Assembly (NCBI RefSeq): GCF_001514065.1
Contig: NZ_KQ948423.1
Span: 558,001 to 622,000 of the forward strand
Direction: 5' to 3'
DNA from: Streptomyces antibioticus
GTDB lineage: Bacteria > Actinomycetota > Actinomycetes > Streptomycetales > Streptomycetaceae
DNA length: 64,000 nucleotides
Shown: positions 1-64,000 of the stretch, one piece after another
How the letters are laid out: the number at the start of each line of letters is the position of its first letter
Position numbering within the stretch: position 1 is the stretch's first letter
Position numbers and translations under genes: made by a program
Notes under the pieces: generated by a model
Seen by the model: the letters and a program-made list of their open reading frames with translations, nothing else
What the model was told of the DNA's origin: nothing
Databases searched by the model: none

Positions 1-1
1 C

Positions 2-121
2 ACGGACATCGCGGGCGGCGCGGGCGACCTGGGCGGCAGGGTCCGCCGAGGCTTCGGCGGCTTCACGACCACGAAGGAGCAACCCCAGGACCAGCCCCCG
101 AGGGAAACGGACGACGACTGA
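2..121 (+). CDS. C-terminal end of an unidentified protein (truncated by window edge)
   Basis: An open frame runs in from the left edge and ends at TGA 119-121, giving about 39 residues. The tail is glycine-rich, then basic (RVRRGFGGF), then polar and acidic, ending in DDD. This looks like the cytoplasmic tail of a membrane or secreted protein, but too little is present to name a family. It converges on the minus-strand gene ending at 245. The reading frame is inferred only from its openness and codon choice (G or C at third positions). Confidence 0.5.
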   Translation, partial: TDIAGGAGDLGGRVRRGFGGFTTTKEQPQDQPPRETDDD

Positions 122-145
122 AAAACGCCGAGGGAGGCCGACGCC

Positions 146-212
146 GGGAAGGGGCGCGGGGAACTGCGCGACCAGCCACAACACCGCCGCACCCGCCACA
201 CCGCAGAACCCC
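146..212. repeat. dispersed Streptomyces intergenic repeat-like sequence
   Basis: The gap between two convergent gene ends holds the string GGGGCGCGGGGAACTGCGCG followed by ACCAGCCACAAC and a C/A-rich CCGCACCCGCC tail. I recognise this wording as a very common non-coding string between Streptomyces genes. Only one copy is in this window, so its repeated nature is prior knowledge and is not shown here. Confidence 0.5.
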
Positions 213-244
213 CGACGGCGCCTAGGCACCGACCAAACCCGGCG

Positions 245-1318
245 TCACCCCTTGGGCAACGCCCCGGCCGCCAACGTCCCGCAAACCGCCGTGGCCCGAT
301 CCGTGGCGAACGGATCGGTCCCCACCGGCCCCCCCGCCTTCGCCGTCTGCCCCGCCAGCAGCGGACTCAGCACATCCGCCGCGTTGTCACCGCAGGACAG
401 CGGCCCGGCCTGGACGTACGACGTGGACAGCTGCGCCTGATGCAGCCGTACGTCCTCCCGGTCGAACCGGAAGTGCAGCTCCCGCCGGACGGTGAACAGC
501 GAGACCTCCGCCTTGGCACCGGCCCCGGCGGGCCGCAGCGCGTACACGTACGTGTGGTCCGCGGTCACCTCGAGGATCGTGGACTCGGTCTCGCTCACGA
601 CCAGGGTCCCGCGCACGCGGATCTGCGGGTCGGCCAGCTTGACGCTCCTGGCGTCGAAGCGAACCAGCCACCCGGTCACCGCGTGCCGTCCGTCCGCGGC
701 CGGATGGCTCAGGCTCTCGTCGAACTGGAGGTGCTGGTCGGCGGGGAGCAGGACGCGGACGGGCCGGGTCTCGCCGCCGGTGAGCACCTCCGGGTAGAGC
801 GCGGACCGGACCAGGTACTCCTTGACCGTGTCCAGCGCGCTCATCACCTGGGTCTCGGAGAAGTGCGAGGTGTCGCGCGCGGCGGGCAGCGTGATCCCGG
901 CGGCGCCGATGCGGAACTGCGCGGCGGGGCTGTGGTCGTACAGGTACTCGGGGTCGGCCGCGCCCGGCACCTTGCCCACGGGGGCGAGCGGGACGACGGT
1001 GGTCTGGAGGGGCATCGAGACGTCCCGTATCGCGGCGGGGGTCTGGTAGGGGTGCCGTACGCCCATGTAGATCGCCGTGCCGAAGGCGAGGGCGATCAGC
1101 AGGACGAGGGCGAGTGCCTGCCGGGACAGTCCCCGGCGCATCGGTGGGCGGCGTCGGACGGCGGGGGCGTGGTCGGCCATGCGCTCCTGCGCGGAGTACT
1201 CCTGGAGCCGGGCAGCACGAACGAACGACTCGTCGAACACGACGGATCGGTACTCGTCCTCACCACCCCCGGGGCCGCCCTCGGGCGCACCCTCAGGTGG
1301 TTCTCCAGGCCCTCCCAT
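245..1318 (-). CDS. single-pass membrane protein with SVVFDE-type motif
   Basis: A 357-residue protein with a Gly/Pro/Glu-rich N-terminus, then DEYRSVVFDESFVRAA (about residues 21-36), a basic stretch (VRRRPPMRRGLSR) and one hydrophobic helix at about 68-86 (ALALVLLIALAFGTAIYMG). About 270 residues with no recognised fold follow, predicted outside the membrane. Two cysteines near the C-terminus (LSCGDN, AVCGTL) could form a disulfide. The next gene upstream (1419-1997) carries the same SVVFDE motif and the same layout, so the two look like ancient paralogues in one transcription unit about 100 bp apart. The position beside proA matches the S. coelicolor SCO2583/SCO2584 genes, where as I recall the second is linked to the spore-wall synthesis complex. 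Function is otherwise unknown. The ATG at 1318 has only a weak GAAG upstream. Confidence 0.8.
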   Translation of the reverse strand: MGGPGEPPEGAPEGGPGGGEDEYRSVVFDESFVRAARLQEYSAQERMADHAPAVRRRPPMRRGLSRQALALVLLIALAFGTAIYMGVRHPYQTPAAIRDVSMPLQTTVVPLAPVGKVPGAADPEYLYDHSPAAQFRIGAAGITLPAARDTSHFSETQVMSALDTVKEYLVRSALYPEVLTGGETRPVRVLLPADQHLQFDESLSHPAADGRHAVTGWLVRFDARSVKLADPQIRVRGTLVVSETESTILEVTADHTYVYALRPAGAGAKAEVSLFTVRRELHFRFDREDVRLHQAQLSTSYVQAGPLSCGDNAADVLSPLLAGQTAKAGGPVGTDPFATDRATAVCGTLAAGALPKG

Positions 1319-1418
1319 ATCTTCAGGGTAGGTCTCTGGGAGGTCAGGTAAACGCCCCGCCGCACGACAAGTTCTGACAGGTTCTCACCAGGATCGTCAG
1401 CGGATGGCCGGCAAGCGG

Positions 1419-1997
1419 TCAGGGCGTCTTCGGGTCCGCCGAGAAGGCCGGCTGGGAGTATTCGGCGGAGGCGGAGGGCGTCGCCGTGCGGCCCTGTTCG
1501 AGACCGGTCGTGGCGGGCGGGGGCGGGAGCTGGTCGCGGTTGTTCGAGGACGCGCCGCGGTAGACCGCGGTGAAGGCGAGCGCGACCATGCCGATGCCCA
1601 TCACGAGCGCGAGCATCCAGGCGACGGGGCGGTGCCAGCAGACCTGTTTGCCGTAGGTGCCCGGGGCGCCGTAGCGGCCCTCAAGGATGTCCGTGTCGTC
1701 CAGGTCGTCGAGCTCGGGATCATGGCCGAAACCGGCGCGGCCGTCGGTGCCGAAACCGTCGTCGTAGCGCTCGCCGCGGCCGTGGGCCCGGCGGGCCTCG
1801 GCCTCGGAGGCCTCCGCTCTCGCCTGGGCGGCGGCCAGGAGGCGTTCGACAGCGGTCGGCTCGTGCACCACGGCCGCCCGGATGAAGGCCTCGTCGAAGA
1901 CCACGGAGGCGAACTCTTCGTCCGACACCCCGCGGTCGTGGTCGTCGTCGGGCTCCCAGCCGTCAGGGAACGGCGTACCCCCCACGTCCTCCGGCAC
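1419..1997 (-). CDS. single-pass membrane protein with SVVFDE-type motif (SCO2584-like)
   Basis: A 192-residue protein if translation starts at the GTG at 1997 (MPEDVGGTPFPDGWE). The frame stays open to 2108, but the extra 37 residues look non-conserved. The order is an acidic N-terminus, DEEFASVVFDEAFIRAA shared with the downstream gene, an A/E/R-rich segment likely to be helical, a tract rich in Asp (PELDDLDDTD), a transmembrane helix (WMLALVMGIGMVALAFTAVY) and a short Pro/Ser-rich outer tail. Known context: in S. coelicolor the membrane protein next to proA has been tied to the MreB-associated spore-wall complex. The homology assignment rests on position and layout, so treat that role as inference. 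Confidence 0.75.
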   Translation of the reverse strand: MPEDVGGTPFPDGWEPDDDHDRGVSDEEFASVVFDEAFIRAAVVHEPTAVERLLAAAQARAEASEAEARRAHGRGERYDDGFGTDGRAGFGHDPELDDLDDTDILEGRYGAPGTYGKQVCWHRPVAWMLALVMGIGMVALAFTAVYRGASSNNRDQLPPPPATTGLEQGRTATPSASAEYSQPAFSADPKTP

Positions 1998-2149
1998 GGA
2001 TCCAGAGTAGACCTGGGGGGTCAATTTGGGCAGACGGTATGGAAATTCATCCGCTGGGTGAGACGGCTCCCGTGCCCCACGGGCGCGCACCGGCAGCGTG
2101 TGCCCCACGCATATGCGCAGGGGCCCACGCCCTCAGCGCTGTACGTGCC

Positions 2150-3436
2150 TCAGCGCCGTACGTGCCCGTCCCCCGTGACGATGTACTTGGTGCTGGTCAG
2201 CTCCGGCAGGCCCATCGGGCCGCGGGCGTGCAGCTTCTGCGTGGAGATGCCGATCTCGGCGCCGAAGCCGAACTGGCCGCCGTCGGTGAAGCGGGTGGAG
2301 ACGTTCACGGCCACGGTGGTGGAGTCGACCAGCTGGGTGAAGCGGCGGGCGGCCTGCTGCGAGGTGGTGACGATGGCCTCGGTGTGCCCTGAGGTCCACA
2401 GCCGGATGTGCTCGACGGCCTTGTCCAGGGAGTCGACGACGGCGGCGGCGATGTCGTAGGAGAGGTACTCGGTCTCCCAGTCCTCCGCGGTGGCCTCGAC
2501 GACGGTCGCCTTGGACTCCTTGGCGTAGGCCAGCACCCGGTCGTCGGCATGGACCGTGACACCGGCCTCCGCGAGGGCGTCCAGGGCGCGGGGCAGGAAC
2601 TCGGGCGCGATGTCCTGGTGGACGAGGAGGGTCTCGGCGGAGTTGCAGACGCTGGGGCGCTGGGCCTTGGAGTTGATCAGGATGTCGATCGCCATGTCGA
2701 GGTCGGCGTGGGCGTCGACGTAGACGTGGCAGTTGCCGGTGCCGGTCTCGATGACGGGGACGGTCGACTCGCTGACGACGGTCCGGATCAGCGAGGCGCC
2801 ACCGCGCGGGATGAGCACGTCGACCAGGCCACGGGCCCGCATCAGCTCGCGCACGCTCTCCCGGCTCTCGCCGGGCACCAGCTGCACGGCGTCGGCGGGC
2901 AGCCCCGCCCCGCCCACGGCGTCCCGCAGGACCCGGACGAGGGCGGTGTTGGACTCGTACGCGGAGGCCGAGCCGCGCAGCAGCACGGCGTTGCCGGCCT
3001 TCAGGCAGAGGGCGGCGGCGTCGACCGTCACGTTCGGCCGGGCCTCGTAGATGATGCCGACGACGCCGAGCGGGACGCGGACCTGGCGCAGGTCGATGCC
3101 GTTCGGCAACGTCGACCCCCGCACCACCTCGCCCACCGGGTCGGGCAGCGCGACGACGTCCCGGACGTCGGAGGCGATGGCGCGCACCCGCTCCGGGGTG
3201 AGGGTCAGCCGGTCGATCACGGTCTCGCTGGTGCCGGCCTCGCGGGCCTTGGCGATGTCCTTGGCGTTGGCCTCGACGATCTCGCTCGTACGGACCTCGA
3301 GCGCGTCCGCGATGGCGAGCAGCGCGTCGTCCTTCTCGGCCCGCGGCAGCGGGGCGAGGTCGGCGGCGGCGGCCTTGGCGCGGTAGGCGGCCTGCGTGAC
3401 CGGGGACATCGAGTCGTACGGCGAAAGCGTGGTCAT
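2150..3436 (-). CDS. proA: gamma-glutamyl phosphate reductase (ProA)
   Basis: Second step of proline synthesis: NADPH-dependent reduction of L-glutamyl 5-phosphate to glutamate 5-semialdehyde in the cytoplasm. The 428-residue length fits the family. Visible signatures are the aldehyde-dehydrogenase-type core with [20 protein letters not shown] (about 126-145), [10 protein letters not shown] (208-217) and the active-site cysteine in [12 protein letters not shown] (Cys about 264). The ATG at 3436 (MTTLSPYDS) is the family-like start. An earlier ATG at 3502 would add a non-conserved Arg/Pro tail. No clear ribosome-binding site precedes it, so a leaderless or weakly initiated transcript is possible. 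A small conserved gene separates it from proB, the preceding enzyme. Confidence 0.97.
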
Positions 3437-3526
3437 GAGGGAAGGGTAGTGCGCCGTACGGGGGTGGGGACCCCGTCGTCTTGCACCGCGAGACGGGGCC
3501 AATGCGCCGCTATCGAGTGATGCAGG

Positions 3527-3994
3527 TCAAAAGGGGTGAACCCCTACCGGGGTCGCCGGGGCCGGACCGTAGCCCTCGGAGACGCGCTGGTGGTAGGTCT
3601 CGCGGTCGATGACCTCCAGTCCGACGATCTCCCAGGGCGGCAGCTGGGCGGTCTGGCGGTGCTCGCCCCACAGGCGCAGGGCGACGGCGGCGGCGTCGTG
3701 GAGGTCGCGGGCCTCCTCCCAGTAGCGGATCTCCGCGTGGTCGTTGGCGTAGCGGCTGGTCAGCAGAAAGGGGTGGTCGTGGGCCAGCTGTTCGAGTCCG
3801 CGCCGCACCTCCTTCAGCGGGGCCTCCTTGCCGGAGACGCTGAGGGTGACGTGCCACAGCCTGGGCAGCTCGGCCGGCTCCTCGTAGCGGTCGCCGGCCG
3901 CGACGCTCGTCAAGAGGCGCTCCTCACCGGCCGCTCGGGACGAGGCCTCCCCGGCACCACCACGGGGCGCGGCCCCAGGGCGCACTCGTCTCAC
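3527..3994 (-). CDS. conserved actinobacterial protein of unknown function between proB and proA
   Basis: A 155-residue soluble protein. The start is the GTG at 3994, because an ideal GGAGG lies 5 bases upstream (4000-4004); longer forms lack such a site. The basic N-terminus is followed by a compact domain containing LPRLWHVTLSVSGKEAPL, a helix LKEVRRGLEQLAHDHPFLL, YANDHAEIRYWEEARDLHDAAAVALRLW and PPWEIVGLEVIDRETYHQR. The alternation of strands and helices suggests a small ferredoxin-like alpha/beta fold. I cannot name a family. Its place between the two proline genes on the same strand suggests co-transcription but does not prove a role in proline synthesis. Confidence 0.85.
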   Translation of the reverse strand: MRRVRPGAAPRGGAGEASSRAAGEERLLTSVAAGDRYEEPAELPRLWHVTLSVSGKEAPLKEVRRGLEQLAHDHPFLLTSRYANDHAEIRYWEEARDLHDAAAVALRLWGEHRQTAQLPPWEIVGLEVIDRETYHQRVSEGYGPAPATPVGVHPF

Positions 3995-4174
3995 GACGGC
4001 CTCCTTTACCCAGCGATCCCAGTGACCGACACGGTGGTCTGCGGAATGTGTCCCTGAGACAAAGTTGAGCAGGCCGCAAGGGCTCGCGTGGCACTTTTGC
4101 GGAACGTCCACCTGGGGGTGACCCATGGAAGAGGGCGTTCCCCCTGTTTTCGGCCGGGCGGCGGCCTTTGAGCC

Positions 4175-4226
4175 GGGCGGCAGCCCCGAGAAAGCCCTGC
4201 GGGCGGCAGCCCCGCGGAAGCCCTCA
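4175..4226. repeat. 26-bp imperfect tandem duplication at the 3' end of proB
   Basis: Bases 4175-4200 and 4201-4226 are two adjacent copies of a 26-base unit beginning GGGCGGCAGCCCCG and ending AAGCCCT plus two bases, with only a few mismatches. The second copy covers the proB stop codon (4224-4226), so the downstream copy looks like a duplication of the gene end. Both copies are G/C-rich and could fold on the proB transcript. Confidence 0.7.
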
Positions 4227-5351
4227 GGGCTGGAGCAGCACCAGGTCGTCCCGGTGCACGACCTCCCGCTCGTAGGCCGGCCCCAGCTCCCGCGCCAGTT
4301 CCCGGGTCGAGCGGCCGATCAGCTGGGGGATCTCCTTGGCGTCGAAGTTGACCAGCCCCCGGGCCACCGCGCGCCCCCCGGCGTCCCGCAGCTCGACCGG
4401 GTCCCCGGCGTTGAACTCGCCGTCCACGGCGGCGATCCCGGCCGGCAGCAGCGACTTGCGGCGCTGCACCACCGCCCGCACCGCGCCGTCGTCCAGGGTC
4501 AGCGAGCCCTGCGGGGTGGACGCGTGCTGGAGCCACAGCAGCCGGTCGGCGGAGCGCTTGCCGGTGGGGTGGAAGTAGGTGCCGGTGTCACCGCCGCTGA
4601 GCGCGTCGGCCGCGTGCACGGCGCTGGTGAGCACCACCGGGATGCCGGCGGCGGCCGCGATCCGGGCGGCCTCGACCTTGGTGACCATCCCGCCGGTGCC
4701 GACGCCGGCCTTGCCGCTGCTGCCGATCTCGACGCCGGCCAGGTCGGCCGGTCCCCGTACCTCCGCTATCCGCGAGGTGCCGGGCTTGCTGGGGTCGCCG
4801 TCGTACACGCCGTCGACATCGGAGAGCAGCACCAGCAGGTCGGCCCGTACGAGATGGGCCACGAGGGCCGCCAGCCGGTCGTTGTCGCCGAAGCGGATCT
4901 CGTCGGTGGCGACGGTGTCGTTCTCGTTGACGACCGGGAAGGCGCCCATCGCGAGGAGCTTGTCGAGGGTGGTGGAGGCGTTGCGGTGGTGGGACCGGCG
5001 GCTCATGTCGTCGCTGGTGAGCAGCACCTGGCCGACACGGACGCCGTAGCGGGCGAAGGAGGCGGTGTAGCGGGCCACGAGGAGGCCCTGGCCGACGCTG
5101 GCGGCGGCCTGCTGGCGGGCCAGGTCCTCGGGGCGGCGGCGCAGCCCGAGCGGGGCGAGGCCTGCGGCGATGGCACCGGAGGAGACGAGGACGACCTCCT
5201 TCTCTCCCCCGCTGCGGCTCTTGGCGAGGACGTCGACGAGCGCGTCGACACGGTCGGCGTCCAGGCCTCCCGACGCGGTGGTCAGCGAGGAGGAGCCCAC
5301 CTTGACGACGATCCTGCGGGCCTCTACGACACCCTGCCTTGCCCCGGCCAC
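4224..5351 (-). CDS. proB: glutamate 5-kinase (ProB) with C-terminal PUA domain
   Basis: First step of proline synthesis: ATP-dependent phosphorylation of glutamate. The amino-acid-kinase domain shows IVVKVGSSSLTT near the N-terminus, VVLVSSGAIAAGL, FPVVNENDTVATDEIRFGDND (substrate loop) and LLSDVDGVYDGDP. The last ~80 residues (AGIAAVDGEFNAGDPVELRD...ARGLVNFDAKEI) are a PUA domain, as in long-form bacterial ProB enzymes. The start is taken as the GTG at 5351, because GGAGA at 5358-5362 lies 6 bases upstream; an in-frame GTG at 5357 would sit almost on that site. A TAGATT hexamer at 5384-5389 (minus strand) is a plausible -10 box. obg is not adjacent here, the intervening DNA being the wall-polymer and rml loci. 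Confidence 0.96.
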   Translation of the reverse strand: MAGARQGVVEARRIVVKVGSSSLTTASGGLDADRVDALVDVLAKSRSGGEKEVVLVSSGAIAAGLAPLGLRRRPEDLARQQAAASVGQGLLVARYTASFARYGVRVGQVLLTSDDMSRRSHHRNASTTLDKLLAMGAFPVVNENDTVATDEIRFGDNDRLAALVAHLVRADLLVLLSDVDGVYDGDPSKPGTSRIAEVRGPADLAGVEIGSSGKAGVGTGGMVTKVEAARIAAAAGIPVVLTSAVHAADALSGGDTGTYFHPTGKRSADRLLWLQHASTPQGSLTLDDGAVRAVVQRRKSLLPAGIAAVDGEFNAGDPVELRDAGGRAVARGLVNFDAKEIPQLIGRSTRELARELGPAYEREVVHRDDLVLLQP

Positions 5352-5521
5352 TTGCACTCTCCAATTCTGCGCAGCGTGCCAGCAATCTACGCGAAGCGTC
5401 CCTTCGCCCGCCTCGGCGTTTCAGCCCCCGGACACACCAGGACGTGACTGTTTGCTCACGCGTCGCATACGGCAAAAAGGTTGTAGGCGTTCCGTATAGA
5501 AATCAAAGAACATGCCAACTT

Positions 5522-6931
5522 ATGTTGAACGCCGTGAAGCGCGTTCTCCTGAGATCCGGTAAGAGTCCCTTCGACGTCGTCGGTGTGGAGGAAGCCCTCC
5601 AGCGGGACGTCATCGGCACCAACTCCGGCAACCTGATCTTCAGCGACGCCGCCCACAAGATCCTGGAGACGCCGGGCACCGAGGTGGTGTCGAACGGCTT
5701 GCGGGCCGACGTGGCGTCGGCGGACCTGATCAACGCGGAGTACGACGCCTTCGTCGTACCGCTTGCGAACGCCTTCCGTCCGTCGTTCGAGCCCGGCCTC
5801 AAGCGGCTGACCCGGCTCATCAGACGGCTGAAGATCCCGGTCGTGGTCACCGGTGTCGGCGCACAGACCGGGCTGAACTACGACTCGTCGCGGCTCAAGC
5901 CCATCGAGCCCGCGGTGCGCGACTTCGTCTCGGCGGTGCTGGACCGCAGCGCCTCGATCGGTGTGCGCGGCGAGTTCACCGAGCGGTACCTCAAGGACAT
6001 GGGCTTCCAGGACGTCGAGGTGATCGGCTGCCCGTCGCTGTTCATGTACGGCAAGGACCTCGCCGTGCACAAGCGGTCGCCGGAACTGACCGCCGAGTCC
6101 CGGATCGCGATCAACGGCTCGCACAGCGCCGTCCGCAAGCAGGGCCTGGGCAAGGTCATCGAGCGCACCCACGCCCGCTACCCGCAGCTGCGCTTCATCG
6201 GCCAGAACCTGTCCGACGCGCGGCAGCTGCACTGGCGGGACCTGTCGGACCCGAACGCCAAGGTCAAGGCGATACCGACGCACCCCGACCACCCGATGTA
6301 CGCCGAGGACAAGGTCCGCGTCTACATCGACCCGGTCACCTGGATCGACGACCTGCGCGGCTTCGACTTCTCCTTCGGCTCGCGCATCCACGGCAACATC
6401 GCCGCGCTGCTCGCCGGGACGCCCGCGACCGTGCTCTCGGGCGACTCCCGGACGCTGGAGCTGTGCCGCTACTTCGACATCCCGCACCTGCGCATCGACA
6501 AGGTGCCCGCGGACCTGGACCCGGCGAAGCTGTACGAGGACGCGGACTTCGGCAAGCTGATGAGCGGTCACCACGAGCGCTACGAGCGGTTCATGGGCTT
6601 CCTCGACCGCAACGGCCTGCAGAACACCTTCACGCACGGCGACGGCGGCGCCGCCTTCGAGGAGCGGCTGCGCAAGCTGTCCTTCCCGGCGGGTGTCCGC
6701 CCCTGGCTGGAGGCCGACCTCGGCTCGCTCGCCGCGCGGATGGCGTTCCTGCAACGCAACGTCGCCGAACTGACCCAGGACAACGAGCGGTTGAGGCGCG
6801 ACCTGGCCCGCGCCAAGACCGGTTCCCGGTCGGGAGGGGCGGGCGGAGTCATCCCGGCGCCGTCGGTCTACCGCCGCGCCCGCCGGGTCGTCGGCGCTCC
6901 GATCCGCCGGGCACTTCAGTCGGGCCGCTGA
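5522..6931 (+). CDS. polysaccharide pyruvyl transferase family protein
   Basis: A 469-residue soluble protein of the PS_pyruv_trans fold, whose members transfer pyruvate from phosphoenolpyruvate to a sugar as a ketal. Visible marks are GTNSGNLIFSDAAHKIL at the start of the domain, IPVVVTGVGAQTGL, a conserved DRSASIGVRGEFTERYLKDMG segment, DVEVIGCPSLFM, and FDFSFGSRIHGNIAALLAGTP with the family's SRIHG-type motif. A short coiled coil (MAFLQRNVAELTQDNERLRRDLARAK) and a basic tail (YRRARRVVG...RRAL) end it, perhaps for membrane or complex docking. The start is ATG 5522. The upstream bases are AT-rich and no strong ribosome-binding site is visible. It diverges from proB and is co-oriented with the polymerase at 7051. 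Pyruvylation of a wall glycopolymer sugar is inferred from context. Confidence 0.88.
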   Translation: MLNAVKRVLLRSGKSPFDVVGVEEALQRDVIGTNSGNLIFSDAAHKILETPGTEVVSNGLRADVASADLINAEYDAFVVPLANAFRPSFEPGLKRLTRLIRRLKIPVVVTGVGAQTGLNYDSSRLKPIEPAVRDFVSAVLDRSASIGVRGEFTERYLKDMGFQDVEVIGCPSLFMYGKDLAVHKRSPELTAESRIAINGSHSAVRKQGLGKVIERTHARYPQLRFIGQNLSDARQLHWRDLSDPNAKVKAIPTHPDHPMYAEDKVRVYIDPVTWIDDLRGFDFSFGSRIHGNIAALLAGTPATVLSGDSRTLELCRYFDIPHLRIDKVPADLDPAKLYEDADFGKLMSGHHERYERFMGFLDRNGLQNTFTHGDGGAAFEERLRKLSFPAGVRPWLEADLGSLAARMAFLQRNVAELTQDNERLRRDLARAKTGSRSGGAGGVIPAPSVYRRARRVVGAPIRRALQSGR

Positions 6932-7050
6932 GCGGACCGGACGTCTTATCACTCCACGGTCGCCCCAAGGCGCCCGGACACGCGCGTGTCGTCCAGTGGT
7001 CGGCGGGCGTTAACCCGGGCGCACGTCCTTGACGACCTTGGAGTGACGCC

Positions 7051-9192
7051 GTGCCCACGAAGAGACTCCGCCGACCCCGGCTGCTCCGCCTCAGACGCCC
7101 GCTGAAGCGTTCCGCCGCCGACAGCCCGAAGAGCCGCCCGCGCCGCAGGCGCCTGCCCCTGCGGCGTGCCGCTCCCCGCGTCCTCGTCACGGCCCTGCTG
7201 GCCGCCGCCTTCGCCGCCCAGGCCGTCGCCGCGTTCGTCCCGGACGTACCGCTGCTGCTCGCCGCCACGGCCGCCTCGGTCGCCGGGGAGGGAGTGCTGC
7301 ACCGGTGGCAGCGGGGCATGGCGATGGTGTTCGCCAAGTCGCACGCCGACATCACCGTCCGGCACGTCCTGCGGGACCTGCTGCTGGTCGCGGGCCTGCT
7401 GCGGGTGGGCGAGCAGGACCGGGAGGGGGTGTACGGCCCGATCGTCGCCGCGCTGCTGCTCTTCTACGCCCTGCACTGCGCGATCCAGGCGGTCTCCGTG
7501 CTGGTCCGCCGCACCCGCACGCTGCCGGTGGTGACCCGGAACATCGACGCCTCCGCGCTCCGCCTGTCGACCGCCCCGCCCGCGCTGCTGCTGCGCCGCC
7601 CCGGGCACCGGCTGCTGGTGTTCGGGCTGCCCGCGACCTTCGGCCTGGCGGCCACCGCGGCGACCGACCACCCGGCCGCCGCGGCCGGCGGGCTCGCGGT
7701 GTCCCTCGTCCTCGGGCTGCTCGGCCTCGGCGAGCTGCTGCTGCGGCTGCTGCCGAGCCGTCGCCCGGCGGGCGAGCAGCAGGTCCTCGACTGGTTCGAC
7801 GCCTGGCTGGCCGACTACCGGCCCACCGTCGGCCTGTACTTCTCCGGCGGCGCGTCCTCGGCCTACCAGGCGAACATGTGGCTGGAGCCGCTGGCCCAGC
7901 TCGACGGGCGGCCGGTCATCGTGCTGCGCGAGCGGTTCATGGTGCAGAAGATCGCCGCGACCGACGTGCCGATCATCTGCCTGCCCAAGGTCACCACCCT
8001 GATGCGCCTGGAGCACTCCACGCTCCAGGTCCTCATCCACCCCTCGAACTCCGGCAAGACCTCCCAGGTGCTGCGCATCCCCACCCTCAAGCACACGTTC
8101 GTCAACCACGGCGAGAGCGACAAGCTGTCCTCGTGCAACCCGTACGCGAAGGCGTACGACGAGGTGTGGGTGGCGGGACCTGCGGCGCGGGAGCGCTACG
8201 CGCTGGCCGAGGTGGGCGTGGACGACCGCGAGGTGCGGGAGATCGGACGGCCGCAGCTGGAGGCCGTACGGCCCTACGCGGGCCCGCCGAAGGGCACGTA
8301 CGCCACCGTCCTGTACGCGCCCACCTGGGAGGGCTGGGACGGCAATCCGGGCAACACCTCCGTCATCGAGGCCGGCGAGAACCTCGTACGGGCGCTGCTC
8401 GCCGATCCCGGCGTACGGCTGCTGTACAAGCCGCATCCGCTCACCGGGTCGGTGGATGCGCGAGCCGGGGCGGCCGATCTGCGCATCCGGGAGCTGATCC
8501 GGGCCGCCAATCGGGCGCGGTCGGGGGCGCGGCCCGCGGTCGGGGGGGAACTGGCCCGGTGCACCGAGGAGTTGGACCGGCTCACCACTGCCGACTTCCG
8601 CACCAGCGCCGACTCGGTGGAGCGGATGATGCTCCAGTCCGCGCCGCCGCGGGGGCGGGCCAGGGCGGTGGAGCGGGCCACGGCGGCCTGGGAGGCGGCG
8701 TACTGGGCCTCGCTGCCGGAGTGGGAGCACCAGATCGTCACCGGTACCCGGCCCGCGCTGTACGCCTGCTTCAACCGGGCCGATCTGCTGGTCAGCGATG
8801 TGTCGAGCGTCGTCAGCGACTTCCTGGCGAGCGGCAAGCCCTACGCGGTGGCCAACACCAGCGGGCTGGGCGAGGACGCCTTCCGCGAGGCGTTCCCGAC
8901 CGTGCGGGCGGCGACCGTGCTCACGCCGGACGCGGCGGGGGTGCCGGGGCTGCTGGACGCCGTACGGCATCCGGAGAAGGACGGGCTCGCCGAGGCGCGG
9001 GCAGAGTTGAAGCGGCATCTGCTGGGGCCGGACGAGCCGTCCTCGCAGGAGCGCTTCAACTCGGCTGTGCAGGCGCTGTGTTCGGCGGCGCGGGAGCATC
9101 GCGTACGGATGGCCGAGCGGCTGGCCGCGGAGATCCCCGCTCCCCGGCCGGCGGATGAGCCGTCCGCCGTCACGCCGCCGCAGCCGGCCTGA
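7051..9192 (+). CDS. membrane-anchored CDP-polyol:polymer phosphotransferase (TagF/TarL-like), paralogue 1
   Basis: A 713-residue protein. An Arg-rich cytoplasmic start is followed by about five hydrophobic segments (about 43-235), then a GT-B type Glyphos_transf domain. Domain marks are VGLYFSGGASSAYQANMW (260-277), KHTFVNHGESDKLSSCNP (347-364, replacing the HGTxLK of TagF), YAPTWEGWDGNPGN (422-435), LLYKPHPLTG (457-466) and VSDVSSVVSDFLASGKPY near the end. Family enzymes move glycerol- or ribitol-phosphate from the CDP form to a growing wall polymer. The GTG start has GGAG 8 bases upstream. The same two-part layout, including a PVxTRNxD motif after the membrane part, recurs in the gene ending at 12646. 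Its 3' end overlaps the convergent gene by 23 bp. The choice between glycerol and ribitol cannot be read from the sequence. Confidence 0.9.
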   Translation: MPTKRLRRPRLLRLRRPLKRSAADSPKSRPRRRRLPLRRAAPRVLVTALLAAAFAAQAVAAFVPDVPLLLAATAASVAGEGVLHRWQRGMAMVFAKSHADITVRHVLRDLLLVAGLLRVGEQDREGVYGPIVAALLLFYALHCAIQAVSVLVRRTRTLPVVTRNIDASALRLSTAPPALLLRRPGHRLLVFGLPATFGLAATAATDHPAAAAGGLAVSLVLGLLGLGELLLRLLPSRRPAGEQQVLDWFDAWLADYRPTVGLYFSGGASSAYQANMWLEPLAQLDGRPVIVLRERFMVQKIAATDVPIICLPKVTTLMRLEHSTLQVLIHPSNSGKTSQVLRIPTLKHTFVNHGESDKLSSCNPYAKAYDEVWVAGPAARERYALAEVGVDDREVREIGRPQLEAVRPYAGPPKGTYATVLYAPTWEGWDGNPGNTSVIEAGENLVRALLADPGVRLLYKPHPLTGSVDARAGAADLRIRELIRAANRARSGARPAVGGELARCTEELDRLTTADFRTSADSVERMMLQSAPPRGRARAVERATAAWEAAYWASLPEWEHQIVTGTRPALYACFNRADLLVSDVSSVVSDFLASGKPYAVANTSGLGEDAFREAFPTVRAATVLTPDAAGVPGLLDAVRHPEKDGLAEARAELKRHLLGPDEPSSQERFNSAVQALCSAAREHRVRMAERLAAEIPAPRPADEPSAVTPPQPA

Positions 9193-10390
9193 CGTCCCGG
9201 GACCGGGACCGGGACGGCAGCGTGCGGCGCGCCTTGCGCACCGCCCGTCGCACGAACGAGTCGAGCCCGCCCTCCCGGTAGCCCGGGACGGCGCGGGCCT
9301 CGCGGGGCTCGGCGAGGTAGAGGGCGTCCGGGATGCCGGCGGCGGTGTCCCGGAAGTGCGGGTAGGCGAAGTACACCCGGCGGCCGCGCTTCTCCAGCAG
9401 TGCCTCGGGCTCCTTCTTGGCCCGCCGGAACTCCAGGAGTTCCAGGAGGAGTTCGGGGCGCTGCTCGGCCACCGCATGCATCCGCAGCCGCTCCTCGACG
9501 CGCAGCCGGTGGGCGACCTCGTCGGTCCAGTACGCGTCCAGCAGCGGCTTCGCCAGCTCGAACTTGTGCCGTCGTACCTCCTCGCTGTCCTTGAGGTACT
9601 TGGGGCCGAACTGCGGGAGCAGGGTGACGACGAACGGGCGGACCATGAGCATGTCGCGGCGCGGGCCCGGCGGGAGCAGGTCGGCGATGAGGGTCATCAG
9701 GGCGCGTGCGGAGTCGAAGCGCAGGGTGTAGCTCCCGCTCTTCGTCACATGCTTGCCGTCCTCACGGCCCACCAGGTAGTAGCAGGTGTAGTCGTCGATG
9801 AGGGAGACGCCGTCGGCCCGCAGATAGGCCTCCATGGTGAACAGGGCGTCCTCACCGGTCCACAGCGACTCGTCGAAGCGCATGCTGTGACGGTTCAGCA
9901 GGTCGCGGCGGAACAGCTTCTGCGCGCTCAGCGTGAACTTGATGTTGGACGACCAGACGTCGGTGCGCTCCAGCGTCCGCCCCCACATGGACTGCGGCGG
10001 CTTGCGGTTGATGCCCTCGACGCGGCCGAGCACCACGTCCGTGCCGTTGCGGTCGGCCATCGCGACCATCCGCTCCAGCGCCTCGGGGCCGAGCCGGTCG
10101 TCGGCGTCGAGGAAGAACACGTACCGCCCGCTCGCCTTGTCCAGGCCGACGTTGCGCGGGCCGCTGGGGCCGCCGGAGTTGTCCTGGCGGACGACGGTGA
10201 CCGGCAGGTCGACGCGGGCGGCGAACGCCTCCAGGCACTCCCCTGTGCCGTCCGTGGAGCCGTCGTCGACCGCGATGACCTCGATGCGGGCGTGGTCCAG
10301 GGTCTGGGCCTCGACGGAGGCGAGGCACTCGACGAGGTAGGGCATCGCTTGGTAGGCGCCGATGACCACGGTCACATCAGGCTGGGTCAC
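9170..10390 (-). CDS. family 2 glycosyltransferase, TarS-like catalytic domain
   Basis: A 406-residue GT-A glycosyltransferase. Motifs are VTVVIGAYQ at the start, VDDGSTDGT (41-49), GGPSGPRNVG (73-82), the metal-binding FLDADD (93-98), GRVEGINRKPPQSMWG, LSAQKLFRRDLL and WTGEDALFTMEAYL with the probable catalytic acidic residues. The spacing of PRNxG, DxDD, the PQSMW region and EDxLF resembles TarS-type enzymes that add sugars to poly(ribitol phosphate). The C-terminal part is helical and basic (RRAVRKARRTLPSRSRSRD), suggesting peripheral membrane binding. The GTG start at 10390 follows a G-rich GGGGGAA. The gene stands between two TagF-like genes, so modification of their polymer is the likely job. 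The transferred sugar is unknown. Confidence 0.9.
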   Translation of the reverse strand: MTQPDVTVVIGAYQAMPYLVECLASVEAQTLDHARIEVIAVDDGSTDGTGECLEAFAARVDLPVTVVRQDNSGGPSGPRNVGLDKASGRYVFFLDADDRLGPEALERMVAMADRNGTDVVLGRVEGINRKPPQSMWGRTLERTDVWSSNIKFTLSAQKLFRRDLLNRHSMRFDESLWTGEDALFTMEAYLRADGVSLIDDYTCYYLVGREDGKHVTKSGSYTLRFDSARALMTLIADLLPPGPRRDMLMVRPFVVTLLPQFGPKYLKDSEEVRRHKFELAKPLLDAYWTDEVAHRLRVEERLRMHAVAEQRPELLLELLEFRRAKKEPEALLEKRGRRVYFAYPHFRDTAAGIPDALYLAEPREARAVPGYREGGLDSFVRRAVRKARRTLPSRSRSRDVRPAAAA

Positions 10391-10517
10391 ATTTCCCCCG
10401 TATCCTCATATTCACAATCAGTCAGACGGTCGAATGCGGTAAGCGGTTGTCTGTGCGCATGGCCTTTGTGAGGCAGGTCACGGACTACAACGACCGTTCC
10501 CCTCTCAGATACGCAAA

Positions 10518-10559
10518 AGGGCCCGGTTTTCGAGAATCACTCCTCGAAAACCGGGCCCT
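10518..10559 (-). terminator. intrinsic terminator after the second TagF-like gene
   Basis: A perfect 17-bp inverted repeat (arms 10518-10534 and 10543-10559, AGGGCCCGGTTTTCGAG and its complement) surrounds an 8-base loop. On the minus strand the stem is followed by TTTTGCG. It lies 38 bp after the stop at 10598, which it presumably terminates, separating it from the glycosyltransferase starting at 10390. Confidence 0.9.
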
Positions 10560-10597
10560 GGGCCGAATGGGCCAGGCCGACGGGTCAGGCCGGCGGG

Positions 10598-12646
10598 TCA
10601 GGCCGTGGTCGCGGCCTCCGCGGCTCCGGCCGCCGCCCGTGACTCCTGGCCGACGTTGCGGGTGTCGGCCTTGCGGGCCAGATCCGCCACCGCGGTGTTG
10701 AACTGCTCGATGGACGTGGGCTCGTCCGGGCCCAGCAGGTACTGCTTGAGCTCCTTGCGGTCCTCGGCCAGCGGGTCGCCGGCGGGGTCGCGGACCGCGC
10801 TCAGCAGCTCGCCCAGCTCGGCGGCGCTGTTGGACAGGATCGTGGCCGCCCGCACCGCCGTGTTCTGCCGCTTGAACTCCTCCACGCCCAGCTCGGCGGA
10901 GTCCGTCACCGCGTACGGCTTGCCGCTCGCGATGAAGTCGGAGACCACGGAGGAGATGTCGGAGACCATCGCGTCGGAGACGTTGAAGCAGTCGTACAGC
11001 CGCGGCTCGGCGCCGGTGATGACGCGGTGCTCCCACACCGGGAAGGAGCGCCAGTAGGCGTCGTTCCACTCGTTGCGCAGCCGGGCGATCTCTTCGTGCT
11101 TGACGGGGTCGATGAGCCCGTCACGGGTGGCCTCGGCCTCGTCGCCCTTCTCGCCGCCGTTGCCGGACAGCTGGGCGATCCGCGCCTCGATGCGGGTCAG
11201 CTCGGCCTTGGCCTGCGCCTGGGCGGCGGCGTCCGCGGTGAAGCGGGCGTCGGTGGCGCGGGCCGCGGCGGCCTTCTCGACCAGCGCGGTGATGCGCGCG
11301 TGGGCGGCGCCCGCCTCCTTGCTGACCGTGCCCGTGAAGGGGTGCGGCTTGTAGAGGATGCGGACCGGCGGGTCGGCCTTGATCAGCTTCTTGACGATGT
11401 TCTCTCCGGCCAGCACCAGGGAGGTGTTGCCGGGGTTGCCGTCCCAGCCCTCCCAGGTCGGCGCGTAGAGCACCGTGGGCACGCCCTCGGGCACGCCCTG
11501 CCCGGTCTGGATGGGCGCCAGCTGCGGGCGGCCGACCTCCACGATGTCGTCGTCGCGGACACCGACGTCGGCGATGGCGTAGCGGTCGCGGCCCGCGCGG
11601 CCGGCGGTCCACACCTCGTCGTACACCTTGCTGAACGGGTTGACGCTGGCCAGCTTGTCGCTGTCGCCGTGGCCGATGAAGACGTGCTTCATGGTCGGCA
11701 CGCGCAGCAGGTGGATGTTCTTGCCGACGTTCGCCGCGTACAGCGCGACGCGCACGGTCGACAGGTCCATGTTCATCAGGTGCACCCCTCCGGGCACGCA
11801 GATGACGGGGACCGTGGTCGGCGCCAGGTTGTTCAGTATCGCCCGCTCACGCAGGATGATCAGCGGCTTGGAGTCCAGCTGCTCCATGGTCTCCAGCCAC
11901 ATGTTGACCTGGTACGCCGAGTCCTTGGAGCCGGAGAAGTACAGCACCGTCTCGGGCCGGTAGCCGGCCAGCCAGTCGTCGACCGCGGCCAGCACCTTCT
12001 CCGCGTTCGGCGGGATCTTGCTGCCGCGGACGTACGGCATGAGCGCGAGGACGTACAGGGTGCCCAGCACTATCGTCGCGCCGATGCCGATGAACGCCGC
12101 GAGGGTGTCGTCCATGAACGCGGAGACCAGCACGCCGACGACGGCGAACAGGTCGAGGTGCAGCATCTTCTCCGCGGAGCGGTTGAGCAGGCGGCGCGGC
12201 GGGGCGTCCGGGATGCGGATCCGTGCGGCCAGGTCGACGTTGCGGGTGGCGACCGGCATCCGGCGGCGGTTGCGGATCAGGGTGACCAGCGCGCCGTGCG
12301 GGGCCTGGAGGCCGTAGAACGCGATGAAGCAGGCGACCGCCCCGTAGAAGACGATGCCGTCCGCGAGATCCAGGCGAGCCAGCAGCAGGATCAGCAGCAG
12401 CTGCCGGATCAGGAAGCGGATCGACAGACCCGCGCGCACCTTGCTCAGGCGGTTGATCAGATAGCTGCTCTTGCGATGCAGATAGTGGTCCGCCAGGTAC
12501 GTCACTGCGGCCGCGGCCGCGAAGGCGGGGACGCTCGGGACGAGCGCGGCCAGCATGAGCACAGGGAAGCCCAGGATCATGAGGGCCGCCGCGGCCAGCT
12601 CGGCCGCACTGCCCACCCGGGCGACGCGAATGGCTCTGGTTATCAC
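10598..12646 (-). CDS. membrane-anchored CDP-polyol:polymer phosphotransferase (TagF/TarL-like), paralogue 2
   Basis: A 682-residue paralogue of the 7051-9192 product. Hydrophobic segments fill about residues 14-55, 78-120 and 165-205. IRNRRRMPVATRNVD (124-138) matches RRTRTLPVVTRNID in the paralogue. The GT-B domain has VLYFSGSKDSAYQVNMW, KHVFIGHGDSDKLASVNP (320-337), LYAPTWEGWDGNPGN, RILYKPHPFTG and VSDISSVVSDFIASGKPY. A helical insertion rich in Ala/Glu/Lys (about 480-540) separates the last two motifs. The start is the GTG at 12646 (MITRAIRVARVG) after a weak AGG; the open frame to 12766 is not family-like. Expected role: adds polyol phosphate units to a wall polymer at the inner membrane face. 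The linked CDP-ribitol synthase-like gene just upstream suggests ribitol, but this is inference. Confidence 0.9.
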   Translation of the reverse strand: MITRAIRVARVGSAAELAAAALMILGFPVLMLAALVPSVPAFAAAAAVTYLADHYLHRKSSYLINRLSKVRAGLSIRFLIRQLLLILLLARLDLADGIVFYGAVACFIAFYGLQAPHGALVTLIRNRRRMPVATRNVDLAARIRIPDAPPRRLLNRSAEKMLHLDLFAVVGVLVSAFMDDTLAAFIGIGATIVLGTLYVLALMPYVRGSKIPPNAEKVLAAVDDWLAGYRPETVLYFSGSKDSAYQVNMWLETMEQLDSKPLIILRERAILNNLAPTTVPVICVPGGVHLMNMDLSTVRVALYAANVGKNIHLLRVPTMKHVFIGHGDSDKLASVNPFSKVYDEVWTAGRAGRDRYAIADVGVRDDDIVEVGRPQLAPIQTGQGVPEGVPTVLYAPTWEGWDGNPGNTSLVLAGENIVKKLIKADPPVRILYKPHPFTGTVSKEAGAAHARITALVEKAAAARATDARFTADAAAQAQAKAELTRIEARIAQLSGNGGEKGDEAEATRDGLIDPVKHEEIARLRNEWNDAYWRSFPVWEHRVITGAEPRLYDCFNVSDAMVSDISSVVSDFIASGKPYAVTDSAELGVEEFKRQNTAVRAATILSNSAAELGELLSAVRDPAGDPLAEDRKELKQYLLGPDEPTSIEQFNTAVADLARKADTRNVGQESRAAAGAAEAATTA

Positions 12647-12727
12647 GGAGGAACCTGCTCTTGGAGGGGGAGTGCCGGTTTTGTTCTGTGGTGCGGCGAA
12701 AATGTGAGGAATTCGCGAGAGGTACTG

Positions 12728-12778
12728 ATTCAGGCCCCTGCGAATGCTCCGATAACGGGCAGACACAGAGGCCTGAAT
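12728..12778. promoter_or_regulatory. interrupted palindrome upstream of the second TagF-like gene
   Basis: Perfect 9-bp arms ATTCAGGCC (12728-12736) and GGCCTGAAT (12770-12778) continue inward with CTG/CAG after one mismatch, around a loop of about 26 bases. The dyad lies 82-132 bp before the GTG at 12646 and just after the stop of the cytidylyltransferase gene (12802). It could be a terminator-like stem or an operator. There is no U-tract, and the flank is unusually AT-rich. Confidence 0.45.
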
Positions 12779-12801
12779 AACAGATGTCTAATTGCAGTTG
12801 A

Positions 12802-14301
12802 TTATGCCACGCCGTCCTGACGGTCCAGAACGGAGGCCAGCGCCTGCTCGAAGCCGGAGGCCTTGCCCGCGGCGGCGGTCGGGTCCTGCTGGCGGACGTC
12901 GATGACATGTCCGGTCAGCTCGGACAGCAGCACGTCCAGCGACGTACGGGCCACGACCTCGGAGGACAGCAGCGAACCGGCCGGCTCCTGACCGAAGGCC
13001 TTGGTGCGCATCGGGGTCGCGGTGCGCTCCGGGTTCACGCAGTTCACGCGGATGCCGTCGCCCGCCCACTCGTCGGACAGGGCCTGGGTGAGGTTCACCA
13101 TCGCGGCCTTGGTGGAGGAGTAGAGGCTGTACTCGGCGCGGCCGCGGGTGTAGCTGCTGGAGGTGTAGAGGAGCAGCTGGCCCTTGGTCTCGGACAGGTA
13201 CTTGTACGACGAACGGGCGATCTGCACCGGGGCCAGGTAGTTGACCTTCAGCGCTTCCTCGATGGTCGCGTTGTCGGTCTCGGCCAGCTTGCCGATGCGC
13301 AGCACGCCGGCGGTGTTGACGACGTAGTCGATGCGCCCGGTCTCGGCGTACGCCTTGGACAGCGCGTCGTCGACCTCCTCGGGGTTCTCGACGTGCGTGC
13401 CGGTGGTGGAGCGGCCCAGCGCGTAGACCTTCGCGCCGTAGGACTCGGCGAGTTCGGCGATGTCCTTGCCGATGCCGTACGAACCGCCGAAGACGACCAT
13501 GGTCTTGCCGGTCAGCAGCTCGCGGTAGGCCTCCTCGGAGACCTGCTCGGGCGCGGCGGTGGAGGCCAGCTGGAACAGTTTGTCGGCGATGAAGACGTCG
13601 ACGGGCTGGGTGACCTTCATGTTGTACTCGTCGCCCGCGACGACGTGGATCGGCACGTCCGGCAGGTACTTGAGCACGACCGAGCAGTCGTCCGTGGCCT
13701 GGAAGTTGGGGTCACCGGAGGCGACCTCGTAGGCCCGCTTGATCGTGGACAGCTTGAAGGCCTGCGGCGTCTGGCCGCGGCGCAGCCGGGAGCGGTCCGG
13801 GATCTCGGTGATGAACTCGCCGTCCTCGCCGTGGGTGCGGGTCACGATGATGGTGTCCGCGGACGGGATGGCGACGTCGACGGCCTGGAAGCGCTCCAGG
13901 GCGACCACGCAGTCGTCGATGACGCGCTGCGAGAGAAGGGGGCGAACGGCGTCGTGGAACAGGACGTTGAGGTCCTCGCCCTCGGCCAGGCCCTCACCGA
14001 GCGCCTCGATGGCGCGCTCGGTGGTCTCGTTCCGCGTGGAACCGCCCTCGATGATCTTCTTGACCTTCGTGAACCCGGCCTTGGCCACGATCTTCTCTAT
14101 GTCCGGCACGTAGCCCGGCGCCATCAGGACGATGATGTCGTCGATCGAGTCGGCGTTCTCGAAGGTGGTCAGGGTGTGCTCGATGACTGCCTTGCCGGCG
14201 ATCTTCAGCAGCTGCTTGGGGATCGAGAGACCCACGCGCTGACCGGTACCGCCGGCCAGGATCACTGCGGTGGTACGGGGCTTGGCGATGTGCTGGGACA
14301 C
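12802..14301 (-). CDS. bifunctional cytidylyltransferase / short-chain reductase (Bcs1-like CDP-ribitol synthase)
   Basis: A 499-residue fusion. Residues 12-240 are an IspD/TarI-type nucleotidyltransferase: AVILAGGTGQRVGLSIPKQL (dinucleotide-phosphate loop), VLFHDAVRPLLSQRVIDDC, SADTIIVTR and RLRRGQTPQAFKLSTI. Residues from about 267 are a short-chain dehydrogenase: MVVFGGSYGIGKDIAEL (cofactor loop), YVVNTAGVL, YTSSSYTRG and YSLYSSTKAAM (Tyr/Lys pair), IRVNCVNPERTATPM. The same domain order is known in Haemophilus Bcs1, which reduces ribulose 5-phosphate and activates ribitol 5-phosphate to CDP-ribitol. The GTG start at 14301 has AGGTAGG 6 bases upstream. Its neighbours are TagF-like polymerases, so supplying their CDP-activated polyol is the natural reading. 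A different reduced polyol phosphate is possible. Confidence 0.88.
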   Translation of the reverse strand: MSQHIAKPRTTAVILAGGTGQRVGLSIPKQLLKIAGKAVIEHTLTTFENADSIDDIIVLMAPGYVPDIEKIVAKAGFTKVKKIIEGGSTRNETTERAIEALGEGLAEGEDLNVLFHDAVRPLLSQRVIDDCVVALERFQAVDVAIPSADTIIVTRTHGEDGEFITEIPDRSRLRRGQTPQAFKLSTIKRAYEVASGDPNFQATDDCSVVLKYLPDVPIHVVAGDEYNMKVTQPVDVFIADKLFQLASTAAPEQVSEEAYRELLTGKTMVVFGGSYGIGKDIAELAESYGAKVYALGRSTTGTHVENPEEVDDALSKAYAETGRIDYVVNTAGVLRIGKLAETDNATIEEALKVNYLAPVQIARSSYKYLSETKGQLLLYTSSSYTRGRAEYSLYSSTKAAMVNLTQALSDEWAGDGIRVNCVNPERTATPMRTKAFGQEPAGSLLSSEVVARTSLDVLLSELTGHVIDVRQQDPTAAAGKASGFEQALASVLDRQDGVA

Positions 14302-14594
14302 AGGTGACCTACCTCGGGGCGACAGGGAACTCCGAAATGGTCCCACTTGGGGTTACCGCAGTGCAAGGTGAGCGCCGTCCGCCGCATATGTGCGCGCTAC
14401 CTGTCATTCACCTTGTACTCCTGGTGATTGAGGAGACCGTTGTGGCGAGCTCCTTGGAATTGCTGTGAGTAACTCCACAGGAGTTACGTATTGCTGTGTG
14501 TGACGAGAGTACCGCGGATTAAGATTCCGCAGCATTTCGGTCTCGGCCGGAGCCGCCCCTGCGCACACTCCCGTCACACACGCTTCATCCCCGG
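14302..14594. other. 293-bp intergenic region with two dyads
   Basis: No gene is seen between phoD and the cytidylyltransferase gene. The region is AT-richer than its surroundings. It holds a perfect hairpin GTAACTC-CACAG-GAGTTAC (14469-14487) and a near-perfect dyad GCGGATT-AAG-ATTCCGC (14514-14530). Either could be an operator for the minus-strand polymer genes or a 3' structure of the phoD transcript. A transcription start cannot be placed with confidence. Confidence 0.5.
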
Positions 14595-16145
14595 TCAGGC
14601 GAGCTCGACGCCCGGCTGTCCCGCCTCCACCCGCAGCGCGGCCAGCGTGCTCGCCGTCGCGGTCGGCTGCCGGACCGTGTCCACGACCCTGATCTGGGCG
14701 TCGATGCCGTGCTTGTCGATGTCGAACAGGTGGTAGCCGCGGTGGGCGTCGATCAGCTTCCAGTGCGGGTTGTCCGCCGTCAGCGGGTCCCACTGGGCGT
14801 GGAAGGCGGCCTGGTCCTGGTCGCCGTTGCTGGAGATGGAGGTGCCGACGAACTCGGCGCCGACGACGTCCGAGTCCGGGTCGGCGAAGTCCTTCTTGAG
14901 GTCGCTGATCATCGTCAGATGACGGTCGCCGGAGAACACGACGGGATTGCGGACGTCCTCGAACTCGGCGAGGAACTGGTTGCGTTCGGCCTGGTAGCCG
15001 TCCCAGGCGTCGTAGTACCACTGCTTGCCCTCGCCCGGCAGGATGTCCGTCTCGGCCATCATGATCTGCGAGGCGATGAGGTTCCAGCGGGCGGGCGAGT
15101 CGTGCAGTCCGTCGAGCAGCCACTGCTTCTGCTCGGCGCCGAGCATGGTGAGCGACGGGTCCTTCGCCGCCTCCTGGCCGGTCACCTGGTCGCTGCGGAA
15201 CTGCCGGGTGTCCAGCACGTTGAGGCGGGCGAGGCGGCCGAACTCCAGGCGCCGGTACATCTGGATGTGCGGCCCGTTCGGCACCGAGGTCGCTCGGACC
15301 GGCATGTGCTCGTAGTACGCCTGGTAGGCCGCGGTCAGACGGGCCACGAAGGCGTCGTGCGTCTGCTTGTCGGGGTCCTGCGGGATCTCGCCGGCGAAGT
15401 CGTTGTCGACCTCGTGGTCGTCGAAGGTGACGACCCAGGGCGCGTTCGCGTGCATCGCGGCGAGGTCGGGGTCGGTGCGGTACTGGGCGTAGCGGTTGCG
15501 GTACTGGACCAGGCTGTACGGCTCACCGGTCCCCTCGTGGCGGCGTACGCCCGTCGAGGACGGCGTCGACTCGTAGATGTAGTCGCCCACGAAGAGCACG
15601 ACGTCGGGGTCCTGGGCGAGCATGTCGGCGTACGGGGTGAAGTAGCCGTGCTGCCAGTTCTGGCAGGACGCGAGCGCGACGCGCAGGCTGCCGCCCTTGC
15701 TGTGCGGGTGCGGGGCGGTGCGGGTGCGGCCGGTCGGCGAGAGCTGCCCGCCGGTGCGGAAGCGGTACCAGTACGCACGTCCCGGGCGCAGGCCCCGTAC
15801 ATCCACGTGAACGCTGTGCCCGTACTCGGGCCGGGCCTGGGCGACACCGCGGCGGACGGGCTTTCTGAAGCGCTCGTCCTCGGCGAGCTCCCACTCCACG
15901 GGGACCGCGCGGTCGGGCATGCCGCCCCCGTGCAGCGGGTCCGGGGCGAGCCGCGTCCACAGCACGATGCCGTCGGGAAGCGGGTCACCGGAGGTCACGC
16001 CCAGGCTGAACACCCCGTCGGGCAGGGGGGTCTCGGCTGCCCGGGCGGCCGTCGGCAGCCACAGCTGGGCGGAGGCGGCGGCGCCGAGCACGGCGGCCCC
16101 GGCGGTCAGAAAGCGGCGGCGGTCGGGCGAAACTGCTCCGGTCAT
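14595..16145 (-). CDS. phoD: Tat-exported PhoD-family alkaline phosphatase/phosphodiesterase
   Basis: A 516-residue secreted metallophosphoesterase. The twin-arginine signal SPDRRRFLTAGAAVLG and a hydrophobic stretch ending at ARAAE mark Tat export of a folded enzyme. Metal-site motifs of the family are present: FVGDYIYES, WVVTFDDHEVDNDFAG, NLIASQIMMAET and VFSGDRHLTM. The ATG at 16145 has GGGAG 7 bases upstream. Known for the family: a Ca/Fe-dependent phosphodiesterase/monoesterase, and Bacillus PhoD attacks wall teichoic acid. Lying beside wall-polymer synthesis genes, it may recover phosphate from the same polymer. No convincing PHO box (repeated GTTCACC) was found upstream, although PhoD genes are usually phosphate-regulated. 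Confidence 0.94.
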   Translation of the reverse strand: MTGAVSPDRRRFLTAGAAVLGAAASAQLWLPTAARAAETPLPDGVFSLGVTSGDPLPDGIVLWTRLAPDPLHGGGMPDRAVPVEWELAEDERFRKPVRRGVAQARPEYGHSVHVDVRGLRPGRAYWYRFRTGGQLSPTGRTRTAPHPHSKGGSLRVALASCQNWQHGYFTPYADMLAQDPDVVLFVGDYIYESTPSSTGVRRHEGTGEPYSLVQYRNRYAQYRTDPDLAAMHANAPWVVTFDDHEVDNDFAGEIPQDPDKQTHDAFVARLTAAYQAYYEHMPVRATSVPNGPHIQMYRRLEFGRLARLNVLDTRQFRSDQVTGQEAAKDPSLTMLGAEQKQWLLDGLHDSPARWNLIASQIMMAETDILPGEGKQWYYDAWDGYQAERNQFLAEFEDVRNPVVFSGDRHLTMISDLKKDFADPDSDVVGAEFVGTSISSNGDQDQAAFHAQWDPLTADNPHWKLIDAHRGYHLFDIDKHGIDAQIRVVDTVRQPTATASTLAALRVEAGQPGVELA

Positions 16146-16324
16146 CAGCGAACTCCCTTGCCTCACTGGCCTCATGGACACAGGAAGCTCATGCGCCGGG
16201 GCGGTCCACCCGCTGAACGCCGGGATGCACGCACATGACAACTGGGCAGACAACAGGAGGCCCGTCGCGGCACACCAACTCGCCGTGGCCGCAACGGGTC
16301 TGAGGGATGATCAGATGATTCGGC

Positions 16325-17833
16325 TCAGTACGCGAACCCCGTGCCGAGCCGTGCGCCCGTCGCCGTCGTCCCCAGCAGCGTGTTGCCGAAGGCGGTCGTG
16401 CCGTTCGGCGCCACGATCGTCGCCGGCAGCGGCACCCCGCCCGGCTCGACGACATACGACTCGCTGGAGCGGAAGCTCCACACGAACCCGGTGTTCGCGT
16501 TCTCCCCCGGCGCCCCGACGGCCGCGTCGGCCAGTCCGTCGCCGTTGGCGTCCCCGAGGTGGACGGCCGTGCCGAACGCGTCGCCCTTCTCGGCGGTGCC
16601 CGGCACCATGCTGCTGTCCTGCGTGACCACCTGGTGGGAGCCGACGCCGGTCAGCCCGTCCGCCCGGCCCTTCAGGACGACCACGGCACCCGTGTCGGCG
16701 GCGGACCCGATGTCCTCGCCGGGCACTCCGGTCAGGACGTCCAGATAGCCGTCCCCGTCGACGTCCCCGAGCTGCACGTCGGTGCCGAACCGGTCGCCCT
16801 TCTCGGCGGTGCCGGGGACCCCGGGGCTGTCCTGGTTGAGGAACTGCGCCTTCTCCACCCCGTCCGGCCCGTCGGGCGTGCCCGGGATCCAGGCGACGCG
16901 GCCGCCCTTGGCGAGATAGGCGTCGTGGTCGCTGTCGTAGCCGTCGATGGCCCGGCCCACGACGATGTCGTCGTAGCCGTCCCGGTTCACGTCCCCGACG
17001 TCGAGGCTCTCGCCGCCCTGGAGCCCGGCGCCGTCGATGTCGTAGACCAGCGTGAAGGGGTTGAGCCCGGTCCCGTTGCCGAGCCAGTACACGACCCGGC
17101 GCGAGTCGAACCCCTCGGCGTCGTTCTCGGCGCCGACGACGTCGGTGCGGCCGTCGCCGTTGACGTCACCGGTGGCCAGGTCCAGGACGCGGCTGTCGTA
17201 CCGGTCCGGCACCAGCACCTCGCCGCCGTACGTACCGCCGCGGGTGAACGGGCCCTTGAGGAGCCGCAGATCGTGCTGGTTCGCCACCGTCACCACGTCC
17301 GGCGAGCCGTCGTCGCCGATGTCCCCCACGGTCAGCCGGCCCTTGGCGCCGAGCTGGTCGTGCGCCTTCCCGCTCGCCACGGACGCACCGCCAGCGAGCC
17401 CGTGGGCGCCGCCCCACACCACTTCGACGAACCCGGCGTCGACACCGGCCGAGGTGTCCTCACCGCCCACGCCGACCACCAGGTCCGCGTAGCCGTCGCC
17501 GTCCAGGTCGGCGGTGTCGAGCGCGGAACCGAAGCCGTCCCCCGCCTCGGCGGTGCCCGGCACCCCGGCGGTGTTCTGGGTGAACACCTTCCGGCCCGTG
17601 GTGGTCAGCCCGTTCTCCGACCCGTAGAGCACCGCGACGTACCCGGCCTTGGCCTTGCCGCCCACGGTCGCCGCGGGCGCGGCCACCGCGAGGTCCGCGT
17701 ACCCGTCGCCGTTGAAGTCGTCCTGGAGCCGCGCGGTCGCGGTCCCGGAGTCCGCCGCCGCCGGGACCGCGGCCCCGGTGACGGCCAGGACCACGGCGAC
17801 CGCCGCGCCCCATCTGCCTCTGCGTCCCCTCAT
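16325..17833 (-). CDS. secreted FG-GAP/VCBS repeat protein, copy 1
   Basis: A 502-residue exported protein: Arg-rich n-region, hydrophobic core (AAVAVVLAVTGAAVPAAA) and a signal-peptidase-like AAAD site. Seven calcium-loop motifs of the DxNxDGxxD type follow (DFNGDGYAD, DLDGDGYAD, DIGDDGSPD, DVNGDGRTD, DVNRDGYDD, DVDGDGYLD, DANGDGLAD). Seven repeats fit a seven-bladed integrin-like propeller. The C-terminus TGARLGTGFAY closely matches those of the two neighbouring paralogues. The ATG at 17833 has GGGGAGGG just upstream. It is the last gene of a three-gene tandem set on the minus strand, 41 bp after copy 2. No catalytic domain is present, so a binding or adhesive role outside the cell is likely. 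The ligand is unknown. Confidence 0.9.
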   Translation of the reverse strand: MRGRRGRWGAAVAVVLAVTGAAVPAAADSGTATARLQDDFNGDGYADLAVAAPAATVGGKAKAGYVAVLYGSENGLTTTGRKVFTQNTAGVPGTAEAGDGFGSALDTADLDGDGYADLVVGVGGEDTSAGVDAGFVEVVWGGAHGLAGGASVASGKAHDQLGAKGRLTVGDIGDDGSPDVVTVANQHDLRLLKGPFTRGGTYGGEVLVPDRYDSRVLDLATGDVNGDGRTDVVGAENDAEGFDSRRVVYWLGNGTGLNPFTLVYDIDGAGLQGGESLDVGDVNRDGYDDIVVGRAIDGYDSDHDAYLAKGGRVAWIPGTPDGPDGVEKAQFLNQDSPGVPGTAEKGDRFGTDVQLGDVDGDGYLDVLTGVPGEDIGSAADTGAVVVLKGRADGLTGVGSHQVVTQDSSMVPGTAEKGDAFGTAVHLGDANGDGLADAAVGAPGENANTGFVWSFRSSESYVVEPGGVPLPATIVAPNGTTAFGNTLLGTTATGARLGTGFAY

Positions 17834-17874
17834 CAAGCCCTCCCCTGTCGTGTTCCTACGTGTGGTCGTCGCCG

Positions 17875-19338
17875 TCAGTCCCCGAGCGAGGCCCCGAACC
17901 GCGCCCCGGTCGGCGTCACGCCCACCGTGGCCGCGCCGAACGTGAAGGAGCCGCTCGCGGTGATGCCGCGGGACGTGGCGGCGAAGACCCACACGGAACC
18001 GTTGTTCGCGTTCTCGGCCGGGTCGCCCACGACCAGGCCGTACCTCTTGTCGCCGTCGGCGTCGACGAGGGTCGTCGCGGCGCCGAAGCGGTCGTTCTTC
18101 TCGGCGGTGCCGGGGACATCGGTGGTGTTCTGGTGGAAGGTCTTGGCGCCGGTGCCGGTCAAACCGTGGGCGCCGCCGCGCAGCACGAGGACGCTGCCCG
18201 CGTCGGCGAGGGTGCCGAGGTCCTCGCCGGGCAGGCCGGTCGCCACGTCCTGGTAGCCGTCGCCGTCGGTGTCGCCGATGGACAGTCCGGTGCCCATGCC
18301 GTCGCCGCGCTCGCCCGCGCCGGGCACGCCGGCGGTGTCCTGGTTGATCCACACCGGCTTGCGGGTGGTGGAGACACCGTTCGGGCCGCCGTAGACGACG
18401 CCCAACGCGCCGCCCTTGGTGGGGAGTTCGAGATCGCTGTCGTAGAAGTCGTTGGGGTGGCCGATGACGATCTCGGCGTAGCCGTCCTTGTTGAGATCGC
18501 CGATCGCCAGGTCCTCGCCGCCCATGCGGTGCCCGTTGGGGTCCCTGAGCCAGACGGGGGCGGACAGGCCCTGTGAACCGCCCAGCAGCAGCGCGGTCTT
18601 GCGGGAGTCGGGCTCCTCGCTGTCCTGGGCGCCCACGGCGAGGTCGGCGATGCCGTCGCCGTTGACGTCACCGGCCGCGATGGTCCTCGCGATCTGGAAG
18701 TTGTCGGTGTCGATGGTGAACGTGGAGGTGCGGGCGGGGCTGCCGGAGCGGTCGAACGGGCCGTTCAGGACGTCGCCGTAGCCGTCCTCGACGCCGTACT
18801 CGTTGCCCAGCGTGATCACGTCCGGGTGCCGGTCGCCGTCGACGTCCCCGACCGTGAAACCGGTCGTCCAGGTCGAGTCGGGCAGCCGCACGAGGTTGTC
18901 CCGGTCGGCCGAAAGGCCCTGGGGGCCGCCCCAGTTGACGGTGACCGTGTTGCCTGGGTCGCCGTCGACGGGCGACCAGTGGACGAGCGACAGCAGGTCG
19001 GCGTAGCCGTCGCCGTCGAGGTCGGTGCTCTGAAGATCGCTGCCGTACCCGGTCGGGTGCGACTCGTCGTAGACCTTGGAGTCGTCCAGCACCTGGCGGC
19101 GGGAGGTCGACAGGCCGTTCGCCGAGCCGTACAGGACGGTGACCGCGCCCGGCTTCAGCGTGCCGGCGCTGTTCTTCGGCGGGGCGCCGATCGCCAGGTC
19201 GGGGTAGCCGTCGCCGTTGAAGTCGTCGTGCAGTCTGCTCGCGGCCGGCCCGGCCTCGGCGGCCTGCGCGGCCATTGGGACGGTGAGGGCAGCGGTGACC
19301 GCCACGGCCGCCGCGAGGGCGAGCCTGCGCTTGCTCAT
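17875..19338 (-). CDS. secreted FG-GAP/VCBS repeat protein, copy 2
   Basis: A 487-residue paralogue of its neighbours. A signal peptide (LALAAAVAVTAALTVPMAAQAAEA) is followed by seven Asp-rich repeat loops: DFNGDGYPD, DLDGDGYAD, DVDGDRHPD, DVNGDGIAD, DLNKDGYAE, DTDGDGYQD and a degenerate DADGDKRYG. The fourth blade is followed by the long, well-kept segment AIGDLNKDGYAEIVIGHPND. The C-terminus is TGARFGASLGD. The ATG at 19338 has GGAG 4 bases upstream. Asp-rich loops in these propellers bind calcium. The degenerate seventh loop may have lost it. Confidence 0.9.
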   Translation of the reverse strand: MSKRRLALAAAVAVTAALTVPMAAQAAEAGPAASRLHDDFNGDGYPDLAIGAPPKNSAGTLKPGAVTVLYGSANGLSTSRRQVLDDSKVYDESHPTGYGSDLQSTDLDGDGYADLLSLVHWSPVDGDPGNTVTVNWGGPQGLSADRDNLVRLPDSTWTTGFTVGDVDGDRHPDVITLGNEYGVEDGYGDVLNGPFDRSGSPARTSTFTIDTDNFQIARTIAAGDVNGDGIADLAVGAQDSEEPDSRKTALLLGGSQGLSAPVWLRDPNGHRMGGEDLAIGDLNKDGYAEIVIGHPNDFYDSDLELPTKGGALGVVYGGPNGVSTTRKPVWINQDTAGVPGAGERGDGMGTGLSIGDTDGDGYQDVATGLPGEDLGTLADAGSVLVLRGGAHGLTGTGAKTFHQNTTDVPGTAEKNDRFGAATTLVDADGDKRYGLVVGDPAENANNGSVWVFAATSRGITASGSFTFGAATVGVTPTGARFGASLGD

Positions 19339-19371
19339 GGTGCTCCGGTTGAGTGGGAGTGAAGAGGAGGG

Positions 19372-20778
19372 TCAGCGGGGGAACTGGTCGCCCAGCCGGG
19401 CTCCGCTCGCGACCGTGCCGAGGGTGCGCGCGCCGAAGGTGAAGGAGCCCTTGGCCGTGGCGCCGCCGGGGAAGACCCAGATGCCGCCCGCGAAGGAGTT
19501 CTCGGCGACGGATGCCACGACCGGCTCGGCCCTTCCGTCGCCGTTGGCGTCGATGAACGTGGCGTTCAGGCCGAACCGGTCACCGTTCTCGGCGGTGCCG
19601 GGCACACCCGGGGTGTTCTGGCTGAGGACTTTGGTGCCGGCGCCGGTAGCCCCGCCCGGTCCGCCGGGTACGACGGCGAAGGTCCCGGCGTTCTTCAGTC
19701 CGCCGAAGTCCTCCTCCGGGATGCCGGCGAGGATGTCCCCGTACCCGTCGCCGTTGCTGTCCCCGATGGACACGGTCCAGCCGAAGTCGTCCCCGGCCTC
19801 CTGGGCGCCGGGCACGCCCGGGGTGTCCTGGGTGATGACCCGGGGTGCGGTGTCGGGCAGACCCTGCCGGCCCGCGCGGACGACACGGAGGCCGTCCTCG
19901 CCCAGGACCAGGTCGGCCCGGCCGTCGCCGTCGAGGTCACCGAGGGCGATGCCGTCCTGCTTGCGCAGGGCGAGAGACGTCAACTGGGCGCCGGGGCGCA
20001 GGCCTTCACGGCTGCCATGCGCGTAGTAGACGTAGTTTCCGTAGTTGGTCTCGCTGTCCCAGTCGTGTTCCCGGGCGATGACCGCGAGGTCGTCCGTCCC
20101 GTCGCCGTCGGTGTCCCCGACGGCCACGGCGACGATCAGCAGGTCGGCGTCGGTGAAGGCGGCGTTCTCCTGGGTGGCCGCGGGGCGTCCGTCGCGGCCG
20201 AGGGGGCCGAGGAGGACCCGGCCGTCGCGGGCCAGGTCCTGGTGGCCGTTGCCGTCGAAGTCACCGGTGACGGTCAGCGGGGCCTGGAGGCGGCCGGTGC
20301 CCTCGGCGGGCAGCACCGTGCCGGAGGTGAGACCGGCGGGGCCGCCCCAGAGCACGGTCCGGGTGCCGGAGTGTTCGACGCCGTCCTGCTGCCACTGCTC
20401 GGCGAGGGTCTCGACGAGCAGGTCGGTGTACCCGTCGCCGTCGAGGTCGGCCGCGGCCAGCCGGGAGCCGAAGAGGTCACCGGCCTCGGGGGTGCCGGGG
20501 ATGCCGGCGGAGGCCTGGCTGTAGACCTTCTTGGCGGAGGTCCGCAGGCCGCTCGGCGAGCCGAACAGGACGGCGACATAGCCCGCCTTGGCCTTGCCGC
20601 CGACCGTCGCGTAGGGCGCGGCGACGGCGAGGTCCTCGTAGCCGTCGCCGTTGAAGTCCTGCCGTACGCCCGCTGCCGGAGCGGCGGCCTGGGCGACGGG
20701 GAGCGCGCCGCACGTGGCGGCGATCAGGGTGATCGCGACGACGAGCGCGCGCCGGGTTCTGTGACGGGGCAGGGACAT
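19372..20778 (-). CDS. secreted FG-GAP/VCBS repeat protein, copy 3
   Basis: A 468-residue protein, the first gene of the tandem set. The signal peptide is LVVAITLIAATCGALPVAQAAA. It contains a cysteine, but the context does not form a good lipobox. Seven loops follow: DFNGDGYED, DLDGDGYTD, DFDGNGHQD, DTDGDGTDD, DLDGDGRAD, DSNGDGYGD and DANGDGRAE. Blade 1 (YATVGGKAKAGYVAVLFGS) is almost identical to that of copy 1 (AATVGGKAKAGYVAVLYGS), so these two are closer to each other than to copy 2. The ATG at 20778 has GGAG 5 bases upstream. The 32-bp gap to copy 2 suggests one transcript. Confidence 0.9.
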   Translation of the reverse strand: MSLPRHRTRRALVVAITLIAATCGALPVAQAAAPAAGVRQDFNGDGYEDLAVAAPYATVGGKAKAGYVAVLFGSPSGLRTSAKKVYSQASAGIPGTPEAGDLFGSRLAAADLDGDGYTDLLVETLAEQWQQDGVEHSGTRTVLWGGPAGLTSGTVLPAEGTGRLQAPLTVTGDFDGNGHQDLARDGRVLLGPLGRDGRPAATQENAAFTDADLLIVAVAVGDTDGDGTDDLAVIAREHDWDSETNYGNYVYYAHGSREGLRPGAQLTSLALRKQDGIALGDLDGDGRADLVLGEDGLRVVRAGRQGLPDTAPRVITQDTPGVPGAQEAGDDFGWTVSIGDSNGDGYGDILAGIPEEDFGGLKNAGTFAVVPGGPGGATGAGTKVLSQNTPGVPGTAENGDRFGLNATFIDANGDGRAEPVVASVAENSFAGGIWVFPGGATAKGSFTFGARTLGTVASGARLGDQFPR

Positions 20779-20937
20779 GCGAACTCCGATGGCCGCAAGG
20801 GCAGGTGACCACGGAGAGGATCACCTGGGGAGATCCCAAGATCCTCTTCCGTGCTGCCCTGTACGACACACCGGAACCGCGGTTGGTTGCCCTGCCGCAG
20901 GCCGCGGCTTTTCGCGCCGTTGGCCCGTCCGGGAGTG

Positions 20938-22383
20938 CTACTTCTCGAACGGGTCGAAGTCGTCGTACTCCCGCTCCGACTCGTCCCGTTCGGCCTGCTT
21001 GTCGCGGCGGCGCTGGGCGGCCGGACGCGGGGCCTCGAAGCGGTGGTCCTCACCGCGGCGGCCGAGCATCTCGGCACCGGCCATGACGGTCGGCTCCCAG
21101 TCGAAGACGACGGCGTTGTCCTCGGGGCCGATGGCGACGCCGTCGCCGGAGCGGGCGCCCGCCTTCATCAACTGCTCCTCGACACCGAGGCGGTTGAGCC
21201 GGTCGGCGAGGTAGCCGACGGCCTCGTCGTTGCTGAAGTCGGTCTGCCGCACCCAGCGTTCGGGCTTCTCGCCACGCACCCGGAACAGCCCGTCCTCCTC
21301 GCGGGTGACGGTGAAGCCCGCGTCGTCGACGGCCTTCGGCCGGATGACGATCCGCGTCGCCTCTTCCTTCGGCTTCGCGGCCCGCGCCTTGGCGACCACG
21401 TCGGCCAGCGCGAACGACAGCTCCTTCAGCCCCATGTGGGCCACGGCGGACACCTCGAAGACGCGGTAGCCGCGCGCCTCCAGGTCCGGGCGGACCATCT
21501 CGGCGAGGTCCTTGCCGTCCGGGACGTCGATCTTGTTCAGGACGACCATGCGGGGCCGCTTGTCGAGCCCGGCGCCGTACTGCCGCAGCTCCTCCTCGAT
21601 GATGTCGAGGTCGGAGACGGGGTCACGGTCGGACTCCAGGGTCGCCGTGTCCAGCACGTGCACCAGCACGCTGCACCGCTCCACGTGCCGCAGGAACTCC
21701 AGGCCGAGGCCCTTGCCCTGGCTGGCGCCCGGGATCAGTCCGGGCACGTCGGCGATGGTGTAGACGGTCGAGCCGGCGGTGACGACACCGAGGTTCGGGA
21801 CCAGGGTGGTGAAGGGGTAGTCGGCGATCTTCGGCTTGGCCGCGCTCAGCACCGAGATCAGCGAGGACTTGCCCGCGCTCGGGTAGCCGACCAGCGCCAC
21901 GTCGGCGACGGTCTTCAGCTCCAGGACGATGTCCTGCATGTCCCCGGGCACACCGAGCAGCGCGAAGCCGGGCGCCTTGCGGCGCGCGGACGCCAGCGCC
22001 GCGTTGCCGAGGCCGCCGCGACCGCCCTGGGCGGCGACGTAGGAGGTGCCGTGGCCGACCAGGTCGGCGAGCACGTTTCCGGCCTTGTCCTGGACGACGG
22101 TGCCGTCCGGTACGAACAGGACCAGGTCCTGGCCGTCCTTGCCGGAGCGGTTGCCGCCCTCACCGGGCTTGCCGTTGGTGGCCTTGCGATGCGGGGAGTG
22201 GTGGTACTCCAGGAGAGTCGTCACCGACTGGTCGACGGTCAGGATGACGTCGCCGCCACGGCCGCCGTTGCCGCCGTCGGGGCCGCCGAGCGGCTTGAAC
22301 TTCTCCCGGTGGACGGAGGCACAGCCGTGACCTCCGTTACCCGCGGCGACGTGCAGCTCGACGCGGTCCACGAAGGTGGTCAT
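20938..22383 (-). CDS. obg: Obg/CgtA GTPase
   Basis: An essential GTPase tied to 50S ribosome maturation and the nucleotide-pool stress response. In Streptomyces it is known to influence the onset of aerial growth. The 481 residues contain the glycine-rich Obg fold (2-158, e.g. [20 protein letters not shown]), the G domain with GYPSAGKSS (G1, 166-174), [10 protein letters not shown] (G2), ADVPG (G3) and NKID (G4), then a C-terminal OCT domain ([22 protein letters not shown]) and a charged tail rich in Arg/Asp/Glu. The start ATG has GGAGG 8 bases upstream. It follows rplU and rpmA in the usual bacterial order. Confidence 0.98.
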
Positions 22384-22433
22384 GTGGGGTGCCTCCAGAA
22401 ACGTACGGGTTGTTTACTTACGTAACACGCGAA

Positions 22434-22473
22434 AGGCGGACCCGCCTTCCCGGAAGGGAAGTGAGGTCCGCCT
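22434..22473 (-). terminator. hairpin between rpmA and obg
   Basis: Outer arms AGGCGGAC (22434-22441) and GTCCGCCT (22466-22473) enclose inner arms CTTCCC/GGGAAG. The minus-strand continuation is TTTCGCG. It lies 28 bp after the rpmA stop and 50 bp before obg, so it may reduce transcription from the ribosomal genes into obg. Confidence 0.6.
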
Positions 22474-22500
22474 CGCGAAAGCTTCCGATCAGAGCCTGAT

Positions 22501-22755
22501 TCAGGCGACCGGAACGATGTTCACGACCTTGCGGCCACGGTGCGTACCGAACTCCACCGCACCGGCGTTCAGCGCGAACAGCGTGTCGTCGCCGCCACGG
22601 CCGACGCCCGCACCCGGGTGGAAGTGGGTACCGCGCTGGCGGACCAGGATCTCGCCCGCGCTGACGACCTGACCACCGAAGCGCTTCACGCCGAGGCGCT
22701 GAGCGTTGGAGTCACGACCGTTACGGGTGGACGATGCGCCCTTCTTGTGTGCCAT
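22501..22755 (-). CDS. rpmA: 50S ribosomal protein L27
   Basis: An 84-residue basic protein with the L27 signature: [61 protein letters not shown]. The flexible N-terminus reaches the peptidyl-transferase centre. There is no N-terminal prepeptide of the Firmicutes type. The ATG has GAGGAGAG immediately upstream. It is 14 bp from the rplU stop, so it is co-transcribed. Confidence 0.99.
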
Positions 22756-22769
22756 CTCTCCTCAGTCCC

Positions 22770-23090
22770 TTACTTCGCAGCCGCGGGGATCTCAGTGACC
22801 TTGATCGCCGTGTACTGCTGGCGGTGGCCCTGACGACGGCGGTAGCCGGTCTTGTTCTTGTAGCGAAGGATGTCGATCTTGACGCCCTTGTGGTGGTCCA
22901 CGACCTCGGCCTGGACCTTGATGCCGGCCAGGACCCACGGGTCGCTGGTCACAGCGTCGCCGTCGACAACGAGCAGGGTCGAGAGCTCGACCGTGTCGCC
23001 AACCTTGGCGGTGGAAATCTTGTCAACCTCAACGATGTCGCCGACAGCAACCTTGTGCTGGCGACCACCGCTGCGCACGATGGCGTACAC
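22770..23090 (-). CDS. rplU: 50S ribosomal protein L21
   Basis: A 106-residue protein from the GTG at 23090: [57 protein letters not shown]. This is the expected L21 length; the frame continues upstream only as a non-conserved extension. The Shine-Dalgarno match (GAGAT) is weak. It is the first gene of the rplU-rpmA-obg unit, driven by the promoter at 23208-23236. Confidence 0.98.
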
Positions 23091-23155
23091 GCGGATCTCA
23101 CTCTCTCGCTCGGGAACGGCACCCCCGCAGTCCAGCCGCCCGGCAGAACGAGCGG

Positions 23156-23182
23156 CCTCTCCCGGCCGCAAGGCCCGAGAGG
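23156..23182 (-). promoter_or_regulatory. possible rplU 5' leader hairpin
   Basis: Arms CCTCTC and GAGAGG with an adjoining GGCC pairing surround CGCAA, located in the predicted rplU leader about 66 bases before the start codon. L21 autoregulatory leaders are known in other bacteria. This one is imperfect (one extra base) and its function is inferred only from position. Confidence 0.35.
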
Positions 23183-23207
23183 ATGAGGTTTACGGGGATG
23201 TGGCGCG

Positions 23208-23236
23208 CCCATATCCAAGGACACGCCGACGGTCAA
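23208..23236 (-). promoter_or_regulatory. sigma-70/HrdB-type promoter of rplU-rpmA-obg
   Basis: On the minus strand TTGACC (23236-23231) and TATGGG (23213-23208) are separated by exactly 17 bases. That predicts a start near 23201 and a leader of about 110 bases to the rplU GTG. The -35 box matches 5 of 6 consensus bases and the -10 box 3 of 6. Confidence 0.6.
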
Positions 23237-23240
23237 GGTT

Positions 23241-23276
23241 ACGGGGCCGCTGCCGAACGGGTCAAACCGGCCCCGT
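23241..23276 (-). terminator. terminator-like stem after rmlC
   Basis: Perfect 9-bp arms ACGGGGCCG (23241-23249) and CGGCCCCGT (23268-23276) surround an 18-base loop, starting 5 bases after the rmlC stop and ending just before the rplU -35 box. There is no U-tract. It would separate the rml operon from the ribosomal genes. Confidence 0.6.
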
Positions 23277-23281
23277 CCCGG

Positions 23282-23875
23282 TCACCCGCCGAGACCGGCC
23301 CGGTACGCCACGCACTCCTCGTACGAGGGCAGCAGCCCCTGCTCACGGGCCTGGGCCAGGCTCGGCGCCTGCTCGTCCTTGGCGGACAGCAGCGGGGCGA
23401 CGTCGGCGGGCCACTCGATACCGAGCTCCGGATCGAGCGGGTGGATGCCGTGCTCCCGCTCGGGGGCGTAGCCCTCGGAGCACAGGTAGACCACGGTCGC
23501 GTCGTCGGTCAGCGCCATGAAGCCGTGGCCGAGGCCCTCGGAGAGGTAGACGGCGTGGTGGTCCTGGTCGTCCAGGCGGACGATCTCCCACTGGCCGAAG
23601 GTGGGCGAGCCGACCCGGATGTCCACGATCACGTCGAGGACCGCGCCGCGCACGCACTTGACGTACTTGGCCTGGCCGGGCGGCACGTCCGCGAAGTGGA
23701 TGCCGCGCAGGGTGCCCCGGCTGGAGACGGACATGTTGGCCTGGGCGAGGGTGAGCGGGTGGCCGGCCGCCTCGGTGAAGAGGGGGGCCTTGAACCACTC
23801 GTGGAAGCTGCCCCGGCCGTCGGGGAAGACCTTCGGCTCGTGCACCCAGGAGCCGGAAATCGAAAGAGGTCGCAT
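23282..23875 (-). CDS. rmlC: dTDP-4-dehydrorhamnose 3,5-epimerase (RmlC)
   Basis: Third step of dTDP-L-rhamnose synthesis. The 197-residue cupin carries the catalytic histidine in SRGTLRGIHFADVP, then GQAKYVKCVRGAVLDVIVDIRVGSPTFGQW, DDQDHHAVYLSEGLGHGFMAL and VVYLCSEGYAPEREHGIHPLD, all typical of RmlC. The ATG at 23875 follows AGAGG by 8 bases; an in-frame GTG immediately before it is an alternative. It closes the rml operon, about 50 bp after the glycosyltransferase. Confidence 0.95.
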   Translation of the reverse strand: MRPLSISGSWVHEPKVFPDGRGSFHEWFKAPLFTEAAGHPLTLAQANMSVSSRGTLRGIHFADVPPGQAKYVKCVRGAVLDVIVDIRVGSPTFGQWEIVRLDDQDHHAVYLSEGLGHGFMALTDDATVVYLCSEGYAPEREHGIHPLDPELGIEWPADVAPLLSAKDEQAPSLAQAREQGLLPSYEECVAYRAGLGG

Positions 23876-23924
23876 CACAGGGTCCTCTGCTCTTCTGCTG
23901 CGGAGGTCGTCATCACAGGCATCA

Positions 23925-25931
23925 TCATCGGCTCTTCCTCGGCTGGTTCGTCAGGGCCCGCTTGACGCGTCCGGCGACCCGGCGCCACAGCGGCCGCGGC
24001 GGGGCGGGCTGCTTGGGCTTCGGCGCCGGTTTCGGGGCGGGCTTCGCCGGCGGAATGTGGCGGTCGATGACCTCGGCGGTGCCGTCGGCCGCGACGACCA
24101 CGTCGACCGGGAGCCGGGTCCACCTCGGTTCGCCCCGGGAGGCGGACGGCAGCCCGAGCCGGACCGCCCAGCGCGCCCCGGTGAGCCGCTCGGCCGGCAG
24201 CTTCGCGGTCACGGAACGGCCGTCCGCCACGGCGTCGGCGGCGAACTTGCCGACCTCCTTGCGCTCGAAGCGCAGCTGTACGGCCTCCTCGCCGGTCACC
24301 GCGAGCGGCAGCGGAAGCCGCACGGTCGCCCCCTCGGCCACCACCGCCGCGGCCGGGTCCACCAGCACCACGGCCTCGCGCTCGAGCTTGCCGGTGTGCT
24401 GGTCGACGTCGAGGGAGAGGTTCCCGGGTCCGTCGGTCCAGTACGGCAGCACGAGCCGGCGCGGTTCACCGGTGAGCGCGGCCAGCCGCCCGGGCTCCAC
24501 GCCCTCGCCGTGCACCGCGCCGATCCGGCACTCCTTGCTCCAGCCGCCGGCCTTGATGCGCAGGTGGAAGTCCCAGATGCCCTTGGTCAGGGGCGAGCCC
24601 CCGGCGGCCGTCTCGGGGTCGAGCACGGCGGTCGCGGTGATCCGCTGCCGGAAGGCGCCTTCCGCTTCGGCGTCGACCTCGTGCCGCTCGCTCTTCAGCG
24701 GCAGGTAGTACTGGGTGGCGTCGTCGCGATTGCGGATCACGAGGTCGACATCGCTCTCGCCGGTCCGGGCGTCCAGCGTGATGCCCTGCCCGTCCAGCGC
24801 CTCGCGCGCCTTCTCGGAGAGCGGCAGGTCGAGGACGTCGCGCTCGCCGTCCCGGCGGAAGACGAGAGGGCTGCCGCCGGACTCGTACTCGGCCCCGAAG
24901 CCGATGTTCAGGCGACCGTTCTCCCAGGTCAGGGAGGTCAGCTCGCCGGTGGGCCGGATCGCGGCCTCCCACTGGGCGAGCTCGCGGATGTCGTCGTAGA
25001 GGTCGGCGGAGACGAGGCCCGCGACGACCCGCTGCATCGGGTCGACGTGGGTGAGGACGCCGGGTCCGAAGCGCTCGACGACCACCCCGCGGATCTCGCG
25101 GTAGAGCTCCTCGGCGTAATCCTCGGGGAGCTTCAGCAGCCGGTTGCCGCGCAGCCGCTCGACCATCTCGACGCGCAGCCAGCGGCTGAACAGCCGGTCG
25201 CGCAGGGGGCCGGGCTCGGTGAGCTCCTCGACCACGTCGAGGGCCTCGCGGAGGTTGCCGAAGTAGCCGGCCGGGTCGAAGCGCTGGAAGCCCGCGTTGG
25301 AGCCGTCGTCGCGGGCGATGTGGTAGTAGCACAGGTAGTCGCCGAGGACGGCGACGCTCTTGGCCCGCAGATACGCCTCGACGACGAAGACGTGGTCCTC
25401 CAGGCGCCGGCGCCCTTCCTTGAACCGGATGCCGTGCTCGGCGAGGAACTCCCGCCGGAACATCTTGTGCGGGGTGAGGCTGTCGATCAGCGGTGCGTTC
25501 TCGACCGTGGCACGCGGCCGGTTGACCCGGAACAGCTCCTGCGGCACCGGCCGTCCGATGCCCGCCATCTTGCCGATGACGACATCGGCGTCGTGCGCCG
25601 TGCCGTAGTCGTACATCCTCTCCAGGGCCTCGTCGCCCAGCCAGTCGTCGTGGTCGACGAACATGACGTACTCGCCCCGGGCGGCGTCGATACCGGTGTT
25701 GCGGGGCTTGCCCGACCAGCCGGAGGCCTCCTGGTGCACGACGTGGAAGTGCGGGTGCTCGGCCGCGAGCGCGTCGAGCCGGGCCGGGGTCTCGTCGGTG
25801 GAGCCGTCGTCGACGAAGAACACCTCGAACTCGTCGGCCGGCAGGCTCTGCCGCAGCAGACCGCCGATGCAGTCCTCGACGTACTTGCCGGGGTTGTGCA
25901 CCGCGATGACCACGCTGACCTTGACGGTCAC
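23925..25931 (-). CDS. TarS-like family 2 glycosyltransferase with C-terminal beta domains
   Basis: A 668-residue protein. Its GT-A domain has VSVVIAVHNPGKYVEDC, VDDGSTDETP (40-49), SGKPRNTGIDAARGEYVMF, VDHDD (92-96), IGKMAGIGRPVPQELFR, LTPHKMFRREFL and RRLEDHVFVVEAYLRA. This motif series closely resembles Staphylococcus TarS, which glycosylates poly(ribitol phosphate). About 320 residues after the catalytic part look like tandem beta modules (RNRDDATQYYLPLKSERHEV, TKGIWDFHLRIKAGGW), as in TarS trimerisation regions. A Pro/Lys linker and basic tail (RRVAGRVKRALTNQPRKSR) end it. The GTG start overlaps the rmlD stop by 4 bases (GTGA), so it is translationally coupled to the rhamnose genes. Donor specificity is not visible; rhamnose is only a contextual guess. 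Confidence 0.9.
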   Translation of the reverse strand: MTVKVSVVIAVHNPGKYVEDCIGGLLRQSLPADEFEVFFVDDGSTDETPARLDALAAEHPHFHVVHQEASGWSGKPRNTGIDAARGEYVMFVDHDDWLGDEALERMYDYGTAHDADVVIGKMAGIGRPVPQELFRVNRPRATVENAPLIDSLTPHKMFRREFLAEHGIRFKEGRRRLEDHVFVVEAYLRAKSVAVLGDYLCYYHIARDDGSNAGFQRFDPAGYFGNLREALDVVEELTEPGPLRDRLFSRWLRVEMVERLRGNRLLKLPEDYAEELYREIRGVVVERFGPGVLTHVDPMQRVVAGLVSADLYDDIRELAQWEAAIRPTGELTSLTWENGRLNIGFGAEYESGGSPLVFRRDGERDVLDLPLSEKAREALDGQGITLDARTGESDVDLVIRNRDDATQYYLPLKSERHEVDAEAEGAFRQRITATAVLDPETAAGGSPLTKGIWDFHLRIKAGGWSKECRIGAVHGEGVEPGRLAALTGEPRRLVLPYWTDGPGNLSLDVDQHTGKLEREAVVLVDPAAAVVAEGATVRLPLPLAVTGEEAVQLRFERKEVGKFAADAVADGRSVTAKLPAERLTGARWAVRLGLPSASRGEPRWTRLPVDVVVAADGTAEVIDRHIPPAKPAPKPAPKPKQPAPPRPLWRRVAGRVKRALTNQPRKSR

Positions 25932-26824
25932 GCCGTGTTCTCCTTCGTCTGGACCCGGTGGATCTCCGGGAAGGCCTCGGTGAGCGCCGCACGCCAGTCC
26001 CGCAGGGGCGGGATACCGGCCGCCGCGAAGCGGTCGTGGCCGAGGACGCTGTAGGCCGGGCGGGGGGCGGGGCGGACGAAGGCCTCGCTGGTGGTGGGGC
26101 GGACCCGGTCGGGGTCGGTGCCGAGCAGCCGGAAGATCTCCCGGGTGAGGCCGTACCAGGTCGTCTCGCCGGAGCTGGTGCCGTGGTAGACACCGGCCGG
26201 GGCGGTGCCGGCCAGGGCGCCGCGGCCCAGCTCGTAGAGGAGTCCGGCGAGATCGGCGCTCCAGGTGGGCTGGCCGCGCTGGTCGTCGACGACGTCCAGG
26301 GTGTCCTTGAGCCCCTCCAGCTTGATCATCGTACGGACGAAGTTGGGGCCGCCCGTGCCGTACAGCCAGGCCGTGCGCACCACATAGCCGCGCTCGATGC
26401 CGAGCACGGCCCGTTCGCCGGCGAGCTTGGTGCGGCCGTAGGCGCTGCGCGGGGCGGTGGGGGCGTCCTCGGCGTACGGGGTGGTGGCGTCGCCCGCGAA
26501 GACGTAGTCGGTGGAGACGTGCAGGAGGACGGCGCCGGTGGTGACGCAGGCGGCGGCGAGATGCGCGGGGCCGTCGCCGTTGATGCGCAGCGCCTCCTCC
26601 TCGTGGCTCTCGGCGTCGTCGACGGCGGTCCAGGCCGCGCAGTTGACGACGACCGCGGGCCGGTGCGTCTCGATCGTGCCGCGCACGGCGTCGGCGTCGG
26701 TGAGGTCGAGGGCGGCACGGTCGAGGGCGACGGTCTGCTCGCCCGCCTCGGCGAGCCGGGCCAGGACGTCCTGGCCGAGCATGCCGCCCGCGCCGGTGAC
26801 CAGCCAGATGCGGTTGTCGGTCAC
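25928..26824 (-). CDS. rmlD: dTDP-4-dehydrorhamnose reductase (RmlD)
   Basis: Last step of dTDP-L-rhamnose synthesis, reducing the 4-keto sugar with NAD(P)H. The 298 residues show the Rossmann loop VTGAGGMLGQDVL, VVVNCAAWTAVDDAE, LLHVSTDYVFAGD, the YGRTKLAGE Tyr/Lys pair and VVRTAWLYG, all typical of RmlD. The GTG at 26824 overlaps the rmlB stop as GTGA; the open frame upstream to 26878 lies inside rmlB. It is preceded and followed by 4-base overlaps, indicating strict co-translation. Confidence 0.96.
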   Translation of the reverse strand: MTDNRIWLVTGAGGMLGQDVLARLAEAGEQTVALDRAALDLTDADAVRGTIETHRPAVVVNCAAWTAVDDAESHEEEALRINGDGPAHLAAACVTTGAVLLHVSTDYVFAGDATTPYAEDAPTAPRSAYGRTKLAGERAVLGIERGYVVRTAWLYGTGGPNFVRTMIKLEGLKDTLDVVDDQRGQPTWSADLAGLLYELGRGALAGTAPAGVYHGTSSGETTWYGLTREIFRLLGTDPDRVRPTTSEAFVRPAPRPAYSVLGHDRFAAAGIPPLRDWRAALTEAFPEIHRVQTKENTA

Positions 26825-27810
26825 AGCGCGGCCCGCTCCTTCAGCGGCTCCCACCAGGCGCGGTTGTCTCTGTACCACTGCACGGTCTCCGCGAGCCCCT
26901 GCCGGAAGCTCTTGCGGGGTTCGTAGCCGAGCTCCTCGCGGATCTTCGTGCAGTCCACCGAGTAGCGGCGGTCGTGACCCTTGCGGTCCTCGACGTACTC
27001 GACGCTGGTCTCCCAGTCCGCGCCGCAGGCCTCCAGGAGCAGCCCGGTGAGCTCCTTGTTGGAGAGCTCGGTGCCGCCGCCGATGTTGTAGACCTCACCG
27101 GCCCGGCCCTTGGTGCGCACCAGCTCGATGCCCTGGACGTGGTCGTCGATGTGCAGCCAGTCGCGGACGTTGCCGCCGTCGCCGTAGAGCGGGACCTTCT
27201 TGCCGTCGAGGAGGTTGGTCACGAAGAGCGGGATGACCTTCTCGGGGAAGTGGTGGTGCCCGTAGTTGTTGGAGCAGCGGGTGACGCGCACGTCCAGGCC
27301 GTGGGTGCGGTGGTACGACAGCGCGATCAGGTCGCTGGAGGCCTTCGCGGAGGAATACGGCGAGTTCGGCTGGAGCGGGTGCGTCTCCGGCCAGGAACCC
27401 TCGTCGATGGAGCCGTAGACCTCGTCGGTGGAGATGTGCACGAAGGTCTCGATGCCCGCGCGGTGGGCGGCGTCGATGAGGGTGTGCGTGCCGACGACGT
27501 TCGTACGGACGAACTCGGCGCCGCCGTCGATGGACCGGTCGACGTGCGACTCGGCGGCGAAGTGCACCACCTGGTCGTGCTCGGCCATCAGCTTGCCGAC
27601 CAGCTCGGGGTCGCAGATGTCGCTCTGCACGAAGGAGAACCCGGGGTGCTCGCGCACCTCGTCGAGGTTGGCCGGGTTGCCCGCGTAGGTCAGCTTGTCG
27701 AGGACGGTGATCTCCACGTCACCGGGGCCGTCGGGGCCGAGCACCGTACGGACGTAGTGCGAGCCGATGAAACCGGCACCGCCGGTCACCAGGATCTTGG
27801 TGGTCGTCAT
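26821..27810 (-). CDS. rmlB: dTDP-glucose 4,6-dehydratase (RmlB)
   Basis: Second step of the pathway: dTDP-glucose to dTDP-4-keto-6-deoxyglucose, using bound NAD. The 329 residues contain VTGGAGFIGSHYVR, LDKLTYAGNPANL, VVHFAAESHVDRSI, FVHISTDEVYGSI with the catalytic Asp-Glu pair after Thr, SPYSSAKASSD (YxxxK), RCSNNYGHHHFPEKVIPL and YGDGGNVRDWLHIDDH. The ATG overlaps the rmlA stop as ATGA. Confidence 0.98.
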   Translation of the reverse strand: MTTTKILVTGGAGFIGSHYVRTVLGPDGPGDVEITVLDKLTYAGNPANLDEVREHPGFSFVQSDICDPELVGKLMAEHDQVVHFAAESHVDRSIDGGAEFVRTNVVGTHTLIDAAHRAGIETFVHISTDEVYGSIDEGSWPETHPLQPNSPYSSAKASSDLIALSYHRTHGLDVRVTRCSNNYGHHHFPEKVIPLFVTNLLDGKKVPLYGDGGNVRDWLHIDDHVQGIELVRTKGRAGEVYNIGGGTELSNKELTGLLLEACGADWETSVEYVEDRKGHDRRYSVDCTKIREELGYEPRKSFRQGLAETVQWYRDNRAWWEPLKERAAL

Positions 27811-28874
27811 GAGGAGATCTGCACCTTGCTGTGATCACCGAGCACGAGCCGGTGGGCCGACGGGTTACGGGGAGCGGGCGTGACCTCGACGTCACGCCCG
27901 ATGAGCGAGGCCTCCACCCGGCGCACACCGGTCACGGACGAGCCGCGCAGCACGATGGAGTACTCGATTTCGCTGTCCTCGATCCGGCAGTCCTCGGACA
28001 CCGAGGTGAACGGGCCGATGTACGCGTCGCTGACGACCGTCCCCGCCCCGATGATCGCGGGCCCGACGATCCGGCTGCCGCTGACCCGGGCGCCCGCCTC
28101 GATGCGGACCCGGCCGATGATCTCGCTGTCCTCGTCGACCGTGCCCTCGTTCGACGGGGGGACGGTCTCCAGGACCGAGCGGTTGACCTCCAGCATGTCG
28201 GCGACGTTGCCGGTGTCCTTCCAGTAGCCGGAGATCGTGGTGGAGCGGACGTCGCGCTTCTCGTCGATCAGCCACTGGATGGCGTGCGTGATCTCCAACT
28301 CGCCGCGCCAGGACGGCTCGATGGAGCGGACGGCCTCGTGTATGGCCGGGGTGAAGAGGTAGACGCCGACGAGCGCGAGGTCGCTCTTGGGCTGCTTCGG
28401 CTTCTCCTCCAGGCCCACCACCCGGCCCTGGGCGTCGAGTTCGGCGACACCGAAGGACGTCGGGTTGGGCACCTGGGTCAGCAGGATCTGCGCCTCGGGC
28501 CGCTCGGCCCGGAACTCCTCCACCAGACCGGTGATGCCGCCGACGATGAAGTTGTCGCCGAGGTACATGACGAAGTCGTCGTCGCCGAGGAACTCCCGCG
28601 CGATCAGCACCGCGTGGGCCAGCCCGAGCGGTGCGTCCTGCGGGATGTAGGTGACCTCGATGCCGAACTGCGAGCCGTCGCCGACCGCTTCGCGGATCTC
28701 GTCGGCGGTGTCGCCGACCACGATGCCGACTTCGGTGATCCCGGCGTCGGCGATCGCTTCCAGGCCGTAGAAGAGCACGGGCTTGTTGGCGACCGGCACG
28801 AGCTGTTTGGCCGAGGTGTGGGTGATCGGGCGGAGGCGAGTGCCCGCTCCCCCGGAGAGCACGAGTGCCTTCAC
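27807..28874 (-). CDS. rmlA: glucose-1-phosphate thymidylyltransferase, long form (RmlA)
   Basis: First step: glucose 1-phosphate plus dTTP to dTDP-glucose. The 355 residues open with LVLSGGAGTRLRPITHTSAKQ, LVPVANKPVLFYGLEAI and contain YIPQDAPLGLAHAVLIA, YLGDNFIVGGI, VVGLEEKPKQPKSDLALVGVYLF and YWKDTGN. The last ~110 residues are a left-handed beta-helix-like repeat region (GRVRIEAGARVSGSRIVGPAIIG), so this is the long StrD-like class rather than the ~290-residue RmlA. The GTG start at 28874 follows GGGG by 8 bases. It heads the rmlA-rmlB-rmlD-GT-rmlC operon. Confidence 0.95.
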   Translation of the reverse strand: MKALVLSGGAGTRLRPITHTSAKQLVPVANKPVLFYGLEAIADAGITEVGIVVGDTADEIREAVGDGSQFGIEVTYIPQDAPLGLAHAVLIAREFLGDDDFVMYLGDNFIVGGITGLVEEFRAERPEAQILLTQVPNPTSFGVAELDAQGRVVGLEEKPKQPKSDLALVGVYLFTPAIHEAVRSIEPSWRGELEITHAIQWLIDEKRDVRSTTISGYWKDTGNVADMLEVNRSVLETVPPSNEGTVDEDSEIIGRVRIEAGARVSGSRIVGPAIIGAGTVVSDAYIGPFTSVSEDCRIEDSEIEYSIVLRGSSVTGVRRVEASLIGRDVEVTPAPRNPSAHRLVLGDHSKVQISS

Positions 28875-28972
28875 GTATTAAGCCCCAATGACTGTGCCGA
28901 GAAGGGGGTGAAACCCCAACTGTCAGGATTTGTCGTCGATCTCGGTCTACATCGTAACCATGCTGGCGTAAG

Positions 28973-29000
28973 AGTGATTCACCCCAGGTGGGAGTGATTC
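28973..29000. promoter_or_regulatory. paired AGTGATTC direct repeats upstream of the rml operon
   Basis: AGTGATTC occurs at 28973-28980 and again at 28993-29000, exactly 20 bp apart (two helical turns). The small dyad CACC-CCA-GGTG lies between them (28980-28990). The pair is 99-126 bp upstream of the rmlA start, between it and the rne terminator. This layout suits a DNA-binding regulator, but none can be named. Confidence 0.45.
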
Positions 29001-29068
29001 CATGCCTGTTCGCACTTTCGACACTTGTATGACGACCCGAACTCCGCCGGGGTTGCCCAGGTAACAAG

Positions 29069-29118
29069 AAAAAAACATGAAGCCGCCCCCCGGCCGTGGG
29101 ACGGGGGGCGGCTTCATG
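29069..29118 (-). terminator. strong intrinsic terminator of rne
   Basis: A perfect 16-bp stem (29076-29091 with 29103-29118; GCCGCCCCCC core) and an 11-base loop are followed on the minus strand by seven T residues (29075-29069). It begins 21 bp after the rne stop codon. Confidence 0.95.
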
Positions 29119-29138
29119 GGTGCGCGGCTTTCGGAGCG

Positions 29139-32100
29139 TCAGCTCTCGTCGGCCGTCGTCGAGACGGACGAGAGCGGCTGCTGTTCGGCCGCCGCCGTCT
29201 TCTTCGCGGCCGCCTTCTTGGCGGTCGTCTTCTTGGCGGCGGTCTTCTTCGCCGCGGTCTTCTTGGCCGCCGTCTTCTTGGTGGCGGCCTTCTTCGCCGT
29301 CGCCTTCTTGGCCGTCTTACGGGCCGTCTTCTTGGCGGGCGCGGCCTCCTCGGCGTCGGCGGCCGGAGCCTCCGACGCCTCCGCGGTCTCCGTCGCCGTC
29401 GGCACGACCACGACGGCCGCCTCCTCGGACGCGGTCGGCGCGGTGGCCTTGCGCACGGCACGGCGCCGCGGACGGGCCGGGGCGGCGCTCTCGGCCGGCG
29501 CCTCCGGCTGGGCCTCGGGCTGCTCCACCGGCGCCTCGACCGCGGGAGCGGCTTCGGCGACGGTCACCACGGCGGCCTCGGCACCCGCGGGCGAGCCGGC
29601 GGGCGCGGACACCTTGCGGGTGGCACGGCGACGGGTACGGCCCTTGGGCGCGGCCTCCTCGACGACCGGGTCCTCGACGGCGACCGGCTCGGCGTGCGCC
29701 TCGGCGGCCGGCTCCGGCTGCACCGGACGCTCGACCTCCTCCGCGACGGTGACGTCCTGCGCGGTCGGGACGGTCTCCTCGACCTCGTCCGCACGCTCGG
29801 TCCGCTCGGACGCCCTCTCACGACGCGGCGCACCGGCCGGAGCGGACGCCCGCCGGCTCGCCCGGCGCCGCGAACGGCCCCGGGTGGCCGCGGCCTCCGC
29901 CTCGGCGGCGCTGCTGTACAGCTCCTCGTCGGGCTCGAAGGGCGCGGGCAGCGCGACCGGCTCGGCGAGCTCGGCGGCGACCTCGGCCTCGGTCTCCACC
30001 TCGGTGTCGTGGTCGTGCTCGACGGCCTCAGCCGCCTCCGCCGCCACCGCGGCCTCGTGGACGTGCTCGATGCCGCCGCGGCCGCGCTTCTTGCGCTTGC
30101 CGCCACCGCCGACGGAGGTCGGCTGCTCCATGTGGACGATGACACCGCGGCCGTTGCAGTGGACGCAGGTCTCGGAGAACGACTCCAGCAGACCCTGGCC
30201 GACCCGCTTGCGGGTCATCTGGACCAGGCCCAGCGAGGTCACCTCGGCGACCTGGTGCTTGGTCCGGTCCCGGCCCAGGCACTCCAGCAGGCGCCGCAGC
30301 ACCAGGTCCCGGTTGGACTCCAGCACCATGTCGATGAAGTCGATGACGATGATGCCGCCGAGGTCGCGCAGCCGCAGCTGACGCACGATCTCCTCGGCCG
30401 CCTCCAGGTTGTTCCTGGTGACCGTCTCCTCGAGGTTGCCGCCCTGACCGGTGAACTTGCCGGTGTTGACGTCGACGACGACCATCGCCTCGGTCCGGTC
30501 GATCACCAGCGAACCACCGCTGGGCAGCCAGACCTTGCGGTCCAGCGCCTTGGCGAGCTGCTCGTCGATCCGGTAGGTGGCGAAGACGTCGACCTCGCTG
30601 GTCCACTTCGACAGCCGGTCGGCGAGGTCGGGCGCGACGTGCGAGACGTAGCCGTGGATGGTCTCCCACGCCTCGTCGCCGCTGACGACGACCTTGGTGA
30701 AGTCCTCGTTGAAGATGTCGCGGACGACCCGGACGGTCATGTCCGGCTCGCCGTACAGCAGCGTCGGCGCGTTGCCGTTCTTGGCCTTCTTCTGGATGTC
30801 CTCCCACTGCGCCTGGAGGCGCTCGACATCGCGGCGCAGCTCGTCCTCGGAAGCGCCCTCGGCGGCGGTGCGCACGATGACGCCCGCGTCCTCGGGGACG
30901 ATCTTCTTGAGGATGGTCTTCAGCCGGGCCCGCTCGGTGTCGGGCAGCTTGCGGCTGATGCCGGTCATCGAGCCCTCGGGGACGTACACGAGGTAGCGGC
31001 CCGGGAGGGAGACCTGGCTGGTCAGACGCGCGCCCTTGTGGCCGATCGGGTCCTTCGTCACCTGGACGAGCACCGACTGGCCGGACTTCAGGGCGGACTC
31101 GATGCGCCGCGGCCCGTTGGCCATGCCCAGCGCCTCGAAGTTGACCTCACCGGCGTACAGGACCGCGTTGCGCCCCTTGCCGATGTCGATGAACGCGGCC
31201 TCCATGGACGGCAGCACGTTCTGCACCTTGCCCAGGTACACGTTGCCGACGTACGAGGTGGCCTGCTCCTTGTTGACGTAGTGCTCGACGAGCACGCCGT
31301 CCTCCAGGACGCCGATCTGCGTGCGCTCACCGCTCTGCCGGACGACCATCACGCGCTCGACGGCCTCGCGGCGGGCCAGGAACTCGGCCTCGGTGATGAT
31401 CGGGACGCGGCGGCGGCCCTGCTCGCGGCCTTCGCGGCGGCGCTGCTTCTTGGCCTCCAGACGCGTGGAGCCCTTGATGGACTGCACCTCGTCGGACGGC
31501 TCGGACTTCGGGCGGGGCTCACGGACCTTGACGACCGTGCGCTCCGGGTCGCCGTCACCGGGCTCGGCGTCGGTGGAGGTGTCACCGGCGCGACGACGAC
31601 GGCGCCGGCGGCGACGGCTGCTGGAGGACGAGGAACCGCCCTCGTCGCCGTGCTCGTCCTCGGCGTCCTCCTCGATCTGCTCGGCGGTGTCCTCGGCATC
31701 CTGGTCGGCCTGCTCGGCGGCGAGTTCGTCGCCCTCCTCGCCATCGGCGTCCGCGTCGGCGGACTCGCCACGGCGACGGCGACGGCCGCCACGGCGACGG
31801 CGACGACGGGACCCGGTCTCCTCGGACTCCTCCGAGTCGCCGTCGACGGCGTCCTCGGCGTCGGCCTCTTCGGCCTCGTCCTCGACCTCGGTCTCGACGG
31901 CCTGCGGCGCCTCGGTCTCCGCGGGCTCACCCCGGCGGCGGCGACGGCGCCGCGAGGCGACCGGCTCCTCCTGGGGCTCCTCCGCGGCGGGCGCCTCGGG
32001 CTCCTCGACCTCCGCCTCGGCGGCGGCCGCGGCGGCGGCCCGCTCGGGCGTCTGGAACTGCGGCTCGGTGAACACGGGTGCCTGGAACACGGCCACGGCG

Positions 32101-33113
32101 GGCCGCGCGGGGCGGCGCGGGGAGTCTTCCTCGGCGGCGTCGTCACCGGCGGCCCGCGGGGGCTCGGAGAACCCGGTGGCGGCGCGGCGCACGGAACGCC
32201 GGCGGGTGGCGCGGCGCGGGGCGGCCTCCTCGGCGGCCGGGGCCTCGGCAGCGGCTTCCTCGGCGGGCTTGGTCTCTTCGTCAGCGCTCACGGGCGCCTC
32301 CACGGTCTCGGGCGCCTCGGCGGGCGCGGCCACTCGACGCGTGGCACGCCGACGACCCCGACGCGGGGCCTCTTCCTCGACGGCGGCCTCGGGGGCGGCG
32401 TCGGCATCGGCCTCGGACGCGGGCTCGGAAACGGCCGCGGGAGCGGGCTCGGAAACGGCCGCAGGGGCGGCCTCGGTGTCGGCGGCGACCGGCGCACCGG
32501 CGGGCGCGGCGGCCCGGCGGGTGGCACGCCGACGCGTACGCGGCGCGGGCGCCTCTTCGGTCACCGTCTCCTCGACAGCCTCGGCCTCGACCTCGACCTC
32601 CGGTTCGGCGGTGGGTACGACGGTCTCGGCGGCCGCGGGCTCGGCGGCGGCCGGGGACCCGGTGGGCGCGGACGCCCGCCGGACGGCACGACGACGCGTA
32701 CGCGGCGCGGGCGCCTCTTCGGTGGCTTCGGCGGCCGGGGTCTCGACGGCGGCGGCCTCGGCGGGCGCGCGCTCCTCGGCCACCGGCACGACCGTCTCGG
32801 CGACGGCGGTCTCGGCGGCGGCGGGGGCCCCGGTGGGCGCGGAGGCCCGGCGGGTGGCACGGCGACGCGTACGCGGCGCGGGCGCCTCTTCGGCCACCGT
32901 CTCCTCGGTCACCGTCTTCTCGGCCGCCGTCGGCTCTTCGGCGGCGGGCTCGGCGGCCGGTATGGCCGGCGTCACCTCGTCCGGCGCTTCGGCCGCGGCG
33001 GCGACCGGCGGACCCGCAGGGCGGGATGCGGCACGGCGTCGCCTGCGCGGCGGCAGGGTGTCGCTGGGGGTGTTGAGTTCGGAACCCTCGGTGGGTTCGG
33101 TCGGCTCGAGCAT
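29139..33113 (-). CDS. rne: ribonuclease E/G family endoribonuclease (Streptomyces RNase ES type)
   Basis: A single-strand endoribonuclease for mRNA decay and stable-RNA processing. It has 1324 residues, close to the RNase ES of S. coelicolor. The catalytic core lies in the middle: S1 domain at about 615-700 ([21 protein letters not shown]), DNase-I-like part with [13 protein letters not shown] (about 877; catalytic Asp and Asn), IIVIDFIDM, and the zinc link CVHCNGRG near 984. Long disordered arms flank it. Arg-rich units of the [19 protein letters not shown] type appear about five times before and three times after the core. The C-terminus has a Lys/Ala histone-like tail ([14 protein letters not shown]). 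Acidic and Arg-rich blocks ([12 protein letters not shown]) fill residues ~400-520. The ATG follows GGGAG by about 10 bases. The arms probably bind RNA and partner proteins such as PNPase. Confidence 0.97.
32531..32893. repeat. three exact copies of a 30-bp unit inside rne
   Basis: Identical 30-base segments occur at 32531-32560, 32693-32722 and 32864-32893 (each begins GACGCGTACG and ends GCCTCTTCGG), spaced 162 and 171 bp. Each encodes EEAPAPRTR plus one more residue of the N-terminal Arg-rich units of RNase E. The spacing is a multiple of three, so the units are in frame and were probably amplified by recombination. Confidence 0.9.
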
Positions 33114-33374
33114 GCGGGCGTTTCTCCCGTCAGGCTCCCGGGCGCCGCGCCTGGTCCGGCGATGCCGGTGACGTCCGCGGCTCGCGCGATGCGCGGTGCC
33201 GCCGTCCGGGGCGCGGGCGCCGCACGGGAGCTCTCTGTGTCCTGTCTCGCCGGTTCCGTACTCCCTTGTTGGGTACGGCCTGGCGAAAGTCTTCTGGTCG
33301 GTGCGCTGCCCGACCCAGGTGGCTCCCGAGTACGAGGGCGGCGCTACGACGTCCGTCCTTTCGCGGGACCTTCC

Positions 33375-34133
33375 CTACGCCGGCGCCTTCGCGGCGGCAG
33401 CGGCCGTTGTGGGGGCCTCAGCTGCCTCGCGGTCGGGCGCGAGCGGGTCGGTCACCTCGCCGGTCTCTTCATCGAACAGCCCCTGCGCCAGCCTGGTCAC
33501 CGCTGCGGGGACCGGCGGCGCCAGGTCGGCCACGGCGCGGAGACCGGACAGGACGTCGTCGGGTCGTACGGCAGGCGTCACGTGCCGAACAACCAGCCGC
33601 AGTATCGCACAGGGCTGGTCCGTCGGCCTATCAGCCTGGGGACTGTGCGTCTCCAGCTGTACGACTGCGGAGCGGGCGTCGAACGAACGGATGCCGTTCT
33701 TGGTCTTGCGCTGGACCTCGACGGCGTCGGCGGCGTTGAAGGCGACAACGGCCCTCTCGGCCTCCGCCGGCTCCACTCCGTCGAGCCGCAGCTCCCACAC
33801 CGAGGCGGTGAGCCGGTCGGCGAGCCCGGACGTCCGGGCCTCGACCGCGTCGATGATGTCGAGCCCGAGGGGCATCGACTCGTCGAGCAGAACCCTGAGC
33901 TTCTCGGGGTCCCGCGCCTCGGTGAGGGCGATCTCCAGATACTCCGCCTCACTGCCCGTGCCGGTGGGTGCGGCATTGGCGTACGACACCTTCGGATGCG
34001 GCGTGAACCCCGCCGAGTACGCCATCGGCACCTCGGCACGGCGCAGCGCACGCTCGAAGGCGCGCTGGAAGTCACGGTGGCTGGTGAACCGGAGGCGGCC
34101 GCGCTTGGTGTAACGCAGTCGGATGCGCTGCAC
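33375..34133 (-). CDS. DUF2344 / TIGR03936-type radical-SAM-associated protein
   Basis: A 252-residue soluble protein opening [31 protein letters not shown], followed by [34 protein letters not shown], the hallmark of DUF2344. The middle ([21 protein letters not shown]) and a Ala/Thr-rich tail complete it. In many bacteria this gene sits directly beside, or is fused to, a B12-domain radical SAM protein. Here that partner is 5 kb away (38974-40941). The GTG start at 34133 lacks a clear ribosome-binding site. Function is unknown; the constant pairing suggests a shared RNA- or ribosome-related modification. A 261-bp gap to rne presumably carries the rne promoter and leader. Confidence 0.9.
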
Positions 34134-34181
34134 CGCGGGTGCGGGCGGCGGGCCTTCGGGCTGTCGCTTGCCCAGTGTCGT

Positions 34182-35321
34182 TCAGTCCTTCGTGAGTGCG
34201 GTCGTACTGCTACCAAGAGTACGTGTCTCGAGCCCGGTCGGTTCCCGCCGGTCCACGGCGACCGTCTCCCGGGGCTCGCCGAAGAGCATGCGCCGGACGT
34301 CGGCGCGCGCCTGCCGCGCGGTCTCCCGTACGGAGGCGAGCGCCTCCCGGGTGGCCCTTCCCACCCCGCGGGCGACCTCGGCGGCGGGCCGCAGCACGGC
34401 GTCGCGGACGACATGTCCGACCGGGGTGAGCAGGGTCCGGTACACCCAGCGCACCGGCTCGACGAAGACCCACCGGAAGAGGCCGGCGAGAAACCGTCCG
34501 ACGGCGAGCGAGACGTGCCCGGCGATCCGCCAGGCGTGCCCGAGCGCGTCCCCCACCTCCCGTCCGACCACGGCGAGGAACCGCCCGACCGGTGTGAGCA
34601 CCCAGCGCCACAGGGCGAGCACCGGCAGCACGAACACCACGCGGGCGATCCAGTACAGCGCGAGCCCGATCCCCCGGAGCAGCCACACCGCCCCGTGCCC
34701 GACCGGCGTGAGGACCCACGCGTACAGCCACGCGGCGGGCACGACGACGAGGTACCGCACCAGCCAGGCGACGGCCGTGTACACGGCGATCCCCACGGCG
34801 GCGATCCCACGCCCGATCCCCCGGAGCAGCCACATCACGCCGTGTCCGGAGGGCGTGAGGACCCACTGGTAGAGCCAGACAGCGGGTACGACGACGAGGT
34901 ACCGCACCAGCCAGGCCCCCGCGGCGTACATGCCGGCACCGAGCGCCCGCGCGGTCCATGCGAAGCCGTGGCCGAGGGGAGTGAGCACATAGCGGTACAG
35001 CCAGGTCAGCGGCACGACGACGAGCACGTTCCCGAGCCAGGCGAGCCCCTTGCCGAGCGGTACGAGCACATACCGCCACAGACCCAGGAGCGGCCACACG
35101 AACAGGATCCGCCCTGTCCACTCAAGCGCCCACTCCAGGGCCCGCCCCAGCGGCCGCAGGACGGTGTCGTTCAGGAACCGTCCGGCGACGACGAGCGCGT
35201 CCCACGCCATGCGCACGGGCACGACCAACACGAGCACGACGATCCGCACCGGGATGCGGATGGCCGTCACGAGGCACCCCTCCGGCTGTCGGGGCTCAGG
35301 CAGCGGCTTCTGCTGTTCCAT
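34182..35321 (-). CDS. internally repeated membrane protein
   Basis: A 379-residue protein from the ATG at 35321 (the frame also starts at a GTG, 35381). It consists largely of six related segments of about 40 residues built on a P-x3-LYxxVLTPxGHG pattern: [66 protein letters not shown]. Each is flanked by hydrophobic stretches such as [14 protein letters not shown]. The segments are amphipathic and Trp/Tyr-rich rather than classic helices, suggesting hairpins lying in the membrane surface. The last ~60 residues are charged and cytoplasmic-looking ([20 protein letters not shown]). I do not recognise a functional family. It lies between DUF2344 and the collagen-like gene. Confidence 0.75.
34664..34916. 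repeat. 147-bp-offset duplication within the membrane protein gene
   Basis: Segments 34664-34769 and 34811-34916 are near-identical at the DNA level. They include 24 identical bases ending in CGGAGCAGCCACA and 29 identical bases containing GACGAGGTACCGCACCAGCC. The offset of 147 bp equals 49 codons, keeping the frame. This is a recent in-frame duplication of one protein repeat. Confidence 0.8.
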
Positions 35322-35475
35322 ACCGGACAAGACGCCGCGGCCCGCGCCCTGGATGCACGCCGTGGGTTGCGATGCCGTCACGGCGCTTGTCCGCTAGACC
35401 GTTTTACCTATTTGACGGCGCGTCCGTCGAGGGTGTGCCGGTTGTTCCTGGGTGGTCGGGTCACTCTCGCACCGA

Positions 35476-35497
35476 GGTCCGGGAACTCCCCCGGACC
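35476..35497 (+). promoter_or_regulatory. hairpin in the leader of the collagen-like gene
   Basis: Perfect 8-bp arms GGTCCGGG (35476-35483) and CCCGGACC (35490-35497) with a 6-base loop are followed by CGTTTTGG. The stem ends 12 bases before the AAGGAG ribosome-binding site at 35510, so it could act as an attenuator or affect translation. Confidence 0.5.
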
Positions 35498-35522
35498 CGT
35501 TTTGGTGCCAAGGAGCATGCGT

Positions 35523-36362
35523 ATGAGTCCTCGACACACTCCCTCGCTGCTGGGGCCGTTGGCCCGGGCGAGGTTCCAGAGAGCCGGGGTGCTGACCTCC
35601 CTCGCCCTGGTCGTCGGCGGCGGACTGGTCGCCCCGGCCGCGGCGGCCGCGCAGGCGGTGTCCGAGAGGCCGGCCGCGACGCCGCAGACGGGCGACAAGT
35701 GCAAGCCGCACAAGCCCCACAAGTCGCGGGAGGCCGTGGAGGCGTACACCGGCAAGGACAAGTGCAAGGGCGCCACCGGGGCGACGGGCCCGAAGGGCGC
35801 CACGGGGGCCACCGGCCCCACAGGAGCTACCGGCCCCACAGGTGCGACGGGAGCGACCGGCGCCACCGGCACTCCGGGCGGGAACGGCACACCGGGTGCC
35901 ACGGGAGCCACCGGGGCAACAGGTGCGACCGGCGCCACGGGTGCCACAGGGGCGACCGGCGCCGTCGGCCCGTGCGTCGAGATCGACGCCAGCCAGGACA
36001 GCAACAACTTCGAGCTCCGGGCCGCGCTCACCCCGCCGGTCATGGGCGGCCCGAACAGGACCTACGCGGGCATCCGGGACCTCACGACCGCGACACCCGG
36101 TCCCTTCCTGTGGACCGACCTCACCGGTCACACGGGCTACCCGCAGAACGCCTGCGGGATCTCCATCGCCCAGCACGCCCAAGGCAATCAGGTCGAGGGT
36201 GACCTGAGGATCGACGTCATCACCACGACGGGAGCCATCTACGAGACCAAATGCGCGGTGGTCACCAGTGACCGCACGCTGAACTGCGCGGACAATCCGT
36301 GGATCCTGGTCAACAGGCAGCCGGCGGTCGGCCAGACGAACGGCGGGATCATCGTCCCGTAG
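35523..36362 (+). CDS. secreted collagen-like (G-X-Y repeat) protein
   Basis: A 279-residue protein. The signal peptide (about 1-46) is [19 protein letters not shown] followed by Ala-rich bases of an AAAQA cleavage site. A short Cys/His/Lys linker ([10 protein letters not shown]) precedes 22 Gly-X-Y triplets at about 83-150, dominated by GAT with a few GPT, GPK, GTP and GGN. A C-terminal globular domain of ~125 residues follows, with four of the six cysteines ([31 protein letters not shown]). GAT-rich stalks in bacterial collagens are often Thr-glycosylated and form trimers on cell or spore surfaces. The second ATG (35523) is chosen because AAGGAG lies 7 bases before it. Ligand and role are unknown. 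It is convergent with the pseudogene at 36393. Confidence 0.88.
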
Positions 36363-36392
36363 CCCGGCAGCAAGGGGGTGTCCGGCGGCATG

Positions 36393-37707
36393 TCAGGACT
36401 GCCGGGCGCCCCCTGCCGCGCCGACGCGCTCCAGCAGACTCACCGTCATCCCCGTCACCGGCGTGCTCGTCGCCACCCTGTACCGCATCTGCAAGGCCCC
36501 CGCCTGCTGCGGATCGATCGCGTTGAAGGGGAATTCGGCGCCCTGCGTCACCAGCCAGATCCGGCGCTCGCCCCGAGGCACAGCTCCGGGACGGAGCACT
36601 GGTCCGCGTGGAGGTCGTCGATCCCGGCCGGGGTCCGCACCAGGAAGACGTCCCGCAGCTCCAGTGCGCGCGGCAGGTAGTACCGCACACCGCCGTCGAG
36701 CTAGCAGCTGTCGAACCGGTCGTAGACGACCGCGTCCCCGGGCCGGCGGAGCCGCTCGATCACCTCGGCCGCCGCCGCGTGGTCGAGGGGCACCGGGGCG
36801 TTGTGCTCGAAGGGCTGCCGCATCTGCCGCTGGTCCGGCAGGACGAGCAGGGCCAGCGCCACGACCACCACCGCTCCCGTCTTCCAGGAACGCCGGGCCG
36901 CGGCCAGTCCCGAGCCGGCCGACAGCGCCCAGGCCGGGAGGGTGAACAGGACGTAGACGCCGCGGAAGTAGGAGACCTCGCCGTGCGAGGCGGCCCAGAC
37001 CAGGAGCGGCGGCAGCAGTGCCCAGGTGCCGCACAGCAGCAGCGGTGCCCCTGCGCTCCGAGCGGGCCCCCAGCGCGAGGGCGATCAGGGCTCCGGCGCA
37101 CAGCGCGGAGGCGAAGACCTCGCCGGGGAGGGAGAGCAGTGCCCAGCCGTCGGGCGCCGGGACCCAGTACAGCTGGCGTCCGGCCTGGGAGCGGCCCAGC
37201 AGGACGAGCGCGGCGACCGCCGCCAGGGCGAGGCCGGCCCGCCACCACAGGGAGCGGTCCCGGCGGGCGTGAGCGGCGAGCAGGCAGATGTGGGCGATCA
37301 CGACCGAGAGTGCGATCAGGTGCAGGAGCCCGGTGAGGGCCAGCGCGAGCGCGTAGCCGGTCCAGGGCGCGCAGCAGCAGGAGCGTGGCGCCGGCGACGG
37401 CCGGCATCACCAGGGCGTAGGAGCGGGCTTCCTGCCCGTAGCGGCTCACGGCCGGGACGAGCGCGAAGAGGAGTCCGCCCAGAATTCCGGCCCAATATCC
37501 GAGGAGCCGGTTCCCGAAGAGCGTCACCCATCCGTGCATCAGCAGGTAATAGGTGCCGTGTACGGCGTCGACGTTGCGTAGCGTGGCGAGAATCCGGCCG
37601 GTGTCGCGGCCGGTCATGTCCCAGGTGACCAGCTCGTCGCGGCCGAGCAGCGGGGCGGAATTCCTCGCGAGGCGGGGGAAGCTGCGCGGCGATGGCCATA
37701 GGAACAC
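36393..37707 (-). pseudogene. broken multi-pass membrane glycosyltransferase (GT39/mannosyltransferase-like)
   Basis: Fragments of one membrane protein are spread over different minus-strand frames. The 5' part reads LLGRDELVTWDM, NVDAVHGTYYLLMHGWVTLFG, ARSYALVMPAVAGATLLLL. The frame then changes near 37355-37375 to GYALALALTGLLHLIALSV, ALVLLGRSQAGRQLYWVP. It shifts again near 37040-37070 to LLLCGTWALLPPLLVW, HGEVSYFRGVYVLFTLPAWAL. An in-frame TAG at 36701-36703 interrupts DRFDSC/LDGGVRYYLPRALE, and another shift near 36565-36590 leads to RRIWLVTQGAEFPFNAIDP. The N-terminal membrane helix also appears missing. The RDE...DAVHGxYYLLMHGW pattern is that of dolichol-phosphate-sugar-dependent membrane glycosyltransferases. 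At least four lesions make function very unlikely. Confidence 0.85.
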
Positions 37708-37802
37708 CTATACCTGTCATTTCACAGGTGGCTGCTTGCACGCACCCCCGGGGCCGGATAATTTCACCGCGCGGTCCTTTTCTGCAGAGAAAAGAAAATG
37801 CC

Positions 37803-39017
37803 ATGAATAACACAAACGCGAATAACACAAACACGGTCTGCCTCAATATGATCGTCAAGGACGAGGCGCATGTGATCCGACGCTGCCTCGAGTCCGTACG
37901 GCCCCTCGTCGACAGCTGGGTGATCCTGGACACCGGCTCGACCGACGGCACCCAGGACATCGTCCGCGAGACCCTCGCCGACCTGCCCGGGGCGCTGTAC
38001 GAGAGCCCCTTCCGCGGCTTCGGCGCGAGCCGCAGCGAGGCGATCGAACGGGCCCGGGAGCGGGCGGGCCATCTGCTGTTCATCGACGCCGACGACGTCC
38101 TGGAGACCGACCCCGGCTTCACCCTGCCGGCGCTCACCCACGACTGCTACGACATGCAGGTGCGCCACGGCCCCGTCGTCCACTGGCGCCCGACGCTGGT
38201 GTCGACCCGCCTCCCCTGGCGGTACGTCGGTGTGCTGCACGAATACCTGGAATGCGACACGGAGTTCAGCCGGGCCACCCTCGACGGCGTCCGCATGGTC
38301 ATCATGGGCGGCGGAGGCCGGTCGCAGGGCAGCACCCGCACGAAGTACCTGCGGGACGCGGCGCTCCTGAAGGACGGCCTCGCCAAGGAACCCGGCAACA
38401 CCCGGTACGCCTTCTATCTCGCCCAGAGCTGGCGGGACGCCGACGAGCCGGCGAAGGCACTGGCCGCCTACGACCGCCGCGCGGCCATGGACGGCTTCGC
38501 CGAGGAGGCGTTCTGCTCCCGGCTCTACGCGGCCCGCCTCGCCCTGGAGCTGAAGCGCCGTATGCCCGAGGTCATGTCCCGCTTCCTGGACGCCCACGAA
38601 CACCGGCCCACCCGCGCCGAACCCCTCGGCGAACTCGCCCACCTGTGCCGGACCCGCGGAGAACGCTGGCCGCTCGCCTACCTGTTCGCGCGACGCGCGG
38701 CGGAGCTCCCGCCGCCCGACGACATCCTCTTCGTCGAGCACGGCTGGTACGACTGGCGGGCCCTGGACGAACTGGCGGTGGCGGCGTACTGGATGGGCGC
38801 CTACCGCGAGTCGCTGGAGGCCTGCGAGCAACTCCTGGACGGCGGAAAACTGCCGCCGCAGCACCGCGAACGGGTAACCGCCAACCACGACTTCGCCCGC
38901 ACCAAACTGGCAGTGAGCGCGGCCCCCGGAAAGGGACCGCGCTCACGACACCTACGACCCGCCCTGACCCACGTCAGTGCGAGTGACTCCCAGCAGGCGC
39001 CGGCGCCGCGTTCTTGA
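37803..39017 (+). CDS. family 2 glycosyltransferase with TPR-like C-terminal half
   Basis: A 404-residue soluble protein. It opens with a low-complexity Asn/Thr segment (MNNTNANNTNT), then the distinctive VCLNMIVKDEAHVIRRCL, DSWVILDTGSTDGTQDIV and LFIDADDVLE of the TPR-containing glycosyltransferase family. Substrate-site segments are PVVHWRPTLVS, WRYVGVLHEYLE and GGGGRSQGSTRTKYLRDA. The C-terminal half is helical and TPR-like (RYAFYLAQSWRDADEPAKALAAYDRRAAM; AAYWMGAYRESLEACEQLL). The ATG at 37803 is preceded by an A-rich run and no clear ribosome-binding site. The first ~60 bases are far richer in A/T than the rest, suggesting an acquired gene start. Its 3' end overlaps the convergent radical SAM gene by 44 bp. 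Substrate unknown. Confidence 0.88.
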   Translation: MNNTNANNTNTVCLNMIVKDEAHVIRRCLESVRPLVDSWVILDTGSTDGTQDIVRETLADLPGALYESPFRGFGASRSEAIERARERAGHLLFIDADDVLETDPGFTLPALTHDCYDMQVRHGPVVHWRPTLVSTRLPWRYVGVLHEYLECDTEFSRATLDGVRMVIMGGGGRSQGSTRTKYLRDAALLKDGLAKEPGNTRYAFYLAQSWRDADEPAKALAAYDRRAAMDGFAEEAFCSRLYAARLALELKRRMPEVMSRFLDAHEHRPTRAEPLGELAHLCRTRGERWPLAYLFARRAAELPPPDDILFVEHGWYDWRALDELAVAAYWMGAYRESLEACEQLLDGGKLPPQHRERVTANHDFARTKLAVSAAPGKGPRSRHLRPALTHVSASDSQQAPAPRS

Positions 39018-40941
39018 CCGTCAGCGGCAGCAGCTTCTTGCCGGTCGGGCCGATCTGGATGTGGGTGTCCATCTGCGGGCACACGCCGCAGTCGAAGCAG
39101 GGCGTCCAGCGGCAGTCGTCGACCTCGGTCTCGTCGAGGGCGTCCTGCCAGTCCTCCCAGAGCCAGTCCTTGTCCAGGCCGGAGTCGAGGTGGTCCCAGG
39201 GCAGGACCTCCTCGTAGGTGCGCTCACGGGTCGTGTACCAGTCGACGTCCACGCCGAAGGGGGCGAGGGCCTTGTCGGCGCACGCCATCCAGCGGTCGTA
39301 GGAGAAGTGCTCGCGCCAGCCGTCGAAGCGGCCGCCGTCCTCGTAGACCGCGCGGATGACCGCGCCGATGCGGCGGTCGCCGCGGGACAGCAGGCCCTCG
39401 ACGATGCCGGGCTTGCCGTCGTGGTAGCGGAAGCCGATCGAGCGGCCGTACTTCTTGTCGCCGCGGATCTTGTCGCGGAGCTTCTCCAGGCGGGCGTCCG
39501 TCTCCTCGGCGGAGAGCTGCGGCGCCCACTGGAACGGGGTGTGCGGCTTGGGGACGAAGCCGCCGATGGAGACCGTGCAGCGGATGTCGTTCTGGCCGGA
39601 GACCTTGCGGCCCTCAGCGATCACGTTCATCGCCATGTCGGCGATCTGGAGGACGTCCTCGTCGGTCTCCGTAGGCAGGCCGCACATGAAGTACAGCTTC
39701 ACCTGGCGCCAGCCGTTGCCGTACGCGGTCGAGACGGTGCGGATCAGGTCCTCCTCCGACACCATCTTGTTGATGACCTTGCGCATGCGCTCCGAGCCGC
39801 CCTCCGGCGCGAAGGTCAGACCCGACCTGCGGCCGTTGCGCGTCAGCTCGTTGGCCAGGTCCACGTTGAAGGCGTCGACGCGGGTGGAGGGGAGCGAGAG
39901 GCCGATCTTGTCCTCCTCGTACCGGTCTGCCAGGCCCTTCGCGATGTCGCCGATCTCCGAGTGGTCCGCGGAGGACAGGGAGAGGAGGCCGACCTCCTCG
40001 AAGCCCGTCGCCTTCAGGCCCTTCTCGACCATCTCGCCGATGCCCGTGATCGAGCGCTCGCGCACCGGGCGGGTGATCATGCCCGCCTGGCAGAAGCGGC
40101 AGCCGCGGGTGCAGCCGCGGAAGATCTCGACCGACATGCGCTCGTGGACCGTCTCGGCGAGCGGGACGAGGGGCTGCTTGGGGTAGGGCCATTCGTCGAG
40201 GTCCATGACCGTGTGCTTCGACACACGCCACGGCACACCCGACTTGTTGGGGACTACGCGGGCGATCCGGCCGTCGGGGAGGTATTCGACGTCGTAGAAC
40301 GCCGGGATGTAGACGGAACCCGTCTTCGCCAGGCGGAAGAGGACCTCCTCGCGGCCGCCGGGCTGCCCCTCGGCCTTCCACTCGCGGATGATCCGCGTCA
40401 TGTCGAGGACGGCCTGCTCGCCGTCGCCGATGATCGCCGCGTCGATGAAGTCCGCGATCGGCTCGGGGTTGAAGGCCGCGTGGCCGCCGGCGAGCACGAT
40501 CGGGTCGTCCAGGCCGCGGTCCTTCGACTCCAGCGGGATGCCCGCCAGGTCCAGCGCCGTCAGCATGTTCGTGTAGCCCAGCTCCGTGGAGAAGGACAGG
40601 CCGAACACGTCGAAGGCCTTCACCGGGCGGTGGCTGTCGACCGTGAACTGCGGGACGCCGTGCTCCCGCATCAGCGCCTCCAGGTCCGGCCACACGCTGT
40701 ACGTGCGCTCGGCGAGGACGCCCTCCTGTTCGTTCAGCACCTCGTAGAGGATCATGACGCCCTGGTTGGGCAGCCCGACCTCGTAGGCGTCCGGGTACAT
40801 GAGCGCCCAGCGGACATCACTGGACTCCCAGGGCTTGACCGTGGAGTTGAGCTCGCCGCCGACGTACTGGATCGGCTTCTGCACATGCGGGAGCAGAGCT
40901 TCGAGCTGCGGGAACACCGACTCGGCGGTTTCGGCTGACAT
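38974..40941 (-). CDS. B12-binding-domain radical SAM protein (TIGR03960 type)
   Basis: A 655-residue cytoplasmic iron-sulfur enzyme. The N-terminal part is the cobalamin-like domain region (YPDAYEVGLPNQGVMILYEVLN, FDVFGLSFSTELGYTNML, IVLAGGHAAFNPEPIADF, AAIIGDGEQAV). The radical SAM core has the cluster motif RGCTRGCRFCQAG and EVGLLSLSSADHSEI, TFAPEGGSERMRKVINK. A C-terminal Cys set (CRWTPCFDCGVCPQMDTH) may hold a second cluster. The ATG at 40941 has GGAAG 6 bases upstream. It is the usual partner of DUF2344 (33375-34133), from which it is separated here by accessory genes. Known to be widespread; its substrate is not established to my knowledge. Confidence 0.95.
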   Translation of the reverse strand: MSAETAESVFPQLEALLPHVQKPIQYVGGELNSTVKPWESSDVRWALMYPDAYEVGLPNQGVMILYEVLNEQEGVLAERTYSVWPDLEALMREHGVPQFTVDSHRPVKAFDVFGLSFSTELGYTNMLTALDLAGIPLESKDRGLDDPIVLAGGHAAFNPEPIADFIDAAIIGDGEQAVLDMTRIIREWKAEGQPGGREEVLFRLAKTGSVYIPAFYDVEYLPDGRIARVVPNKSGVPWRVSKHTVMDLDEWPYPKQPLVPLAETVHERMSVEIFRGCTRGCRFCQAGMITRPVRERSITGIGEMVEKGLKATGFEEVGLLSLSSADHSEIGDIAKGLADRYEEDKIGLSLPSTRVDAFNVDLANELTRNGRRSGLTFAPEGGSERMRKVINKMVSEEDLIRTVSTAYGNGWRQVKLYFMCGLPTETDEDVLQIADMAMNVIAEGRKVSGQNDIRCTVSIGGFVPKPHTPFQWAPQLSAEETDARLEKLRDKIRGDKKYGRSIGFRYHDGKPGIVEGLLSRGDRRIGAVIRAVYEDGGRFDGWREHFSYDRWMACADKALAPFGVDVDWYTTRERTYEEVLPWDHLDSGLDKDWLWEDWQDALDETEVDDCRWTPCFDCGVCPQMDTHIQIGPTGKKLLPLTVKNAAPAPAGSHSH

Positions 40942-41013
40942 CTCGCACTTCCGTGGACTGACAGGGGTGACCATCTAGCGTAACGCGAGCGCGGACCTGC
41001 CCCGTCCGTCCGC

Positions 41014-42522
41014 TCAGACCGCCAGGTCGCCCTTGATCGTCGGCCAGGTCGCGGGCAGGTCCAGCTCGACCAGCTCGGCCCGCCGCTCCTCGTGCCCGTA
41101 CAGCACCCCGTACGTGAAGGTGCTCTCCCCCGCCGCATGCGCCTGACCTGCGAGATCACGCAGCGCCGCGCGGGCCATCACGCTGTCCTGGTGATCGCCG
41201 AGCAGCCCCTGCAGGGACTTCATCGACCGCACGAGATCGACGGCGGGCTCCCCGAGCGCCTCGGCCGCCGCCTCCGCCGCGTACCGCGTGCGCTTGCACT
41301 TCTTGCGCGCCTCGTGGATCGCGAGGTCCCGGTCGCCACCGGGCGGCAGCTCCAACGCCTGCTCCACCAGGTCCGTCAGCTTCCCGAAATCCTTCCGTAC
41401 GGCCTTGGCGAGCACCTTCGACGGCTTTCCCGCGGCCGCCTCCAGCACCGGCGGATTGGCCACCAGCGCGTCCAGGGCGACGAGCAGGTCCAGGTACCGC
41501 TTCCCGTCCAGTACGGCCATCAGCCGGCGCCGCGACCCGCCGCTGCGGGCGTGCGACCAGGTGCGCAGCCGGGTGCGGACGGGGCCCACGAGCAGGGTGC
41601 GCGGCAGCTCGTCGAGGCGGGCGGTCAGCCGTTCGGTCAGCACCTCCTGGTCGCGGTCCACGCCCAGCTCACCGGCGAGCCACTTCAGTTCCTCACTGAT
41701 CGGGTCGGTGACGGTCCGGTCCAGGACCTTGCCGTACGACCGGAAGGTGCTGCGCATCCGGCGGGTGGCGACCCGCATGCGGTGCACGGAGTCGTGCATG
41801 TCCCGCCGCACGGCCGGGTCGAGCTCGACGATCGCGTCCCGCTGGGCGCGCAGGTAGGTAAGGACATGGTCCCCGGCGGTCTCCGGGGCGGCCGCCTCGA
41901 CGGCCTTCTTCTTCCGTTTCCCCTTCCTGCCCGTCTCCGCCAGCGCCCGCGCCAGCTTCGACGCCGACTTCGACGGCCTTACGCCCGCCTTCCGCAGCCG
42001 TTTCTCCACCTTGTCGAGGAAGACGGGGTCGCCCCCGTCGGCGAGCTCGATCTCGATCTCGGTCCACTGGGCGGTGCCGCCGCCCTCGGTGAGCCGCTCG
42101 GCGCGTACGCCGTCCACGCTGGCCTCGGCGAGGAGGACGCCCTCGGCGTCGAAGAGATGGCGGACGTCCCGCTCGGACAGCAGCCGGACGACGGGCAGCA
42201 GCTCGGCGTCCCGGACCCGGGAGCGGATCAGACCGGCGAGGGCGCGGGGCACGGTGTCGGAGAGCGGCGCCTGGATCTCGTCCCGCACTCCGGGCGCCAC
42301 CGGGAACTTCAGGTGCCAGCCGGCGTCCGCGCCCCCGACCCGGCGGCGCAGGGTGATCGAGGCCGCGGCGAGGCGTTCGTCCCGGGTGTCGTAGTAGGTG
42401 GCATCGAGGTGGGCGACACCCTTGTCGATGACGGCCGCGACCCCGGCGACGCCGGTGAGGTCGGGCAGTCCGCTGTCGTCGGACTCGTACTTCCGCTCGA
42501 TCTCGCGCTTTGTGTCCGCCAT
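41014..42522 (-). CDS. CYTH and CHAD domain protein
   Basis: A 502-residue cytoplasmic protein. Residues 5-200 are a CYTH (triphosphate tunnel) domain with the EIERKY motif, LDATYYDTRDERLAAASITLRRR, WHLKFP and QWTEIEIEL. Residues from about 213 are a CHAD domain rich in His/Arg/Lys (DMHDSVHRMRVATRRMRSTFRSYGKVL, IHEARKKCKRTRYAAEAA). CYTH enzymes hydrolyse inorganic triphosphate or bind polyphosphate, and CHAD domains bind polyphosphate granules. A Lys-rich linker (RKGKRKKKAVE) joins them. A role in polyphosphate metabolism is the standard inference. The ATG has only AGG close upstream. Confidence 0.95.
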   Translation of the reverse strand: MADTKREIERKYESDDSGLPDLTGVAGVAAVIDKGVAHLDATYYDTRDERLAAASITLRRRVGGADAGWHLKFPVAPGVRDEIQAPLSDTVPRALAGLIRSRVRDAELLPVVRLLSERDVRHLFDAEGVLLAEASVDGVRAERLTEGGGTAQWTEIEIELADGGDPVFLDKVEKRLRKAGVRPSKSASKLARALAETGRKGKRKKKAVEAAAPETAGDHVLTYLRAQRDAIVELDPAVRRDMHDSVHRMRVATRRMRSTFRSYGKVLDRTVTDPISEELKWLAGELGVDRDQEVLTERLTARLDELPRTLLVGPVRTRLRTWSHARSGGSRRRLMAVLDGKRYLDLLVALDALVANPPVLEAAAGKPSKVLAKAVRKDFGKLTDLVEQALELPPGGDRDLAIHEARKKCKRTRYAAEAAAEALGEPAVDLVRSMKSLQGLLGDHQDSVMARAALRDLAGQAHAAGESTFTYGVLYGHEERRAELVELDLPATWPTIKGDLAV

Positions 42523-42596
42523 GACCTGAATCTAGACGGAGACGGGGCGCGAAGGCAGAGGGCACCGAGCCTGAATCCGGGGGAAACTCCGGAACA

Positions 42597-43205
42597 TCAG
42601 GAGGTGAGCAGCGCCCGCATCGCCTCACTGTCCGAGAACGGCGCGTCCTGCGCCGTACGGGACAGCAGAAGCACATGGGCGTCCTCGAACTGGTCGTACG
42701 ACATCGGTTCCGGGCCCTGCCCGACGATCACGACGTTGTGCTCCAGACGCCAGCTGACGTACCGCGTGTGGAACCGGGGCTGGCGTATGTCGTGGTGCGG
42801 GAGGCCGAGGCGGTCGGTGAAGCGCTGGACGACGGTGGCGTGGTGGGCGTCGAACTCCGGCCGCCAGGCGCCCTCCTGGCTCGTCCAGCCGGGGACGGCC
42901 GCCCAGATGTCCTCGTCGAGCAGGCCGCCGTCGACCGTGTAGAGGTAGGCGAAGGGCAGGTGGAGCGTCCCGTCGCCGTCGGCGGTGACGAAGTGGCCGT
43001 GCGGGGTGACATGGGTGGCCTCGGGGACGTCGGGCGTCCCCTCGTACGCCGGCCCGCCGACCGCCTCCGACCAGTCGGGCCAGCCGGCCTCACGCAGCCG
43101 GGCCTCCACCGTCTCGACGTCCGTCAGGTCCAGCTCCGCCAGGGCCAGCAGCCGGTCGACCAGCTCCTCGCCGACCGGGCACACGGCCACGTACTCCTCG
43201 GACAC
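42597..43205 (-). CDS. conserved protein of unknown function upstream of the CYTH-CHAD gene
   Basis: A 202-residue acidic soluble protein (EEYVAVCPVGEELVDRLLALAEL, DVPEATHVTPHGHFVTADGDGTLHLPFAYLY, EFDAHHATVVQRFTDRLG, HTRYVSWRLEHNVVIVGQGPE, SYDQFEDAHVLLLS). No signal peptide, membrane helix or known catalytic motif is visible. The GTG at 43205 follows a G-rich GGGGGGA. It lies 22 bp downstream of the rodA stop, so it could be co-transcribed with the mre genes. I do not recognise a family. Confidence 0.85.
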   Translation of the reverse strand: MSEEYVAVCPVGEELVDRLLALAELDLTDVETVEARLREAGWPDWSEAVGGPAYEGTPDVPEATHVTPHGHFVTADGDGTLHLPFAYLYTVDGGLLDEDIWAAVPGWTSQEGAWRPEFDAHHATVVQRFTDRLGLPHHDIRQPRFHTRYVSWRLEHNVVIVGQGPEPMSYDQFEDAHVLLLSRTAQDAPFSDSEAMRALLTS

Positions 43206-43227
43206 CCCAATCCCCCCTACGACACGG

Positions 43228-44424
43228 CTAGGCCGACATCGGCCGCTGCACCTTGATCGACTGCAACAGTCCCACCGCGACCCACACCGCGAACATGGAG
43301 GTTCCGCCGTAGGACACGAACGGCAGCGGCAGACCGGTGACCGGCATGATGCCCAGCGTCATCCCGATGTTCTCGAAGGACTGGAAGGCGAACCAGGCCA
43401 CGATCCCCGCCGCGACGATCGTGCCGTACAGCTCCGTCGTCTCCCGGGCGATCCGGCAGGCCCGCCACAGCACCACGCCGAGCAGCACGATGATCAGGCC
43501 CGCGCCGACGAAGCCCAGCTCCTCGCCCGCGACCGTGAAGACGAAGTCCGTCTGCTGCTCGGGCACGAACTGGCCGGTGGTCTGCGAGCCGTGGAACAGG
43601 CCCGAGCCCGTGAGGCCGCCCGAACCGATCGCGATCCGCGCCTGGTTGGTGTTGTAGCCGACACCGGCCGGGTCGAGGCTCGGGTTGGCGAACGCGGCGA
43701 AGCGGGCGATCTGGTAGTCGTCCAGGATGCCGAGCTGCCAGACCGCGATCGCGCCGATCGCGCCGGTGCCGAGCAGCCCGAACACCCAGCGGTTGGAGGC
43801 GCCGGAGGCAAGCAGCACGCCCAGCACGATGATGACCATGACCATGACCGACCCGAGGTCGGGCATCAGCATGACGATCAGCATCGGTACCGCGGCCAGG
43901 CCCAGGGCCTGGAGCACGGTCCGGTGGTCCGGGTAGGGCTTGTCGCCCGCGTCGACCCGCGCCGCCAGCAGCATCGCCATGCCCAGGATGATCGTGATCT
44001 TCACGAACTCCGAGGGCTGGAGGGAGAAGCCGCCGCCGAGCACGATCCAGGAGTGGGCGCCGTTGACCGTGGAGCCCAGCGGGGTGAGCACCATGAGGAT
44101 CAGGAACACCGAGGCGCCGTAGAGGATCGGCACGGCCGTTCTCAACGCCCGGTGACCGAGCCACACCGTGCCGATCATCAGGGCGAACCCGATGCCGGTG
44201 TTCATGATGTGCCGGATCAGGAAGTAGTACTGGTCGCCCTGGTTGATCTCGGTGCGGTTGCGGGTCGCCGAGAAGACCAGCAGCGAGCCGATGCCCGACA
44301 GGGCGAGCGCCGCGAACAGTATCGGCCAGTCCAGCCGGCGGGCGAGCGAGTCACGGGCGAACAGCCGCGTCCAGCCCGCGCGCTCGGGTCCGTACCCGGA
44401 GACGGAGAAGCTGTTGCCGGTCAT
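43228..44424 (-). CDS. rodA: RodA/FtsW (SEDS) peptidoglycan glycosyltransferase
   Basis: A 398-residue polytopic membrane protein that polymerises glycan strands with its partner PBP2. About ten hydrophobic segments are visible, with the family marks HSWIVLGGGFSLQPSEFVKI, LIVMLMPDLGSVMVM (the conserved Pro-Asp-Leu-Gly-Ser), FVPEQQTDFVFTVAGEELGFVG, and GMTLGIMPVTGLPLPFVSYGGTS near the end. The ATG at 44424 overlaps the mrdA stop as ATGA, with GGAGG 8 bases upstream. In S. coelicolor this position is called sfr. Here it is the last gene of the mreB-mreC-mreD-mrdA-rodA set. Confidence 0.96.
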   Translation of the reverse strand: MTGNSFSVSGYGPERAGWTRLFARDSLARRLDWPILFAALALSGIGSLLVFSATRNRTEINQGDQYYFLIRHIMNTGIGFALMIGTVWLGHRALRTAVPILYGASVFLILMVLTPLGSTVNGAHSWIVLGGGFSLQPSEFVKITIILGMAMLLAARVDAGDKPYPDHRTVLQALGLAAVPMLIVMLMPDLGSVMVMVIIVLGVLLASGASNRWVFGLLGTGAIGAIAVWQLGILDDYQIARFAAFANPSLDPAGVGYNTNQARIAIGSGGLTGSGLFHGSQTTGQFVPEQQTDFVFTVAGEELGFVGAGLIIVLLGVVLWRACRIARETTELYGTIVAAGIVAWFAFQSFENIGMTLGIMPVTGLPLPFVSYGGTSMFAVWVAVGLLQSIKVQRPMSA

Positions 44425-46676
44425 GTGCACATCCTCCGGCTTCCCCTGCGGCGCCGCCGCCTGCGGGTGTTGCGGTTGCCGCTCGTCGGCTGCCCGACGG
44501 TCGCCGCCAGCGTGGTCTCCTCCGGCTTGGGAGCGCCTTCCTGGCTCACCCGCTGCTGCTTGGCCGGGTCCTTGGCGACCTTCGGGGACTTGATGGTGCC
44601 GTCCGTGCGGACCTTCGGCAGGCCCTTCTGCGGGGTGGGCAGCAGCGCGTTCTTCTTGTTGATGGTGCCGTCGTCGGAGACGCCGTACAGCGCGTCGTAG
44701 ATGTTGCGCACCGCCGGACCCGAGGCGCCGGAGCCCGTACCACCCTGGGAGATCGTCATCACGATCGAGTAGTCCTTGGTGTACGTGGCGAACCAGGAGG
44801 TCGTCTGCTTGCCGTAGACCTCGGCCGTACCCGTCTTGGCGTGCATCGGGATCTTCTCCTGCGGCCAGCCGACCTGGGCGAAGCGCCAGGCGGCCGTACC
44901 GCGGGTGGCCACGCCCGCGAGGGCGTCGTCCATCTTGGCCAGCGTGGTCTTGCTTATCGGCAGCTTGCCGTGGGACTTGGGCGCGATCTCGTCGACGCTC
45001 TTGCCGTCGGCGCTGACGACGGCCTTGCCGACCGTCGGGTTGTACAGGGTGCCGCCGTTGGAGATCGCCGCGTAGATCGTGGCCATCTGGATCGGGGTGA
45101 CCATGGTGTCGCCCTGGCCGATGGAGTAGTTGATCTCGTCACCGGCACGCATCTTGTTGCCCTCGAGGCAGTTCTCGTAGGAGATCTTCTCGACGTACGT
45201 GCCGTCCTTCTTCCCCGTCTTGCACCAGGCGTCCTTGTTGGCCTCCCAGTACGCCTGCTTCCACTGGCGGTCGGGGACGCGGCCGGTGACCTCGTTGGGC
45301 AGGTCGATGCCGGTGGTCTTGCCGAGGCCGAACTGGTGGGCGGCCTTGAAGAAGTAGTCCTTCGGCTCGCCCTTCTTCGGGTTGATGCCGCCGTCCCGCT
45401 GCCACTCCCGGTGGGCGAGGCCGTAGAAGACGGTGTCGCAGGACACCTCCAGGGCGCGACCGAGGTTGATGGGGCCGAAGTTCTCCGACTCGAAGTTCTT
45501 GAAGACCTGGCCGCCGACCGAGTACGAGCTCGTGCACGGGTAGCGGCCGTCGAAGTCGTAGCCCGCCTCGACGGCGGCGGCCGTGGAGATCACCTTGAAG
45601 GTGGAGCCGGGTGCCGACTGGCCCTGGATGGCCCGGTTGAGCAGCGGGTAGTTGGAGTCCTTGCCCGTCAGCTTCTTGTAGTCCTTGGCGGAGATGCCGC
45701 CGACCCAGGCGTTGGGGTCGTAGGTCGGGTTGGAGGCCATGGCGACGATCCGGCCGGTCTTGGCCTCCATGACGACGACGGCACCGGAGTCCGCCTTGTA
45801 GTTCTCGCCGGTGTTGTCGTCGAACTGCTTGCGGGCCTCCTTCATCGCGTCGTTCAGTTCGTACTCCGCGACGCGCTGGACGCGGGAGTCGATGCTGGTG
45901 ACGAGGTTGGCGCCGGGCTGGGCCTCGTCGGCCTCGGCCTGGCCGATGACGCGGCCGAGGTTGTCCACCTCGTAGCGGGTGACGCCGGCCTTGCCGCGCA
46001 GCTCCTTGTCGTACTCCCGCTCAAGTCCCGAGCGGCCGACCTGGTCGGAGCGCAGATAGGGCGAGTCGGTGTCCTGGGCCTTGGTGATCTCCTCGTCGGT
46101 GACCGGGGAGAGGTAGCCGAGGACCTGGGCGGTGTTGGCCTTGCCGGGGCTCGGGTAGCGGCGCACGGCCTCGGGCTCGGCGGTGATGCCGGGGAAGTCC
46201 TCGGCGCGCTCGCGGATCTGCAGTGCCTGCTTGGCGGTGGCCTCGTCGGTGATGGGGATCGGCTGGTACGGCGAGCCGTTCCAGCAGGGCTGCGGGGTCT
46301 CGGCGTCGCACAGGCGGACCTTCTGCATGACCTCCGCGGGCTTCATGCCGAGGACCTTGGCCAGCTTGGTGAGGACGGCCTTGCCGTCGTCCTTCATCTT
46401 GAGCAGGTCGGTGCGGGAGGCGGAGACCACCAGCCGGGTCTCGTTGTCCGCGATCGGCACGCCGCGCGCGTCCAGGATCGAGCCGCGGACGGCGGGCTCG
46501 ACGACCTGCTGGACGTGGTTGCCCGACGCCTCCTTCGCGTAGGCGTCGCCCTCGCGGATCTGGAGGTACCACAGGCGCCCGCCGAGGGTGCCGAGGAGGG
46601 ACAGGACGAGGATCTGGATCACGATGAGCCTGATCTGGACCCGTGGGGTCCGACCGGTCTCGGGGATGTTGGTCAC
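44421..46676 (-). CDS. mrdA: penicillin-binding protein 2 (class B transpeptidase)
   Basis: A 751-residue bitopic membrane enzyme that cross-links peptidoglycan during elongation or sporulation. One helix (LIVIQILVLSLLGTLGG) near residue 25 is followed by the PBP dimer domain (VRGSILDARGVPIADNET) and the transpeptidase domain: active-site QSAPGSTFKVIS (Ser about 357), SCDTVFYGLA in place of SxN (about 411), and HAKTGTAE (about 613). The C-terminal extension ends in an Arg-rich tail ([13 protein letters not shown]). The start is the GTG at 46676. It is coupled to rodA by a 4-base overlap. Confidence 0.96.
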   Translation of the reverse strand: MTNIPETGRTPRVQIRLIVIQILVLSLLGTLGGRLWYLQIREGDAYAKEASGNHVQQVVEPAVRGSILDARGVPIADNETRLVVSASRTDLLKMKDDGKAVLTKLAKVLGMKPAEVMQKVRLCDAETPQPCWNGSPYQPIPITDEATAKQALQIRERAEDFPGITAEPEAVRRYPSPGKANTAQVLGYLSPVTDEEITKAQDTDSPYLRSDQVGRSGLEREYDKELRGKAGVTRYEVDNLGRVIGQAEADEAQPGANLVTSIDSRVQRVAEYELNDAMKEARKQFDDNTGENYKADSGAVVVMEAKTGRIVAMASNPTYDPNAWVGGISAKDYKKLTGKDSNYPLLNRAIQGQSAPGSTFKVISTAAAVEAGYDFDGRYPCTSSYSVGGQVFKNFESENFGPINLGRALEVSCDTVFYGLAHREWQRDGGINPKKGEPKDYFFKAAHQFGLGKTTGIDLPNEVTGRVPDRQWKQAYWEANKDAWCKTGKKDGTYVEKISYENCLEGNKMRAGDEINYSIGQGDTMVTPIQMATIYAAISNGGTLYNPTVGKAVVSADGKSVDEIAPKSHGKLPISKTTLAKMDDALAGVATRGTAAWRFAQVGWPQEKIPMHAKTGTAEVYGKQTTSWFATYTKDYSIVMTISQGGTGSGASGPAVRNIYDALYGVSDDGTINKKNALLPTPQKGLPKVRTDGTIKSPKVAKDPAKQQRVSQEGAPKPEETTLAATVGQPTSGNRNTRRRRRRRGSRRMCT

Positions 46677-46831
46677 TGCGGCTGCCGCCCCCTCTCAGTG
46701 CGCCGAGTTGTGTGCGCGTACGAATGATGAACGGCTGACCTGTGAAAGCTCGTTCCGCCCCGGCGAACCCGTTCGAGTGAACTCGTCCGAGGCCGCATCA
46801 GCCGTCTGATCCGGCCTCAACACACCCGCCC

Positions 46832-47509
46832 TCACAGCCGCTTGACCCCCTTGATGCGGCCGACCCGCGCGGTTCTCGTCCGCGCCTTGGTCTTCAGCGA
46901 GCCGAGCCCGCCCCGCTGGCCGCCGATCTTCAGTCCCGTCCCGGACGACAGCCACCCCGACGAGATGTCGGCGGCCTTCGCGGCGGAGTTGGTCTCCGCG
47001 AGCGGGTCGTTCTCGGCACGGCGGGCGAGCGCCATGATGCCGGGGACGACGAAGGGCGCGAGGAGCAGGTCGTACAGCGCGGCCGTGAACAGCAGGCTGC
47101 CGAGGCCGACATGACGTGCGGCGGTGTCGCCGACGAGGGCGCCGACACCGGCGTACAGCAAGGTCGTGCCGAGGGCGGCGACAACCACGACGACCATCGG
47201 CCCGGTGGCCGACTTCAGACGGCCGTTCTCCGGCTTGGCGAGGCCGGCGAGGTAGCCGATGACGCACAGCACCAGCGCGTAGCGGCCGGCGGCGTGGTCC
47301 GCGGGCGGCGCGAGGTCGGCGAGGAGTCCCGCGCCGAACCCGACGAGGGCGCCGCCGACATGGCCGTAGACCATGGCGAGGCCCAGGACGGTCAGCAGGA
47401 GCACGTCGGGGACGGCGCCCGGCAGATGGAGTCTGGACAGGACGCTGACCTGGAGGACCAGGGCGACGACGACGAGGGAGGTGGAGAGCAGGATCCGGTT
47501 GACACGCAC
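46832..47509 (-). CDS. mreD: rod-shape protein MreD
   Basis: A 225-residue membrane protein with about five hydrophobic helices (ILLSTSLVVVALVLQVSVL, DVLLLTVLGLAMVYG, YALVLCVIGYLAGL, PMVVVVVAALGTTLLY, ALYDLLLAPFVVPGIMAL), the MreD pattern. A cytoplasmic basic tail of ~65 residues is longer than in rods. The GTG at 47509 lies 13 bp after the mreC stop, so it is co-transcribed. Confidence 0.93.
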   Translation of the reverse strand: MRVNRILLSTSLVVVALVLQVSVLSRLHLPGAVPDVLLLTVLGLAMVYGHVGGALVGFGAGLLADLAPPADHAAGRYALVLCVIGYLAGLAKPENGRLKSATGPMVVVVVAALGTTLLYAGVGALVGDTAARHVGLGSLLFTAALYDLLLAPFVVPGIMALARRAENDPLAETNSAAKAADISSGWLSSGTGLKIGGQRGGLGSLKTKARTRTARVGRIKGVKRL

Positions 47510-47522
47510 GGGGAATCAGCTC

Positions 47523-48470
47523 CTACTGCTCTTGCTCGAACTGGCCGTCGGCATTGGCGTTCGCCGAGGGGGTGACCGTGACGGTGACGGTCGGGGTGGG
47601 GGTCGGCTTCGGCTTCTTCGGCAGCACCGTGTCCCGCGGGTCCTTCTTCGGGGCCTCGACGACGACACCGACGACGTCGAGCTTGGTGAAGCTGACGTAC
47701 GGCGTGACGTAGAGCGTGCGGGTCAGGCCACCGCCGGAGGGGTCGACTCGGGAGACGACACCGACCGGGACGCCGGGCACGAAGGGCTTGTCGGCCTGCG
47801 AGCCGAAGGTGACCAGGCGGTCGCCCTTCTTCACCTCGGCCTTGCCGTTGAGGAGTTCGACGCGCAGCGGGCGGTCGCCCTGCCCTGAGGCGAAGCCGAG
47901 CTCGTCGCCGGCCTCCATGCGGGTGCCGACGGTGAAGTCGGGGTCGTTGGCGAGGAGCACGGTGGCGGTGTTCGGGCCGACCGTCGTCACGCGGCCCACC
48001 AGTCCGTCGCCGTTGAGGACCGTCATGTCGCGCTTGATGCCGTCGTTGGAGCCGACGTCGATGGTGATGGTCCAGGAGAAGCCCTGGGCCGACCCTATGG
48101 CGATGACCTCGGCGCCCTTGATGCCGTACTGGCCCTCGGCCGCGATGCCCATCATCTTGTTGAGCTGCTTGAGGCGGCTGGCGTTGCGGTCGTCGCTGCC
48201 GAGCTTCGCCTTGAGGGCCGCGTTCTCCTTCTCCAGCGCGGCGAGCCGGTCGTGGCGCTCACCGGAGTCGCGGATCGAGGAGATCGCGTTGCCGACCGGG
48301 TTCACCGCGGCGGAGACGCCGTCCTCGATCGGGCCGAAGACCGTGGCCGCGGCCTGGCGGGCACCGTCGACCGGTGAGTCCTCCCCACCGCGGATGTCCA
48401 CCGTGATCAGTGCGAACGCGATGGCGATCAGCAGCACCAGGAGCAGCCGGCTCTCTCGTGTGTCCCTCAC
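47523..48470 (-). CDS. mreC: rod-shape protein MreC
   Basis: A bitopic membrane protein of 315 residues. One helix near the N-terminus (RLLLVLLIAIAFALITV) is followed by a coiled coil (HDRLAALEKENAALKAKL) and the MreC beta domain (VIAIGSAQGFSWTITIDVGSNDGIKRDMTVLNGDGLVGRV, VGTRMEAGDELGFASGQG, GDRLVTFGSQADKPFVPGVPVGVV). A Thr/Pro-rich tail follows. The start is taken as the GTG at 48470 (MRDTRESRLL). A TTG at 48494 would add eight basic residues. It links cytoplasmic MreB to the periplasmic wall enzymes. Confidence 0.95.
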   Translation of the reverse strand: MRDTRESRLLLVLLIAIAFALITVDIRGGEDSPVDGARQAAATVFGPIEDGVSAAVNPVGNAISSIRDSGERHDRLAALEKENAALKAKLGSDDRNASRLKQLNKMMGIAAEGQYGIKGAEVIAIGSAQGFSWTITIDVGSNDGIKRDMTVLNGDGLVGRVTTVGPNTATVLLANDPDFTVGTRMEAGDELGFASGQGDRPLRVELLNGKAEVKKGDRLVTFGSQADKPFVPGVPVGVVSRVDPSGGGLTRTLYVTPYVSFTKLDVVGVVVEAPKKDPRDTVLPKKPKPTPTPTVTVTVTPSANANADGQFEQEQ

Positions 48471-48559
48471 GTGCGGCGGCCGTGCCTTCCTCAATAGGAA
48501 TGTGCAGTGTTCAGAATGTGCGGATGTGTACGGGCGAGCTTATGCCTCTATATCAACGA

Positions 48560-48595
48560 TCCGCCGTACGAGAGGAGATCATCTCGTACGGCGGA
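48560..48595 (-). terminator. intercistronic hairpin between mreB and mreC
   Basis: Perfect 14-bp arms (48560-48573 and 48582-48595; core CCGCCGTACGAGA) surround an 8-base loop. The stem begins 14 bp after the mreB stop. No U-tract follows on the minus strand, so partial termination or RNA protection, giving more mreB than mreCD transcript, is likelier than full termination. Confidence 0.65.
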
Positions 48596-48609
48596 ATCGA
48601 AGAGTTACG

Positions 48610-49629
48610 TCATCTGCGCGGCTGGGCGTCCAGCACCTGCTGAAGCGCCTCGAACTCCTCCACGCACTTGCCGGAGCCGAGCGCCACGCTGTCGAGGGGG
48701 TCCTCGGCGATGTGGATCGGCATGCCGGTCTCGCGGCGCAGCCGCTCGTCGAGACCGCGCAGCAGGGCGCCGCCGCCGGTCAGAACGATTCCGCGGTCCA
48801 TGATGTCGCCGGACAGCTCGGGCGGGCACTTGTCGAGAGTCGTCTTCACCGCGTCCACGATCGCGTTGACGGGCTCCTCGATCGCCTTGCGGACTTCGGC
48901 GGCCGAGATGACGACGGTCTTGGGCAGCCCGGAGACGAGGTCCCGGCCGCGGATTTCGGTGTGCTCGTCAGCGTCGAGGTCGTACGCCGAACCGATCGTG
49001 ATCTTGATCTGCTCGGCCGTGCGCTCACCGAGGAGGAGGGAGTACTCCTTCTTGATGTGCTGGATGATCGCGTTGTCCAGTTCGTCGCCCGCGACGCGGA
49101 TCGACTGGGCGGTGACGATCCCGCCGAGCGAGATGACCGCGACCTCCGTCGTGCCGCCGCCGATGTCGACCACCATGTTGCCCGTGGCCTCGTGGACCGG
49201 CAGGCCGGAGCCGATGGCCGCGGCCATGGGCTCCTCGATGATGTGCACCTGACGGGCGCCGGCCTGGGACGACGCCTCGATGACGGCACGGCGCTCGACG
49301 CCGGTGATGCCCGAGGGCACACAGACGACGACCCGCGGACGAGCCAGATACCGCCGCTTGTGGATCTTCAGGATGAAGTAGCGGAGCATCCGCTCGGTGA
49401 TCTCGAAGTCGGCGATCACGCCGTCCTTCAGCGGACGGACGGCAACGATGTTGCCGGGCGTGCGCCCGATCATCTTCTTCGCTTCGGCGCCGACCGCCAG
49501 GATGCCACCGGTGTTGGTGTTGATCGCGACGACGGACGGCTCGTTGAGTACGATCCCGCGACCCCTGACGTACACCAGCGTGTTGGCGGTCCCGAGGTCG
49601 ACAGCCATGTCACGGCCGATGAACGACAT
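48610..49629 (-). CDS. mreB: actin-like cytoskeletal protein MreB
   Basis: A 339-residue actin-fold ATPase. The ATG at 49629 is chosen because GGGGA lies 5 bases upstream and the product begins [20 protein letters not shown] as in other MreB proteins; the open frame extends to 49722. Signatures are DLGTANT (phosphate 1), [26 protein letters not shown] (phosphate 2) and [18 protein letters not shown] (adenosine). In Streptomyces MreB acts mainly in spore-wall and aerial hyphal wall synthesis. It is the first gene of the mre set. Confidence 0.98.
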
Positions 49630-49847
49630 TGAGTTCCCCATCAGGATTCGTCTGGCCTTCCTGGGAGCTTTTGAGGGCTTTTCAGGTCGGCGAAGTGGGT
49701 GCTGTGACGTGAAGGCTTCCATCGTAGTGGCGCCCGCACGAACACTGCGTAAGGGTCTCCGCCATTGTCAGCAGATGCCGACGGTGTTCGCTTCTGGAGA
49801 GGGGCGTTCGGGGGTGCTCGTTCCCTCGATCGCCACGCATATGCCAA

Positions 49848-49877
49848 GAAAGTCCGGAGGCGGCCCCCCGGACTTTC
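49848..49877 (-). terminator. terminator-like stem after ndk
   Basis: Perfect 10-bp arms GAAAGTCCGG (49848-49857) and CCGGACTTTC (49868-49877) enclose a 10-base loop, 16 bp after the ndk stop. TTGGC follows on the minus strand. It separates ndk from mreB. Confidence 0.7.
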
Positions 49878-49893
49878 ACCAACGGCACACGCG

Positions 49894-50307
49894 TCAGGCG
49901 TGACCCGGGAAGAAGATCTTCACCTCGCGCTCCGCGGACTCCTCGGAGTCGGAGGCGTGGATGAGGTTCTCACGGACGATCACACCGAAGTCGCCGCGGA
50001 TCGAACCGGGCGCGGCGGCGATCGGGTCGGTCGGACCGGCCAGCGCGCGCACCCCCTCGATGACCCGCTCACCCTCGACGATCAGCGCCACGACCGGGCC
50101 GGAGGCCATGAACTCCACCAGCGGCTCGTAGAAGGGCTTGCCCTTGTGCTCGCCGTAGTGCTGCTCCAGCGTCTCCTGGTCCAGGGTGCGCAGCTCCAGC
50201 GCCGTGATCTGCCAGCCGGCCTTGCGCTCGATACGGCTGATGATCTCGCCGGTCAGGCCACGACGGACGGCGTCGGGCTTGAGGAGGACGAGGGTGCGCT
50301 GCGTCAC
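49894..50307 (-). CDS. ndk: nucleoside diphosphate kinase
   Basis: A 137-residue enzyme balancing nucleoside triphosphate pools. It contains TLVLLKPDAVRRGL, VALIVEGERVI, PTDPIAAAPGSIRGDFG and the phosphorylated histidine in ENLIHASDS (His117). The GTG at 50307 has GGAG 7 bases upstream. It lies downstream of the DUF4233 and folC genes. Confidence 0.98.
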   Translation of the reverse strand: MTQRTLVLLKPDAVRRGLTGEIISRIERKAGWQITALELRTLDQETLEQHYGEHKGKPFYEPLVEFMASGPVVALIVEGERVIEGVRALAGPTDPIAAAPGSIRGDFGVIVRENLIHASDSEESAEREVKIFFPGHA

Positions 50308-50383
50308 GAGGGGGCTCCTTCATCGAGCGTGTGTCAAGCGTGGTGCGGGAAGACCGAGGTTACAGGGCGTGTCCGGAGGCCTG

Positions 50384-50746
50384 TCACGCAGCGTCAGGTG
50401 CGGGGGCCTCCGCCTGCGCCTGCGCCGCGAATCTGGCCTTCGCCTCGTCGACCTTCCGGCCGTAGTGCACCGAGGCCCACCACAGGGCGGCGAAGATCGC
50501 GCCCAGGAAGAACATCGACGGCACGGCGAACCCGGAGGCGATGAGGGCGACCTGGAGCGCCCAGCCCAGCGCGATGCCGCCCGGCCGGGTCACCACGCCG
50601 CACAGCGCCAGGCACAGGAACATGGCGATCCCGCTGACCGTCCACACCGTGGACGTGGACAGGTCGTCGTCCTTCATCGCGACCAGGGCGGCGAAGCCGA
50701 TGACGAAGAACTCGCCGATCAGGGTCGAAGAACAGAGCGTACGCAC
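50384..50746 (-). CDS. DUF4233 small membrane protein
   Basis: A 120-residue protein with four hydrophobic segments (LIGEFFVIGFAALVAM, VWTVSGIAMFLCLALCGVV, LGWALQVALIASGFAV, MFFLGAIFAALWWASV) and a charged Ala-rich C-terminus. This size and its place 6 bp after folC fit the DUF4233 family, an actinobacterial folC neighbour of unknown function. GTG start. Confidence 0.88.
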   Translation of the reverse strand: MRTLCSSTLIGEFFVIGFAALVAMKDDDLSTSTVWTVSGIAMFLCLALCGVVTRPGGIALGWALQVALIASGFAVPSMFFLGAIFAALWWASVHYGRKVDEAKARFAAQAQAEAPAPDAA

Positions 50747-50752
50747 GGGTGG

Positions 50753-52240
50753 TCAGCCCCTCCCCAGAAGCAGTCGGGCCTCGCCGACAGTGATGACGGA
50801 ACCGGTGACGAGCACGCCGCCGCCCGCGAACTCGCCCTCCTCCTCGGCCAGCGTGATCGCGGCCTCCAGGGCGTCGGGCAGCCGCGGCTCGACCTGGACG
50901 CGCTCCTCGCCGAACACCTCGACGGCGATCGCTGCCAGCTCGTCGGCGTCCATGGCGCGGTGGCTGGAGTTCTGCGTGATCACGACCTCCGCGAAGATCG
51001 GCTCGAAGGCCTCCAGGAGCCCTCGTACGTTCTTGTCCCCGCTCGCCCCGACCACACCGATCAGCCGGCTGAAGTCGAAGGCCTCACCGACCGCCTCGGC
51101 GGTGGCGCGGGCGCCCGCCGGATTGTGGGCGGCGTCCAGCACGACGGTGGGAGACCGCCGTACGACCTCCAGCCTGCCGGGCGAGGACACGGCCGCGAAG
51201 GCCTTGCGGACGGTGTCGATGTCGAGCGGCTCGGGCCGCTGCGAGCCGACACCGAAGAACGCCTCGACGGCGGCGAGCGCGACGGCCGCGTTGTGTGCCT
51301 GGTAGGGGCCGTGCAGCGGGAGGTAGACCTCCTCGTACTCCCCGCCGAGCCCGCGCAGCGTCAGCAGCTGCCCGCCGACGGCGACCTGCCGCGAGACGAC
51401 CCCGAACTCGAGCCCCTCCCGAGCCACCGTGGCGTCGACCTCGACCGCCTTCTTGAGCAGCACCTGAGCGGCGTCGACCGGCTGCTGGGCCAGGATGACC
51501 GTCGCGTCCTGCTTGACGATGCCGGCCTTCTCCTTGGCGATCTCGCCGGGCGTCTCGCCGAGCCGGTCGGTGTGGTCGAGATCGATGGGCGTGACGACGG
51601 CGACGTCACCGTCGATGACGTTGGTGGCGTCCCAGGTGCCGCCCATGCCGACCTCGACGACGGCCACGTCCACGGGCGCGTCCGCGAAGGCCGCGTACGC
51701 CATGCCGGTCAGCACCTCGAAGAACGACAGCCGGTACTCCTGCTGCGCGTCCACCATCTCGACGTACGGCTTGATGTCCTCGTACGTCTCGATGAAGCGC
51801 TCGGCCGAGATCGGCGCCCCGTCGAGGCTGATGCGCTCGGTGACGGACTGCACGTGAGGGCTGGTGTACCGCCCCGTACGCAGCTCGAAGGCGCCGAGCA
51901 GGGCCTCGATCATGCGAGCCGTGGAGGTCTTGCCGTTCGTCCCCGTGATGTGGATCGAGGGGTACGACCGCTGCGGCTCGCCCAGGACGTCCATCAGCGC
52001 GGCGATGCGGCTGACGGAGGGCTCCAGCTTGGTCTCGCCCCAGCGCGTGGCGAGCTCCGCCTCGACGTCCCTGAGGGCCTTGTCGAGCTCGGGGTCCTCG
52101 GGGCGGGTCGGTACCTGCGCCTCCGGCGGGGAGCCCTGGGTGCGCAGGGTGCGGCTGCCGGCCTCGATGACCGCGAGGTCGGGGTCGCGGTCGGTCTCTG
52201 CCGAGATGATCTCGTCGAAGGGGTCGTCGGTGTCGCTCAC
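50753..52240 (-). CDS. folC: folylpolyglutamate synthase / dihydrofolate synthase
   Basis: A 495-residue Mur-ligase-fold enzyme that adds glutamates to folates (and may make dihydrofolate). An acidic extension of ~55 residues precedes the domain. Marks are SIHITGTNGKTSTARM (P-loop 99-105), TSPHVQSVTERI, VAVVEVGMGGTWDATNVI, VTPIDLDHTDRLG, EIAKEKAGIVK and VVLDAAHNPAGARATAE. The GTG is at 52240. It lies 88 bp downstream of valS. Confidence 0.97.
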   Translation of the reverse strand: MSDTDDPFDEIISAETDRDPDLAVIEAGSRTLRTQGSPPEAQVPTRPEDPELDKALRDVEAELATRWGETKLEPSVSRIAALMDVLGEPQRSYPSIHITGTNGKTSTARMIEALLGAFELRTGRYTSPHVQSVTERISLDGAPISAERFIETYEDIKPYVEMVDAQQEYRLSFFEVLTGMAYAAFADAPVDVAVVEVGMGGTWDATNVIDGDVAVVTPIDLDHTDRLGETPGEIAKEKAGIVKQDATVILAQQPVDAAQVLLKKAVEVDATVAREGLEFGVVSRQVAVGGQLLTLRGLGGEYEEVYLPLHGPYQAHNAAVALAAVEAFFGVGSQRPEPLDIDTVRKAFAAVSSPGRLEVVRRSPTVVLDAAHNPAGARATAEAVGEAFDFSRLIGVVGASGDKNVRGLLEAFEPIFAEVVITQNSSHRAMDADELAAIAVEVFGEERVQVEPRLPDALEAAITLAEEEGEFAGGGVLVTGSVITVGEARLLLGRG

Positions 52241-52279
52241 GGGGCCAGTCTACGGACGAGCAGTGACAGACGTAGGCGA

Positions 52280-52311
52280 AGGCCCCCGCAGCCTCGCGGC
52301 TCCGGGGGCCT
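52280..52311 (-). terminator. hairpin between valS and folC
   Basis: 9-bp arms AGGCCCCCG (52280-52288) and CGGGGGCCT (52303-52311), with a GCC/GGC inner pairing, begin 17 bp after the valS stop. No U-tract is present, so read-through into folC is likely. Confidence 0.55.
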
Positions 52312-52328
52312 CATCGCCGTACGGCCTC

Positions 52329-54953
52329 TTACGCCTGCGGCAGCCTGTCCAGCTGGGCCTGGATGCGGGCGATGTCCTCGTCCGCCTTCGCCAGGCGGCC
52401 GCGGATCTTGTCCACCACGTTGTCCGGGGCCTTGGCCAGGAACGCCTCGTTGCCGAGCTTGGCCGTGGCCTGGGCCTTCTCCTTCTCCGCCGCGGCGAGG
52501 TCCTTGGCGAGGCGCTTGCGCTCCGCCGCGACGTCGATCGTGCCGGAGAGGTCGAGGGCGACCTCGGCGCCGGCGACCGGGAGGGTCGCCGTGGCCGTGA
52601 AGGCGTCGCCCTCGGGCTGGAGGCGCAGGAGCTGGCGGATGGCGGCCTCGTGGGGCGCCAGCGCCGTGCCGTCGAGGGTGAGGCGGGCCGGGACGCGCTG
52701 GCCGGGCTGGAGGCCCTGGTCGGCGCGGAAGCGGCGGACCTCGGTGATGACGGACTGGAGCGACTCGATCTCCTGCTCGGCCGCCTTGTCGCGGAAGCCG
52801 CTGTCCGTGGGCCACTCGGCGATGACGACGGACTCGCCACCGGTGAGCGTGGTCCACAGGGTCTCCGTGACGAACGGGACCACCGGGTGCAGCAGCTTCA
52901 GCGTGACGTCGAGGACCTCGCCCAGGACGCGCTTGCTGACCTCGGCCGGCTCGCCGCCCGCCTGGAACGTCGTCTTGGACAGCTCGACGTACCAGTCGAA
53001 GACCTCGTCCCACGCGAAGTGGAAGAGGGCGTCGGAGAGCTTCGCGAACTGGAAGTCCTCGTAGAGGGCGTCGACTTCGGCGACCACCGAGTTGAGGCGG
53101 GACAGGATCCAGCGGTCCGTCGCCGACATCCGCTCCTGAGGAGGCAGCGGGCCCTCCACCGTCGCGCCGTTCATCAGCGCGAAGCGGGTGGCGTTCCAGA
53201 TCTTGTTGGCGAAGTTGCGGGAACCCTGGACCCAGTCCTCGCCGATCGGGACGTCGACACCCGGGTTGGCGCCGCGGGCGAGGGTGAACCGGAGGGCGTC
53301 GCTGCCGTACTTGTCCATCCAGTCCAGGGGATTGACGGCATTCCCGAAGGACTTCGACATCTTCTTGCCGAACTGGTCGCGGACCATGCCGTGCAGGGCG
53401 ATGGTGTGGAACGGCGGGGTGCCGTCCATCGCGTACAGGCCGAACATCATCATCCGGGCGACCCAGAAGAAGAGGATGTCGTAGCCGGTGACCAGGACGG
53501 AGTTCGGGTAGAACTTCGCGAGCGACTCGGTCTGTTCGGGCCAGCCGAGCGTGGAGAACGGCCACAGGCCGGAGGAGAACCAGGTGTCGAGGACGTCGGT
53601 GTCCTGACGCCAGCCCTCACCGGTGGGCGGCTCCTCGTCCGGGCCGACGCAGACGACCTCGCCCTCCGGCCCGTACCAGACCGGAATGCGGTGGCCCCAC
53701 CACAACTGCCGTGAGATGCACCAGTCGTGAAGGTTATCGACCCAGTCGAAGTACCGCTTCTCCATCTCCTGCGGGTGGATCTTGACGCGGCCGTCGCGGA
53801 CCGCGTCACCGGCGGCCTTCGCGAGCGGGCCGACCTTGACCCACCACTGCATGGACAGGCGCGGCTCGATGGTGGTCTTGCAGCGCGAGCAGTGGCCGAC
53901 GGAGTGGACGTACGGTCGCTTCTCGGCGACGATCCGGCCCTCGGCGCGCAGCGCGGCGACGATCGCGGAGCGGGCCTCCAGGCGGTCCAGGCCCTGGAAG
54001 GGACCGTGGGCCGTGATGACGGCGTGCTCGTCCATGATCGTGATGGCCGGCAGGTCGTGCCGCTGGCCGATCTCGAAGTCGTTCGGGTCGTGGGCCGGGG
54101 TGACCTTGACGGCGCCCGTGCCGAACTCCGGGTCGACGTGGGTGTCGGCGACGACCGGGATGGAGCGGTCGGTCAGCGGCAGCTTGATCTGCTTGCCGAC
54201 GAGGTGCTTGTACCGCTCGTCGTCGGGGTGAACGGCGACGGCGGTGTCACCGAGCATGGTCTCGGCACGGGTCGTGGCGACGACGATGGTGTCGTCCCCC
54301 TCCCCGTACTTCATGCTGACCAACTCGCCGTCGTCGTCCTGGTACTCGACCTCGATGTCCGAGATCGCCGTCAGACAGCGCGGACACCAGTTGATGATGC
54401 GCTCGGCGCGGTAGATCAGCTCGTCGTCGTAGAGCCGCTTGAAGATGGTCTGGACGGCCTGCGACAGCCCCTCGTCCATGGTGAAGCGCTCGCGCGACCA
54501 CGCGACGCCGTCACCGAGGCGCCGCATCTGCCCGGAGATCTGCCCGCCGGACTCGCCCTTCCACTGCCAGACCCGCTCGACGAAGGCCTCACGGCCGAGG
54601 TCGTGCCGGGACTTCCCTTCCTTCCCGAGCTCCCTCTCGACGACGTTCTGGGTGGCGATGCCGGCGTGGTCCATGCCGGGCTGCCACAGCGTCTCGAAGC
54701 CCTGCATGCGCTTACGGCGGGTCAGGGCGTCGATGAGGGTGTGCTCGAAGGCGTGCCCGAGGTGGAGCGAGCCGGTGACGTTGGGAGGCGGGATGACGAT
54801 GGTGTACGGCGGCTTGTCGCTCTTCTCATCGGCCTCGAAGTAACCACGCTCTACCCAGCGCTCGTACAGCGGCCCCTCTACATCGGCCGGCGCGTACTGG
54901 GTCGGCAGTTCGGTGTTGGGCGCTGGAGGCTGCTGCTGAGCGTTCTCGGTCAC
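52329..54953 (-). CDS. valS: valyl-tRNA synthetase
   Basis: An 874-residue class I synthetase charging tRNA-Val. It contains the ATP-site [18 protein letters not shown] (HLGH 64-67), the CP1 editing domain with [53 protein letters not shown]-like [15 protein letters not shown] (about 528) and the C-terminal coiled-coil tRNA-binding arm ([20 protein letters not shown]). The GTG at 54953 has no clear ribosome-binding site. Confidence 0.98.
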
Positions 54954-55089
54954 GGGGTCAGTTTAGGGGTGTCCCGGGCGTGTCCCGAAACGCGTTTGTT
55001 CTGTAACGGTGCGCCCCCCGATGCGTTCCGCGCGCCGGGCCTGCGCCAGGATGTCTGGAACACATAAGTATCTGGAGGGGAACCCAGTA

Positions 55090-56013
55090 ATGAGCTACAA
55101 CCAGCCGGGCCCGTACGGCGGGCAGCCCCAGCAGCCCGGCCCGTACGGCCAGCCGGGCCCCTACGGCCAGCAGCCGCCGCAGGCCCCCCAGCCCGGCTAT
55201 GGCTACCCTCAGCAGCCGACCGCGCCCCAGCCGGGTTACGGCTACCCACAGCAGCCCCCGCAGGGCGTGCCGCCGCAGGGCCAGCCCCCGTACGGCCAGC
55301 AGCCGCCCTACGGCCAGCCCCCGTACGGCGTCCCGCAGCCCCCGGCCCCGGGCGGCGGCAAGAAGAAGCTCGGCATCATCATCGGCGCGGTGGCCGTGGT
55401 GGCGGCTATCGCGGTGGGGGCGGCGTTGCTGCTCAAGGGTGGTGGCAGCGGCGGGTCCGACATCGCGGACGACGGCACGTACAAGCTGACGACACCGGCG
55501 ACGGTCATCGACAGCGAGTACAAGAAGGGCAACGACGCCGACGCCGACACGCTCACCGAGAGCGATGTCAAGGACGCGGAGTCATGGGGCGTCAAGAACG
55601 CCAAGGACGTCAGCGCGGGCTACTCCGCCGGGTCGGAGAGCGCACCGAAGGAGCTGATGTTCGCCGGCGTCTACGGCTCCATCGAGGACCCCGAGAAGGT
55701 CGTCGACGCGATGTTCGCCAGCATGAAGAAGGAGGCCGAGAAGGACTCGGACTCCGGTCAGAAGCTCGTGGGCTCCCCCACCGAGCAGAAGCCCGCCGGT
55801 TTCGAGAACGGCGTCATGAAGTGCCAGGAGATCGAGTCCACCGAATCCGGCATGACGGTGAAGATGCCGTTCTGCGTCTGGGGTGACCACAGCACGGTCG
55901 CCTACGTACTCTCGTACGACGTGGCCGAGCTGATCGGGGGCAAGAGCAAGACGATGGCGGAGGCGGCCGAACTGACCGCCAAGCTCCGCCAGGACGTGCG
56001 CGTGAAGGCCTGA
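55090..56013 (+). CDS. Pro/Gly/Tyr/Gln-rich single-pass membrane protein
   Basis: A 307-residue protein. The first ~90 residues are a low-complexity cytoplasmic region built of GPYGQ, PPYGQ and PGYGYPQQP units. A GKKK stop signal precedes the transmembrane helix LGIIIGAVAVVAAIAVGAALLL, followed by a Gly/Ser linker and an extracytoplasmic domain of ~180 residues (ISYNTE-free, with GVKNAKDVSAGYSA, LMFAGVYGSIEDPEKVVDAMFA, GVMKCQEI and MPFCVWGDHSTVAYVLSYD; one Cys pair). The ATG at 55090 follows GGAGG by about 11 bases. Such Pro-rich tails in actinobacteria are often phosphorylated or self-associating, but the role here is unknown. It diverges from valS and converges on clpX. Confidence 0.88.
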   Translation: MSYNQPGPYGGQPQQPGPYGQPGPYGQQPPQAPQPGYGYPQQPTAPQPGYGYPQQPPQGVPPQGQPPYGQQPPYGQPPYGVPQPPAPGGGKKKLGIIIGAVAVVAAIAVGAALLLKGGGSGGSDIADDGTYKLTTPATVIDSEYKKGNDADADTLTESDVKDAESWGVKNAKDVSAGYSAGSESAPKELMFAGVYGSIEDPEKVVDAMFASMKKEAEKDSDSGQKLVGSPTEQKPAGFENGVMKCQEIESTESGMTVKMPFCVWGDHSTVAYVLSYDVAELIGGKSKTMAEAAELTAKLRQDVRVKA

Positions 56014-56026
56014 CGTTCGTCAACAG

Positions 56027-56062
56027 CGAAGGGGCCCCGGTCGGTTGACCGGGGCCCCTTCG
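56027..56062. terminator. bidirectional terminator between convergent genes
   Basis: A perfect 16-bp stem (56027-56042 with 56047-56062; core GAAGGGGCCCCGGTC) has a GGTT tetraloop. It lies between the stops of the membrane protein (56013) and clpX (56085) and can serve both. A short T-containing run follows on the plus strand. Confidence 0.9.
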
Positions 56063-56084
56063 TTCGTGTCTCTGTCTGCGGCCG

Positions 56085-57374
56085 TTACGCCGTCTTCTGC
56101 TCGCCCGACCCGCGCCCGCCCCGCGCATCCCGCGGAATCAGCGTCGGGTTGACGTTGGAGTGGACGACGTCCGCCGTGATGACGACCCGGGCCACGTCCT
56201 TGCGGGACGGGATCTCGTACATCACGCCCTGGAGGACTTCCTCCATGATGGCGCGCAGGCCGCGCGCGCCGGTCTGGCGGAGGATGGCCTGGTCGGCGAT
56301 GGCCTCCAGGGCCTCGCGCTCGAAGTCCAGCTCCACGCCGTCGAGTTCGAAGAGGCGCTGGTACTGCTTCACCAGGGCGTTCCGCGGCTCCACCAGGATC
56401 TGGAGGAGGGCTTCCCTGTCCAGGTTGTGGACCGAGGTGATGACCGGGAGGCGGCCGATGAACTCGGGGATCATCCCGAACTTCACCAGGTCCTCCGGCA
56501 TGACGTCCTCGAACTGGTCCTTGGCCTCCAGCTCGCGCTTCGAGCGGATCGTCGCACCGAAGCCGATGCCCTTGGCGCCGGCCCGCGATTCGATGAGCTT
56601 CTCCAGGCCGGCGAAGGCACCGCCCACGATGAACAGGACGTTCGTCGTGTCGATCTGGATGAACTCCTGGTGCGGGTGCTTGCGGCCGCCCTGGGGCGGG
56701 ACCGAGGCCGTGGTGCCTTCGAGGATCTTCAGGAGGGCCTGCTGGACGCCCTCGCCGCTCACGTCGCGTGTGATGGAGGGGTTTTCACTCTTCCTCGCGA
56801 CCTTGTCGATCTCATCGATGTAGATGATGCCCGTCTCGGCCTTCTTGACGTCGTAGTCGGCCGCCTGGATGAGCTTCAGGAGGATGTTCTCGACGTCCTC
56901 GCCTACGTAACCCGCCTCCGTGAGCGCCGTTGCGTCCGCGATCGCGAAGGGGACGTTCAGCATGCGGGCCAGTGTCTGGGCCAGCAGCGTCTTGCCCGAG
57001 CCCGTGGGGCCGAGGAGCAGGATGTTGGACTTCGCCAACTCGATCGCGTCGTCACGGCCGTTGCCGCCGCCGTTCTCGCCGGCCTGGACGCGCTTGTAGT
57101 GGTTGTAGACCGCGACGGAGAGGGCCTTCTTCGCCGCCTCCTGGCCGACCACGTAGCCCTCGAGGAACTCGTAGATCTCGCGGGGCTTGGGGAGTTCCTC
57201 CCAGCGCACCTCGCTGGTCTCCGCCAGCTCTTCCTCGATGATCTCGTTGCAGAGATCGATGCACTCGTCGCAGATGTAGACACCGGGCCCTGCGATGAGC
57301 TTCTTGACCTGCTTCTGGCTCTTGCCGCAGAACGAGCACTTGAGCAGATCGCCGCCGTCACCGATGCGTGCCAC
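56085..57374 (-). CDS. clpX: ClpX ATPase, unfoldase of the Clp protease
   Basis: A 429-residue AAA+ unfoldase that feeds tagged proteins to ClpP. It contains the N-terminal C4 zinc domain (Cys13, 16, 35, 38: CSFCGKS...[10 protein letters not shown]), Walker [16 protein letters not shown], Walker [11 protein letters not shown], the ClpP-contacting KGIGFGA loop, [11 protein letters not shown] and a C-terminal small domain. The GTG at 57374 follows AGGGGA. It is downstream of clpP2 with a structured 189-bp gap, so it may have its own promoter. Confidence 0.98.
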
Positions 57375-57479
57375 GGTGTGCTTCCCCTTCGCCTGGGAGA
57401 CGACTGGACGCTTTCGAGTCCAGCGGCTCCTGGTGCTGCCTTAATCCGACGGTACCTTGCCTGGCCCCCCGTTCGGGCC

Positions 57480-57540
57480 CCCCTTGGCCGGGTTCACTTT
57501 GACGTGCAGCGTGTCAAAGCACACGAACCATGCCAAGGGG
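57480..57540 (-). other. long nested inverted repeat between clpP2 and clpX
   Basis: On the minus strand the 61 bases fold as three stacked stems: CCCCTTGGC with GCCAAGGGG (9 bp), GGTTC with GAACC (5 bp) and CTTTGAC with GTCAAAG (7 bp), closed by a 9-base loop. The structure begins 23 bp after the clpP2 stop and has no U-tract. It may be a transcription-weakening or RNA-processing element between the protease and unfoldase genes. Confidence 0.65.
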
Positions 57541-57563
57541 CGGCAGACGATACAGCAGCCGCG

Positions 57564-58244
57564 TCAGCGGACTGCGGCGTTGTTCATCTTCCGGGTGGAG
57601 ATGATCTGGTCGACCAGACCGTAGGCGAGCGCCTCCTCGGCCGTGAGGATCTTGTCGCGCTCGATGTCCTCGCGGATCTTCTCGATCGGCGTGGTGGAGT
57701 GCTTGGCCAGCATCTCCTCCAGCTGCGCGCGCATCCGCAGGATCTCGTTGGCGGCGATCTCCAGGTCGGAGACCTGACCGCGGCCGGTCTCGCTGTACGG
57801 CTGGTGGATCAGGACGCGGGCGTTCGGCAGCGCCATGCGCTTGCCCGGCGTACCGGCGGCCAGCAGGATCGCGGCGGCGGAGGCCGCCTGGCCCATGCAG
57901 ACCGTCTGGATGTCGGGCTTCACGAACTGCATCGTGTCGTAGATCGCCGTGAGGGCGGTGAAGGAGCCGCCCGGGCTGTTGATGTAGACCGAGATGTCCC
58001 GGTCGGGGTCCATCGACTCCAGGCACAGCAGCTGCGCCATGACGTCGTTGGCGGAGGCGTCGTCGATCTGGACGCCGAGGAAGATCACGCGCTCCTCGAA
58101 GAGCTTCGCGTACGGGTCGTACTCACGAATGCCCTGCGAGGTGCGCTCGACGAAGCGCGGGATGACGTACCGGGACTCCGCCGAGGGGCCCGTGTACTCG
58201 GCGCGCGTGCGGTCGTACAGGCCGCTGCCGGGGAAGTCGTTCAC
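57564..58244 (-). CDS. clpP2: ATP-dependent Clp protease proteolytic subunit 2
   Basis: A 226-residue serine peptidase subunit. Motifs are [22 protein letters not shown], the nucleophile in [12 protein letters not shown] (Ser122) and the histidine in VLIHQPYS (His147). The N-terminal ~45 residues ([18 protein letters not shown]) are longer than in ClpP1, as expected for a processed propeptide. The GTG has AGGAG 7 bases upstream. In Streptomyces, ClpP1 and ClpP2 form one operon and a mixed protease. It starts 70 bp after clpP1. Confidence 0.97.
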
Positions 58245-58314
58245 TGTCTGTCTCCTAGGAGCTGAGGCGGTCGGCTGGGGGCTCTGCGGGCCGTTGCGGG
58301 CCCTGCGGTGGGGC

Positions 58315-58932
58315 TCAGGCCCCGGTGCCGCCGCCGCCCGGCATGTTGGCGGCCGTGGTGATGACCTCGTCGATGAGGCCGTACTCCTTGGCCTCCTCCG
58401 CGTCGAACCAGCGGTCGCGGTCGGAGGCGCGGGTGATCTCCTCGAACGACTGACCGGTGTGCTGCGAGGTGAGCTCGGCCATGCGCTTCTTGGTGTGCAG
58501 CAGCCGCTCGGCGTGGATCTTGATGTCCGAGGCCGAGCCGGCGAGACCGGCGGACGGCTGGTGGATCAGGATCTCGGCGTTCGGCAGCGCGAAGCGCTTG
58601 CCGGGGGTGCCCGCGCTGAGCAGGAACTGGCCCATGGAGGCGGCGAGACCCATGGCGATGGTCACCACGTCGTTCTTGATGTACTGCATGGTGTCGTAGA
58701 TCGCCATGCCGGCCGTGATCGAACCGCCCGGGCTGTTGATGTAGAGGTAGATGTCCTTGTCCGGGTCCGCGGCAAGGAGCAGCAGCTGTGCGGTGATCTT
58801 GTTCGCGATGTCGTCGTCGACCGGCTGGCCGAGGAAGATGATCCGCTCGTTGAGCAGCCGGTTGTAGACCTGGTCGCCGAGGCCACCACCGATGGAAGGC
58901 TCGCCGGCGGCTGAGGGCATCAGATTCGTCAC
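58315..58932 (-). CDS. clpP1: ATP-dependent Clp protease proteolytic subunit 1
   Basis: A 205-residue serine peptidase subunit starting at the GTG at 58932 ([16 protein letters not shown]), with AGGTGG 4 bases upstream. The open frame to 58974 is not family-like. Catalytic segments are [34 protein letters not shown] (Ser99) and [12 protein letters not shown] (His124), ending in a Gly-rich PGGGGTGA. Loss of clpP1 in S. lividans is known to block aerial mycelium formation. The gene is a known target of the activator ClgR; see the site upstream. Confidence 0.98.
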
Positions 58933-59040
58933 GTATCCACCTGCTCGTCTTACGACGGCGCCGGGCCGTCTCACGTTTCCCTGCGTGTTCCCTGCGGGGC
59001 TTGGAGCCGCTCGGGGACTCCACTCCCCTCGTATTCATGG

Positions 59041-59098
59041 ACCCTAACGCGCTGGTCCCTTCGGGGAATCCCGGATACCGGGCTGTTCGCCGGGGGCG
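59041..59098 (-). promoter_or_regulatory. clpP1 promoter region with ClgR-like box
   Basis: On the plus strand GTTCGC-N5-GCG occurs at 59085-59098 (CGC-N5-GCGAAC on the minus strand), matching the known ClgR operator pattern of actinobacterial clp genes except at one inner position. A TAGGGT -10-like hexamer lies downstream at 59046-59041, about 109 bp before the clpP1 start. No good -35 box is seen, consistent with activator dependence. Confidence 0.55.
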
Positions 59099-59128
59099 TA
59101 GCGCGGGGGCGTCCTGGCGGGAAGCCGA

Positions 59129-59162
59129 ACGGGCCCCGGGTCATGAGTGACCCGGGGCCCGT
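59129..59162 (-). terminator. terminator of tig
   Basis: A perfect 15-bp stem (59129-59143 with 59148-59162; core ACGGGCCCCGGGTCA) with a TGAG loop lies 27 bp after the tig stop. It separates tig from the clpP1 promoter. Confidence 0.85.
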
Positions 59163-59188
59163 CCTACGACCTACGAGGTGCCGTGGGC

Positions 59189-60595
59189 TCAGCCCTCGGT
59201 CTTCTCGGTGTCGGCCTCGGTGGCGTCGGCCTCCGTGGCCTCCGCGGCGACGTCCGCGGCCGCCTCGACCTCAGCGGCCTCGTCCTCGTCGTCCAGGTCG
59301 ATGACCTCGCCGTTGGTGTCCTTCACCGTGGCGGCCTCGACCACGACGGCCAGGGCCTTGCCGCGGGCGACCTCGCCGACGAGGAGCGGAACCTGACCGC
59401 CCTCGACGACCGCCTGGGCGAACTGGTCGGGGGACATGCCGGAGGAGGCGGCGCGGCGCATGAGGTGCTCGGTGAGCTCCTCCTGGTTCACGTTCAGCTT
59501 CTCGCGCTTGACCAGGGCGTCCAGGACGAACTGGGTCTTGATGCCCTTGACCGCGGCGTCCTTGGTCTCGGTGTCGAACTCCTCGGCCGTCTTGCCCTGG
59601 ATCTCGAGGTACTTCTCGAGGTCGAGGCCCATCTGGCCGAGCTGGTGGTGCTCCAGGTTGTGCTTGCGGGTGTTGATCTCGTCCTCGAGCAGCTTCTCGG
59701 GGACGGGCACCTCGACGAGCTCCAGGAGCTTCTCCAGGACGCGCTCCTGGGCCTGGGTGGCCTGGTCGTACTGCTTCATGTTCTCGAGGCGCTTGCGGCT
59801 GTCGGCCTTCAGCTCGTCGAGGGTGTCGAACTCGGAGGCGAGCTGCGCGAACTCGTCGTCCAGCTCGGGCAGTTCGCGGGCGGCGACCTGGGTGACCTTG
59901 ACGGTGACCTCGGCCTCCTTGCCGGCCGCGGAGCCGCCCTTGAGCTCGGAGGTGAAGGTGGCCTCGCCACCGGCCTCCAGGCCCTTCACGGCGTCGTCGA
60001 TGCCCTCGAGGAGCTCGCCGGAGCCGATGGTGTAGGAGACACCGCTGGCGATGCCGTCCTCGAGCACCTCTCCGTCGACCTTGGCCTCCAGGTCGATCGT
60101 GACGACGTCGCCGTCCTCGGCGGCGCGCTCGACCGGGGAGGTGGAGGCGAAGCGCTCACGGAGCTGCTCGACGGACTTGTCGACGTCCTCGTCGGTGACC
60201 TCGACCGCGTCGACCTCGACCTCGATGCCGGAGAAGTCCGGGATCTCCAGGGCGGGGCGGATGTCGACCTCGGCGGTGAAGTTCAGCGTGTCGCCGTCCT
60301 TCAGCTCGGTGATGTCGACCTCGGGCTGGCCGAGGACGTCCAGGTCGGCCTCGTTGACCGCCTCGGTGTAGAACTTCGGAAGCGCGTCGTTGACCGCCTC
60401 CTCCAGGACCGCACCGCGGCCGAACCGCTGGTCGATGACGCGGGCCGGGATCTTGCCCTTGCGGAAGCCCTTCACCGTGACCTGCTGGTTGATCTTCTTG
60501 TACGCCGCGTCGAGGCTGTCCTTGAGCTCCTCGAAGGGCACCTCGACAGTGAGCCGAACCCGCGTCGGGTTCAGGTTCTCAACGGCGCTCTTCAC
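59189..60595 (-). CDS. tig: trigger factor, ribosome-associated chaperone
   Basis: A 468-residue chaperone and prolyl isomerase that meets nascent chains at the ribosome exit. The N-terminal ribosome-binding domain ([43 protein letters not shown] tip motif) is followed by an FKBP domain ([21 protein letters not shown]) and a helical C-terminal domain. It ends in a long acidic tail ([16 protein letters not shown]). The GTG at 60595 has AAGGAG 8 bases upstream; the open frame to 60706 is spurious. Confidence 0.98.
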
Positions 60596-60715
60596 GGTTC
60601 GGTCTCCTTGTGGCTGACTTCTTGGATTCTGCCGGGGCCAGAACGGCTCCGGCGGATTCGCCGCCCGGAGGATGTCGTCGGGGTCGGACGAGAGACACAC
60701 GGGCATGCAGCTTGC

Positions 60716-60744
60716 ATAGTAACCGCAGCCACGACACGCCCCAA
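60716..60744 (-). promoter_or_regulatory. predicted tig promoter
   Basis: On the minus strand TTGGGG (60744-60739) and TACTAT (60721-60716) are 17 bases apart, predicting a leader of about 115 bases before tig. A small palindrome ATGCA-GCT-TGCAT at 60704-60716 overlaps the expected start point. Confidence 0.4.
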
Positions 60745-60761
60745 AAGGCGATCAAGGAAGA

Positions 60762-60838
60762 TGGTCGGGGTGGCGGGATTTGAACCCACGGCCTTCCGCT
60801 CCCAAAGCGGACGCGCTACCAAGCTGCGCCACACCCCG
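60762..60838 (-). tRNA. tRNA-Pro (anticodon TGG)
   Basis: On the minus strand the acceptor arm CGGGGTG pairs with CACCCCG. The anticodon stem TCCGC/GCGGA encloses the loop TTTGGGA with anticodon TGG, and the T loop is GGTTCAAATCC. The 3' CCA is encoded (60764-60762). Confidence 0.97.
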
Positions 60839-60990
60839 TCTGGTGCGACACGTAGGGTACATGCCCGCAGGCCATGGGATCGCCGCATTTACGGGCTGCG
60901 CGCCAAGGTGGACCGGGGTGTGCGGCGAAGGGGGCCGACCCGCTACGATGCCTTCTGTGCCGCGGTCACCTGACCTGCGGCGCGTCGCGT

Positions 60991-61061
60991 GCGGGCGTAG
61001 CTCAATGGTAGAGCCCTAGTCTTCCAAACTAGCTACGCGGGTTCGATTCCCGTCGCCCGCT
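60991..61061 (+). tRNA. tRNA-Gly (anticodon TCC)
   Basis: The acceptor arm GCGGGCG pairs with CGCCCGC. The D loop is AGCTCAATGGTAGAGC, the anticodon stem CTAGT/ACTAG holds the loop CTTCCAA (anticodon TCC), and the T arm contains GGTTCGATTCC. CCA is not encoded. 71 bases. Confidence 0.97.
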
Positions 61062-61072
61062 CTGAACGGCAG

Positions 61073-61100
61073 AGGGCCGGTTCCCCCAGGAACCGGCCCT
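61073..61100 (+). terminator. terminator after tRNA-Gly
   Basis: A perfect 12-bp stem AGGGCCGGTTCC / GGAACCGGCCCT (61073-61084, 61089-61100) with a CCCA loop is followed by TTTCGTTGTGT. It also faces the end of the convergent kinase gene. Confidence 0.92.
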
Positions 61101-61129
61101 TTCGTTGTGTGTTCGCGGATGTGTGCAGG

Positions 61130-63268
61130 TCAGAGGGTTCGTATGTCGACCGTGTAGACCGAGCGACGGCCGTACGGGACGTACAGTGCGTCGCCCACCA
61201 GGGTGAGCGGGGCGCCGGTCGGGGAGCCGTCCACTGCTGCCTCGTCGCGGCCGTCGAGGGTGCCGTCGACCTTGCCGGTCGTCCGGTTGACGGCCGCGAG
61301 GCGGCCGCTGGGGGACGCCAGGTACAGGTGGGTGCCGGAGGCTATGGGCGGGCCCGCGAGTTCTACGCCGGAGTTGCCCTCCCACAGCTGGCGGCCGGTG
61401 TCCGGATCGACCGCGCGGATGCCGCCGGTGGCGAGGGTGAAGTAGAGGGTGCCGCCCGTGAGGGTGGGGGTCGCGGCCTCGGGCTCGGGCTGGGCGAGCT
61501 GCACCGTGGTGACGATGTGCGTGGACGTCTTGATCAGGGTCAGGGTGCGGCGGGCGCCGGTCGTGTTGAGCAGGAGCAGGCGGCCGTCGCGCCGGCCGAC
61601 GATGTTGGCGTCGCCCTTGAGGTTGACGGTCCAGCGGGGTTTTCCGGTGGCCGGGTCGAGCTCGCTGACGTTCGTGTTCTCTATGACGTCGGACGTGTAC
61701 TTCGCGGTGAGCAGGTACGCCTGTCCGCCGACACTGCGCAGCAGGCTCATGTACTGGTTCGGGTTCGGCAGAGGGCGCTTCCAGCGGACCTTGCCGGTCT
61801 CGGCGTCGAGAAGGGCGTACTGGCGGCCCGTCCTGCCGTAGACGGTGACGACACCCGCGGGGACGGCGGCGGAGGCGCCCTGGTCGCTGTTCGGCTCGGT
61901 GCCGTCCGCGCTGTCGGCGGTGACGGTCTTCCAGGCGACCCGGCCGGTCTCGGCGTCCAGGGCCTGGATCGTGTAGCGGTTCGAGTACGGCGTCTCGTCG
62001 TCGCCGGGCCGGTCGTCGGCGCCGTAGACGTACACGCGGCCGCCGCGGGCTCCGATGATCGTGCCCGCGCCGGAGCCGGCGCTGCCGAGGTCGGCGTCCT
62101 CGGCGGTCGGGTCCATGGGCCGGCCCCAGGTGTTGGCGCCGTCGGCCAGGGCGAAGCGGGTGGCCATGATCTCGTCGCCCGCGCAGACCAGGGAGGTGCC
62201 GGAGGCGACGCAGCGGTTGAAGAGGGTGGTGGGTCCCATCGGGTCCTTGTGGACGCTGGGGTCCTTCGCCTGCCGGTGCCAGGCCTCCCAGCCCGCGGGG
62301 AGCCGTCCCGGGTCGGCGTCGTCGTCGGTGAGGGCGAGGGTGGTGGTGGCCACGGCCGCGACGAGGGCCGTGCCGAGGGCGGTGAGCAGCCAGGGGCGGC
62401 CGCGGCGCCGACGGGGACGCGGGGCGTCGACGAGGGTCGGGGGGTCGGAGGCGGGCAGGGTGCCGTCGCGCAGGAGGCGGAGCAGTTCGTCCGCGCTGGG
62501 GCGGGACTTGGGCTCCTTGTCCAGGCAGAGGTGGATGAAGGGGAGCAACTCCTCGGGTACGTCGGCGAGTTCCGGGGTGCCCTCCACCACGCGGATCGCC
62601 GTCTCGTAGGGGCTCGGGCTGTCGAAGGGGCCCTTGCCGGAGGCGGCGAAGGCGACCACCGCGCCGAGGGAGAAGATGTCCGCCGCGGGACCCACCTCGT
62701 GCGGGGCGGAGAACTGCTCCGGGGACATGTAGGGCGGGGTGCCCATCACACGGCCGGTCTGGGTGAGGGCATCGGAGGCGGCGAGCCCGGTGGCGCGCGA
62801 GATGCCGAAGTCGATGACGCGCGGGCCGTCGTCGGCGAGCATCACGTTGGCCGGCTTCAGGTCCCGGTGGACGACGCCGGCGCGGTGGATGTCGCGGAGG
62901 GCCTCGGCGAGACCCGCGGCCAACTCCCGGGCACGGGGCGGCGGCAGCGGGCCGTGGACGCGTACGTGCGTGCCGAGGTCGGCGCCCGGTATGTGGAGCG
63001 TGGCCATCCAGGGGCGCGGCGCGTCGGCGTCCGCGTCCACCACGGGTGCGGTGAAGGCGCCGCTGACCTGGCGGGCGGCGTCCACCTCACGGCGGAACCG
63101 GGCGCGGAACTCGTCGTCGTCCGCGTACTGGCCGTGCACCACCTTGACCGCGAGGCGGCGGCCGGAGGCGGAACGGGCGAGGTAGACCACGCCCATGCCA
63201 CCGCTGCCCAGCCGGTCCTCGATGCGGTAACCGCCCACTTCCGCCGGGTCCGAGTCGCGCAGCGCCAT
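61130..63268 (-). CDS. membrane Ser/Thr protein kinase with PQQ-like extracytoplasmic propeller
   Basis: A 712-residue receptor-like kinase. The Hanks-type kinase domain (12-270) has GSGGMGVVYLA (P-loop), Lys42 in LAVKVV, the catalytic HRDLKPANV (Asp136), DFGISRA (153-159) and GTPPYMSPEQ. A basic juxtamembrane stretch and one helix (LLTALGTALVAAVATTTLAL, about 292-312) follow. The ~400-residue outer part is a PQQ/WD-like propeller with repeated DAETGRVAWK, DAETGKVRWK, DPATGKPRW, DPDTGRQLWEG units, probably a ligand sensor or protein-binding surface. The Cys pair NRCVASGTSLVCAG may be a disulfide. The ATG at 63268 follows a G-rich stretch. Ligand and substrates are unknown. Confidence 0.95.
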   Translation of the reverse strand: MALRDSDPAEVGGYRIEDRLGSGGMGVVYLARSASGRRLAVKVVHGQYADDDEFRARFRREVDAARQVSGAFTAPVVDADADAPRPWMATLHIPGADLGTHVRVHGPLPPPRARELAAGLAEALRDIHRAGVVHRDLKPANVMLADDGPRVIDFGISRATGLAASDALTQTGRVMGTPPYMSPEQFSAPHEVGPAADIFSLGAVVAFAASGKGPFDSPSPYETAIRVVEGTPELADVPEELLPFIHLCLDKEPKSRPSADELLRLLRDGTLPASDPPTLVDAPRPRRRRGRPWLLTALGTALVAAVATTTLALTDDDADPGRLPAGWEAWHRQAKDPSVHKDPMGPTTLFNRCVASGTSLVCAGDEIMATRFALADGANTWGRPMDPTAEDADLGSAGSGAGTIIGARGGRVYVYGADDRPGDDETPYSNRYTIQALDAETGRVAWKTVTADSADGTEPNSDQGASAAVPAGVVTVYGRTGRQYALLDAETGKVRWKRPLPNPNQYMSLLRSVGGQAYLLTAKYTSDVIENTNVSELDPATGKPRWTVNLKGDANIVGRRDGRLLLLNTTGARRTLTLIKTSTHIVTTVQLAQPEPEAATPTLTGGTLYFTLATGGIRAVDPDTGRQLWEGNSGVELAGPPIASGTHLYLASPSGRLAAVNRTTGKVDGTLDGRDEAAVDGSPTGAPLTLVGDALYVPYGRRSVYTVDIRTL

Positions 63269-63341
63269 CCCCGTACGTCCCCCCGTCCGTCACCGGCCCC
63301 CCTGACCGGGCTGGCCAGCCTAGCCCGGCGGCTCAACGGGG

Positions 63342-63536
63342 TCAGAACTGGATCGAGTTGATCGTCTCCGCTATCGAGTTGAGGAAGCGCTGGATGTCGT
63401 CGGCCATGCCTGTCGAGGCGAGGAAGAAGCCGAACAGCACGGCCACGACCGCGGGTCCGGCCTTGAGCGACCCGCCACGGATCAACACCACCATGATGAT
63501 CGCCAACAGCAGCACCACTGACAGCGAAATGGCCAC
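63342..63536 (-). CDS. small two-helix membrane protein
   Basis: A 64-residue protein: one hydrophobic helix (LSVVLLLAIIMVVLI), a short RGGSLKAGP turn, a second helix (AVVAVLFGFFLAST) and an amphipathic end (ADDIQRFLNSIAETINSIQF). The GTG at 63536 has AGGGTG about 8 bases upstream. The compact helical hairpin and amphipathic tail look conserved, but I cannot name a function. It lies 73 bp upstream of the kinase gene. Confidence 0.8.
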   Translation of the reverse strand: MAISLSVVLLLAIIMVVLIRGGSLKAGPAVVAVLFGFFLASTGMADDIQRFLNSIAETINSIQF

Positions 63537-63896
63537 AACTGATCACACCCTAGGTCGGTCCGCTCTCCCGGCCCGGGGGTGCCAGCCCCGCGCACCCCCG
63601 CCAGAACCATCGTGCCACCAACCAAGCCGCTGTATGCGGCAGGTGAGACATCGTTGACCACACCTGTGCCCGAACTGTGCGGTGCCGTCGGGGTCCGTGG
63701 CCAACACCCCACGTTCCGCACAGCAATTCGAGGGTGCGTCCACATGCGGATCGCGCAGGGAATTCGACCTGATCGTTTCGGTCTCCACACATCCCGTTCG
63801 CAGCTAATTCGAAAATGAGCGACAGCCCCAACCACCTTGCAAGAAGCGGACATTCCGCCGGAGTCGCCTGCTGGTCATATGCCCTATTTAGTCAGG
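63537..63896. other. 360-bp intergenic region without a supported gene
   Basis: Short open frames exist on both strands, but none has a good start site, a ribosome-binding site or a protein-like composition. The right part (about 63760-63896) is clearly AT-richer than the genome average, as in divergent promoter regions of Streptomyces. It probably carries promoters for the small membrane protein (minus) and for a plus-strand gene beginning near 63897. Confidence 0.5.
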
Positions 63897-64000
63897 ATGA
63901 ATCACACCAATACGACCCTTGCGGTGACGACTGGGCCTATCCATTCGCTGTGTTCACCGTCACGTGGAAAATGGCGTCGGCGTGCCGAAATATCGGGTAC
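63897..64000 (+). CDS. possible start of a plus-strand gene cut by the window edge
   Basis: From ATG 63897 a frame stays open for 34 codons to the edge (MNHTNTTLAVTTG, then IHSLCSPSRGKWRRRAE). The upstream bases are AT-rich, but the AGG before the ATG is too close to be a good ribosome-binding site. No family is recognisable from this fragment. Confidence 0.35.
   Translation, partial: MNHTNTTLAVTTGPIHSLCSPSRGKWRRRAEISG

What the first reader, a model, noticed from the sequence alone, without database searches (positions are those of the whole stretch)
5522..16145. A compact wall-glycopolymer locus predicted to make, decorate and recycle a polyol-phosphate polymer
Six neighbouring genes encode a pyruvyltransferase-fold protein, two TagF/TarL-like enzymes, a TarS-like glycosyltransferase, a Bcs1-like CDP-ribitol synthase and a Tat-exported PhoD. 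Together with the rml operon 12 kb away they could form a complete pathway for a pyruvylated, glycosylated poly(ribitol or glycerol phosphate). No TagA/TagB/TagG/TagH-like priming or export gene is in the window, so those steps must lie elsewhere.
Basis: partly seen in the sequence, partly recalled or inferred. Interest (0 to 1): 0.72.

Follow-up and report, generated by a model that had tools for sequence, protein, structure and literature searches.

The report
Streptomyces ribitol teichoic-acid locus, pyruvyl module
This is the usual place where Streptomyces keep genes for a ribitol-phosphate cell-wall polymer, here with an optional extra gene that probably attaches pyruvate to that polymer; the polymer locus is known, and the new part is how closely the pyruvate gene travels with the ribitol genes across many actinobacteria.

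Summary
Six intact genes lie at 5522-16145 of a Streptomyces genome: a PF04230 (pyruvyltransferase-family) protein, two TagF-like proteins with hydrophobic N-termini, a TarS-like glycosyltransferase, an IspD-SDR (TarIJ/Bcs1-type) fusion and a twin-arginine PhoD. The obgE neighbourhood is a known Streptomyces wall teichoic acid locus; S. griseus, with TarIJ and TagF at the counterpart place, has NMR-shown ribitol-phosphate teichoic acid. So the polyol-phosphate reading is right and ribitol is favoured.

TarS, TagFb, Bcs1 and PhoD are the core; PyrT and TagFa are independent optional cassettes (of 72 loci: 21 both, 24 TagFa only, 14 PyrT only, 13 neither). PyrT is nearly confined to genomes with the CDP-ribitol synthase: 47 of 48 PyrT genomes among 295 Streptomyces (149 have Bcs1), 31 of 34 among 394 actinomycetes (72 have Bcs1). 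I infer that PyrT ketal-pyruvylates this polymer, on ribitol or its side sugar; no chemistry was seen.

In print already: a pyruvyltransferase gene after tarIJL in Tetragenococcus, and pyruvylated poly(ribitol phosphate) in Nocardiopsis metallicus. The rml operon is optional. A TagGH-like pair lies about 520 kb away, an LCP gene about 3 kb outside the window.

The parts
5522..6931 (+). PyrT: PF04230 polysaccharide-pyruvyltransferase-family protein (469 aa from ATG 5522)
   Evidence: PF04230 70 bits, cut-off 25.3; 25 of 25 aligned homologues match PF04230; R-x-H-G and RG motifs invariant in 25 rows; start codon
7051..9192 (+). TagFa: TagF-like CDP-polyol phosphotransferase with hydrophobic N-terminal segments; optional cassette
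   Evidence: PF04464 23 bits, cut-off 22.1; HG, KPHP and DVSSVVSDF motifs; hydropathy
9170..10390 (-). TarS-like GT2 glycosyltransferase with TarS linker domain
   Evidence: PF00535 and PF22181; S. aureus TarS structure chain 5tze E 1e-40
10598..12766 (-). TagFb: TagF/TarL-like putative ribitol-phosphate polymerase with hydrophobic N-terminal segments
   Evidence: PF04464 36 bits; AlphaFold model pLDDT 81.6; Foldseek TagF 3l7j E 5e-7, TarL 8va1 E 6.5e-5; 18 of 18 orthologue-bearing genomes of 61 carry Bcs1
12802..14346 (-). Bcs1/TarIJ-type IspD-SDR fusion: predicted CDP-ribitol synthase
   Evidence: NF001183 D-ribitol-5-phosphate cytidylyltransferase 168.6 bits, cut-off 166; 4jis and 6xhp best PDB relatives
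14595..16145 (-). PhoD-like phosphodiesterase/phosphatase with twin-arginine signal (RRRFL)
   Evidence: PF09423 342 bits; linkage to block; signal motif
23282..28874 (-). rml operon (RmlC, TarS-like GT 23925-25931, RmlD, RmlB, RmlA-type): neighbouring optional module, membership of the pathway not shown
   Evidence: Pfam; patchy in relatives

Best explanation
A Streptomyces ribitol-phosphate wall teichoic acid locus with an optional pyruvylation cassette. Bcs1 reduces D-ribulose-5-phosphate (SDR domain) and activates the ribitol-5-phosphate with CTP to CDP-ribitol (IspD domain). TagFb, held in the membrane by its N-terminal helices, transfers and polymerises ribitol-5-phosphate on a lipid-linked primer; TagFa adds a second polyol-phosphate step or polymer. 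The TarS-like enzyme glycosylates the polymer. PyrT transfers pyruvate from PEP as a ketal to the polymer, probably 2,4 on ribitol and otherwise on the side sugar. A TagGH-like ABC pair encoded elsewhere exports it, an LCP ligase attaches it, and exported PhoD cleaves it for remodelling or phosphate recovery. Shown here: gene content, families, linkage. Inferred: every reaction. Rough sub-probabilities: ribitol-phosphate polymer 0.85; PyrT acts on this polymer 0.65; on ribitol itself 0.45.
For: Ribitol-5-phosphate cytidylyltransferase model over cut-off. TarS-like: S. aureus TarS as best PDB relative, with DDGSTD, SGGP..PRN, DADD and ED motifs. TagFa and TagFb carry HG, APTW, KPHP and D-x-SSVVSDF motifs in TagF order; H366 and H475 of TagFb are invariant in 44 rows. 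TagFb with Bcs1 in 18 of 18 TagFb genomes of 61. PyrT with Bcs1: 47 of 48 PyrT genomes of 295 Streptomyces (Fisher 4.5e-15); 31 of 34 of 394 actinomycetes (Fisher 9e-23). In 44 of the 48 Streptomyces genomes a PyrT copy lies within 15 kb of Bcs1. Of 19 further PyrT regions (18 outside the genus) nine hold Bcs1, three of those nine also TagG- and TagH-like genes. L149 and L150 hold AT3-SGNH acyltransferase, PyrT, TagFb, Bcs1 with no TarS homologue in 20 kb. S. griseus, whose TagF (SGR_4957) and TarIJ (SGR_4956) genes lie by L21/L27, has NMR-shown ribitol-phosphate WTA (PMC13274773, sections 8, 9, 45 and passages). N. metallicus has poly(ribitol phosphate) with 2,4-pyruvate ketals (PMC6801904 passages).
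Against: No chemistry exists for this strain. The Fisher values ignore shared ancestry. The PyrT AlphaFold model failed (pLDDT 45) and no solved relative was found by sequence, so PEP binding is untested. The three ketal-pyruvyltransferases that the 2019 review calls characterised act on sugars (PMC6801904). The family is broad: 88 plasmid records, many proteobacterial, hold PyrT relatives at under 60% identity, and an E. faecium plasmid relative sits in a tagD (glycerol) cluster, so it is not ribitol-only. In 10 of 19 further PyrT regions Bcs1 is not nearby. L149 also has a DUF6716 putative glycosyltransferase about 5.6 kb from PyrT. TagFa is only just over the Pfam cut-off, and TagFb fell under it in the whole-genome search (21.1 of 22.1 bits). 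hhalign of the TagF-like alignment against the genome's canonical TagF aligned only 28 columns, and its PDB profile search gave ribosomal-protein hits (E 0.00085) ahead of a TagF-like polymerase (E 0.38). The top Foldseek match is a UDP-GlcNAc epimerase, so the fold search shows GT-B, not TagF specifically. No lipid-linked primer synthesis was traced.
Confidence: 0.62

Rival explanations
1. PyrT pyruvylates the sugar that the TarS-like enzyme (or another GT) adds, for example a 4,6-ketal on a HexNAc, not the ribitol.
For: Characterised ketal-pyruvyltransferases act on sugars. TarS is in 79 of 80 Streptomyces loci. E. faecium plasmid cluster tagD-TagF-GT-PyrT-wecB, where a 1,3-glycerol-phosphate backbone leaves no diol for a ketal (established chemistry).
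Against: PyrT sits with TagFb and Bcs1 without a TarS homologue in four regions of unnamed genus g38, L149-L152; a ribitol ketal is known chemically.
Confidence: 0.3
2. PyrT modifies a different wall polymer (teichulosonic acid, galactan or poly(diglycosyl phosphate)) and merely sits here.
For: Pyruvylated Kdn and galactose polymers exist in actinobacteria; in G173, G451 and G480 PyrT lies far from Bcs1.
Against: 47 of 48 and 31 of 34 co-occurrence with Bcs1; within 15 kb in 44 of 48 genomes.
Confidence: 0.12
3. The PF04230 protein is not a pyruvyltransferase but another transferase of this fold.
For: Far under the CsaB equivalog cut-off (23 of 213 bits); no structure or PEP-site test succeeded.
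Against: PF04230 70 bits; R-x-H-G and RG motifs invariant; that these are the PEP-binding motifs is recalled.
Confidence: 0.12
4. The block mainly makes poly(glycerol phosphate), with CDP-ribitol used for a minor unit.
For: TagFa orthologues (61-78% identity) without Bcs1 in 7 of 13 obg regions of Bcs1-negative genomes.
Against: TagFb never without Bcs1 in 18 genomes; ribitol WTA in S. griseus and S. antibioticus.
Confidence: 0.1

Closest known systems
Streptomyces WTA locus beside L27/L21 (S. griseus SGR_4956 TarIJ, SGR_4957 TagF; PMC13274773)
   Same: TarIJ-type fusion and TagF-like polymerase at the same genomic place by gene order; variable decoration genes; ribitol-phosphate WTA by NMR in that species
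   Different: Here a PF04230 gene, a second TagF-like gene, a TarS-like GT and PhoD on the proB side, and an rml operon with a TarS-like GT where, by locus-tag order, S. griseus has utr genes; 'pyruv', 'rhamn' and 'PhoD' do not occur in that main text (figures and supplements not readable). No sequence of S. griseus was compared here
S. coelicolor SCO2589, SCO2590, SCO2592 (named as WTA genes in PMC3937824, citing Kleinschnitz 2011, which is not held)
   Same: WTA-type transferase genes; the same chromosomal position is recalled, not tested
   Different: Gene-by-gene orthology not tested; the passages read name no CDP-ribitol synthase or pyruvyltransferase there
S. aureus tarIJL-tarS
   Same: CDP-ribitol synthesis, TagF-family polymerase, TarS GT
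   Different: Single-chain IspD-SDR fusion; polymerases carry N-terminal hydrophobic segments; TarS-like protein is 406 aa against 572; PyrT added
[quoted passage not shown]
   Same: Pyruvyltransferase next to CDP-ribitol and TarL genes; those authors already pointed to the N. metallicus polymer
   Different: One Bacillota strain; not compared here by sequence
CsaB / Pvg1p / WcfO ketal-pyruvyltransferases
   Same: PF04230 domain and presumed PEP chemistry
   Different: Far under the CsaB model cut-off; acceptor predicted to be a polyol-phosphate polymer

Membership tests
Bcs1/TarIJ CDP-ribitol synthase | ribitol-5-phosphate cytidylyltransferase domain scoring over the curated cut-off | tested here: met
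   NF001183 168.6 of 166 bits; ispD TIGR00453 167.0 of 181.3, not met
Bcs1/TarIJ CDP-ribitol synthase | fused SDR reductase with GxxxGIG and S-Y-K residues | tested here: met
   PF00106 110 bits; GGSYGIG 287, SSSY 396, YSSTK 409; motif roles recalled
Bcs1/TarIJ CDP-ribitol synthase | makes CDP-ribitol | not testable with these tools
   needs an assay
TagF/TarL polymerase (PF04464) | Pfam gathering score | tested here: met
   TagFb 36.2, TagFa 23.0, cut-off 22.1; in the whole-genome search TagFb scored 21.1, under it, and TagFa was not listed
TagF/TarL polymerase (PF04464) | two catalytic histidines | tested here: inconclusive
   HG and KPHP histidines invariant in 44 rows; equivalence to TagF H444 and the second catalytic histidine rests on motif order, read by eye against the TagF chain printed
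TagF/TarL polymerase (PF04464) | GT-B TagF fold | tested here: met
   Foldseek 3l7j E 5.1e-7, TM(target) 0.50; UDP-GlcNAc epimerases score alike
TarS | GT2 domain plus TarS linker, active-site motifs | tested here: met
TarS | C-terminal trimerisation region | tested here: not met
   by length only: 406 aa against the 572-residue chain 5tz8; phmmer match ends at residue 226, linker domain at 318
ketal-pyruvyltransferase (PF04230) | Pfam gathering score | tested here: met
   70.1 of 25.3 bits
ketal-pyruvyltransferase CsaB | NCBIfam equivalog cut-off | tested here: not met
   23.1 of 213.1 bits
ketal-pyruvyltransferase (PF04230) | PEP-binding site geometry | tested here: inconclusive
   model pLDDT 45
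Bacillus-type PhoD | NCBIfam equivalog cut-off | tested here: not met
   536.5 of 1000 bits; PF09423 domain itself 342 bits
Streptomyces L21/L27-side WTA locus | TarIJ and TagF next to obg and ribosomal L27/L21 genes | tested here: met
   obgE 20938-22383 identified; block-to-obg order conserved; rpmA and rplU at 22501-23171 assigned by position, not scanned

The most novel reading that the evidence does not exclude
PyrT defines a teichoic-acid branch of the PF04230 family whose acceptor is the ribitol of poly(ribitol phosphate): the first genetically identified polyol-ketal pyruvyltransferases, switched on and off between close Streptomyces species as a surface-epitope cassette (7 changes on the TagFb tree, 6 of them forced) and so a candidate determinant of recognition by phages or umbrella-toxin lectins.
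Probability: 0.4. Interest if true: 0.62.

Novelty: new variant of a known kind. Interest (0 to 1): 0.45.

Why it matters
A pyruvate ketal on ribitol-phosphate teichoic acid has been known chemically (N. metallicus), and the 2019 review (PMC6801904, passages) says that the genetic determinants are unknown for most pyruvylated glycoconjugates. A gene found with CDP-ribitol synthase in 31 of 34 actinomycete genomes gives a testable enzyme for it. In S. griseus and S. antibioticus a glycan carried by this kind of polymer is a toxin receptor (PMC13274773), so an on/off anionic decoration could matter for who can attack whom.

Tried and rejected
Tried without result: PyrT AlphaFold model, pLDDT 45, from an alignment of 22 close rows; PDB sequence searches for PyrT; TagF-like profile against PDB, whose ribosomal-protein hits I reject as chance; hhalign against the genome's canonical TagF, 28 columns; plasmid searches for PyrT (88 records, all under 60% identity; the 20 listed rows hold no actinobacterium) and Bcs1 (3 records, one of them Nonomuraea).

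Considered and rejected: rml operon as an obligatory part (patchy); PhoD as a chance neighbour; TagFa as obligatory partner of PyrT (21/24/14/13 of 72).

Rows dropped and thresholds. PyrT in 35 of 80 loci: at least 55% identity and 250 residues. PhoD in 71 of 74: at least 60% identity and 60 residues; two of the 71 (L080, L099) rest on a best piece of 63 and 93 residues. Tree: 63 of 72 loci, those with an extracted TagFb frame. Bcs1-negative regions: 13 of the 18 Bcs1-negative Streptomyces; one of them, L169, is cut off at the side where PhoD would lie. Class sample: PyrT at E 1e-10, Bcs1 at E 1e-80; five PyrT matches are weak (G201, G309, G357, G419, G432), and for the first four the Bcs1 match covers only the IspD part; without these five the count is 27 of 29. 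Regions were fetched for 17 of the 24 PyrT genomes outside the genus, plus one Streptomyces (G173) and one Bcs1 region without PyrT (G012). Genus sample: PyrT at E 1e-60, Bcs1 at E 1e-120; where a genome has two PyrT copies the one nearest to Bcs1 was used for distance.

Papers: PMC13274773, sections 8, 9, 45 in full and passages; PMC6801904, PMC9045211, PMC11481543, PMC3937824, PMC6629963, PMC13118837, passages only; Kleinschnitz 2011 and Sigle 2016 not held, nothing seen. What I take to be unpublished rests on searches in an open-access library only.
Full report
What is there. The window lies in a 10.1-Mb, about 70% GC genome (G000, contig C2: 558001-622000). The 80 best loci found with its TagFb protein in named genomes (a capped list) are all Streptomyces, nearest S. 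justiciae and S. sp. GKU 895 (97% identity). Between proA/proB and obgE are, in order: PyrT (+), TagFa (+), TarS-like (-), TagFb (-), Bcs1 (-), PhoD (-), then two FG-GAP proteins and obgE.

Families. PyrT: PF04230, 70 bits, all 25 aligned homologues match; not the CsaB equivalog. TagFa and TagFb: weak PF04464, 44% identical to each other, with N-terminal hydrophobic segments; the TagFb model (pLDDT 81.6, pTM 0.75) has long N-terminal helices and a GT-B part that matches TagF 3l7j (E 5e-7) and TarL with CDP-ribitol 8va1 (E 6.5e-5), but UDP-GlcNAc epimerases as well. The TagF-type motifs are conserved. TarS-like: best solved relative S. aureus TarS (E 1e-40). Bcs1: IspD-SDR fusion over the curated ribitol-5-phosphate cytidylyltransferase cut-off. 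PhoD: PF09423, with RRRFL twin-arginine signal.

Core and cassettes. Of 80 loci, 79 hold Bcs1 and 79 TarS. Of the 72 that reach both proB and TarS, 21 have TagFa and PyrT, 24 TagFa only, 14 PyrT only, 13 neither: the two are independent cassettes between TarS and proB. In L061, L076, L084 and L098 a 661-677-aa gene fills the PyrT place; the three of these four that were scanned are PF04464 proteins. On a TagFb tree of 63 loci PyrT presence needs 7 changes, 6 forced by well-supported branches, against 21 for shuffled labels. PhoD is in 71 of 74 loci that hold Bcs1 and obg, and was not found in the obg regions of 13 Streptomyces without Bcs1; 12 of these 13 regions reach the side of obg where PhoD would lie (L169 does not). 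TagFa orthologues occur in 7 of the 13, so TagFa does not depend on CDP-ribitol from Bcs1.

PyrT follows the CDP-ribitol synthase. Relatives: PyrT in 5 of 61 genomes, all 5 with Bcs1 (19 of 61). Genus: PyrT in 48 of 295, Bcs1 in 149 of 295, both in 47; the exception, G596, is an 81%-complete draft. Class: PyrT in 34 of 394, Bcs1 in 72 of 394, both in 31; PyrT carriers lie in families f1, f19, f28, f34, f38 and f39, and those without Bcs1 are G333 and G441 (f19) and G432 (f38). Fisher P values 4.5e-15 and 9e-23 ignore shared ancestry. In 44 of the 48 genus genomes a PyrT copy lies within 15 kb of Bcs1 on the same contig. Of 20 further regions fetched, 19 contain PyrT, 18 of them outside the genus and one from Streptomyces G173; in 9 of the 19 Bcs1 lies in the same 20 kb or less (L148-L152, L154, L156, L162, L165), and L154, L162 and L165 also hold TagG- and TagH-like genes. 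In L149 and L150 the group is AT3-SGNH acyltransferase, PyrT, TagFb, Bcs1; no TarS homologue was found in 20 kb there or in L151 and L152. All 13 other predicted ORFs of L149 were scanned: one is a DUF6716 putative glycosyltransferase about 5.6 kb from PyrT. Of the 11 others of L150, 5 were scanned and none is a glycosyltransferase. The 10 regions without Bcs1 include L153 and L167, where PyrT lies beside other TagF-like, GT-like and RmlB-like genes.

Rest of the pathway. A GT2-TagF fusion (C2: 1.089-1.092 Mb, PF04464 389 bits) lies about 5 kb from a pair of ABC2-membrane and ABC-ATPase genes, the likely TagGH, about 520 kb from the block. There are three PF00953 genes, one PF03808 (TagA/WecG) gene and twelve LCP matches in the genome; one LCP match lies at C2: 554560, about 3 kb before the window. 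S. coelicolor PdtA (SCO2578) is an LCP protein that attaches a minor glycopolymer (PMC11481543); that this is its orthologue is recalled from gene order, not tested.

What is known. PMC3937824 names SCO2589, SCO2590 and SCO2592 among S. coelicolor WTA genes. PMC13274773 locates WTA genes (TagF SGR_4957, TarIJ SGR_4956) near L21/L27 in S. griseus, reports 1,5-linked ribitol phosphate in S. griseus and S. antibioticus WTA by NMR, and shows that a TarS-like UtrC is needed for a glycan on ribitol that serves as toxin receptor. PMC9045211 notes a putative pyruvyltransferase after tarIJL in T. halophilus and cites N. metallicus. PMC6801904 gives the N. metallicus structure and counts three studied ketal-pyruvyltransferases.

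Verdict. Chemistry and acceptor remain inferred.

Noticed in passing
window 17875-20778 (-): Two tandem FG-GAP repeat proteins (487 and 468 aa) with hydrophobic N-termini between PhoD and obgE; found, missing or diverged in related loci. Could bind wall glycans; Pfam shows no trypsin-like domain.
   Followed up: partly
window 23925-25931 (-): A second TarS-like GT (TarS_linker 117 bits; 39% identical to the first over 266 residues) inside the rml operon, where by locus-tag order S. griseus has utr genes; may attach a rhamnose-containing glycan to ribitol.
   Followed up: partly
L114:17301-19556 (G000 C2 about 1.089 Mb): The genome's only strong PF04464 protein (GT2-TagF fusion) has arginine where the S. 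epidermidis TagF chain has its HG histidine (QTRRGTPLK against QTWHGTPLK; H444 by recall and the H444N entry name), so it may not act as a classical polymerase.
   Followed up: partly
L175-L178 (Bcs1-negative Streptomyces, obg region): Where the block is missing, the neighbourhood of obg carries other wall-polymer-like genes (TarS-like, GT2-TagF-like, RmlB-like; tblastn): a hot spot of glycopolymer cassettes.
   Followed up: no
L166 (G012), L151: Alternative pair: a 72% or 65% Bcs1 next to a TagF3-type polymerase; L151 has two Bcs1 and two PyrT copies.
   Followed up: no
L183 (E. faecium plasmid p1525-a, about 58-67 kb): A PyrT relative (34.5%) sits in tagD, TagF-family, GT, PyrT, wecB flanked by insertion sequences: a possibly mobile teichoic-acid cassette.
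   Followed up: partly
L182 (Bacillus altitudinis 7.2-kb plasmid): A PyrT relative (33%) is the only gene with a carbohydrate-related annotation on a small mobilizable plasmid of 8 annotated genes.
   Followed up: no
L116:10618-12660 (G000 C4 about 652 kb): A third TagF-like gene of the same type (46% to TagFb) beside Exo_endo_phos and NlpC/P60 proteins.
   Followed up: no
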